Positions 1-40,435 of a DNA stretch of 40,435 nucleotides are shown one piece after another. The stretch spans positions 1-40,435 of the forward strand of contig JAPLOW010000211.1 of NCBI GenBank assembly GCA_026400555.1. Reading direction: 5' to 3'. This stretch comes from Hyphomicrobiales bacterium. GTDB taxonomy: Bacteria > Pseudomonadota > Alphaproteobacteria > Rhizobiales > Beijerinckiaceae. Under the pieces are notes generated by a model. The model saw only the letters and a program-made list of their open reading frames with translations. It was not told where the DNA came from and made no database searches. Made by a program: the position numbers and the translations under genes. The stretch's first letter is position 1. Each line of letters starts with the position of its first letter.

Positions 1-1553
<1,553 letters not shown>

Positions 1554-1745
1554 GCGGCCGGCGTGCTCTTTGGTCGGTTGCGCTGGTAGGGCTCGGGGTC
1601 GGGCGTCAGTGTGGCCGGGCTGGCCAGCGCCGTGAAGGGGCGTGGCCTGCCCGGCTGTGGGAAAGCACGAGCCGTGCCATCCCCGGCGGCCACAGCTGCG
1701 CCTTCGTCGCCGGAGTCACAGGCGCCATCGCGCGGGCGGGGGACC

Positions 1746-2735
1746 TTACAGACCGACCTTCGCTTCGCTGACCACCTTGCCCCAGCGCGCGATCTCGGAC
1801 TTGAGGAAGCCGGCGAACTCGGCCCCCATCAGCGTCGGGATGTCGGAGCCGTTGCGCGCCCAGGCGTCCTTGACCGGCTGCGAGGCGAGGGCGGTGCGCA
1901 GCTCCCGACCCATCCGCTCGACCACTTCGGGCGGCGTGCCTTTCGGGGCCCAGAGCGCATACCATGTCGCCACCTCAAAGCCGGGCAGTCCGGCCTCGGC
2001 AGTGGTCGGCACATCGGGGATGGCGGGCGAACGTTTCGGGGCGGCAACAGCAAGACCGCGCAGGGCGCCGCCCTGGATCTGGCCAGCCGAGGAGCCGAGG
2101 CCGTCGAACATCACGTCGATCTGTCCGGCCACCAGGTCGGCCAGCGCCGGGCCGGCGCCGCGATAAGGCACGTGGACGATATTGGTGCCGGTCTGGAGCT
2201 TGAACAACTCACCGGTCAGGTGATGGGTCGTGCCGTTGCCGGCTGAACCATAGTTCAGCTTGCCGGGATTGGCCTTGAGGTGCGCGATGAACTCGCCCAG
2301 GGTCTTCGCCGCCACCTTGGTCGGATGTACGACGATGACCTGCGGTGGGGATGCCACCAGGCCGATCGGAACCAGATCTGTTTCGATGTTGTAGTCGAGC
2401 CTCGGATAGAGGGCCGGCGCGATGGCGTGGTGGGCTGCTCCGACAAAGAAGGTGTAGCCATCAGGGGCAGCCTTTGTGGCGGCCGATGCGCCAGTGGTGC
2501 CGCCCGCGCCGGCGCGGTTGTCGATGATGATGCGCTGACCCAGCTGCGCTTCAAGTTGAACCGCGAGGGGGCGCGCAAACGCGTCCGTGCCTCCGCCGGC
2601 GGCAAAGGGGACGATGAAGGTGATCGGCTTGTTCGGCCATGCCTGGGCCGTGGCTTGCGATGGGGCAAGGATCGCGCCGAAAGCGGCTGCGGAGCCGGCT
2701 GCAACAAGCAGCGCCAGCGTGCGTCGGGACATCAT
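1746..2735 (-). CDS. Bug/TctC-family periplasmic solute receptor
   Basis: This 329-residue protein belongs to the tripartite tricarboxylate transporter receptor (Bug/TctC) family of extracytoplasmic carboxylate-binding proteins. A signal peptide covers residues 1-32 (basic MMSRRT, a hydrophobic stretch, then a cut near ATAQA). The family opening WPNKPITFIVPFAAGGGTD follows, then NRAGAGGTTGA and the VPYRGAGPALADLVAGQID segment, with a C-terminal KSEIARWGKVVSEAKV typical of the family. The ATG at 2735 is preferred because GAGAGGAAAC precedes it and the signal peptide begins there; the frame is open further upstream but that part is not protein-like. No membrane subunits (tctA/tctB) are nearby, which is usual for the expanded Bug families. 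It diverges from malonyl-CoA synthetase, so a dicarboxylate ligand is possible but unproven. Confidence 0.88.
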   Translation of the reverse strand: MMSRRTLALLVAAGSAAAFGAILAPSQATAQAWPNKPITFIVPFAAGGGTDAFARPLAVQLEAQLGQRIIIDNRAGAGGTTGASAATKAAPDGYTFFVGAAHHAIAPALYPRLDYNIETDLVPIGLVASPPQVIVVHPTKVAAKTLGEFIAHLKANPGKLNYGSAGNGTTHHLTGELFKLQTGTNIVHVPYRGAGPALADLVAGQIDVMFDGLGSSAGQIQGGALRGLAVAAPKRSPAIPDVPTTAEAGLPGFEVATWYALWAPKGTPPEVVERMGRELRTALASQPVKDAWARNGSDIPTLMGAEFAGFLKSEIARWGKVVSEAKVGL

Positions 2736-2852
2736 GTTTCCTCTCCGATGGTCCGCCCGGACTGTTGCCGGGCTTATGGGCACATCAGGCGCATTGTGCC
2801 GAGGTTTTGCAAGCGATTTTGCGGAGGGGCGAACGTGATCGGGGTGCACTTT

Positions 2853-2892
2853 GCGACAATGTCGCTTTGCCGGTTGTTTTTTCTGCGGCAAA
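2853..2892. promoter_or_regulatory. Paired palindromes in the TctC/matB divergent promoter region
   Basis: GCGACAATGTCGC (2853-2865) is a perfect palindrome with six-base arms around one base. It is followed directly by TTTGCCG at 2866-2872, whose reverse complement CGGCAAA lies at 2886-2892. Both sit in the 215-base gap between divergent genes, about 60-100 bases before the matB start. Position and symmetry suggest operator sites for a dimeric regulator; no regulator gene lies beside them. Confidence 0.4.
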
Positions 2893-2950
2893 CGGATTTG
2901 ACTGCCCGACATGAACCCGGACCGGGACCACCTACCGAACGAGACCATCC

Positions 2951-4456
2951 ATGGCCAACCACCTGTTCGACCTTGTCCGCGCCCGCATGCCGGCTGCGCA
3001 GAGCCCGTTCATCGTCCATCGCGATGCCAAGGCCCTGAGTTACGGCGATCTTGAAGCCATGTCGGCGCGCCTCGCCGGCGTTCTGGTGGCGGCTGGCGTC
3101 GTGCCGGGCGACAGGGTGGCCGTGCAGGTCGAGAAGAGCGCCAATGCGCTGATGCTGTATGTGGCCTGCGTGCGGGCCGGAGCCGTGTTCCTGCCTCTGA
3201 ATGCCGCCTATACGCTGGCGGAACTGGAGTATTTCATCGGCGATGCCGAACCTGCGCTGATCGTCTGCGATCCATCGCGACAGGCCGGGATCGTGGCCAT
3301 CGCCCGCGGCGCGGCGGTGGAGACGCTCGATGCCGGCGGCGAGGGCAGTCTGATGCAGAGGGCTCAGGGCATGCCGGACCTGTTTGCCGATGCGGCGCGC
3401 GGACCCGATGATCTGGCCGCGATCCTTTACACGTCCGGCACCACGGGACGCTCCAAGGGAGCGATGCTTAGCCACGACAATCTGGCCTCGAATGCGCTGA
3501 CGCTGGTGGAATTCTGGCGATTCAGCCGCTCCGACGTGCTGTTGCATGCGCTCCCGATCTTCCACACCCATGGCCTGTTCGTCGGCACCAATGTCGTGCT
3601 GCTGGCGGGAGCCTCGATGTTGTTCCTGCCGAAGTTCGATGCCGACGAGGTCATGCGCCTGCTGCCGCGCGCCACGACGATGATGGGCGTGCCGACCTTC
3701 TATGTGCGGCTTCTCGACCATGCCGGCCTGACGCGGGAGGCGACCGCCCACATGCGGCTGTTCGTTTCGGGTTCCGCACCGCTTCTGGCTGACACGCACC
3801 GTGACTGGAGCCAGCGAACCGGCCACGCCATCCTCGAGCGGTATGGCATGACCGAAACCAACATGAACACCTCCAATCCCTATGATGGCGACCGGGTGGC
3901 GGGCACTGTCGGCCCTCCGCTGCCGGGCATCGCCGCCCGCATCACCGAACCGGACACGGGGGCCGTGTTGCCTGCCGGCGAAATCGGCATGATCGAGGTC
4001 AAGGGCCCGAACGTGTTCAAGGGCTATTGGCGCAACCCGGAAAAGACGGCGTCGGAGTTCAGGGTCGATGGCTTCTTCATCACCGGCGATCTCGGCAAAA
4101 TCGACGAGAAGGGCTACGTGCACATCGTCGGACGCGGCAAGGACCTGATCATCACAGGCGGCTACAACGTCTATCCCAAGGAGGTCGAGAGCGAGATCGA
4201 CGCCTTGCCGGGCGTGGTCGAGAGTGCCGTGATCGGGCTTGCCCATAAGGATTTCGGCGAGGCCGTGACAGCGGTCGTGGTGCGCGCCAAGGGGGCGGAC
4301 CTCGATGACCGGGCCGTGATGGCAGCGCTGGAGGGGCGGCTGGCCCGCTTCAAGCAGCCCAAGCGCGTGTTCATCGTGGATGAACTGCCGCGCAACACCA
4401 TGGGCAAGGTCCAGAAGAACGTGCTGCGCGAGATGTATGCCGGGGTTTTCGTGTAG
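2951..4456 (+). CDS. matB: Malonyl-CoA synthetase (malonate-CoA ligase)
   Basis: This cytoplasmic ligase makes malonyl-CoA from malonate, CoA and ATP through an acyl-adenylate. It has 501 residues, the usual family length. The AMP-binding P-loop YTSGTTGRSKGAMLSHDNL is at about 158-176. HALPIFHTHGLFVGTNV, GSAPLLADTHRDW and ERYGMTETNMNTSNPYDGDR match the MatB subfamily rather than general acyl-CoA ligases. The C-terminal lid has FFITGDLGKIDEKGYVHI, the hinge GRGKDLIITGGYNVYPKE and the adenylation Lys in PRNTMGKVQKNVLRE. The usual partner malonyl-CoA decarboxylase (matA) is not in the window. The start ATG has only a weak purine-rich stretch upstream. The divergent carboxylate receptor may be functionally linked. 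Confidence 0.93.
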   Translation: MANHLFDLVRARMPAAQSPFIVHRDAKALSYGDLEAMSARLAGVLVAAGVVPGDRVAVQVEKSANALMLYVACVRAGAVFLPLNAAYTLAELEYFIGDAEPALIVCDPSRQAGIVAIARGAAVETLDAGGEGSLMQRAQGMPDLFADAARGPDDLAAILYTSGTTGRSKGAMLSHDNLASNALTLVEFWRFSRSDVLLHALPIFHTHGLFVGTNVVLLAGASMLFLPKFDADEVMRLLPRATTMMGVPTFYVRLLDHAGLTREATAHMRLFVSGSAPLLADTHRDWSQRTGHAILERYGMTETNMNTSNPYDGDRVAGTVGPPLPGIAARITEPDTGAVLPAGEIGMIEVKGPNVFKGYWRNPEKTASEFRVDGFFITGDLGKIDEKGYVHIVGRGKDLIITGGYNVYPKEVESEIDALPGVVESAVIGLAHKDFGEAVTAVVVRAKGADLDDRAVMAALEGRLARFKQPKRVFIVDELPRNTMGKVQKNVLREMYAGVFV

Positions 4457-4465
4457 GCGGTGTTT

Positions 4466-4493
4466 GTCATTGCTTCGCTGCGCTCGCAATGAC
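4466..4493. repeat. Short palindromic intergenic repeat after matB
   Basis: GTCATTGC at 4466-4473 is repeated inverted as GCAATGAC at 4486-4493, around a GC-rich loop, ten bases after the matB stop. It resembles the 'GTCATTGCGAGCG' repeats scattered through many proteobacterial genomes. It could also act as a transcription stop, but no T-run follows. Confidence 0.6.
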
Positions 4494-4561
4494 CGCAACC
4501 CACTCGCCATGCGCCGCAATTCGTGGTCCATTCGTGTGAATCTGACTGAGCCCGGACGCCC

Positions 4562-5854
4562 ATGACTGACCTTGCCGCCCGCGTCTACAACCACACGTGG
4601 AAGATCGATCCGATCGTCCGGTCGCTGCTCGACACGGATTTCTACAAGATCCTGATGGCGCAGACGATCTTCCGGCGTCAGCGCAGCACGACGGCGCGGT
4701 TCTCGCTGATCAACCGCACGACACGGATCAGGCTGGCCGAGATCATCGATGTCGGCGAACTGAGGGAGCAACTCGATCACGTGCGCTCGCTCAGGCTGTC
4801 GCGTGGGGAAAGCACATGGCTGCGCGGCAACATGTTCTATGGCCGCCGGCAGATGTTCTCGCCCGATTTCATGGAATGGTATGAGGCGCTGCGCCTGCCC
4901 GAATACCAGCTGGAGATGCGCGATGGGCAGTATGAGCTGACCTTCGACGGACCCTGGGTCGAGACCACGATGTGGGAGATCCCGGCCCTTGCGATCATCA
5001 ACGAACTGCGTTCGCGCGCCGTGCTGCGGGGCATGGGGCGGTTCGAGCTGCAGGTACTCTATGCGCGCGGCATGACCCGGGTCTGGGAGAAGATCACCCG
5101 CCTGCAGAAGCTTGACGATCTGCGCATCGCCGACTTCGGCACGCGGCGGCGGCATGGCTTCCTGTGGCAGGACTGGTGTGTGCAGGCCATGAACGAGGGC
5201 CTCGGCAAGAACTTCCTCGGCACGTCCAATTGCCTGATCGCCATGCGCCGCGAGGTCGAGGCCATCGGCACCAACGCGCATGAATTGCCGATGGTCTATT
5301 CGGCACTGGCCGACAGCGATGCCGAACTCGCCAATGCGCCCTATCAGGTGCTGGCCGACTGGCAGCAGGATTATGAAGGCAACCTGCGAATCATCCTGCC
5401 GGACACCTACGGCACGAGCGGCTTCCTGGCGCGCGCCCCGCGCTGGATGGATGCCTGGACCGGCATCCGCATCGATTCCAAGGATCCGATCACCGGGGGC
5501 GACGAGGCGATTGCCTGGTGGCAGAGCCGGGGTGTCGATCCGATGGCGCGGCAGATCATCTTCTCGGACGGGCTGGATGTGGATACGATCGAGGCGATCC
5601 ATGCGCATTTTAAGGGCCGGGTGCGCTTCGGCTTCGGTTGGGGTACGTTGCTGACCAACGATTTCCGTAGTCTCGCACCGGATCGGGCGCTCGATCCGAT
5701 CTCGGTGGTGTGCAAGGTCGTCTCGGCCAACGGCAGGCCCGCCGTGAAGATTTCCGACAATCCCACCAAGGCAACCGGCCCGAACACGGAGATCTCGCGC
5801 TACATGCGTGTCTTTGATGTCGAGGCACAGCCGGTCCGCGACGTGGTCGTCTGA
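4562..5854 (+). CDS. pncB: Nicotinate phosphoribosyltransferase
   Basis: PncB joins nicotinate and PRPP (with ATP hydrolysis) to give nicotinate mononucleotide, the entry step of the Preiss-Handler NAD salvage route. It has 430 residues, the full family length. Hallmarks are the N-terminal [17 protein letters not shown], the loop [14 protein letters not shown] (about 194-207) carrying the His that is phosphorylated in this family, [10 protein letters not shown], the DTYGTSGFL motif and a C-terminal phosphate-binding segment with [20 protein letters not shown] and [11 protein letters not shown]. It lies about 100 bases after matB and is a single gene rather than clearly part of an operon. Its presence matters because a candidate nicotinate-type degradation cluster lies 7 kb downstream and would compete for the same acid. 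Confidence 0.95.
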
Positions 5855-5957
5855 ACCGCGCCCGGCGAGGCGTGGCGCTCCTGAGGCCTGATCCAGGTCA
5901 TGCTTGCTGACCCATCATTCGTCCACTAAGCAGCGGTCATCGCGCTGGAGTTCCGGA

Positions 5958-6731
5958 ATGGCTGCTTTCTTCGAAGAGACCGTCACCCATGTCCATCACT
6001 GGACAGACCGGCTGTTCTCGTTCCGCACCACGCGCGATCCGGCCTTCCGCTTCGAAAACGGTCAGTTCGCCATGATCGGCCTCATGGTTGATGGCCGGCC
6101 GCTGCTGCGCGCCTATTCGATGGCGAGCCCGAACCATGATGATGGCCTCGAGTTCTTCTCGATCAAGGTGCCGGACGGGCCGCTGACCTCACGGCTGCAA
6201 GGCATCAAACCCGGCGACACGATCCTGATCGGGCGCAAGCCCACCGGCACGCTGGTGCAGGACAGCCTGCTGCCGGGCCGCAACCTCTATCTGGTGTCGA
6301 CCGGCACCGGCTTTGCGCCTTTTGCCAGTATCATCCGGGATTTCACGGTCTATGAGCGCTACAACAAGGTCGTGGCCATCCATGGCTGCCGCATCGTGGC
6401 GGAGACCGCCTACAGCCGCCACATCGTCGACGGGCTCCATGCCGACGAGTACATGGCGGAGGTCATGGACGGCAAGCTGGTCTACTATCCGACCGTGACG
6501 CGCGAGGCGTTCGAATATGTCGGGCGCGTCACCACCGGCCTTCGCGATGGCTCGATCCCGGCCAAGGCGGGCCTTGCGCCGCTCGATCCCGCGCTTGACC
6601 GGGTGATGATCTGCGGTTCGGAGGCGATGCTGAAGGACACCGTGACGCTGATGAAGGATCTGGGCTTCGAGGAAGGCTCATCTTCAAGGGCGGGCCACTA
6701 CGTCATCGAAAAGGCCTTCGTCGAGAAGTGA
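5958..6731 (+). CDS. fpr: Ferredoxin/flavodoxin-NADP(+) reductase
   Basis: This FAD enzyme passes electrons between NADPH and ferredoxin or flavodoxin. It has 257 residues, typical of bacterial subclass-I/II FPRs. The FAD-binding motif RAYSMASPN is near residues 52-60, followed by EFFSIKVPDGPLTSRL. The NADP site begins with STGTGFAPFASIIRD, MICGSEAML follows, and the C-terminal tail is YVIEKAFVEK. The ATG at 5958 is chosen because GGAG lies at 5947-5950 and family members begin with this short lead; an upstream in-frame ATG at 5904 adds 18 atypical residues. The stop codon lies inside a 19-base tandem duplication. Reduced ferredoxin or flavodoxin from this enzyme could supply the Fe-S reductase encoded at 19626, but that is only a suggestion. 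Confidence 0.93.
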   Translation: MAAFFEETVTHVHHWTDRLFSFRTTRDPAFRFENGQFAMIGLMVDGRPLLRAYSMASPNHDDGLEFFSIKVPDGPLTSRLQGIKPGDTILIGRKPTGTLVQDSLLPGRNLYLVSTGTGFAPFASIIRDFTVYERYNKVVAIHGCRIVAETAYSRHIVDGLHADEYMAEVMDGKLVYYPTVTREAFEYVGRVTTGLRDGSIPAKAGLAPLDPALDRVMICGSEAMLKDTVTLMKDLGFEEGSSSRAGHYVIEKAFVEK

Positions 6732-6762
6732 TCTGTGGATTTCGAAGTGATCTGTGGATTCT
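6725..6762 (+). repeat. 19-base tandem duplication across the fpr stop codon
   Basis: GAAGTGATCTGTGGATT followed by TC occurs at 6725-6743 and is repeated head to tail at 6744-6762 with only the last two bases changed. The first copy contains the fpr TGA (6729-6731). It looks like a recent replication-slippage duplication that left the protein intact. Confidence 0.75.
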
Positions 6763-6860
6763 TGCGCCGGCCTTGCCCGCGCTTTGTGCTTGCAGCCATC
6801 GATTGCCCCGGTATCATCCCCTGATCAGCCCTGCCGTGGCTTTTTGGGGAGAATGGTCCG

Positions 6861-8059
6861 ATGGTGATGAATACGACACGTCGCTCTGTTGTCGGAGGCC
6901 TCGGCGCCGCCGGGCTGCTGATGCCGTTCTCTGCTGGGGCGCAAACGCCTGCCGCCGGCGCGCCGATCCGCATCGGCGAGATCAACTCCTACAGCCGCAT
7001 GGCGGCATTCGCGCTGCCGTATCGCAATGCCATCCAGATGGCGCAGGACGACATCAATGCAAAGGGCGGCGCGCTTGGCCGGCCACTGGAATTCGTCTTC
7101 CGCGATGATGGCTCGACGCCGGGTGATGCGGTGCGCGTGGCCGAGGAACTGGTAACGCGCGAGAACGTGTCATTCATCGCCGGCACCTTCCTGTCGAATG
7201 TGGGGCTTGCGGTGTCCGACTTCGCCAACCAGCGCAAGATCATGTTCATGGCCACCGAGCCGCTTACGGACGCGCTGACCATGGCGCAGGGCAACCGCTA
7301 CACCTACCGCCTGCGCCCTTCCACCTTCATGCAGACCAAGATGCTGGTCGATGCCGTCAAGGCGCGCGGCATCAAGCGCTGGGGCATCGTTGCGCCGAAC
7401 TATGAGTATGGCCAGTCAGCCGCCGCCAATTTCAAGCGGCTGATGGCGGAGGCGACCCCCGGCTTCGAAGTGGTGGCCGAACAGTTCCCGGCGCTGGGCC
7501 GCATCGATGCCGGCGCGACCGTCGGCGCCCTGGCGCAGGCGCGTCCCGATGGCATCTTCAATGTCACCTTCGGCGCCGACCTGACCCAGTTCGTGCGCGA
7601 AGGCAACACGCGCGGCCTGTTCGAGCGCCGCACCGTGGTCAGCCTCCTGACAGGCGAGCCTGAATATCTGATCCCGCTGGGCGAGGAGACGCCCGAGGGC
7701 TGGATCATCACCGGCTATCCATGGGAACAGATCACAGATCCGGCCCATGTGGCCTTCGTGACCGGCTACCGTGCGAAGTTCAACGATACCCCGCGGCTGG
7801 GCTCGTTCCTGGGTTATGTCTTTGCCTACATGTGCCGGGACCTGATCGCCAAGGCCGGCTCGGTCGACACCGAGGCGCTGCTCAAGACCTTCGCGGCCCG
7901 GTGACGATGCGCGGCATCGACAAGCAGGCGACGATGGGGGCCTGGGTCGGCGAGACCACGCTGAAGGGCAAGGTTGGGGCCATGAAGAACTGGCGTTTCG
8001 CCGATGGCGCCAACTACATGTTCAGCGAGGCCGAGGTCCGCGCGGCGCGCAAAGGGTGA
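6861..8059 (+). pseudogene. Liv/urea-type ABC substrate-binding protein, frameshifted near its C-terminus
   Basis: This is the periplasmic receptor for the importer encoded just downstream. The ATG at 6861 has GGGGAGA eight bases before it. The protein opens with a Tat-like signal (NTTRRSVVGGLGAAGLL, cut near SAGAQ), then the type-I periplasmic fold of amide/branched-chain amino acid receptors (PIRIGEINSYSRMAAF, MAQDDINAKGGALGRPLEFV). The frame stops at 7904 after LLKTFAAR. The rest of the family ending continues at once in another frame (GPVTMRGIDKQATMGAW to WRFADGANYMFSEAEVRAARKG, stop 8059). Relatives have about ten more residues between KTF and GPVT, so the lesion looks like a small deletion not divisible by three near 7893-7905, not a homopolymer error. 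The product would lack its last roughly 60 residues and may not fold. Confidence 0.75.
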
Positions 8060-8080
8060 AGCTTGCATCCCAAATGCGGC

Positions 8081-8177
8081 GTCATCCCGGCCTTGAGCCG
8101 GGATCAGATGACGTGCCGCAAGGCAATCCGGCAGGCACATGCGCTCGCCGAGCGATCCCGGCTCAAGGCCGGGATAA
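8081..8177. repeat. Long inverted repeat between the receptor gene and the permease gene
   Basis: GTCATCCCGGCCTTGAGCCG begins one arm (8081-8105) and its near-perfect inverse, starting GATCCCGGCTCAAGGCCGGG, forms the other (8154-8177), about 48 bases apart. Each arm also carries an internal CCGGC...GCCGG symmetry. The same CCGG-CTTGAGC core recurs at 32008-32089. It is a dispersed intergenic palindromic repeat that could form a large hairpin and separate receptor from permease expression. Confidence 0.75.
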
Positions 8178-8201
8178 CCCGGGGTTTTGGTTGAACGCGT
8201 G

Positions 8202-10088
8202 ATGGATCCCGCTTTCATCGTCATCCAGTCCTTGTCCGGGCTTGCCAGCGCATCGTCGCTGTTCATCATCGCGTCCGGACTGACGATCGTGTTCGGCGTC
8301 ACACGGATCGTGAACTTCGCCCATGGCTCTCTGTACATGCTGGGCGCCTATCTGGCCGTCACCATCGTGCCGATGCTGCTCGAGGTCGATCGCTCGCTGC
8401 CGATGTTCCTGCTCGGCGTCCTGCTGTCGGCCCTGATCGTGGGCGTGATCGGCGCGGCCATGGAGATCATCCTTTTGCGCCGCATCTACCATGTGCCGGA
8501 GCTGTTCCAGCTTCTGGCGACCTTCGGCGTCGTGCTGATCGTGCAGGATCTGGTGATCAAGCTGTGGGGGGCGGTCGAAATTCCGGGGCCGCGTGCGCCC
8601 TCTCTCCGCCACGGCGTCTTCATCTTTGACCAGCGCTTCCCCGCCTATGAGCTTTTCCTGATCGGTGTGGGGCTGGTCGTGCTTGGCCTGCTCTGGCTGC
8701 TCATGCAGAAGACCCGCTTCGGCGTGCTCATCCGCGCCGCGACGCAGGACCGCGACATGGTCGCAGCTCTTGGCGTCAACCAGGCCTGGTTGTTCACGGG
8801 CACGCTGTTCCTCGGCGCGTTTCTGGCCGGGCTGGGCGGGGCGCTTCAAATCCCGCGCGTTGCGGTCAACACGCAGATGGACATCTCGATCATCACCGAG
8901 GTGTTCGTCGTCACTGTGATCGGCGGTATGGGCTCGGTGCCCGGCGCCTTCGTGGCGGCACTGATCATCGGGCAGTTGCAGGCCTTCGGTATCCTGATCT
9001 TCCCGAAGATCACGCTGGTGCTGGTGTTCCTGCTGATGGCGGTGGTGCTGGTCATCAAGCCCTGGGGCCTGTTCGGCAAACCTGACGCCGCGGCGGGGCG
9101 GGCCGTCCTGCCCGAAGGCCTCTTGTCGCTGAGGCGTTTCGGCACGGTCGACAATGTTGTAGCGGGCGTTGCGATCATTGTCATGCTGGCGCTGCCGGTG
9201 TTCGGCGACAACTATATGGTGAAGGTCGGTATCGAGGTGCTGGTGCTGGCGCTGGCTGCCTTCTCGTTGCATTTCCTGATCGGGGTGGGGGGCATCGTCT
9301 CGTTCGGTCATGCGGCCTATTTCGGCATCGGCGCCTATGCTGCGGGGCTGCTGGTGACCAGGCTGGGCTTTGCGATGGAGCCGGCGCTGATCCTCGCTCC
9401 GGTGATCGCGGGCGCTTTCGCAGCCCTGTTCGGTTTTTTCATCGTGCGGCTTTCGGGTATCTACCTCGCCATGCTGACGCTGGCCTTTGCGCAGATTGTC
9501 TACGCGGTCTGCTTCCAGTGGGTCGGCCTCACCGGCGGCGACAACGGCGTTGTCGGCGTCTGGCCGTCGAGCTGGGCAGCGAGCCGGCAGGTCTATTTCT
9601 ATCTTGCGCTTGCGTTCACGCTAAGCGCCATCATCGCGCTGCGGCACGCCATCTACGCGCCGTTCGGTTACGCCCTGCGCGCGGCGCGAGACAGCGCTAC
9701 GCGGGCAGATGCGATCGGCATCGATGTGCGCCGCATCCGCTGGTTCGCCTTCACGCTCTCGGGCGCAGCGGCGGGCCTTGCGGGCGGGCTCTATTCCTTC
9801 TCGAAAGGCTCGATCGATCCAACCATGATCTCGATCCCGATGTCGGTGGACCTGCTGGTGATGGTGCTGCTCGGCGGCATCCAGACGGTGATCGGCCCGC
9901 TGGTGGGGGCGGCTGCGTTTCACTCGATCAAGGACTTCTTCATGCCGCTGACGGACTTCTGGCGGATGTTCCTCGGAGCCTCGATCATCGTCATGGTGCT
10001 TGTCTTCCCGCGCGGGATCGCCGGGGCCGCATCGCTGCTGACCGAGCGTTTCAGGCCGGCGCCCAAGCCTGTCGGCACGCCTGCATGA
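8202..10088 (+). CDS. Fused LivH-LivM branched-chain-type ABC permease
   Basis: This inner-membrane channel of a Liv/urea-type importer joins both permeases in one 628-residue chain. Residues 1-295 are the LivH half: ASGLTIVFGVTRIVNFAHGSLYMLGAY is typical, and the EAA-like cytoplasmic loop is GVLIRAATQDRDMVAALGVN. A linker near KPWGLFGKPDAA leads to the LivM half, with GVGGIVSFGHAAYFGIGAYAAG, GIYLAMLTLAFAQIVYAV and the loop GYALRAARDSATRADAIGID. Many hydrophobic helices span both halves. The ATG at 8202 is preferred over the TTG at 8187. The stop overlaps the next start (ATGA). H-M fusions are known in alphaproteobacteria, so this is probably natural. The substrate cannot be read from the permease; the neighbouring heterocycle cluster makes an N-heterocyclic acid or amide possible. 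Confidence 0.9.
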   Translation: MDPAFIVIQSLSGLASASSLFIIASGLTIVFGVTRIVNFAHGSLYMLGAYLAVTIVPMLLEVDRSLPMFLLGVLLSALIVGVIGAAMEIILLRRIYHVPELFQLLATFGVVLIVQDLVIKLWGAVEIPGPRAPSLRHGVFIFDQRFPAYELFLIGVGLVVLGLLWLLMQKTRFGVLIRAATQDRDMVAALGVNQAWLFTGTLFLGAFLAGLGGALQIPRVAVNTQMDISIITEVFVVTVIGGMGSVPGAFVAALIIGQLQAFGILIFPKITLVLVFLLMAVVLVIKPWGLFGKPDAAAGRAVLPEGLLSLRRFGTVDNVVAGVAIIVMLALPVFGDNYMVKVGIEVLVLALAAFSLHFLIGVGGIVSFGHAAYFGIGAYAAGLLVTRLGFAMEPALILAPVIAGAFAALFGFFIVRLSGIYLAMLTLAFAQIVYAVCFQWVGLTGGDNGVVGVWPSSWAASRQVYFYLALAFTLSAIIALRHAIYAPFGYALRAARDSATRADAIGIDVRRIRWFAFTLSGAAAGLAGGLYSFSKGSIDPTMISIPMSVDLLVMVLLGGIQTVIGPLVGAAAFHSIKDFFMPLTDFWRMFLGASIIVMVLVFPRGIAGAASLLTERFRPAPKPVGTPA

Positions 10089-10864
10089 CGCTGCTCAAGG
10101 TCACCGGGCTCAATAAGCGCTTCGGCGGCGTGGTTGCCGCGAAGGATGTTGCCTTCGCGCTGGAGGCCGGCGACATACTGGCCATCATCGGGCCGAACGG
10201 GGCGGGCAAATCGACCACGTTCAACATGGTCAGCGGGCAGCTTCGGCCTGATTCTGGCGAGGTGCTGCTGGATGGGCAGCCGATCTCGGGCCTCGCTCCG
10301 CGCGAGGTCTGGCGGCGTGGCATCGGCCGCACCTTCCAGATTGCGCAGACCTTCGTCTCGATGAGTGTGGCCGAGAACGTGCAGATGGGGCTGATCTCCT
10401 GGCACGACCGTATCGTGACCTTCGGCGCACGGGCCGAGACGCTCTATCGGCCCGAGGCGCTGCGCCTGCTCGATCTCGTCGGCATGCGCGCGGACGCCGA
10501 CCGCCCGGTGCGTGAGCTGGCCTATGGCGACGTCAAGCGCGTGGAGCTGGCGATCGCGCTCGCTTCCGCGCCAAAGCTCTTGCTGATGGACGAGCCGACC
10601 GCCGGCATGGCGCCGAAGGAGAGGGCGCAACTGATGGACATCACCGCGACCATCGCGCGGCAGCGCAAGATCGGCGTGCTGTTCACCGAGCATGACATGG
10701 ACGCGGTCTTCGCCCATTCCGACCGTATCCTGGTGCTGGTGCGCGGCGAGATCATCGCCGACGGCAAGCCCGACGAGGTCCGTGCCAACGCCCGCGTCAA
10801 GCAGGTGTACCTCGGCGAAATGGGCGTGGCGGCGGCCATGCGGGCACGGCGGGGGCGGGTGTGA
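10085..10864 (+). CDS. livG: Liv-type ABC importer ATPase (LivG)
   Basis: This 259-residue cytoplasmic ATPase powers the LivHM channel. Walker A GPNGAGKST is at 36-44, Walker B LLLMDEPTAGM at about 163-173, and the switch His is in FTEHDMDAVF. The signature is the LivG-like variant ELAYGDVKR. The subfamily segment GIGRTFQIAQTFVSMSVAENV lies after the Q-loop. The ATG at 10085 overlaps the permease stop by four bases, so translation is coupled. A much longer ORF in the same frame extends upstream through the permease gene and is not real coding. The last residues (MRARRGRV) are slightly longer than usual. It pairs with LivF across a 136-base repeat-containing gap. Confidence 0.93.
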   Translation: MTLLKVTGLNKRFGGVVAAKDVAFALEAGDILAIIGPNGAGKSTTFNMVSGQLRPDSGEVLLDGQPISGLAPREVWRRGIGRTFQIAQTFVSMSVAENVQMGLISWHDRIVTFGARAETLYRPEALRLLDLVGMRADADRPVRELAYGDVKRVELAIALASAPKLLLMDEPTAGMAPKERAQLMDITATIARQRKIGVLFTEHDMDAVFAHSDRILVLVRGEIIADGKPDEVRANARVKQVYLGEMGVAAAMRARRGRV

Positions 10865-10880
10865 TGGCTGCCCGTCTGAG

Positions 10881-10974
10881 CCCCACCATTCTCATCCTGA
10901 GCCCGTCATCGGATGATTCCAGCGTGACGCAGCCTGACCTATCCTCCTTCGACAAGCTCAGGATGAGGATGGGG
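10881..10974. repeat. Inverted repeat of the CATCCTGAGC family
   Basis: CCATTCTCATCCTGAGC ends the left arm at 10902 and GCTCAGGATGAGGATGG begins the right arm at 10956; the arms span roughly 10881-10902 and 10956-10974. A related element lies at 19513-19608 and a partial one at the right edge. It fills most of the livG-livF gap and probably arose by insertion into the operon. Confidence 0.75.
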
Positions 10975-11000
10975 GATGAACGAAGCAGGCGTGTTCCACG

Positions 11001-11714
11001 ATGACCGAAGCCCTCCTCAGTGTCCGCAGCCTCAGTGCCGCCTATGGCATGGCGGAGGTGCTGTTCGGCGTCTCGCTTGATGCGCGGCGGGGCGAGGTGG
11101 TGGCGCTCATGGGCCGCAATGGCGCCGGCAAGACCACGACGCTGAAGGCGATCATTGGCATGGTTGAGGCGAGCGCAGAGGCCTTGACCTTCGCCGGCCA
11201 TGACATCCGCAGGCTGCCATCCTATCGCATCGCCCGGCTCGGCCTCGGCTATGTGCCAGAGGAACGCCGCATCTTCACGGACCTCACCGTGCAGGAGAAC
11301 CTCGAAGTCGGCCGCCGCCCGGCGCGTGATGGCCGCGAGGCGTGGACGCTGGAGCGGCTCTACGCGATCTTCCCCAACCTTGCCGAGATGGAAGGCCGCC
11401 GCGCCTCGGCCATGTCCGGCGGCGAGCAGCAGATGCTGACCATCGCCCGTACACTGATGGGCAACCCCGACATGGTACTGCTGGACGAGCCCTCCGAGGG
11501 GCTGGCCCCGGTCATCGTCGAGCAGATGGCCGAAGCCGTGATCGCCATGAAGGCAACCGGCATTGCCGTGCTGCTGTGCGAACAGAACCTGCACTTCGCG
11601 GCGGCTGTCTCCGACCGCGCCTATGTGATCGAAAAAGGCGCGATCCGCTTTTCGGGCACCATGGCGGAGCTTGAGGCGACTGACGCAGTCAGGGAAGCGT
11701 ATCTGACGGTGTGA
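11001..11714 (+). CDS. livF: Liv-type ABC importer ATPase (LivF)
   Basis: This second ATPase of the Liv-type importer has 237 residues, the standard LivF length. Walker A GRNGAGKTT is at 38-46. The LivF-specific GLGYVPEERRIFTDLTVQENL follows, then signature AMSGGEQQML, Walker B MVLLDEPSEGLAP and the switch region LLCEQNLHFA. The C-terminal region around EATDAVREAYLTV matches the family ending. It follows livG in the same direction, separated by a palindromic repeat, and closes the transporter block. With the receptor gene damaged, the importer may depend on a receptor encoded elsewhere. Confidence 0.93.
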   Translation: MTEALLSVRSLSAAYGMAEVLFGVSLDARRGEVVALMGRNGAGKTTTLKAIIGMVEASAEALTFAGHDIRRLPSYRIARLGLGYVPEERRIFTDLTVQENLEVGRRPARDGREAWTLERLYAIFPNLAEMEGRRASAMSGGEQQMLTIARTLMGNPDMVLLDEPSEGLAPVIVEQMAEAVIAMKATGIAVLLCEQNLHFAAAVSDRAYVIEKGAIRFSGTMAELEATDAVREAYLTV

Positions 11715-11719
11715 TCAGA

Positions 11720-12111
11720 TTAGAAGAAGCGGGCATCAGCGCCAACCAGAAGGTCGCGCAACGTCGATGCGACCGGAAAGCCATATCGAGGCCCTTCATC
11801 GGTCCACATCAGTTGGCTCTTTTCGTGACAGTCGCACGCAGACAAGGTGCTCCCAATGGCGTTCAGCGCCAGAACGAGCTCTGCGCGCTACCGATACCAA
11901 AATTCGCCAGTCGCTCGACATGTCCGGCCTGTTCAATGTCATGGGTGCAACTGAAGTCGATGTTCAACGCGACCGGAGCAAAGATGCGTATCTCGCGTGA
12001 ATGCTGAGCAGCGCCCGTGTCAATTGTCAGGTTTCTTGTCGCAACGATCATGAATGAGAGAAGTGCCCAGCATGCCCGAAACGTCACCACCACCTTGCCC
12101 CCCAAACTCAT
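11720..12111 (-). pseudogene. Broken small secreted protein of unknown family
   Basis: The 437-base gap between livF and hyuA is visibly less GC-rich than its surroundings and shows two consecutive minus-strand frames that look like one protein. The first starts at the ATG at 12111 with a basic, hydrophobic signal-like stretch (GGKVVVTFRACWALLSFMIV) and runs through IRIFAPVALNIDFSCTHDIE to a stop at 11863. A second frame then gives IGSTLSACDCHEKSQLMW, TDEGPRYGFPVASTLRDLL and a stop at 11720. A frameshift near 11880 would join them into a product of roughly 110-130 residues. I do not recognise the family. Alternatives are two unrelated tiny ORFs or non-coding DNA. It is divergent from hyuA, whose promoter must lie nearby. 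Confidence 0.3.
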
Positions 12112-12151
12112 TCGTGCACAAATGACCTCACGCGAATAAGGGGTCTGCTGA

Positions 12152-14203
12152 TTGCGCCGTGTGGCTGGCATTGATGTGGGGGGCACGTTCACCGACCTCC
12201 TGCTTTATGAAGCAGCGGCCGGCGAGGGCGGAACCGTCAAGCTGGCGAAAATCCCGACCACGGCGGACAATCAGGCGCATGGCGTGATCGCCGCCATTGA
12301 GGCGACCGGGGTTTTGCCTGCTGATCTTGACTTGATCATCCACGGCACCACGGCCACCACAAATGCCGTGCTGGAACGCAAGCTGGCGCGCGTTGGCCTG
12401 ATCACCACCATGGGTTTCCGTGACACGCTCGAGCTTGGCCGCCGCACGCGGCCGAAACCCTATGGCCTGTTCGGCACCTTCGAGCCACTGATCCCGCGCG
12501 AGCTGCGCATCGAAATCCCCGAGCGGATGGATGCGCGCGGGCAGGTGGTCACAGCGCTTGATGAAGGCGCCGTGCGGGAGGCCGCGCAAAAGCTGATCGC
12601 CGATGGCTGCGAGGCGCTGGTGATTCATTTCCTGCACGCCTATGCGAACCCTGCCCACGAACTCAGGGCAGGCGAGATCGCCCGCGAGGTCTGGCCCAAT
12701 GGCTACATCACGCTCGGCCATGCGCTGCTCTCCGAGTATCGCGAGTATGAGCGCGGCACCACGGCCAGCGTCAATGCCGCCGTGCAGCCGATCCTCGACC
12801 GCTATATCCGCCGCCTGCAGGGCGAGTTGGAGGCGCGCGGATTCAAGCGCGATCTCTTGGTCATGAACGGCAATGGCGGCACGGTGTCCGCCCGTCTTGT
12901 GGCGCGCGATGCCGCCAAGACAGTGATGAGCGGCCCGGCATCGGGCGTGATGGCTGCTGCTGCGACGCTTGGGCAATCGGGCCTCGCCAATGCCATAACC
13001 TATGACATGGGCGGCACGTCGACCGATGTGGCGCTTATCCATGGCGGCGTGCCCGAGGTGTCGGCGGAACTCACCATCGCCTATGGCCTGCCGATCCATG
13101 TGCCGATGGTCGATGTGCGTACGGTTGGCGCGGGCGGCGGCTCCATCGCAGCTCTGAATGCCGCCGGCATGCTGACCGTCGGCCCGCATTCGGCAGGCTC
13201 GGAGCCCGGCCCGATCTGCTACGGGCGCGGCGGCACCGACGTCACCATCACCGATGCCAATCTCGTGCTTGGCCGCCTTGATCCGGGCAAGCTGTTGGCC
13301 GTGAAGAACCCCGTTGCAATCGAGCATGTGCGCGCCATTGTGGATGCGAAGCTGGCCAGGCCGCTTGGGCTCAGCATCGAAGCGGCAGCTTCTGCCGTGC
13401 TGACGCTTGGCAACATGCACATGGCAGGCGCGATCCGCATGGTCTCGCTGTCGCGCGGGCATGATCCCCGCGATTTCGCTTTGTTCGCCTTCGGTGGGGC
13501 AGGGCCGTTGCACGCCGTCGCGTTGGCGCGGGAGCTTGCTCTGGCTGAAGTGCTGGTGCCGGCCCGGCCGGGACTGACCAATGCGCTGGGCTGCCTCGTC
13601 GCGGACCTGCGCCAGGATTTCGTGCAGACGCTGAACATCGGGCTTGATCTGGCCGACATGGGCCATGTCGCAACGGTGCTGGCGGCTCAGAGGGCGCAGG
13701 GGCTGGCGATCAACGCCGATGAGCAGGACGAGATCGTCGAAACCGTGGTGCTGCACGGGGCCGACATGCAGTTTCGAGGGCAGACGCATCTGATCCGCGT
13801 GGCGTTGCCTGCCGGCGAGGTCAGCCGCGAGGCTTTGCAGACGCTGTTCGAGGCTGCTTACTTTAGGCGCTTTCAGGTCACGTTGCCGGAAATCCGCGCG
13901 GTGCTGGTCAATCTCATCACCTCGGTGATCGGCAAGCGCCGGGCGCTGCCGCTGGCGAGCCTGATTGATCCAGATGGGCGCAAGTCCACCGCTGACGAAG
14001 CGGTGGTCGGCCTGCGGCCGCTCTTTGCCGATGGCGTTTGGCATGATGTTAAGGTCTATCAGCGCGAGATGCTCCCTATCGGCGCTCTGTTGGCGGGTCC
14101 TGCAGTCGTGCAGCAGATCGACGCCACCACGATCATCGAGCCGGGCTGGCGCGCGCGTGTGGATGAGATCGGCAATCTGCGCATTGTGGCGGGTCTGGCA
14201 TGA
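12152..14203 (+). CDS. hyuA: HyuA-type ATP-dependent hydantoinase/oxoprolinase, subunit A
   Basis: This 683-residue protein is the ATP-binding subunit of the N-methylhydantoinase/5-oxoprolinase family, which opens cyclic amides with ATP hydrolysis through a phosphorylated lactam. The phosphate-binding motif GIDVGGTFTD is at residues 6-15. HGTTATTNAVLER, VMSGPASGVMAAA, YDMGGTSTDVALI, TVGAGGGSIA and FGGAGPLHAVALA complete the actin-like fold. The start is TTG at 12152, with AAGGGG eight bases upstream; ATG starts do not fit the N-terminus. Its stop overlaps the hyuB ATG (ATGA), the first of three consecutive overlaps. In this cluster its likely job is opening a lactam ring made by the Mo hydroxylase and the Fe-S reductase; the substrate is inferred, not shown. 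Confidence 0.9.
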   Translation: MRRVAGIDVGGTFTDLLLYEAAAGEGGTVKLAKIPTTADNQAHGVIAAIEATGVLPADLDLIIHGTTATTNAVLERKLARVGLITTMGFRDTLELGRRTRPKPYGLFGTFEPLIPRELRIEIPERMDARGQVVTALDEGAVREAAQKLIADGCEALVIHFLHAYANPAHELRAGEIAREVWPNGYITLGHALLSEYREYERGTTASVNAAVQPILDRYIRRLQGELEARGFKRDLLVMNGNGGTVSARLVARDAAKTVMSGPASGVMAAAATLGQSGLANAITYDMGGTSTDVALIHGGVPEVSAELTIAYGLPIHVPMVDVRTVGAGGGSIAALNAAGMLTVGPHSAGSEPGPICYGRGGTDVTITDANLVLGRLDPGKLLAVKNPVAIEHVRAIVDAKLARPLGLSIEAAASAVLTLGNMHMAGAIRMVSLSRGHDPRDFALFAFGGAGPLHAVALARELALAEVLVPARPGLTNALGCLVADLRQDFVQTLNIGLDLADMGHVATVLAAQRAQGLAINADEQDEIVETVVLHGADMQFRGQTHLIRVALPAGEVSREALQTLFEAAYFRRFQVTLPEIRAVLVNLITSVIGKRRALPLASLIDPDGRKSTADEAVVGLRPLFADGVWHDVKVYQREMLPIGALLAGPAVVQQIDATTIIEPGWRARVDEIGNLRIVAGLA

Positions 14204-15891
14204 CCGAAAAACCCGATGCCCTCACCATGGCAGTCATTCAGGCGGGCCTGACGCAGGTCTGCAACGAGATGGACATCGCTTTTACCCGCTCGGCCTTCTC
14301 GCCCGTGATCGCTGAGGCCGATGACCGCTCTTCCGGCATCTACGCGATCGAGGACGGCGCACTGATCGCACAGGGCGAGTTCGGCCTGCCGGTGTTCGTC
14401 GGCACGATGCAGCATTCGACCGCCGCCATCACCCGGCTGATCCGCGAAGGACGGGTGGCTCCGCCCGAGCCCGATGACATCTACATTGTCAACGACCCCT
14501 ATCTCGGCGGCACGCACCTCATGGATGTGCGCTTCGCGATGCCGTTCCATGTCGATGGCGAACTGTTCTGCTGGCTGCAGAATACGGGTCACTGGCCTGA
14601 CATCGGCGGCATGGTGCCAGGAGGCTTCTCGGCCAAGGCCACCGAAGTCGAGCAGGAGGGCCTGCGCCTGCCGCCCGTCAAACTGTTCAAGCGCGGAGTG
14701 ATGGATCAGGAGATCTATTCGATCATCACGTCCAACATCCGTGTGGCTGACCAGCGCATCGGAGATATCAAGGCGCAGGCGTCGGCGCTGAAGGTCGGCG
14801 CGAACAGGCTGGCCGAACTGGTCGCGCGCTATGGCGTGGCCACGCTCAAGGCCGCCATCTCAGACATGCGCGTCCGGGCTGCGGAACTGATGCGGGCCCA
14901 CATCGCGGGAATTCCGGATGGCGTCTACAGGTCCGAGGCGTTCGTCGACTCCGATGGCGTGGTTAATGAGCCGCTCAGGATCGTCTTGAAGATCACGGCC
15001 CAAGGCACTGAACTTGGATTCGATTTTACCGGCTCGTCGCCGCCGTGCCGGGGCCCGATGAACTCGGTCGTGGCGACGACCTATTCCGCCGTCTATCTGG
15101 CTGTCCGTCACATTTTTCCCGATACGCCGCTGAATGCGGGGGCGTTCGAGCCGCTCAAGATCGTCAGGCCGGAAGGCACGTTCCTGGACGCGCGCTATCC
15201 TCGTCCGGTCTCCGGCTGTGCGGCCGAGGTTTCGCAGCGCATTGCCGAAGCGGTGTTCCTGGCGCTGGCCAAGGCGATCCCTGAAAAGGTGACGGCGGCG
15301 CCGGCGGGTTCTTCCGGCAACTTTGCGCTTGGCGGCTTCGATCCGGCCAAGGGCGCGGCCTATGTGATGTACCAGATCTCCGGCGGGGGCTACGGCGGCA
15401 ACATCGAGCATGACGGATTGAGCAATGGCTGCTCGACCATCGGGATTTCCAAGACCGCGCCTGTCGAGGTGATGGAGCAGTACTACCCGATCTTGTTCCG
15501 GCGCTTTGCCCTGCGCGAAGGCTCGGGTGGGGCGGGTCAGCATCGCGGCGGCTTCGGCGTGCACTACGAGGTGGAGTTGCTGCGCGGGGAGGCACGGGCC
15601 TCGTTCGTGATGGATCATGGCCGGTTCGGCCCGCCCGGCGTGCAAGGCGGGCAGGACGGTGCGCCAAATATTGTGCGCATCCATCGTGGCGGGGAGGTGT
15701 TCACGCCCGAGCATCTGTCGAAGGATCAGGATGTGCCGCTGAAGGCCGGTGACCGCGTCGAGGTGATGACGCCGGGCGGCGGGGGCTATGGCCCGGCCTC
15801 GGCGCGTGACCCGGCGCTGGTGGCGCGTGATGTCCTGCGGGGGTATTTCACGGCGGATGAGGCGGCCCGCTTGTTTGGGGAGCATGCATGA
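14200..15891 (+). CDS. hyuB: HyuB-type hydantoinase/oxoprolinase, subunit B
   Basis: This 563-residue partner of HyuA carries the hydrolytic part of the ATP-dependent cyclic-amide hydrolase. Family hallmarks are the N-terminal NEMDIAFTRSAFSPVIAEADD, YIVNDPYLGGTHLMD, LQNTGHWPDIGGMVPGGFSA (a variant of the GHHADIGG segment), FDFTGSSPPCRGPMN, and the C-terminal GSGGAGQHRGGFGVHYE and TPGGGGYGPASARDP. It overlaps hyuA and the next gene by four bases on each side, so the two subunits and the Mo-enzyme genes are probably made from one message. Length and motifs appear complete. Known relatives act on hydantoins, 5-oxoproline or caprolactam; here a six-membered oxo-pyridine lactam is a plausible substrate. 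Confidence 0.92.
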   Translation: MTEKPDALTMAVIQAGLTQVCNEMDIAFTRSAFSPVIAEADDRSSGIYAIEDGALIAQGEFGLPVFVGTMQHSTAAITRLIREGRVAPPEPDDIYIVNDPYLGGTHLMDVRFAMPFHVDGELFCWLQNTGHWPDIGGMVPGGFSAKATEVEQEGLRLPPVKLFKRGVMDQEIYSIITSNIRVADQRIGDIKAQASALKVGANRLAELVARYGVATLKAAISDMRVRAAELMRAHIAGIPDGVYRSEAFVDSDGVVNEPLRIVLKITAQGTELGFDFTGSSPPCRGPMNSVVATTYSAVYLAVRHIFPDTPLNAGAFEPLKIVRPEGTFLDARYPRPVSGCAAEVSQRIAEAVFLALAKAIPEKVTAAPAGSSGNFALGGFDPAKGAAYVMYQISGGGYGGNIEHDGLSNGCSTIGISKTAPVEVMEQYYPILFRRFALREGSGGAGQHRGGFGVHYEVELLRGEARASFVMDHGRFGPPGVQGGQDGAPNIVRIHRGGEVFTPEHLSKDQDVPLKAGDRVEVMTPGGGGYGPASARDPALVARDVLRGYFTADEAARLFGEHA

Positions 15892-16747
15892 TCGGTTATC
15901 TTCGCCCTGCTACGCTCACTGACGCGCTCGCAATCCGCGCCCGACACGACGTTCAGGTTTTGGCGGGCGGCACGGATGTCTATCCAGCCTTCGCAACGCG
16001 GCGCGCCTGGGGCGATCCTGCTCATAAGGACGTGCTCGACATGTCCGCTATCAGCGTATTGCGCGGGATCAGCGAGCATGCCGACCACTGGCGGTTCGGG
16101 GCGCTGACGACCTGGACCGATCTGATCCGTGCAGACCTGCCGCCGCTGTTCGATGGCTACCGCATGGCGGCGCGCGAGGTCGGCGGCGTGCAGATCCAGA
16201 ACCGCGGCACGCTGGTGGGGAATATCTGCACCGCATCGCCTGCCGGGGACGGCATTCCCTGCCTGCTGACGCTGGATGCCGAGGTGGAACTCAGCTCTCA
16301 GCGCGGGGTGCGGCTTATTCCCATCTCGGATTTCATCACGGGCTATCGCGCGACGGCGGTGGAAGCAGACGAAATCGTGACCGCGCTGCTGGTGCCGAAG
16401 TCGCCGGGTCAGGGACGGTTCCTGAAGCTCGGCGCGCGCAGGTATCTGGTGATCTCGATCGTCATGGTTGCGGCGGTGATCGAAGCCGACAAGGGCGTGA
16501 TTACGGCTGCGCGTCTGGCTGTCGGATCGTGCTCGGCGGTGGCGCAACGCTTGACCGTTCTTGAGGCTGCCTTGCAGGGACAGAGGCTTGCCGATTCGGC
16601 TGGCATCGTCGCGGTGGACCATCTCGCCGGGCTTCGGCCCATCAACGACGTACGCAGTACGGGTGCATACCGTCAGGACGCGGCGCTGACGCTGGTTCGC
16701 GATGTGCTGGCCGGCTTTGCGGGCGGTGCCGTCCGGAGCGTTGCCTG

Positions 16748-16748
<1 letters not shown>
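15888..16748 (+). CDS. Molybdenum hydroxylase FAD-binding subunit (CoxM/XdhB type)
   Basis: This 286-residue flavoprotein passes electrons from the Fe-S centres of a xanthine-dehydrogenase-family hydroxylase to its acceptor. The FAD pyrophosphate motif VLAGGTDVYPAF is at about 23-34. The second FAD motif appears as QNRGTLVGNICTASPAGDGIP, which matches the usual N(R/V)GTxxGN...PAxD pattern. KLGARRYLVISIV is the family's conserved mid-C-terminal segment, and the CO-dehydrogenase flavoprotein C-terminal domain follows. It starts inside hyuB (ATGA) and its stop overlaps the start of the Mo subunit (TGATG). Together they form a two-gene hydroxylase that uses water to add oxygen next to a ring nitrogen. 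Confidence 0.92.
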
Positions 16749-19501
<2,753 letters not shown>

Positions 19502-19512
19502 TGGTACGAAAT

Positions 19513-19608
19513 CCCCCGATCCTCATCCTGAACTCGTTGAAGGATCAGTTCCCGGTGGTGCGTCGCTGGAACTGCTTCTTCGACAGGCTCAGGATCAGGA
19601 TGGTGGGT
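19513..19608. repeat. Inverted repeat of the CATCCTGAGC family
   Basis: CCCCCGATCCTCATCCTGAA (from about 19513) and GGCTCAGGATCAGGATGGTG (from about 19587) form imperfect inverted arms. The element fills almost the whole 124-base gap between the Mo subunit and the reductase gene. It is closely related to the element at 10881-10974 and splits the cluster into two tightly overlapping blocks. Confidence 0.7.
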
Positions 19609-19625
19609 GTCCCGAGTTCACTTGC

Positions 19626-21122
19626 ATGATCGACAGCCTCTCCACCGCCGCGCGCTCCGCAAAATTCGGCGCTGCCGAGGGCGACGGCATTGTGCGTTGT
19701 GATGCGTGCCCGGTCCTATGCCGCATCAGGCCGGGGCGGGCAGGGGCATGCTCGCGCTATGCAAATGTCGAGGGTCAATTGGTGCGGACAGACCCGGTGC
19801 TCTTGATGCAGCGGACCATGGATGGCGGCGGCAAGCTGGTCGAGTTTGCCGGCACGGACTGGGATGGCCAGCCGCTCGATGCGTCACGCACCTTCATCAC
19901 CGGCGTCGGTTCCGGCACAACCTATCCCGACTACAAGCCCGCGCCTTTCATCGTCTCGTCGCAGCACGAGGGCGTCGACACGGTCACCGTCGTGACGGAG
20001 GGCATTTTCTCCTATTGCGGCGTCAAGGTGAAGATCGACACCGACCGGCATCTCGGGCCTGAAGCCGCGCCGGTCATGGTCGGCGGCGAGCAGGTCGGCC
20101 ATGTGACCACGGCAGAATATGGCTCGCAGATGCTCTCGATCGGTGGCGTACGCCATCTCACCGGCGGCTCGAAGAAAGAGGGTAATGTCACCTGCGAGAC
20201 TTTGCTGAAACTCTGCTCCGGCGAACCGGTCGAGATGACCATTCCTGGCGGCCACAGTGTAATCGTACAGGCGAACGCCGCTCCGATTGTCGCCGGCAAG
20301 CCGGAGGAGCGCATGCGCGTCGGCTGCGGGTCGGCCACCATTGGCATCTTTGCCAAGCAATGGCTCGGCCATGTCGACGAGGTGATCGTGGTCGATGACC
20401 ACATCACGGGCGTCCTGACAGAACATCAGGCCGGGCGCGTGCTCGACATGCGGCCCGGCGGCATCCGCGTGCGCGGCCGCAAATCGACGCCGGGGCGCTA
20501 TTTTCAGGTCGCCAATCCGGGGCTTGGCTGGGGCGGCACCGACATCTCCAATCCGCTCGCGATCATCCAGAAGATCGACCCGGCTGTGGCCTGGCCGGGC
20601 ATGCGGCTTCTGCTGACATCAACGACCGGTGAGGACGCTCTCTATTGCATTCTCGATGAGAACCTTGTTCCGGTGCCTGCCGAGATGCCAGCGGCGGTTC
20701 GGCTGGTTGTCGACCGCATTGGCGAGAATTGCGAGCCGTCGCTGTGCTCGGTGCTGTTCATGGCGGGCGCGGGCGGGAGTCTGAGGGCCGGCGTCAGCGA
20801 GAATCCGGTGCTGCTGACCCGTTCGGTGGCGAAGGGCGAGACGCGGGTGACGTTGGGCGGAGCGCCCGCCTACATCTGGGCCGGAGGTGGCATCACGGTG
20901 ATGGCGGATGTGACGCGCATGCCGAAGGGCTCGTTCGGCTATGTGCCCACACCAGCCATTGTCGCGCCGATCGAATTCACGCTGCCGCGCGCGCTTTATG
21001 AACAGATCGGGGGGCATGCGTCCGATATCGTGTCGATGGACGATCTGCTTGTCGCACTGTCGCAGGAGGCGCGCGTCGAGCGCTGGTTCGACTCCAATCC
21101 CTGGCCAAAGGGCGTCGGCTGA
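19626..21122 (+). CDS. hnr: 6-hydroxynicotinate reductase-like Fe-S protein
   Basis: This 498-residue protein resembles the family named after the ferredoxin-dependent 6-hydroxynicotinate reductase of Eubacterium barkeri, which reduces the ring to 1,4,5,6-tetrahydro-6-oxonicotinate. The N-terminus carries a compact cysteine cluster, RCDACPVLCRIRPGRAGACS (C-x2-C-x3-C-x9-C, residues about 25-43), suited to a 4Fe-4S centre. Conserved-looking blocks are TGVGSGTTYPDYKPAPFI, GIFSYCGVKVKIDTDRHLG, GGVRHLTGGSKKEGNVTCET, MRVGCGSATIGIFAKQW and GLGWGGTDISNPL. It sits just downstream of a Mo hydroxylase that could make the 6-hydroxy substrate. Its stop overlaps the MarR start (TGATG). The name comes from my recognition of the family and was not searched; the exact substrate may differ. 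Confidence 0.75.
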   Translation: MIDSLSTAARSAKFGAAEGDGIVRCDACPVLCRIRPGRAGACSRYANVEGQLVRTDPVLLMQRTMDGGGKLVEFAGTDWDGQPLDASRTFITGVGSGTTYPDYKPAPFIVSSQHEGVDTVTVVTEGIFSYCGVKVKIDTDRHLGPEAAPVMVGGEQVGHVTTAEYGSQMLSIGGVRHLTGGSKKEGNVTCETLLKLCSGEPVEMTIPGGHSVIVQANAAPIVAGKPEERMRVGCGSATIGIFAKQWLGHVDEVIVVDDHITGVLTEHQAGRVLDMRPGGIRVRGRKSTPGRYFQVANPGLGWGGTDISNPLAIIQKIDPAVAWPGMRLLLTSTTGEDALYCILDENLVPVPAEMPAAVRLVVDRIGENCEPSLCSVLFMAGAGGSLRAGVSENPVLLTRSVAKGETRVTLGGAPAYIWAGGGITVMADVTRMPKGSFGYVPTPAIVAPIEFTLPRALYEQIGGHASDIVSMDDLLVALSQEARVERWFDSNPWPKGVG

Positions 21123-21583
21123 TGGCGCGGCCCGCCGAAAGCGCGGCGAACGGCGCCCGGCCTGTGCCGGAACCCTATGTGCTTGAGGCGCAGATCGGCT
21201 TTCTGCTGCGCAAGGCGCAGCAGCGGGCGACCGAACATTTCAATGCGGTGATGGAGGAGTTCGGGGTGACTCCGACCCAGTTCGCGGCGCTCGCCAAGCT
21301 GCACGAGCTTGGGCCGACCTCCCAGAACCTGCTGGGGCGGCTGACGGCCATGGACCCTGCGACGATCTTCAGCGTGGTCGGCCGCCTCGTCAGGCGCGGG
21401 TGGGTGGCGCAGGTTGCCGATCCACATGACGCGCGGCTGGTCAATGTCAGCCTGACGACGGACGGCGAACTGGCCGCGCGGAAAATGATTCACCTCGCTC
21501 CGAACGTGTCGCATAAGACGCTTGCGCCCTTGACGGCGAGCGAGGCAAAGCTGTTGCTTGGCTTGATCGGGAAACTTGGCTGA
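21122..21583 (+). CDS. MarR-family transcriptional regulator
   Basis: This 153-residue winged-helix protein is of MarR type. The helical lead IGFLLRKAQQRATEHFNAVME is followed by FGVTPTQFAALAKLHELGPTSQNLLGRLTAMDPATIFSVVGRL as the helix-turn-helix, then the wing with RRGWVAQVADPHDARLVNVSLTTDGE. The PHDAR segment is the usual wing motif. It overlaps the reductase stop by one base and its own stop overlaps the next gene, so it is embedded in the second block and probably controls the cluster in response to a pathway compound, as MarR proteins commonly do. I found no clear matching palindrome upstream of hyuA. Confidence 0.92.
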   Translation: MARPAESAANGARPVPEPYVLEAQIGFLLRKAQQRATEHFNAVMEEFGVTPTQFAALAKLHELGPTSQNLLGRLTAMDPATIFSVVGRLVRRGWVAQVADPHDARLVNVSLTTDGELAARKMIHLAPNVSHKTLAPLTASEAKLLLGLIGKLG

Positions 21584-22458
21584 TGGCGATGGTCCAGCGA
21601 CCGCTGGTGCAGGAACTGGTCGGCGGGCAGGTGCACATGCAGCACGGTCCGATCGATCTGGTGCTGCGCGCCTGGGGGGGCGAGAGCGAGGTCGAGGCGG
21701 CCTACCGCGCCGCCGCCATCCGCTTCCAGACCATTCTGGATGAACTCGTCTCAGAATTGCCGGAGCTGCGCACGCCGATGACGGCGCGGCCTGACGTATC
21801 GCTGCCGACCGCGCGGCGGATGTGCGCGGCCTGTGCACCGTTCGAGGGATTTTTCATCACGCCCATGGCGGCCGTGGCGGGCGCGGTCGCCGACGAAATG
21901 CTGGCGGCGATGCTGGGGGCGGCCCGGCTGCGCCGCGCTTTTGTCAATGACGGCGGCGATGTCGCCGTCCATATGAGCCCGGGAGAGAGCCTAACGGTGG
22001 GCGTGGTCGGCGATTTTTCGCGCTCCACCATTCCGGTCGAGAGCGCAGAGCTGTTCCTCAACGCAGAGATGCCGGTGCGCGGCATCGCCACGTCCGGCGC
22101 GCAGGGCCGGTCCTTCTCGCTTGGAATTGCCGACTCGGTGACGGTCCTGGCCGGAACCGCGGCAGCAGCGGATGCGGCGGCAAGCCTTGTCGCGAATGCC
22201 GTCAATCTCGACCACCCGCGCGTGGTGCGCCGGCCCGCGCGTGACCTCGATCCCGACAGCGATCTCGGCGACCGCCTTGTGACGGTGCTGGTTCCGCCGC
22301 TATCCGCTGCGGAGATCGACCTTGCGCTCGACAAGGGCGTGGCGCTCGCGCGCAGCTTCCGCGATCGCGGTCTGATCGTGGATGCGGCCCTCACGCTTCA
22401 GGGCCGGACGACGACCCTCGACACTTATCTCCAGACCCGTGCAGGAACCGCAAAATGA
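21583..22458 (+). CDS. UPF0280 family protein (ApbE-like fold)
   Basis: This 291-residue protein belongs to UPF0280, a family placed in the ApbE-like (FAD:protein FMN transferase) structural superfamily but of unknown function. Conserved-looking parts are the N-terminal QHGPIDLVLRAWGGESEVEAAYRAA, FITPMAAVAGAVADEMLAAM and RRAFVNDGGDVAVHMSPGE, the last recalling the N-x-G-G-D motif of ApbE enzymes. It overlaps MarR (TGATG) and DUF1185 (ATGA), so all three are translationally coupled to the reductase. It could modify or load a flavin cofactor for the reductive step, or bind a related phosphate compound; neither is shown by the sequence. Confidence 0.85.
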   Translation: MAMVQRPLVQELVGGQVHMQHGPIDLVLRAWGGESEVEAAYRAAAIRFQTILDELVSELPELRTPMTARPDVSLPTARRMCAACAPFEGFFITPMAAVAGAVADEMLAAMLGAARLRRAFVNDGGDVAVHMSPGESLTVGVVGDFSRSTIPVESAELFLNAEMPVRGIATSGAQGRSFSLGIADSVTVLAGTAAAADAAASLVANAVNLDHPRVVRRPARDLDPDSDLGDRLVTVLVPPLSAAEIDLALDKGVALARSFRDRGLIVDAALTLQGRTTTLDTYLQTRAGTAK

Positions 22459-23036
22459 CCATCAGGCTGCGCAAGCTCGTCACCTGTGTCGAAGACATCC
22501 GCCATGATTGCGGGCCGGACCTCGCTACGCCGGTGCGCAAGGGCTGGGTCGCGGCCGTGATCCAGAATCCGTTCGCCGGACGCTATGAGCCGGACTTGCA
22601 ATGGTTCATGGATGAGCTCAAGCCACTCGGGCTCGAATGCTCGACGCGGCTTTGCGCCGCCATAGGCATCAAGCCGGCGGAGGTCGAGGCCTATGGCAAG
22701 GGCTCGATCGTGGGCGTGAACGGCGAAGTGGAGCACGGCGCGCTCTGGCATGTTCCCGGTGGCTACGCGATGCGTGAACTGATCGGTCAGGCGCTGGCCA
22801 TCGTGCCGTCCGCCGCCAAGGTCGCGGCGATGGGGACGGGGATCGACCTGCCGATCCATCACAAGGATGCGGCCTATGTGCGCTCGCATTTCGATGCGAT
22901 CACCTGCGTGGTGCCGGATGCGCCACGGCCCGACGAGATCCTGTTCGCGCTGTGCATGTCGACCGGCGGCCGGCCCCACGCGCGCATGGGCGGCCTGGCC
23001 GCGAGCGCGATCAGCAAGTGGGATGGCCAGCGATAA
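22455..23036 (+). CDS. DUF1185 'amino acid synthesis' family protein
   Basis: This 193-residue protein belongs to the DUF1185 family, annotated as 'amino acid synthesis' without a proven reaction. It opens with IRKLVTCVEDIRHDCGPDLA, followed by KGWVAAVIQNPFAGRYEPDL and GKGSIVGVNGEVEHGALWHV. It has no signal peptide or membrane span, so it is cytoplasmic. It overlaps UPF0280 by four bases and ends the second block of the cluster; the next gene is separated by about 110 bases. Members of this family commonly sit near amide or N-heterocycle genes, so a role in handling a ring-opening product is possible. Confidence 0.85.
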   Translation: MTIRLRKLVTCVEDIRHDCGPDLATPVRKGWVAAVIQNPFAGRYEPDLQWFMDELKPLGLECSTRLCAAIGIKPAEVEAYGKGSIVGVNGEVEHGALWHVPGGYAMRELIGQALAIVPSAAKVAAMGTGIDLPIHHKDAAYVRSHFDAITCVVPDAPRPDEILFALCMSTGGRPHARMGGLAASAISKWDGQR

Positions 23037-23148
23037 ACGAGCGCTTAACCACCTTCGTTAGCCATCGCCTTACACCTTTCATTCAGGATAAGCGGAAGGT
23101 TCGGGGCAGAAGCGCCGGACCACGTATCGTGTCCGGGTGTCTGCGTTC

Positions 23149-23961
23149 ATGGCGATCTTCCGTCGGTTTGTGCTGATCTTTCTTGCAGGGTTTGGTCTTC
23201 TTGTTTCGCTCGGCCAGTCCGGCCATGCCCAAGACAATGCTCAAAATCCCTGGCAGATGACCGTCGGCGCCGGCGTCCGGATGCAGCCCACCTATGCCGG
23301 CGCGGACCGCTTTTCGATCGCCTTTCGCCCGATCATCAGTTTCGGCCGGGCCGGCGCCGTGCGCTGGTGGTCGGCGGAGGATGACGCGATCAGCTTCGGG
23401 CTCGTGAACGGCGACAACTGGCGCGCCGGGGCCGGAGCGGCTGTGGTGATGCCGCGCTCCGGCAAGGACCAGCGCCGCCTCAACGGCCTCGACAAGGTGC
23501 CGTTCGGCGTCGAGATCGGTGGATTCGGGGAGTATTATCCGACACACTGGCTGCGCGCCCGCGCCGACCTGCGGCAGGCCGTGCGCGGTCACCAGGGCCT
23601 CGTCAGCGAATTGAAGCTTGATGCCTTCACGGACCCGAACGCGGTCTGGTCGTTCGGCGCCGGGCCGCGCCTCACCATCGTCAACACACGCTACGTTAAC
23701 AGCTATTATTCGGTCAGCCCGGCGGAAGCGGCTGCATCCGGCTATCCGGTCTATCGCGGCAAGGGCGGCATCCACAGCGTCGGGGCCCTCGCGCAAGCTA
23801 CGTATCGCTGGACGCCGGCGGTCAAGTCCACTGCCTATGTCAAGTACGACTACCTGACGGGCGGGGCATCGCGGGCGCCGATCGTGGTCAGCCCGCTGGG
23901 CTCGCGGCACCAGCTCGAACTTGGCTTCTCGACGTCCTGGTCCTTCGACCTCAGTCGCTGA
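23149..23961 (+). CDS. MipA/OmpV-family outer-membrane protein
   Basis: This 270-residue protein starts with a signal peptide (AIFRRFVLIFLAGFGLLVSL, cut near GHAQD). The mature part has alternating beta-strand patterns typical of the MipA/OmpV family: WQMTVGAGVRMQPTYAGADRF, VPFGVEIGGFGEYYPT, VWSFGAGPRLTIVNTRYVNSYYSV and the C-terminal HQLELGFSTSWSF. Relatives are outer-membrane beta-barrels, some acting as scaffolds for murein enzymes. The ATG at 23149 is preferred; a GTG at 23137 lies four codons earlier and overlaps a small inverted repeat (CCGGAC 23115-23120, GTCCGG 23131-23136) that could be a hairpin. It ends about ten bases inside the convergent amidase gene. Confidence 0.82.
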   Translation: MAIFRRFVLIFLAGFGLLVSLGQSGHAQDNAQNPWQMTVGAGVRMQPTYAGADRFSIAFRPIISFGRAGAVRWWSAEDDAISFGLVNGDNWRAGAGAAVVMPRSGKDQRRLNGLDKVPFGVEIGGFGEYYPTHWLRARADLRQAVRGHQGLVSELKLDAFTDPNAVWSFGAGPRLTIVNTRYVNSYYSVSPAEAAASGYPVYRGKGGIHSVGALAQATYRWTPAVKSTAYVKYDYLTGGASRAPIVVSPLGSRHQLELGFSTSWSFDLSR

Positions 23962-25357
23962 GATGGGCATAGCCCACGGCGCTCTCGAGCGCGCGGGCTG
24001 ACTTCATCACCAACTGGTCCTTGCGCGCCGGCCCGACGATCTGAAGGCCGACCGGCAGACCTGATGCCGTCTTGCCGACCGGCACCGACGCAGCTGGCTG
24101 CCCCGTGAGATTGAACGGGTAGGTGTAGGGCGACCAGTTCACCCAATCATTGCCGAAGCTGCCATCGGCCGGCGTGTCGCGCCCGGCCTCGATGGCAGGG
24201 ACAGGCATGGTCGGGGTGAGGAGCAGGTCGTAGCGCTCATGGTAGCGGCGCATGGCCTCGGCGATGACCGCCCTGGTCTGGAACGCGGCCACTAGCGTCG
24301 CAGCGCTGTGATCCTGCCCTGCGAGGCCGGCCGCGACAAAGCCCGGATCCTGTTCAGGCCTGCGTCGTTCGGGCAGACCACCCAGCAGGGCTGCGGCACC
24401 GGCCTGCCACATCACATCGGCTGCGCGGCGGGCATCCTCAAAGGTAAAGCCGGGATCGGCCGCCTCGACATTGGCGCCAAGCAGTTCGAAGCGGCGCGCG
24501 GCGGCGGCGCAGATGCCTTCAACCTCGGGGTCCAGCCCCTCGACGAAGCCAAGGTGCGGTGACCAGCCGATCCTGAGGCCGGCGACCCCGTCCTCCAGCG
24601 CGACGCGAAAATCAGGCGGCGTGGTGTTCCACGCCAACATGTCGCGCTCGTCCGGTTGGGCCATGGCGTTGAGCATGAAGGCGGCGTCGCTGACGTTGCG
24701 CGCCATCGGGCCGAGATGCGCCAGAATGCCGAACGGGGAGGCGGGATAGGCAGGGACGCGGCCAAAGCTGGGCTTGAGGCCAAAGACGCCGGAAAAACTC
24801 GACGGAATACGAACCGAGCCGAGCCCGTCCGTCCCGAGGTGCAGGTGCCCGATGCCGAGCGCGGCCAGAACCGCTGCGCCGGCAGATGAGCCGCCCGTCG
24901 TGCGCGACGGATCGTGCGGGTTGCGGGTGATGCCGGTCAGCGGGCTGTCGCCGACGCCTTTCCAGCCGAACTCCGGCATCGTGGTCTGGCACAGCACCAC
25001 CATTCCGGCGCGCTCCAGGCTGGCCACGACCGGGCTGTCGAAGGTCATGGGAACGGGCGCCGACAGATTCGAGCCGCGCTGCATCGGCCAGCCGTTCTTC
25101 ATCACATTCGACTTGATGCTGCCGACCACGCCGTCGAGCTGGCCGCAGGGTTCGCCACGTACCCAGCGCGCCTCCGAGGCGCGGGCGGCGACGAAGGCCG
25201 CGTCGCGATCCTCATAAGAGACGGGGTTCAGCATAGCGGCAATCGCGTCGAGCCGCCGGTAGGCGTCGGTCAGGATCTCCACCGGCGACACCGTCTTGCG
25301 GCGATAGGCTGTCAGGAGTGCGGCGACGCCCGAGCGATGATCAAAGGTGTCCGTCAT
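23951..25357 (-). CDS. Amidase signature family hydrolase
   Basis: This 468-residue amidase has the Ser-cisSer-Lys system of the family: the Lys in DGVVGSIKSNVMKNGW (about residues 74-89) and the Ser residues in TTGGSSAGAAVLAALGIG, followed by GTDGLGSVRIPSSFSGVFGLKPSFGRVPAY. Relatives usually have GTDGGGSIR, so the second Gly replaced by Leu is a small oddity. The C-terminal PYTYPFNLTGQPAASVPVG and GLPVGLQIVGP are standard. Its ATG overlaps the glpD stop (ATGA), so it is co-translated with glpD. Its tail overlaps the MipA gene by about ten bases. It might hydrolyse an open-chain amide from the nearby cluster, but the operon partner gives no support for that. Confidence 0.9.
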   Translation of the reverse strand: MTDTFDHRSGVAALLTAYRRKTVSPVEILTDAYRRLDAIAAMLNPVSYEDRDAAFVAARASEARWVRGEPCGQLDGVVGSIKSNVMKNGWPMQRGSNLSAPVPMTFDSPVVASLERAGMVVLCQTTMPEFGWKGVGDSPLTGITRNPHDPSRTTGGSSAGAAVLAALGIGHLHLGTDGLGSVRIPSSFSGVFGLKPSFGRVPAYPASPFGILAHLGPMARNVSDAAFMLNAMAQPDERDMLAWNTTPPDFRVALEDGVAGLRIGWSPHLGFVEGLDPEVEGICAAAARRFELLGANVEAADPGFTFEDARRAADVMWQAGAAALLGGLPERRRPEQDPGFVAAGLAGQDHSAATLVAAFQTRAVIAEAMRRYHERYDLLLTPTMPVPAIEAGRDTPADGSFGNDWVNWSPYTYPFNLTGQPAASVPVGKTASGLPVGLQIVGPARKDQLVMKSARALESAVGYAHLSD

Positions 25358-26862
25358 GACAGTGTCCTCATAAAGTCGGCCACCTGACGCTGCTGCTCTG
25401 CAGTGAGATGCAAGCCGAGCTTGGAGCGTCGCAAGAGCACATCATCGGCTTCGATGGCCCATTCATGGCTGATCAGGTGGCGGATTTCGGCCTCGCTGAG
25501 GCCTCCGCCAAAATCTGTGCCAAGATCGGCGCGCGTGGCCGCCTGGCCAAGAATGGCACGGGCCTCATGGCCATAGGCACGGGCAAGGCGCAGGGCGTCC
25601 CTCTCCGACAGGAACGGGTGCGTGGTCTGCAGTTCACGCGCGAGGCTCTCGGTCCCTCCGCGGGCAAAGTTACCGCCGGGCAGCGGCTCCAGTGCAGTCC
25701 ACCCGGCCTTGCGCGCGCCGGCATGGGGTAGGTGCGGCTCCAGGCGTTCGAGCGCCTCCTCGGCGAGGCGGCGGTAGGTGGTGATCTTGCCACCGAAGAT
25801 CGAGAGCAGGGGCGGCGCGCCGTCATGCGCCTCCATCTCGAAGACGTAATCGCGGGTTGCGGCCTTGGCCTCGCTGGCGCCGTCATCATAGAGCGGCCGC
25901 ACGCCGGAATAGGTCCAGACAACATGCTGCGGCAGGACGGGCTGGGCGAAGTATTCGCTCGCCGCCGCGCAGAGGTAGTCGATCTCGCCCTGCGTGATGG
26001 CAACCTTGGCCGGATCGCCGTGATAGTCCTGATCGGTTGTGCCGATCAGGGTGAAATCCTGTTCATAGGGGATGGCAAAGATGATCCGGCCATCGGCGTT
26101 CTGGAAAATGTAGGCGCGGTCGTGGTCGAAGATGCGCGGCACGATGATGTGCGAGCCCTGCACCTGCCGTACCCGCGCCGTCGAGTTCGACCGCAAGGCG
26201 CCGCTCAACACCTCCGCCACCCAGGGCCCGGCTGCATTGACGAGCGCCCTTGCAGCCACGGTCTCTAATGCCCCCGTGCGCATGTCCTGCGTTGTCAACT
26301 GCCAAAGGCCGTTCTCGCGTGTCGCGGAGGTGACCTTCGTGCGGGTCCGGATCACGGCACCGCGTGCCGCCGCATCGCGCGCATTGAGCGCGACCAGCCT
26401 GGCGTCGTCGACCCAGCAATCGGAGTATTCGAAGCCTTTCGCGAACAGGCCCGGCTTCAGCGGCTTGCCTGCGGCATCGCTGCCCAGATCCAGTGTCGTC
26501 GTCGCAGGAAGCAGTTTCCGGCCGCCGATATGGTCATACAGGAACAGGCCGAGGCGCAGAAGCCAGGCCTGGCGTAGGCCTTTGTGGTGCGGCAGCACGA
26601 AGCGCAGCGGGCGGATAATGTGCGGCGCGATGGCCCAGAGCCGTTCACGCTCGATCAACGCCTCGCGCACGAGGCGGAACTCGTAGTATTCGAGATAGCG
26701 CAGGCCGCCATGGATGAGCTTGGTGGACCACGACGACGTACCGCTGGCCAGGTCGTTCATTTCGCTGAGGTGAACGCTGAGCCCCCGTCCCGCAGCATCC
26801 CGGGCGATTCCGCAGCCGTTGATGCCGCCACCGATGATGGCAAGGTCATAGGTCATCGGCAT
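25354..26862 (-). CDS. glpD: Aerobic glycerol-3-phosphate dehydrogenase
   Basis: This 502-residue membrane-associated flavoenzyme oxidises glycerol-3-phosphate to dihydroxyacetone phosphate and passes electrons to quinone. The N-terminal FAD fold is DLAIIGGGINGCGIARDAAGRG, then ASGTSSWSTKLIHGGLRYLEYYEF (about 40-63), both hallmark GlpD segments. ALVNAAGPWV, GTTDQDYHGDP and the C-terminal SIFGGKITTYRRLAE also match. The ATG at 26862 is chosen because AGGA lies seven bases upstream; the open frame extends to 26901 without a better site. It overlaps the amidase start. No glpK, glpF or glpR is beside it, so the usual glycerol operon is not preserved here. Confidence 0.94.
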   Translation of the reverse strand: MPMTYDLAIIGGGINGCGIARDAAGRGLSVHLSEMNDLASGTSSWSTKLIHGGLRYLEYYEFRLVREALIERERLWAIAPHIIRPLRFVLPHHKGLRQAWLLRLGLFLYDHIGGRKLLPATTTLDLGSDAAGKPLKPGLFAKGFEYSDCWVDDARLVALNARDAAARGAVIRTRTKVTSATRENGLWQLTTQDMRTGALETVAARALVNAAGPWVAEVLSGALRSNSTARVRQVQGSHIIVPRIFDHDRAYIFQNADGRIIFAIPYEQDFTLIGTTDQDYHGDPAKVAITQGEIDYLCAAASEYFAQPVLPQHVVWTYSGVRPLYDDGASEAKAATRDYVFEMEAHDGAPPLLSIFGGKITTYRRLAEEALERLEPHLPHAGARKAGWTALEPLPGGNFARGGTESLARELQTTHPFLSERDALRLARAYGHEARAILGQAATRADLGTDFGGGLSEAEIRHLISHEWAIEADDVLLRRSKLGLHLTAEQQRQVADFMRTLS

Positions 26863-26940
26863 TCTGTTGTCCTGATCCCGTCGAAACGCACAGCACCGCA
26901 TTCATGACGCCGGAATCGGTCCGCGGCAACCGCGAAGCTG

Positions 26941-26969
26941 TTGAATTGGCACGACGGGCGCTCTAAAGT
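26941..26969 (+). promoter_or_regulatory. Candidate sigma-70-type promoter for the DUF2147 gene
   Basis: TTGAAT at 26941-26946 and TAAAGT at 26964-26969 are 17 bases apart, the standard spacing for a housekeeping promoter. They lie 54 bases before the start of the secreted protein gene, in the gap diverging from glpD. Match quality is moderate and was judged by eye. Confidence 0.4.
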
Positions 26970-26986
26970 TCATATGTAAACAACAA

Positions 26987-27007
26987 GCGGCCCACAAACA
27001 GGGCCGC
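26987..27007 (+). promoter_or_regulatory. Stem-loop in the DUF2147 leader
   Basis: GCGGCCC (26987-26993) and GGGCCGC (27001-27007) form a perfect seven-base-pair, all-GC stem around a seven-base A-rich loop (ACAAACA). It ends three bases before the GGAGG ribosome site at 27011-27015, so it would sit in the 5' leader and could affect translation or message stability. Confidence 0.5.
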
Positions 27008-27022
27008 GTCGGAGGACGCTTG

Positions 27023-27391
27023 ATGAAGACTGTCTGTTTCGTTGCGGTTGCCTTGGCTCTCAGTGCAATGCCTGCCCTCGCGGATCCGACCGGCGTGTGG
27101 CTGCGCGAGAATGGCGAGTCGCGGGTGCGCTTCACCAAATGCGGGGACGCGCTGTGCGGCTCAATCTCGTGGCTGAAGGATCCTGCCACATCAAAGGGCA
27201 AGGTCGGACAGCGCGTGTTCCATGAGATGAAACCGAACGGCGCGAACTCCTGGGCCGGACAGGCCTTCAATCCGGAGGACGGCCGGACCTATTCGGGCAA
27301 AATGAGTCTGTCGGGCGATGCCCTGACCACCGCCGGCTGCGTGGCCGGCGGATTTATCTGCCGCTCTGTCAACTGGACGCGGTCCAACTGA
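27023..27391 (+). CDS. DUF2147 family secreted protein
   Basis: This 122-residue protein has a signal peptide (KTVCFVAVALALSAMPALA, cut before DPTG) and a DUF2147 domain: DPTGVWLRENGESRVRFTKCGDALCGSISWLKD, then EDGRTYSGKMSLSGDALTTAGCVAGGFICRSVNW. Four cysteines remain in the mature part, in two pairs that may form disulfides. The ATG at 27023 follows a strong GGAGG with eight-base spacing; a TTG just before it in frame is not needed. It is a single gene between divergent glpD and convergent GST. DUF2147 proteins are periplasmic or secreted and their function is not established. Confidence 0.88.
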   Translation: MKTVCFVAVALALSAMPALADPTGVWLRENGESRVRFTKCGDALCGSISWLKDPATSKGKVGQRVFHEMKPNGANSWAGQAFNPEDGRTYSGKMSLSGDALTTAGCVAGGFICRSVNWTRSN

Positions 27392-27457
27392 CATGCATGT
27401 CTGCGGACTGCGCCGTGCCCCGCCGACCTGGCGCAGGCGCGGCGCGGGTGTCCCGGC

Positions 27458-28165
27458 TCAGCGCGCGGTCTGCCCGAACAGGACAGCCCGGACGGCAGGA
27501 TCCTGCATGTTCGAGGTGTTGCGCAGTTCGCCCGCGACTGCGAGGCCGCGCTGCACTGCGGGACGCGCCAAAAGCGTGTCGAGCCAACGCTGCACATGGG
27601 GGAAGTCCGTAATCGTCTGGCCTTGCCGCTCCCACAATTTGGCCCAACCGACGACGGCCATGTCGGCGATCGAATAGTCGCCGGCCACGAACGCGTAATC
27701 TGCGAGACGCCTGTTCAGGACGCCGTAGAGCCGGTTGGTCTCCTTGACGTATCGGTCGATCGCGTAGGGGATCTTCTCCGGCGCGTAGTGAGTGAAGTGG
27801 TGGTTCTGTCCAAGCATGGGGCCGAAGCCACCCATCTGCCACATCAGCCACTCTTCGACCTGGACGCGCTTTCTTTCGTCGCTCGGATAGAACTTCCCGG
27901 TCTTGCGCCCGAGATATTGCAGGATGGCGCCTGACTCGAAGACGGAAATCGGCTGCCCACCCGGACCATCGGGATCAATGATCGCCGGCATGCGGTTGTT
28001 GGGCGAGAAGGCAAGGAATTCGGGTTTGAACTGGTCACCCTTGGAGATGTTCACCGGGATGACGTTGTAGGGCAGCTCCATCTCCTCAAGCGCAATGGAA
28101 ATCTTCCATCCGTTCGGTGTTGGCCAGTAGTAGAGGTCGATCGGGGTGTTTGGGGCGACTGCCAT
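27458..28165 (-). CDS. Glutathione S-transferase family protein (nu-class/YfcG-like)
   Basis: This 235-residue protein has the thioredoxin-like N-terminal domain followed by the all-helical domain of glutathione transferases. IDLYYWPTPNGWKISIALEEMELPYNV and PNNRMPAIIDPDGPGGQPISVFESGAILQYLGRKTGKFYP match the nu class (YfcG/YghU), in which a Thr/Asn pair rather than Tyr sits at the active site; the TPNGWK segment fits. The C-terminal domain contains FGPMLGQNHHFTHYAPEKIPYAIDRY and YSIADMAVVGW. The ATG at 28165 has GGAGAG before it. It probably acts as a glutathione-dependent disulfide reductase or transferase in the cytoplasm. Confidence 0.92.
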   Translation of the reverse strand: MAVAPNTPIDLYYWPTPNGWKISIALEEMELPYNVIPVNISKGDQFKPEFLAFSPNNRMPAIIDPDGPGGQPISVFESGAILQYLGRKTGKFYPSDERKRVQVEEWLMWQMGGFGPMLGQNHHFTHYAPEKIPYAIDRYVKETNRLYGVLNRRLADYAFVAGDYSIADMAVVGWAKLWERQGQTITDFPHVQRWLDTLLARPAVQRGLAVAGELRNTSNMQDPAVRAVLFGQTAR

Positions 28166-28302
28166 GATGCTCTCCATGAGGGGATCGCCAGAAGCTAATC
28201 ATGACGGCGGCTTTTTGCGACGGCCCAAATGCGTGGGGCAGACGTGAAATCGACGCAAACGGTTCAGTTGCAATTCACATCCCTGCGATTACACCTTTCT
28301 CT

Positions 28303-28319
28303 TGTGGGAATTCTCCACA
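28303..28319. promoter_or_regulatory. Small palindrome upstream of the Ala/Pro-rich protein gene
   Basis: TGTGG (28303-28307) and CCACA (28315-28319) flank GAATTCT in the 209-base gap between the divergent GST and secreted-protein genes. It could be an operator, but it is short and may be chance. Nothing else distinct was seen in the gap. Confidence 0.2.
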
Positions 28320-28374
28320 TCCGGCCAGGGGTTGAGACGTGTGCCGGCACAAGACATCGGGAAGGATTGTCGAC

Positions 28375-28719
28375 ATGAAACTTCGTCTTGCCATTCTGGC
28401 TGCAGGCCTCGCCTTCGGCGCAAGCGGCGCCATCGCACAGACCGCGCAGCCGGCTCCGGCCAACCCGTTGCAGCCGCGCGTCGTACGCCCGGCGCCCGCT
28501 GCGCCGGCACAGGCTACGCCGGCACCCGCAGCGCCTGCCCAGGCCGCGCCCGCGAAGCCGGCCCGCCAGCGCTCCGCGGCGCAGCTCGCCAATGACGACC
28601 GCATGCGCAAGTGCGGCGCCGAATGGCGCGCCAACAAGGCCGCTCTGACCGCGCAGGGCCAGACCTGGCGCAAGTTCAACGTCGACTGCCGCGCCCGCTT
28701 GAAGGCCGCCGGGCAGTAA
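28375..28719 (+). CDS. Small secreted Ala/Pro-rich protein with a conserved cysteine-containing tail
   Basis: This 114-residue protein begins with a signal peptide (KLRLAILAAGLAFGASGAIA, cut near AQT). A low-complexity linker of about 45 residues with repeated PAPAAPAQA-like units follows. The tail starting QRSAAQLANDDRMRKCGAEW and ending WRKFNVDCRARLKAAGQ has two cysteines about 26 residues apart and resembles the short PsiF-like tails of many Rhizobiales hypothetical proteins. The ATG at 28375 is chosen because the signal peptide starts there; an upstream ATG at 28339 adds atypical residues. Function is unknown; a periplasmic role, with the Ala/Pro stretch as a spacer, is likely. Confidence 0.75.
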   Translation: MKLRLAILAAGLAFGASGAIAQTAQPAPANPLQPRVVRPAPAAPAQATPAPAAPAQAAPAKPARQRSAAQLANDDRMRKCGAEWRANKAALTAQGQTWRKFNVDCRARLKAAGQ

Positions 28720-28731
28720 TCAGGCCGTCGT

Positions 28732-30201
28732 TCAGTTGAACGGATAGATGCCCGGCTTGAGCCTTGCGTAGCTCAGCCGGGTATTGTCCGAGGTGGTGAC
28801 GCCGTCGCCATCGAGCGTGATGCGGTGCTGTTCGAACGGCCGGAAGCCGGCCCGGTAGTGAACCCGGCTCTTGAGCAGGATGTAACGGCTGTGGGCCGGG
28901 TCAATCCCGATATGGGTGAAAATGCCGGCATCCCATGGCTCATGGTGCAAGCTGGTCACGACGATCTGCATGCCCCCGGTTTCGAAAACGGCTGTCGGTC
29001 CTGCGGTCACCTTCGAGCCGGTGTACATCGGGCCACGAACGGTCCACTCGCCATCGGACAGGCGCCTGACCCTGCCCGTCAGGGTGAGGGGCTTCGCGGG
29101 AAAGCCGATTGACGGCATTGGCGACTTGCCGCCGAGATCCAGTGTCACCGTCGCGCCCACGCCCGCCTTCTGCATGGCCTGAACGGCCACCGGGTCCCAG
29201 ACCGCAGCCATGATCACGCCCTGCAGGTCCTGCCGCAAAACCTCCGCGATTACTGTCATCACATCGGATGTGCCGCCAGAACCAACATTGTCGGCATGGT
29301 CGAGCAGCACGACCGGACCATCGGACAGGGCCTTGGCCCGCGCCACAGCAGCTTCCAGCGGCTGATGGATATGGAACCAGTCTGTCCGTGTATCCCTCGC
29401 GTAGCGCAGCAGGCGGTCACGCGCCGCATCGCCGGTCGGCTTGTCGCCATCCGATACGACGACCATGGACAAGCCTGCGTCGGGGATATCGGCCATCGGG
29501 AAGCCGCCGAAGATCGAGGCGGCAAGGATGCCGACGCGGCTCTCCTCGGCGACGCAGGCCGCGATCGCGCCCTGCATCGGCTCCTCGTCGCTGCCCATGC
29601 GCAGGGTTTGGGCAAGAATGCCGGCCTGCCCCCAGGAAATGACTGGCCTGACCTCGCCACGCAGGGCCCGCAGCATAATGCGGCCACATTGTTTGCCGGC
29701 CTTGTACATATCGACGTGCGGATAGGTCTTGTAGCCGACCACGACTGTCGCATTTTCCATGATCGCATCGGTCATGTTGCCGTGCATGTCGAAAGTGACT
29801 CCGATCGGCAGGCCGGGCGCAATCTCGCGCATGCGCTGCAGCAGCGGCCCCTCGCCATCGACCATGCCCTCGGGGACCATCGCGCCGTGCAGATCAAGAA
29901 GCGCGGCGTCGAAGGGCCCTTGCGTTGCCAGCGCATCGAGGATCTTTCCGGTGAGGTAGCTGTAGGCCTCTGGCGCGACCGGTCCTGACGGCATGCCCTC
30001 GGCTGCAATGGGCGTGACGATCTCCGCGCCGATTTCGTCGGCGAGCTCGAGATAGGCCGCCAGCGGACGATTGGTGCCGCGATAGGCCTTCACTACCGCA
30101 TCCCCCTCGTGAAGGCCCCAGTCCCGGAAACGCTGCAGCGGCGTCGGGACAGGCGAGAACGTGTTTGTCTCGTGCTTCATCATGGCGAGCAGCAGGCGCA
30201 T
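28732..30201 (-). CDS. M81 family metallopeptidase (MlrC-like)
   Basis: This 489-residue protein belongs to peptidase family M81, named for microcystinase MlrC, with an N-terminal DUF1485-type region and a C-terminal MlrC domain. Landmarks are MMKHETNTFSPVPTPLQRF near the start, LLDLHGAMVPEGMVDGEGPLL (about 117-137), DMHGNMTDAIMENA, YKTYPHVDMYKAGK and LLDHADNVGSGGTSDVMTVI, which hold the His and Asp residues expected to bind zinc. It diverges from a Dpp-type peptide importer, an arrangement seen for many M81 genes, and may process imported peptides or amide compounds. It has no signal peptide, so it is cytoplasmic. Confidence 0.92.
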   Translation of the reverse strand: MRLLLAMMKHETNTFSPVPTPLQRFRDWGLHEGDAVVKAYRGTNRPLAAYLELADEIGAEIVTPIAAEGMPSGPVAPEAYSYLTGKILDALATQGPFDAALLDLHGAMVPEGMVDGEGPLLQRMREIAPGLPIGVTFDMHGNMTDAIMENATVVVGYKTYPHVDMYKAGKQCGRIMLRALRGEVRPVISWGQAGILAQTLRMGSDEEPMQGAIAACVAEESRVGILAASIFGGFPMADIPDAGLSMVVVSDGDKPTGDAARDRLLRYARDTRTDWFHIHQPLEAAVARAKALSDGPVVLLDHADNVGSGGTSDVMTVIAEVLRQDLQGVIMAAVWDPVAVQAMQKAGVGATVTLDLGGKSPMPSIGFPAKPLTLTGRVRRLSDGEWTVRGPMYTGSKVTAGPTAVFETGGMQIVVTSLHHEPWDAGIFTHIGIDPAHSRYILLKSRVHYRAGFRPFEQHRITLDGDGVTTSDNTRLSYARLKPGIYPFN

Positions 30202-30280
30202 CGGCGGACTTTCGGCGGGTGTTTTTTCGGGTGGGCGCGTGCCCAGGAATAGGGCTTCACATGATCATTCTGACGCCAAG

Positions 30281-30310
30281 TTGACACGGGGCGCAATGCC
30301 GTCCTGTAAT
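30281..30310 (+). promoter_or_regulatory. Candidate promoter for the peptide importer operon
   Basis: TTGACA at 30281-30286 matches the -35 consensus exactly and TGTAAT at 30305-30310 matches the -10 at five of six positions, 18 bases apart. It lies 79 bases before the receptor start in the region divergent from the M81 gene. Confidence 0.55.
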
Positions 30311-30388
30311 CGCGTGGCAGAGACGGTGGTTGCGCTCCGCGCATGCCGGTCCAGTGTTTCCGAACCGACCTTGGGAGGGTCTTTTTGC

Positions 30389-31992
30389 ATGAGCATTTCG
30401 AGGCGTGAATTGATGGCGGGCGCTGCGGCGCTGACCGGCGGCCTGGCGCTGCCGGGCTCGCAGGCCGCGTTGGCGCAGGCTGCGCCGAAGGGTACGTTGC
30501 GGGTGATCCCGCACGCTGCGCTGACCACGCTCGATCCAGTCGCCACCACCGGCTACATCGTGCGCAACCATGGTTATATGGTCTGGGACACGCTGTTCGC
30601 GCAGGATGAACAACTGGCCGTGAAACCGCAGATGGCGAGCGGCGTCGAGATTTCCGCCGACAAGCTGACCTATCGCATCACGCTGCGCGATGGCCTCGCT
30701 TGGCACGACGACACGGAGGTCACCTCGGCGGACTGCGCGCCCTCGCTGGTGCGCTGGGGGCAGGCCGATGGCATGGGCCGGCGCCTGTTCACCTATATCG
30801 ACAGTGTTACGACTGATGGCCCGAAGGTCATCGTGATCAAGCTGAAGCGGCCCTATGGTCTCGTGCTCGAATCGATCGGCAAGCTGTCCACCAACGTGCC
30901 GTTCATGATGCCGAAGCGCTTCGCCGAGAAGGCCGTGACCGACCGCCTCGGCGCTGACGACATGATGGGCTCGGGTCCGTTCCGCTGGAACAAGACCGAG
31001 TACCGTCCGGGCGCGCGCGTGGTCTATGACCGCAACCCGAAATATGTGCCGCGCTCGGAGCCTGCCTCGAATGCCTCCGGCGGCAAGGTCGTGCATCTGG
31101 AGCGGGTCGAATGGGTCAACTTCCCGGATCCGAACACGGCGCTGAACGCGCTCGTCTCGGGCGAGGTGGACTATTACGAGCAGGTCCCGGCCGATCTGCT
31201 GCCGATCGTCAGCCGCGCACCTGGCGTCAAGGTTGCGAACTTCAACCCGCTCGGCAATCTGGGCATGGGCCGGTTCAACTCGCTGGTCGCGCCAACGAAC
31301 AATCCAGGCGTTCGTCGCGCAATCGCCAAGGCGATCAACCAGAGCGAACTGCTCAAGGTCGCCATCGGCAATCCCGAATTCTACAAGACCTGCGCCTCGG
31401 TCTATCCATGCGGTACGACCTTCGAGAACGGGTCGGGCTCCGATCTTGTGTCGAAGTCCTCGCTCGACGAGGCGCGGGCCATGCTCCGGGCATCCGGCTA
31501 CAATGGCGAGAAGATCGTTCTGCTCGCCACTACCGACATCCCGGTGCAGAGCGCTTGGCGCAGTACACGGCGGACGTTCTGAAGCGTATCGGCATGAATG
31601 TCGACGCGCAGGCGATGGACTGGGCCACCGTGCTGCAGCGGCGCACCAGCAAGAACCCGGTCGATCAGGGCGGCTGGAACATGTTCTTCACCTGGTGGGA
31701 GGGCGCGGACCTGCTTGATCCCGTGATCCAGTTCGCGCTATCAGGGCTCGGGGAGCAGGGCGCCTGGGTCGGATGGTCGAAGGACGACGAACTCGAGAAG
31801 TTGCGCACCGCCTATGCCGAATCCGGTTCGATGGCCGAACAGAAGGCGCTCGCCGCGCAGGTTCAGGCCCGCGCCTTCGAGCAGAGCTTCAGCCTCTACA
31901 CCGGCATGTTCTACGTGCCGACCGGCTTCCGCGAGAATGTCTCCGGCATTCTCAACGCGCCGCCGTTCTTCTGGAACATCAAGAAGGCGTGA
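30389..31992 (+). pseudogene. Dpp/Opp-type peptide ABC receptor with a one-base frameshift
   Basis: This would be the periplasmic peptide-binding protein (family 5) of the importer encoded downstream. The ATG at 30389 has GGGAGGG upstream. A Tat-type signal (SISRRELMAGAAALTGGLAL, cut near ALAQA) is followed by TLRVIPHAALTTLDPVATT and a standard fold through YRITLRDGLAWHDDTEVTS and DDMMGSGPFRWNKTEYRPGA. At about 31554 the frame changes: DIPVQSA continues as LAQYTADVLKRIGMNVDAQ in the next frame, to the normal end NAPPFFWNIKKA at 31992. One base is missing in AGCGCTTGGCGCAG, where AGCGCNTTGGCGCAG would restore the protein. As read, the first frame stops at 31582. Either a real null mutation or a base-calling error; everything else looks intact. 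Confidence 0.75.
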
Positions 31993-32007
31993 GTGAAGGC
32001 CGGCAAC

Positions 32008-32089
32008 GTCATCACCGGCCTTGTCCGGTGATCTCGACCAAGTCGAGCGCGACGCCCTCCGCAAGGACCGGCTCAAGGCCGGTCATGAT
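32008..32089. repeat. Inverted repeat of the CCGGCCTTG family between receptor and permease genes
   Basis: GTCATCACCGGCCTTGTCCG begins the left arm (32008-32033) and GACCGGCTCAAGGCCGGTCA begins the right (32066-32089). The left arm alone is also nearly self-complementary (CACCGG...CCGGTG). The core matches the element at 8081-8177, which sits at the equivalent place in the other ABC operon, between receptor and permease. Confidence 0.7.
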
Positions 32090-32137
32090 ACTGTTTGTTG
32101 GGCTCTGCCATCAGCCTGGAGCCTCTGAAGGTCACCG

Positions 32138-33076
32138 ATGCTTCGTCTGATCGCCACACGTGTGCTCTCCACCATCCCCGTCATGGGGGTGGTGGCGCTG
32201 ATCGTGTTCTTCATGCTGCGGCTCTCGGGTGATCCGGCCGCCATTCTGGCGGGCGACACCGCGTCGTCCGAGCAGGTCGAGAAGATCCGCGTCTCGCTGG
32301 GTCTGACGAAGCCGCTTTACGAGCAGTTCTTCGGCTGGGTCGTGCAATTGCTGCGCTTCGACCTCGGCACCTCGCTGTTCACAGGCCTGCCGGTGACGAC
32401 GCTGATCGCGCAGCGCATCGAGCCGACGGCGATGCTGGCCCTGACCACGATCATCTTCTCGGTCTGCGTGGCGGTTCCGATGGGCGTGCTGGCAGCGTGG
32501 AAGTCCGGTGGCTGGATCGACCGGCTGGTGATGGTGATCTGCGTGCTGGGTTTCTCTGTGCCCGTGTTCGTGATGGGCTACTTTCTGATCTTCAATTTCG
32601 CGATCACGCTGCGCTGGTTTCCGGTGCAGGGCTACACCAGTCCGTTCGTCGATTTCGGGCGCTTCCTAACGCAGATCACGCTGCCGACGATCACGCTGTC
32701 GTTCATCTATGTGGCGCTGATCGCGCGCATCACGCGGGCGAGCGTCATCGAGGTGCTCGGCGAGGACTATATCCGCACTGCCCGCGCCAAGGGCCAGGTC
32801 GAGGCCAAGGTTCTGTTCCGCCATGCCCTCAAGAACGCCGCCGTGCCGATCGTGACCGTCATCGGGCTCGGTGTCGCGCTGCTGATCGGCGGCGTGGTGG
32901 TGACCGAGAGTGTCTACAACATTCCGGGGCTCGGCCGCCTCGTCGTCGACGCGATCACCCGGCGTGACTACCCGATCATCCAGGGACTGATCCTGTTCTT
33001 CGCCCTGATCTACATCGTGCTGAACCTGATCATCGACATCATCTACACCCTCGTCGATCCGAGGATCCGCTATTGA
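32138..33076 (+). CDS. dppB: Peptide ABC importer permease (DppB type)
   Basis: This 312-residue inner-membrane permease has the family opening MLRLIATRVLSTIPVMGVVALIVFFMLRL and the usual periplasmic region (DPAAILAGDTASSEQVEKIR, then a signature around FGWVVQLLRFDLGTSLFTGLPV). About six transmembrane helices are visible. The cytoplasmic EAA loop is EDYIRTARAKGQVEAKVLFRHALKNAAVPIV, followed by ETVYNIPGLGRL-like VVVTESVYNIPGLGRLVVDA. It pairs with DppC, whose start overlaps its stop (TTGA). Gene symbol by type only; peptide or nickel specificity cannot be told from the permease. Confidence 0.9.
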   Translation: MLRLIATRVLSTIPVMGVVALIVFFMLRLSGDPAAILAGDTASSEQVEKIRVSLGLTKPLYEQFFGWVVQLLRFDLGTSLFTGLPVTTLIAQRIEPTAMLALTTIIFSVCVAVPMGVLAAWKSGGWIDRLVMVICVLGFSVPVFVMGYFLIFNFAITLRWFPVQGYTSPFVDFGRFLTQITLPTITLSFIYVALIARITRASVIEVLGEDYIRTARAKGQVEAKVLFRHALKNAAVPIVTVIGLGVALLIGGVVVTESVYNIPGLGRLVVDAITRRDYPIIQGLILFFALIYIVLNLIIDIIYTLVDPRIRY

Positions 33077-33942
33077 CCGCGCCCGCCGCAGCCATGCCGC
33101 GGGAGCGGCTGACCGGGTTGTTCCCGTTCCTCAAGCGCTACCCGCTGGTGGCCATCGCTGGCGTGGTCCTTGGCGTCATCGTGCTGGCCGCCGCGTTCGC
33201 GCCGTTCATGTTCACGCGCGATCCCACCGCCCTGACGCCGCTGCAACGGCTGCGACCGTCCTCCGAGCTGAACTGGCTCGGCACTGACCATCTTGGCCGC
33301 GACGTCTGGAGCAGGCTGGTCTATGGAGCGCGCGTTTCCGTCATGGTGGGGCTGGCGGTCGCGGCGCTGTCGATCCTGCTTGGCCTCGTGATCGGGCTGG
33401 TGGCGGGCTATATCCGCTGGCTCGACGCCCTCGTGATGCGCATCATGGATGGGCTGATGGCCATTCCCGGCATTCTCCTGGCCATCGCGCTGGTCTCCGT
33501 CTCCGGCGCCAGCCTGGCCACGGTGATTGTCGCCATCATGGTCCCGGAAATCCCGCGTGTCGTCCGGCTGGTGCGTTCGGTGGTGCTGACGGTGCGCGAG
33601 GAGCCCTATGTGGAGGCGGCCGTATCGGTCGGCACGCCGCTGCCCGCGATCCTCATTCGCCATATCCTGCCCAACTGCATTCCACCGCTGATCGTGCAGG
33701 CGACCTATGTCTGCGCCTCCGCCATGCTGACCGAGGCGATTCTCTCGTTCCTGGGCGCGGGCACGCCGCCGACGATTCCAAGCTGGGGCAACATGGTCGC
33801 CGAAGCGCGGCTGCTGTTCCAGATCGCACCGTGGAACCTGCTCTGGCCCGGCATCGCGCTGGCGGTCACGATCCTGGCCGTGAATATCCTCGGCGACGGG
33901 CTGCGCGACCGGCTCGATCCCAAGCTCGCGAAGCGGATGTGA
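33073..33942 (+). CDS. dppC: Peptide ABC importer permease (DppC type)
   Basis: This 289-residue second permease of the Dpp/Opp-type importer starts at a TTG (33073) overlapping the DppB stop. The N-terminal helix VAIAGVVLGVIVLAAAFAPF is followed by the DppC-specific NWLGTDHLGRDVWSRLVYGARVS. The permease loop appears as EEPYVEAAVSVGTPLPAILIRHILPN, and the C-terminus has EAILSFLGAGTPPTIPSWGNMVAEA and RDRLDPKLAKRM, both hallmarks. An internal ATG eight codons in is a weaker alternative start. Complete by length and motif. Confidence 0.92.
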   Translation: MTAPAAAMPRERLTGLFPFLKRYPLVAIAGVVLGVIVLAAAFAPFMFTRDPTALTPLQRLRPSSELNWLGTDHLGRDVWSRLVYGARVSVMVGLAVAALSILLGLVIGLVAGYIRWLDALVMRIMDGLMAIPGILLAIALVSVSGASLATVIVAIMVPEIPRVVRLVRSVVLTVREEPYVEAAVSVGTPLPAILIRHILPNCIPPLIVQATYVCASAMLTEAILSFLGAGTPPTIPSWGNMVAEARLLFQIAPWNLLWPGIALAVTILAVNILGDGLRDRLDPKLAKRM

Positions 33943-33945
33943 GCC

Positions 33946-35562
33946 GTGGCTGATCCCGTCCTTGTCATTGACAACCTTTTTGTCCAGTTGCCGCGCGGCG
34001 CCGATCGCGTCCATGCCGTCGAGGGGGTGTCGCTCGCCGTCAATCCGGGTGAAATTCTCTGCGTGGTTGGCGAAAGTGGATCGGGCAAGTCGGTCACCGC
34101 GCAAGCGGTGATGGGCCTACTGCCCAAGGGCCAGCTGACGCGCGGCGGCGGCCGGATCATCCTTGAGGGCGAAGACATCAGCGATGTCAGCATGGATCGC
34201 CTGCGTGACCTGCGTGGCAGCCGCATGGCGATGATTTTCCAGGAGCCGATGACGGCGCTGAACCCGGTGATGACCTGTGGCGACCAGATCGACGAGGTTC
34301 TGTCGATCCATACCGATCTGGGCAGTGACGCGCGCAAGGCGAAGGTGCTCGACATCATGGCTGCCACGGGGCTTCCGGATGTTGCCCAGCTCTTCGACGC
34401 CTATCCGCACCAGCTCTCGGGCGGTCAGCGGCAGCGCGTGATGATCGCGTCAGCGCTCGTGCTCGATCCGGCTTTGCTGATCGCCGACGAGCCGACGACC
34501 GCTCTCGATGTGACGACCCAGAAGCAAATCCTGCAACTGATCCGCGAGCTCCAGCAGCGGCGCGGCACGGGCGTTCTGTTCATCACCCATGATTTTGGCG
34601 TCGTCGCGGAAATCGCCGACCGTGTCGCTGTCATGCGCTACGGCAAGCTGGTCGAGGAAGGCCCGGTGGCGGAGGTGCTGCGCCGGCCGCGCGAGGACTA
34701 CACCAGGATGCTGATCGGTTCGGTGCCGAGCCTTGAGCCGCCAAGGCGCGCCGCCATCACCGGAGGCGAAGTGGCGCTGAAAACCTCGGCGCTGGCCAAG
34801 ACCTATGGCGGCACGAGCCTGTTCGGCAAGGGCCGCGTGGTGCGCGCAGCCAGCGACGTGACGATCGAAATCCGCCGTGGCGAGACACTCGGCATCGTCG
34901 GCGAGTCGGGTTCGGGCAAATCCACCGTTGCGCGCTGCATTGCCCGGCTGATCGACCCGACCAGCGGCGAAGTGCGGATCGCCGGCGTTGATGTGGCCAA
35001 GATGGGGCAGGGCGAACTCAGGCCCTATCGCCGTAAGGTTCAGATCGTGTTCCAGGACCCGTACCGCTCGCTCAATCCGCGCCGCACGGTCGGGCAGAGC
35101 CTTGTCGAGGGGCCCATGAATTTCGGGATGTCGCGGTCCGACGCGTTGCGGAAAGCCGGTGACCTCATGTCCCTGGTCGGGCTCAAGCCGGATGCCATCG
35201 ATCGCTATCCGCACCAGTTCTCGGGTGGCCAGCGCCAGCGTATCTGCATCGCTCGCGCACTGATGATGGAGCCGGAGCTGCTGATCGCTGACGAGGCGGT
35301 CTCGGCGCTTGACGTGTCGGTGCAGGCGCAGGTGCTCAAGTTGCTGGATGATGTGCGCAAGCGCTTCGATCTCGCGGTGCTGTTCATCACCCATGACCTG
35401 CGCGTCGCGGCGCAGATCTGCGATCGCATCGTGGTCATGAGCAAAGGCGAGGTCGTGGAGCAGGGCCCGACGGCTGAGGTCTATGCAGCGCCGAAGCACC
35501 CGTACAGCCGCGCGCTGCTGGAGGCTGCCCCAGGCCGCGGCTTCGGCTTCGGTCTGGGGTAG
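33946..35562 (+). CDS. Fused peptide ABC importer ATPase (DppD-DppF)
   Basis: This 538-residue protein has two full ATPase domains in one chain, replacing separate DppD and DppF. The first has Walker A GESGSGKS (about 43-50), signature [15 protein letters not shown], Walker [13 protein letters not shown] and [14 protein letters not shown]. The second starts near residue 275 and has [61 protein letters not shown] and [14 protein letters not shown]. In the second domain Walker B reads DEA rather than DEP, which does not touch the catalytic Glu. The start is GTG at 33946, three bases after dppC. It ends the operon, convergent with gluconokinase. Confidence 0.93.
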
Positions 35563-35567
35563 GCGCG

Positions 35568-36092
35568 TCAGCCGGCTTGCGCCGGCCCGTCGTCCCGCGC
35601 GGCCACAAGGCGCGACAACTCCGCGGTGATGTGCTCGGGCGCGTGTTCGACGCCGATGGTGACGGTGTCCTCGTCGGGGCCTGGCTCTTCAAGGGTCGCC
35701 AACTGGCTGGCCAGAAGGGCAGGCGGCATGAAATGGGCCCGCCGCGCGGCGATGCGCGCTGCCAGCAGTTCCTGCGAGCCTTTGAGATGGACAAGCCGGA
35801 TCGCGGCGCGCGACGTCCGCAGCTGGTCGCGATAGGCGTGCCTCAGGGCGGAGCAGGTGACGACGCCGTTCTCGCTCCTGTCTGCGCGTTCGTTCATCCA
35901 GGAGACGATAGCATCGAGCCAGGGCCAGCGATCCGCGTCGACCAGCGGTGTGCCGGCGCTCATCTCGGCGACATTGGCGGGGGGATGAAAGCTGTCGGCG
36001 TCACGGAAGGCCCAGACAAGCCGTTCGGCCAGCCCGGCGGCCACAGTGGTCTTGCCCGACGAGGCGACGCTCATGACAACGATGATCGTCAT
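35568..36092 (-). CDS. gntK: Gluconokinase, with an altered P-loop
   Basis: Gluconokinase phosphorylates gluconate to 6-phosphogluconate. This 174-residue protein has the family length and most motifs: [78 protein letters not shown]. The N-terminal P-loop, normally GVSGSGKTT, reads SVASSGKTT (about residues 8-16), losing two Gly positions; the catalytic Lys-Thr remains. The usual EGDDFHP is ADSFHP. The ATG at 36092 overlaps the stop of the upstream gnd remnant (ATGA), the trace of a once-coupled gnd-gntK pair. With its partner destroyed and a changed nucleotide loop, the gene may be losing function, though the frame is intact. Confidence 0.82.
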
Positions 36093-36334
36093 GGCTTTCT
36101 GGGTTCCACATCGCCACCGAAGCCTTTGCGCATGGCGCTGAGGACTTTCTCGGCAAAGGGGGTTCACTGCGTGAGCGGAAGCGGGTGTAGAGCGCGCTGG
36201 TCAGCACCTCGGCCGGCGTCGCGGTCTCCACGGCCGCCTGGACGGTCCAGCGGCCTTCGCCGGATTCGTCGACATGCCCCGAATAGCTGTCGAGGTTCTC
36301 GTCCTCGGCCACGGCCGATCATTCCCAGCTTCAT
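36089..36334 (-). pseudogene. gnd: Remnant of decarboxylating 6-phosphogluconate dehydrogenase
   Basis: About 250 bases remain of a gene normally near 1 kb. The ATG at 36334 gives the N-terminal MKLGMIG of the NAD(P)-binding fold. The sequence then passes, with a frame change and loss of some 240 codons, to the C-terminal part [39 protein letters not shown] and LYTRFRSR (frame opening at 36312). After further small lesions near 36165-36175 a third frame supplies [19 protein letters not shown] and the original stop at 36089, which overlaps the gntK start. The ordered pieces with a large internal deletion mark it as a pseudogene, not a sequencing error. The organism must use another gnd or the Entner-Doudoroff route for 6-phosphogluconate. 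Confidence 0.85.
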
Positions 36335-36350
36335 CACCCGATCCTCGTCT

Positions 36351-37529
36351 TCACGAGCGACGGAACAGGGCAAGCCGCATCACGGCATCCGTTATGGCCG
36401 GCGTTGCGGCATTGGCAAAGGCCATGCGCAGATGCTGTTCCTGCCCCGGTCCAAAGTAGCTCCCCGGCAGCGCCAGCACGCCCCAACGCCGCGCCAGCGC
36501 TTCGGCGACCTCGGCGGCGGGTAGGCCGTCCATCGGATGGCGCACATAAGCGAAATAGGCGCCGACCTGATCGACCGACCAGCCGTTCAGCCCGCTCATG
36601 GCACGCCGGAACGCGTCGGCGCGGGCGTTGATGTCGGCGCGGTTCGCCTCCCGCCAGGACCTGAGTTCAGGCACCGCCCAGGCGACGGCCTCCTGTCCGG
36701 GCCGCGCCGGGCAGATCTGCACGCAGTCGAGAACCTTGCCGATCTCGGCCTGGATGTCTGCCCCCGCGATGATGGCGCCAAGCCTCCAGCCCGGCACCGC
36801 ATAGGCCTTGGAGAAGCTGTAGAGCTGGATGACATGACCTCGCCAATCGTTCCGAGACAGCACCTGATGCGGTCGGTCGTGACCCGTTGGCATGAAATCG
36901 CGATAGGTCTCATCCAGCACCAGCGCGAGTCCGGCCTCACGGGCGAGATCGGCAAAGCCCGCAATGGTCTGCGGTGGATAGACCGCGCCGGTCGGATTGT
37001 TCGGCGTGACCAGCACGATGGCCTTGACCCTCGCGTCGATCAGCGCGCGCGCGGCGGCGAGATCAGGCACGAAGCCGCTTGCTGCGGTTGTCGGCAGGGC
37101 GCGCGCCTCGATGCCGAGCATCTGCAGCGTCATCTGGTGGTTGAAGTACCAGGGCGTCGGCAGCAGCACTGCGTCGCCGGTCTTGGCCAGCCCCATCATC
37201 ACGCTGACAAAGGCCTGGTTGCAGCCTGCTGTGATCGCGATGTCGGACGGGCCGACATCGGCCATATAGACGGCGTTGATGTCTGCAGCCAGCGCGGCCC
37301 GCAGCGCGGGATCACCCTGAATCGGGCCATAACGGGCATGGTCGGGCGACGCAGCTGCAAGACCGGCGCGCTCAAGCAGCACATCTGGCGGAGGCGAGCC
37401 CGGCGCAGCCTGGCTGAGGTCGATGGCCGGACCGTGGCGCCCGTCATAGGACTGGAGCCAGGCCTTCGCCGCCGGTATGGGCGGGGTGCCGGTATCGACC
37501 AGCAGCGGGTTGATCACAGTGGTTGTCAT
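36351..37529 (-). CDS. Class I/II PLP-dependent aminotransferase
   Basis: This 392-residue enzyme is a fold-type I aminotransferase. The PLP-binding Lys is in QLYSFSKAYAVPGWRLGAII (about residues 231-250). Other cofactor contacts are ITAGCNQAF, TPWYFNHQMTL, LVTPNNPTGAVYPPQ (the Asn) and LVLDETYRDFM (the Asp and Tyr). A C-terminal Arg for the substrate carboxylate is likely in QHLRMAFANA. Motifs and length are complete. The substrate is not clear; the N-terminal GPAIDLSQAAPGSPPPDVL is typical of aspartate/tyrosine-type members. It reads toward the gnd remnant 16 bases downstream and shows no operon partner. Confidence 0.9.
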   Translation of the reverse strand: MTTTVINPLLVDTGTPPIPAAKAWLQSYDGRHGPAIDLSQAAPGSPPPDVLLERAGLAAASPDHARYGPIQGDPALRAALAADINAVYMADVGPSDIAITAGCNQAFVSVMMGLAKTGDAVLLPTPWYFNHQMTLQMLGIEARALPTTAASGFVPDLAAARALIDARVKAIVLVTPNNPTGAVYPPQTIAGFADLAREAGLALVLDETYRDFMPTGHDRPHQVLSRNDWRGHVIQLYSFSKAYAVPGWRLGAIIAGADIQAEIGKVLDCVQICPARPGQEAVAWAVPELRSWREANRADINARADAFRRAMSGLNGWSVDQVGAYFAYVRHPMDGLPAAEVAEALARRWGVLALPGSYFGPGQEQHLRMAFANAATPAITDAVMRLALFRRS

Positions 37530-37715
37530 TGCCGCTACTCAATGCGAGGCTGGCGCGATACGCAAGGCTCCGCGCAGTCCGGCATGTGCACAGCGGTGAT
37601 GCATCTGCTGCCTGCGACATTCCGGAGGCGGTCTGTCGGCTGACCCCTCTTGGGTTCTGACCGGAGCCATGCCATCAGGAGGCCTCTGACGCCGGAACCG
37701 AACCTGGAGCGCCAC

Positions 37716-38480
37716 GTGCCGCCGCCGCCCGATGCAGGGTCAATCGAAGCGCTGCTTGTGCTGGTCCGGGAAGCCCGCGCCATGGTTGCGTTCACCGGAG
37801 CCGGGATTTCGACCGAGTGCGGCGTGCCCGATTTCCGCTCGCCGGGAAGCCCTTGGATGCGGAACAAGCCGATCCCCTTCGACGCCTTCATGGCGAGCGA
37901 GGATGCCCGCGCGGAAGCCTGGCGGCGCAAGTTCGCCATGGATGATGAATTTGCCGGTGCCAGTCCGGGACGGGGGCACCGGGCGCTCGCCCGGCTGGTC
38001 TCGCTCGGCCGTATGCAGGCAGTGGTGACACAAAACATCGACGGGCTGCACCAGGCGTCTGGTCTGGGCTCCGGCCAGGTGATCGAACTGCACGGCAACG
38101 GCACCTATGCAACCTGCCTGCAGTGCGGCCTGCGCCACGAGCTTGGCGTCATCCGACGTGCCTTCGAGGTGCATCGATCGCTGCCGTGCTGTGACGATTG
38201 CGGCGGAATCGTCAAAAGTGCGACCATCAGCTTCGGTCAGCAGATGCCCGCCGCCAGGCTGCGGCAGGCGCAGGAGCTGGCCACAAACTGCGACCTGTTT
38301 CTGGTGGCGGGGTCGTCTCTGGTCGTTTACCCAGCGGCAACTTTGCCATTGCTCGCCAAACGGGCCGGGGCCACACTGGTCATTGTCAACGGCGAGCCGA
38401 CGGAGTTCGACGCGATCGCGGACCTGGTGGTGCGTGGCGACATCGGGGCGGCATTGGAGCCACTCCTCTGGGTTGAGTAA
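37716..38480 (+). CDS. Sir2-family NAD-dependent protein deacylase
   Basis: This 254-residue sirtuin removes acyl groups from lysines using NAD. The NAD site [22 protein letters not shown] opens the catalytic core. TQNIDGLHQ follows, and the catalytic His is in [13 protein letters not shown]. The zinc site is CLQC plus CCDDC, and [18 protein letters not shown] and [16 protein letters not shown] end the Rossmann part. The GTG at 37716 is chosen because GGAG lies six bases upstream (37706-37709) and the sequence homologous to relatives begins after it; the TTG at 37650 has no such site. It is divergent from the aminotransferase. It probably regulates metabolic enzymes such as acyl-CoA synthetases. 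Confidence 0.93.
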
Positions 38481-38584
38481 GACGGCGATTGAGTGGTGTA
38501 TTTGGTTGTGGTGGAGGCTATGCCTTCCGCACTTCAGTGCTATCCTCAGGCAACGATTCGCGGTGTACAGTGGGGCGGCAGTTG

Positions 38585-39190
38585 ATGATCGACGAGCGTG
38601 ACGGCAGAGTATCTGGCGAAAGGGGCAAAGAACTCTCAAGTTCCGGCTCGCCGCATGATGTTGGCGGCATTGAACACGGCATCGAAGTCGGCGGCCGCGT
38701 CAAATGGTTCGACGTTGCGAAAGGCTTCGGCTTTCTCGTGCCGGACATCGGCGGCGCGGACATTCTCCTGCATGTCACCATTCTCAAGCGCGACGGCTTC
38801 GGCGCCGTGGCAGAGGGAGCCCGCGTGGTGGTCGAGGCCGTGCCGCGGCAGAAGGGGCTTCAGGCGATCCGCGTGATTTCGGTGGATAACTCCACCGCCC
38901 TGCATCCGGCCGAACTGCCGCCGCCGCGCACGCATGTGCACGTCACGCCGACCAGCGGCTACGAGCGTGTCATGGTCAAATGGTTCAACCGCCTGCGTGG
39001 CTTCGGCTTCGTCACCAAGGGTGAGGGACAGCCGGACATCTTCGTGCACATGGAGGTGCTGCGGCGCTACGGCATCCAGGACCTCACGCCCGGCCAGTTC
39101 GTGTTCGTCCGCTTCGGCGACGGACCGAAGGGGCAGATGGCTGCCGAGGTCCGGCTGGACGGCAGTTCGTCCGGCCCGACGGTCAGCTGA
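38585..39190 (+). CDS. Double cold-shock-domain protein
   Basis: This 201-residue protein holds two cold-shock domains, an architecture common in Rhizobiales. Domain one, [19 protein letters not shown] (from about residue 36), has the RNP1-type KGFGF but DILLHVT in place of the usual IFVHFS. Domain two, [20 protein letters not shown] (about 128 on), has [15 protein letters not shown] linker with [20 protein letters not shown] joins them. It is expected to bind single-stranded RNA or DNA and act as an RNA chaperone. The start at 38585 avoids a 32-residue lead without similarity. The ~100-base upstream gap shows no clear promoter match. DUF192 follows in the same direction after ten bases. Confidence 0.9.
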
Positions 39191-39199
39191 GCGGCAGCG

Positions 39200-39667
39200 A
39201 TGGGCCGTGCCGCGATCAGGGTCGGAATCATGCTGCAGTTGTGCTTTGCAGCGCTCTTTGCGGGCCTTGTCTCTGCGTCGGCCCAGGCCCTTGAAAGCCT
39301 GACGTTGGTCACCTCGTCAGGGCGGCACAGCTTCCAAGTCGAGGTGATGCGCACCCCGGACGAACGCGCCCGCGGGCTGATGTTCCGGCGTTTCCTGCCG
39401 GCGGACCGCGGCATGTTGTTTGACTTCCAGCGCAGCGAACCTGTGTCGATGTGGATGCAGAACACCTATATTTCCCTCGACATGGTTTTCATCCGCGCCG
39501 ACGGGACCGTTGCGCGTGTCGCCGAGCGCACCGAGCCGTTGTCAACCCGCACGGTTCCTTCCGGTGAGCCCGTGCTCAGCGTTCTCGAAATCAATGGCGG
39601 AATTGCTGAGAAGATCGGGCTGAAGCCCGGAGACAAGGTCGAGCACAGCCTTTTCAAGCCGCGCTGA
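39200..39667 (+). CDS. DUF192 family secreted protein
   Basis: This 155-residue protein has an N-terminal signal peptide (GIMLQLCFAALFAGLVSASAQA) and a DUF192 domain: FQVEVMRTPDERARGLMFRRFLPADRGMLFDFQ, SMWMQNTYISLDMVFIRADG and ILEIN-like VLEINGGIAEKIGLKPGD. DUF192 proteins are periplasmic with no proven activity. The ATG at 39200 is used; an in-frame ATG at 39230 would shorten the signal peptide and is possible. It follows the cold-shock gene closely, a pairing often seen in Rhizobiales, and precedes tRNA-Pro. Confidence 0.9.
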   Translation: MGRAAIRVGIMLQLCFAALFAGLVSASAQALESLTLVTSSGRHSFQVEVMRTPDERARGLMFRRFLPADRGMLFDFQRSEPVSMWMQNTYISLDMVFIRADGTVARVAERTEPLSTRTVPSGEPVLSVLEINGGIAEKIGLKPGDKVEHSLFKPR

Positions 39668-39743
39668 GCGCGTTCCCGTGGTGCGCTGTTTTCCTTGCCG
39701 ATGCCGACATCGCATGGTATCCGCTCGGTACCGGTCAATGTTT

Positions 39744-39820
39744 CGGGGTGTGGCGCAGTCTGGTAGCGCGCGAGTTTTGGGTACTTGAGGTCCTAGGTTC
39801 GAATCCTAGTACCCCGACCA
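39744..39820 (+). tRNA. tRNA-Pro (UGG)
   Basis: The 77-base cloverleaf has acceptor arms CGGGGTG and TACCCCG, D-stem GCGC/GCGC, anticodon stem CGAGT/ACTTG with loop TTTGGGT (anticodon TGG, reading CCA and other Pro codons), and T-arm CTAGG-TTCGAAT-CCTAG. The CCA end is encoded. It lies 76 bases after DUF192 and is transcribed the same way. Confidence 0.95.
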
Positions 39821-39856
39821 TCGACCGGGTTTCGATCCATTGCGAAGAGCCGAGCC

Positions 39857-40162
39857 ATGACAGCACGGATTTACCGCCCGGCCAAAACGGCCATGCAGTC
39901 CGGATCGTCCAAGACGCGCTGGCTCCTCGAGTATGAGCCCGAGGCGCCGCGCACCGTCGAGCCGTTGATGGGCTGGACGTCCTCGTCCGACATGAAAAGC
40001 CAGCTCAAGCTCTGGTTTGACAGCGCGGAAGATGCGGTCGCCTATGCCTCCCGCAATGGCATCGCCTATGTCGTTGAGCCGGCGACCGAAAACGGGCCGC
40101 GCAAGGGGCTGTCTTATTCGGACAACTTCAAGTTCAGCCGCGTCGGCCAGTGGACGCACTGA
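39857..40162 (+). CDS. NDUFS4-like ETC complex I accessory subunit
   Basis: This 101-residue protein matches the alphaproteobacterial homologue of the NDUFS4 (18 kDa) subunit, an accessory part of the NADH:quinone oxidoreductase peripheral arm that mitochondria inherited. ARIYRPAKTAMQSGSSKTRWLLEYE, MGWTSSSDMKSQLKLWFDSAEDAVAYA and the C-terminal YSDNFKFSRVGQWTH are the family signature. It lacks a targeting peptide, as expected in bacteria. It is a lone gene between two tRNA genes, its usual setting in Rhizobiales. GAAGAG lies just before the ATG. Confidence 0.94.
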   Translation: MTARIYRPAKTAMQSGSSKTRWLLEYEPEAPRTVEPLMGWTSSSDMKSQLKLWFDSAEDAVAYASRNGIAYVVEPATENGPRKGLSYSDNFKFSRVGQWTH

Positions 40163-40240
40163 CGTCACGGATCCAGCACCGAAGCCGGATAGACCCGCGC
40201 GCCGGACTCTGGCAATATCATGTGGTCGGTACGGGTTTCA

Positions 40241-40317
40241 GACCCCATAGCTCAGCAGGATAGAGCAACAGCCTCCTAAGCTGTGGGTCGCAGGTTCGAA
40301 TCCTGCTGGGGTCGCCA
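40241..40317 (+). tRNA. tRNA-Arg (CCU)
   Basis: The 77-base cloverleaf has acceptor arms GACCCCA and TGGGGTC, D-arm with GCTC/GAGC, anticodon stem ACAGC/GCTGT with loop CTCCTAA (anticodon CCT, reading AGG), T-arm GCAGG-TTCGAAT-CCTGC, and an encoded CCA. A minus-strand ORF of 71 codons across it is not coding. Confidence 0.95.
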
Positions 40318-40344
40318 GTGCTGATCGGCCTTGCTAGCGCGTGT

Positions 40345-40435
40345 TCATCCTTCGTCATGTTGAGGATGAGGAGCCTGACGCGGCGTCCAAACCAATGCCG
40401 AGGTCCGGACAGGTGTTCATTGTCAATCCTCATCC
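40345..40435. repeat. Partial CATCCT-family repeat at the right edge
   Basis: TCATCCT (40345-40351) and AGGATGA (40363-40369) form a small inverted repeat, and the window ends in CCTCATCC, the start of another arm. Wording matches the elements at 10881-10974 and 19513-19608. It follows tRNA-Arg by about 30 bases; the element continues beyond the window. Confidence 0.5.

What the first reader, a model, noticed from the sequence alone, without database searches (positions are those of the whole stretch)
12152..23036. Candidate oxidise-reduce-hydrolyse N-heterocycle (nicotinate-type) degradation cluster
Two overlapping-gene blocks join a HyuA/HyuB cyclic-amide hydrolase, a complete Mo hydroxylase, a 6-hydroxynicotinate-reductase-like Fe-S protein, a MarR regulator and two proteins of unknown function (UPF0280, DUF1185). 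Ring hydroxylation next to N, partial ring reduction and lactam opening follow logically. Reductive nicotinate degradation through 6-hydroxynicotinate is known from Eubacterium barkeri and reported physiologically in Azorhizobium, but the classical clostridial gene set (enamidase, 2-hydroxymethylglutarate enzymes) is not seen here. The gene set and tight coupling suggest a distinct route in an aerobic alphaproteobacterium.
Basis: partly seen in the sequence, partly recalled or inferred. Interest (0 to 1): 0.85.

Follow-up and report, generated by a model that had tools for sequence, protein, structure and literature searches.

The report
Nicotinate reductive-breakdown cluster with swapped ring-opener
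This stretch of bacterial DNA holds a known kind of gene set that probably breaks down vitamin B3 (nicotinate) by first reducing its ring, but with a different, probably ATP-using ring-opening enzyme, and with a constant companion protein that may attach the reductase's cofactor.

Summary
The genes are real and as described. They are a variant of the known reductive nicotinate cluster (Mo hydroxylase, 6-hydroxynicotinate reductase Hnr, ring opener) described for Azorhizobium and Bradyrhizobiaceae (PMC3511419). The usual opener, enamidase, was found neither in the window nor in its genome (85% complete); HyuA/HyuB, with the ATP motifs and metal tetrad of caprolactamase, stand in its place. Of 199 distinct Hnr loci, 95 carry enamidase, 33 HyuAB, none both, 71 neither in the DNA held; the label changes at least 5 times on the Hnr tree. 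NicAB or the window's XDH-type Mo enzyme occurs with either opener, which argues for one shared intermediate (THON). Nicotinate phosphoribosyltransferase lies in the window and 29 other loci. The stronger new point is UPF0280: in samples of 289 and 398 genomes it occurs in exactly the 44 and 32 genomes that have Hnr. Its model resembles ApbE flavin transferases but lacks their His-loop motif. E. barkeri Hnr carries covalent flavin (recalled). I propose that UPF0280 flavinylates or otherwise matures Hnr. All chemistry is inferred; nothing was assayed. New variant of a known kind.

The parts
4562..5854 (+). nicotinate phosphoribosyltransferase (NAPRT), beside the cluster
   Evidence: PF04095/PF17767; NF003704 497 bits > 379 and TIGR01514 281 > 269.55; NAPRT in 30 of 199 Hnr loci
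5904..6731 (+). ferredoxin-NADP reductase-like, probable electron supply for Hnr
   Evidence: PF00970/PF00175; best NCBIfam PRK10926, 136 bits, below its cut-off of 390; FPR-like gene in 61 of 199 loci
6861..12007 (+). branched-chain-type ABC transporter (binding protein, permease region, ATPases), putative importer
   Evidence: Pfam Peripla_BP_6, BPD_transp_2, ABC_tran; the last ORF 11711-12007 has no Pfam hit; homologous transporters recur in other loci
12152..14203 (+). HyuA: ATP-binding subunit of the putative ring-opening lactamase
   Evidence: Hydantoinase_A; PDB 7hk5, 6yra; ATP motifs DVGGTFTD, DMGGT, GSEPGP; listed start codon is TTG
14200..15891 (+). HyuB: metal-binding subunit of the putative ring-opening lactamase
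   Evidence: Hydantoinase_B; aligned to CapB 6yra_B, D42, H106, D109 and H131 match the CapB tetrad D41, H99, D102, H124 (my counting on the printed alignment)
15888..16748 (+). Mo hydroxylase FAD subunit
   Evidence: FAD_binding_5, CO_deh_flav_C
16748..19501 (+). Mo hydroxylase fused [2Fe-2S] plus molybdopterin subunit
   Evidence: Fer2, Fer2_2, MoCoBD_1/2; PDB hits across the XDH family incl. nicotinate dehydrogenase 3hrd, not as best hit
19626..21122 (+). Hnr: 6-hydroxynicotinate reductase-like Fe-S protein
   Evidence: 61.9-77.2% to 26 plasmid relatives, 17 of 20 annotated ones named 6-hydroxynicotinate reductase; C25, C28, C32, C42, C131, C190, C234, C369 each conserved in at least 98% of 196
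21122..21583 (+). MarR-family regulator, inside the operon
   Evidence: PF12802/PF01047; MarR recurs in many loci
21583..22458 (+). UPF0280 (COG2122) protein, proposed Hnr maturation factor / flavin transferase
   Evidence: NF003322 above cut-off; model pLDDT 90.8 matches 2o34, then ApbE/FmnB/Ftp; profile match to ApbE 91.8%
22455..23036 (+). AA_synth / DUF1185 protein, role unknown
   Evidence: PF06684; 3byq E 4e-56; family in 171 of 199 Hnr loci

Best explanation
The window carries a reductive nicotinate catabolism cluster. The ABC transporter imports nicotinate or a near relative; the XDH-type Mo enzyme hydroxylates it beside the ring N to 6-hydroxynicotinate; Hnr, fed with electrons through the ferredoxin-NADP reductase, reduces this to 1,4,5,6-tetrahydro-6-oxonicotinate (THON); HyuA/HyuB then open the lactam with ATP in place of enamidase, giving an enamine that falls apart to 2-formylglutarate and ammonia. 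UPF0280 matures Hnr, most likely by placing its flavin. Shown here: gene content, conservation, the mutual exclusion of HyuAB and enamidase, the strict Hnr-UPF0280 pairing, conserved ATP and metal motifs. Inferred: substrate, every chemical step, and what UPF0280 does.
For: Sister clusters carry enamidase: the Sulfitobacter amidohydrolase has one PDB hit at E<=1e-10, 2vun ENAMIDASE (E 1e-106). Openers in 199 distinct loci: enamidase 95, HyuAB 33, both 0, neither 71. Genome-wide, of 28 HyuAB genomes 14 have no enamidase hit, 11 only weak partial hits (E 1e-3 to 1e-7) and 3 a distant full-length one (41-42%), while 4 of 4 enamidase-type controls have it at 54-75%. Cluster HyuA is 57-100% identical in 11 of 11 HyuAB genomes searched and the other full-length HyuA are at most 47%; 3 of 3 enamidase-type genomes have none above 46%. 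The opener label changes at least 5 times on two Hnr trees. NicAB occurs with HyuAB in 3 loci (L029, L182, L319) and with enamidase in 54; XDH-type Mo with HyuAB in 23 and with enamidase in 37. NAPRT in 30 of 199 loci. ATP motifs in 33, 31 and 32 of 33 HyuA; HyuB motifs in 29 of 29.
Against: The substrate is not proven: the Mo subunit's best PDB hits are aldehyde oxidoreductases, not 3hrd. 71 of 199 loci show neither opener; only 35 of these are shorter than 19 kb, so the other 36 keep it elsewhere or have another solution. HyuB was found in 29 of the 33 HyuAB loci. 12 of 33 HyuAB loci lack a DUF1185 gene while 95 of 95 enamidase loci have one, so the variants differ in more than the opener. 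L063 has an enamidase plus distant HyuA/HyuB paralogues. HyuA and HyuB score below the NCBIfam caprolactamase cut-offs. The Hnr model is poor (pLDDT 63) and gave no fold match at E<=0.001. The named loci are the 80 nearest to an Azorhizobium-type Hnr, so the sample leans towards Bradyrhizobium and enamidase. Changes on a tree cannot tell gain from loss.
Confidence: 0.72

Rival explanations
1. Same reductive logic, other substrate: the XDH-type Mo + HyuAB variant degrades a different pyridine or N-heterocycle carboxylate (for example isonicotinate, picolinate or an N-methylated form), with Hnr a paralogue of shifted specificity.
For: XDH-type Mo enzyme rather than NicAB in the window and in 23 of 26 HyuAB loci with a Mo gene; the Mo subunit cannot be assigned to nicotinate by sequence.
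Against: NAPRT in the window; NicAB + HyuAB in 3 loci and XDH-type + enamidase in 37; the Mo label changes 7 times on the Hnr tree.
Confidence: 0.2
2. UPF0280 serves Fe-S or sulfur (persulfide) chemistry on Hnr rather than flavin transfer, as was suggested for COG2122 with DUF39 in methanogens. This is a rival to the UPF0280 part only.
For: PMC5764234 (passages): COG2122 is needed for homocysteine synthesis with DUF39 and NIL/ferredoxin; [quoted passage not shown] a persulfide role is cited. Hnr has 8 highly conserved Cys. The ApbE His-loop pattern is in 0 of 207 UPF0280 frames.
Against: Fold and profile matches are to flavin transferases, with N[ND]GGD in 205 of 207, TSG in 203 and AD[AVS]x[AVC][ASTV] in 206; E. 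barkeri Hnr has covalent flavin (recalled).
Confidence: 0.3
3. HyuAB is not part of the pathway and only a neighbour; THON is opened elsewhere or spontaneously.
For: 71 of 199 loci have neither opener in the DNA held; in some loci HyuAB lies apart from Hnr or on the other strand.
Against: Mutual exclusion in loci and genomes, overlap with the Mo genes in the window, discrete orthologue group of HyuA.
Confidence: 0.08

Closest known systems
Nicotinate degradation cluster of Azorhizobium caulinodans / Bradyrhizobiaceae (PMC3511419)
   Same: Hnr, Mo hydroxylase, ABC transporter and two unknown proteins; in the Azorhizobium-sized genome (L220) UPF0280 and two DUF1185 genes follow Hnr
   Different: window has HyuAB instead of enamidase, an XDH-type Mo enzyme instead of NicAB, one DUF1185 and an internal MarR
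Eubacterium barkeri nicotinate fermentation (Alhapel 2006, recalled; paper not held)
   Same: Mo nicotinate hydroxylase, Hnr (a Bradyrhizobiaceae relative is 42% identical to it according to PMC3511419), THON logic
   Different: no enamidase; no methyleneglutarate-branch genes among the window ORFs scanned with Pfam; Mo subunits divided differently (3hrd chains)
Caprolactamase CapAB / N-methylhydantoinase (PMC8453981, passages; 6yra, 7hk5)
   Same: two-part ATP-dependent lactam hydrolase with the same ATP motifs and, for CapB, the same metal tetrad
   Different: below the CapA/CapB cut-offs (485 and 300 of 1000 bits); expected substrate is THON
ApbE/FmnB/Ftp flavin transferases and UPF0280 protein DVU1097 (2o34)
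   Same: fold (Foldseek), NGGD-type, TSG and AD-type stretches
   Different: ApbE H-x-[DN]-P loop pattern absent; TM-scores to ApbE-type chains only about 0.3-0.5; no hit to ApbE by simple profile search of the PDB

Membership tests
Reductive nicotinate catabolism cluster (E. barkeri / Azorhizobium type) | 6-hydroxynicotinate reductase homologue | tested here: met
   17 of 20 annotated plasmid relatives bear the name; 65% to Hnr of the Azorhizobium-sized genome. Direct comparison with the E. barkeri protein not run
Reductive nicotinate catabolism cluster (E. barkeri / Azorhizobium type) | Mo-dependent nicotinate hydroxylase | tested here: inconclusive
   complete XDH-family enzyme present; substrate not assignable
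Reductive nicotinate catabolism cluster (E. barkeri / Azorhizobium type) | enamidase | tested here: not met
   no match in G000 (85% complete), which contains the window
Reductive nicotinate catabolism cluster (E. barkeri / Azorhizobium type) | THON as intermediate | not testable with these tools
   needs biochemistry
ATP-dependent HyuAB/CapAB lactamase | three ATP motifs in A, metal tetrad in B | tested here: met
Caprolactamase (NF050156/NF050157) | curated score cut-off | tested here: not met
   485 and 300 bits against 1000
UPF0280 / COG2122 | family model | tested here: met
   NF003322 373 > 290 bits; profile hit to 2o34 E 7e-12. That PRK04334/2o34 is COG2122 is recalled
ApbE flavin transferase | ApbE fold | tested here: met
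   Foldseek probability 0.96-1.00 to ApbE/FmnB/Ftp chains, TM-scores about 0.3-0.5; hhalign 91.8% against 0.1-0.5% in 4 controls
ApbE flavin transferase | His of the H-x-[DN]-P loop (recalled motif) | tested here: not met
   0 of 207 UPF0280 frames, duplicates included; gap at the loop
ApbE flavin transferase | FMN transfer to a client protein | not testable with these tools
   needs assay
DUF1185 (PF06684) | family model | tested here: met
   233 bits > 27

The most novel reading that the evidence does not exclude
UPF0280/COG2122 is an unrecognised, His-loop-less branch of the ApbE superfamily that attaches the flavin of 6-hydroxynicotinate reductase in the cytosol; by the same logic COG2122 in methanogens and Desulfovibrio would mature a redox protein of homocysteine synthesis. 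Together with ATP-driven THON opening by HyuAB this would give two new enzyme functions to one cluster.
Probability: 0.4. Interest if true: 0.75.

Novelty: new variant of a known kind. Interest (0 to 1): 0.58.

Why it matters
If true, it names a second, ATP-using way to open the reduced nicotinate ring, seen here in 33 alphaproteobacterial loci, and it gives the long uncharacterised UPF0280 family a single client protein with which its chemistry can be tested in an easy aerobic host. It also suggests that the Pfam name 'Amino acid synthesis' for DUF1185, which rests on a chorismate-mutase-like fold and on transporter neighbourhoods (PMC2954203, passages), is misleading.

Tried and rejected
Homarine breakdown was my first guess for a related pathway; the listing (2 papers) held nothing relevant and I dropped it. 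I asked whether Hnr resembles DUF39 (PF01837): no member of a 15-row Hnr alignment lists it at E<=1; DUF39 sequences for a profile comparison were not obtained (searched only G000 plus controls). Hnr structure was predicted but is unreliable and gave no fold. No perfect inverted repeat with arms of 6 or more and a gap of up to 8 was seen in six intergenic gaps of the window; imperfect operators would be missed. The idea that DUF1185 is specific to Hnr clusters is rejected: 388 plasmid records have it, for example beside nucleoside hydrolases and an isochorismatase in Sinorhizobium medicae. One plasmid record with UPF0280 but no Hnr hit (Hydrogenophaga BPS33) looked like a counter-example; just upstream, next to IS1071, lies a C-terminal Hnr remnant of about 42 residues (45% to L032 Hnr, E 3e-6; only E 0.01 with the window's own Hnr). 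I looked at 2 of its 4 UPF0280 places. The 'both' Mo labels (6 loci) are an artefact: in 6 of 6 the XDH-type hit overlaps the small FeS subunit of NicAB.

Rows dropped before counts: 3 and 13 short weak hits (E about 3e-4 to 8e-4) were not counted as Hnr; 9 duplicate loci were dropped; the tree left out L034 (short frame); that used 31 of 33 HyuAB loci and 48 enamidase loci drawn at random; one search used 196 Hnr. Not every genome with Hnr was fetched for its neighbourhood: 40 of 43 relatives, 40 of 43 class genomes, 20 from the phylum search and 20 from the family search. Of 10 ApbE loci, 5 gave a usable frame.
Full report
What is there. The cluster reaches further upstream: NAPRT, ferredoxin-NADP reductase and ABC transporter stand in the same order in the close relatives L036 and L038, L038 with the acyl-CoA ligase too. 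The window lies in a 3.79 Mb, 262-contig genome, 85% complete. Two same-genus genomes have Hnr loci that are duplicates of Bosea records (L072=L280, L066=L288), so the genus is probably Bosea in the GTDB sense (for L288 NCBI now says Allobosea).

What it resembles. The Hnr-like protein passes no Pfam or NCBIfam cut-off and has no meaningful PDB hit, but 26 plasmid relatives are 61.9-77.2% identical, and 17 of the 20 annotated ones are called 6-hydroxynicotinate reductase. PMC3511419 (passages) describes an Hnr at 42% identity to E. barkeri in a conserved cluster of A. caulinodans, B. japonicum, R. palustris and strain SG-6C, with the first three steps, a transporter and two proteins of unknown function. 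Genome G760 has a 5,369,772-base contig, the size I recall for A. caulinodans ORS571; its locus L220 holds enamidase, FPR, NicB/FeS, Hnr, UPF0280, two DUF1185 and MarR. So the kind is known.

The variant. The named ones are the best 80 of at least 591 relatives of an Azorhizobium-type query, so the sample leans to Bradyrhizobium. Opener: enamidase 95, HyuAB 33, both 0, neither 71 in the DNA held, of which 35 are shorter than 19 kb. One enamidase locus, L063, also has distant Hyu paralogues. Beyond the loci, of 28 HyuAB-type genomes 14 show no enamidase hit, 11 only weak partial hits, 3 a distant full-length one (41-42%); 4 of 4 controls have it at 54-75%. HyuA orthologues are 57-100% identical to the window's in 11 of 11 HyuAB genomes, the other full-length HyuA at or below 47%; the 3 enamidase-type genomes searched have none above 46%. 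The opener label changes 8 times on a FastTree of 198 Hnr, 5 forced by well supported branches (shuffled mean 29), and 6 times, 5 forced, on an IQ-TREE of 79 (shuffled mean 25). Within the window's genus, 35 loci show HyuAB+XDH 3, enamidase+XDH 11, enamidase+NicAB 7, enamidase without a Mo gene 1, and 13 without an opener. The simplest reading is that HyuAB and enamidase act at the same step.

Can HyuAB open a lactam? PMC8453981 (passages) gives the ATP motifs of CapA and the Asp-His-Asp-His metal tetrad of CapB. The window HyuA has DVGGTFTD, DMGGT and GSEPGP, and HyuB aligns D42, H106, D109 and H131 to the tetrad. Over the clusters the motifs hold in 33, 31 and 32 of 33 HyuA and 29 of 29 HyuB; HyuB was found in 29 of the 33 loci. 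The proteins do not reach the caprolactamase cut-offs, so they are CapAB-like, not caprolactamase.

Why nicotinate. NAPRT stands in 30 of 199 loci, in the window clade and in Bradyrhizobium/Chelatococcus-type loci. NicAB-type genes, named nicotinate dehydrogenase in Neorhizobium, occur with HyuAB in 3 and with enamidase in 54 loci, and the XDH-type Mo enzyme in 23 and 37. FPR-like genes are in 61 of 199 loci, fitting a ferredoxin-dependent Hnr (EC 1.3.7.1, recalled). The Mo enzyme itself cannot be assigned by sequence.

UPF0280. It lies within 700 bases downstream of Hnr on the same strand in 196 of 199 loci; in L296 it is about 8 kb away, and L282 and L310 have it elsewhere in the genome. In a class sample of 289 genomes, Hnr (3 weak fragments dropped) and UPF0280 occur in the same 44; in a phylum sample of 398, in the same 32 (13 weak fragments dropped). 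The two samples share some genomes. On plasmids 27 records have UPF0280: 26 are the Hnr records, and the 27th has an Hnr remnant cut at IS1071. Limit: one query protein, so distant COG2122 would be missed. The model (pLDDT 90.8) matches DVU1097 (2 chains) first and then, among 27 hits at E<=0.001, only ApbE/FmnB/Ftp flavin transferases; probabilities are 0.98-1.00 but TM-scores only about 0.3-0.5. Profile comparison with 5 ApbE gives 91.8% probability, E 7e-7; four controls give 0.1-0.5%. A profile search of the PDB finds 2o34 but no ApbE. N[ND]GGD (205 of 207 frames), TSG (203) and AD[AVS]x[AVC][ASTV] (206) are kept; the ApbE H-x-[DN]-P pattern is in none of the 207. No canonical ApbE was found in the window's genome. 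From memory, Alhapel 2006 reports a covalently bound flavin in E. barkeri Hnr; the paper is not held. [quoted passage not shown] I hold flavinylation as likelier than sulfur chemistry but unproven.

Literature limits. Searches for UPF0280 (none), 6-hydroxynicotinate reductase (2 papers), hydantoinase with nicotinate terms (15 listed; the two holding 'hydantoinase' were looked into by passages and are unrelated) and enamidase/hydantoinase/oxonicotinate (25 of 237 listed) showed no paper on HyuAB in nicotinate breakdown or on UPF0280 with Hnr. Only open-licence papers are held, so this is no proof of novelty.

Noticed in passing
L340 4002-5055 and 14811-15864 (Hydrogenophaga sp. BPS33 plasmid): UPF0280 in repeated units bordered by IS1071 with a C-terminal remnant of Hnr just upstream; beside MarR, Rieske and VanB-type reductase genes.
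   Followed up: partly
L031 16055-17122 and L033 15523-16593 (Roseobacters): Rieske oxygenase (VanA_C domain in the L031 one) next to Hnr clusters; could be an N-demethylase feeding N-methylnicotinate (trigonelline) in. Guess only.
   Followed up: partly
L033 1-2794 (Sagittula stellata): fumarylacetoacetate hydrolase family, PrpB and PrpF genes near HyuB, across a transposase fragment; resembles E. barkeri lower-pathway families (recalled).
   Followed up: no
window 22455-23036; L342 9986-10570: DUF1185 'Amino acid synthesis' family sits in 171 of 199 Hnr loci and elsewhere beside nucleoside hydrolases and an isochorismatase; the family name looks misleading.
   Followed up: partly
window 2951-4456: malonyl-CoA synthase-type ligase (NF005702, 864 bits > 558) next to NAPRT, also in L038.
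   Followed up: no
window 23083-25357, minus strand: amidase (NF004815, 554 > 506 bits) overlapping a 295-aa protein without a Pfam or NCBIfam hit.
   Followed up: partly
G128 C1:2969781-2971255; G863 C1:1857197-1859210: Hnr (G128) and HyuA (G863) match in two adjoining pieces, as if frame-shifted.
   Followed up: no
L287, L289, L290, L292, L295, L298, L303: Hnr loci in metagenome bins named as Acidobacteria-type organisms, so the cluster seems to reach beyond Pseudomonadota.
   Followed up: no
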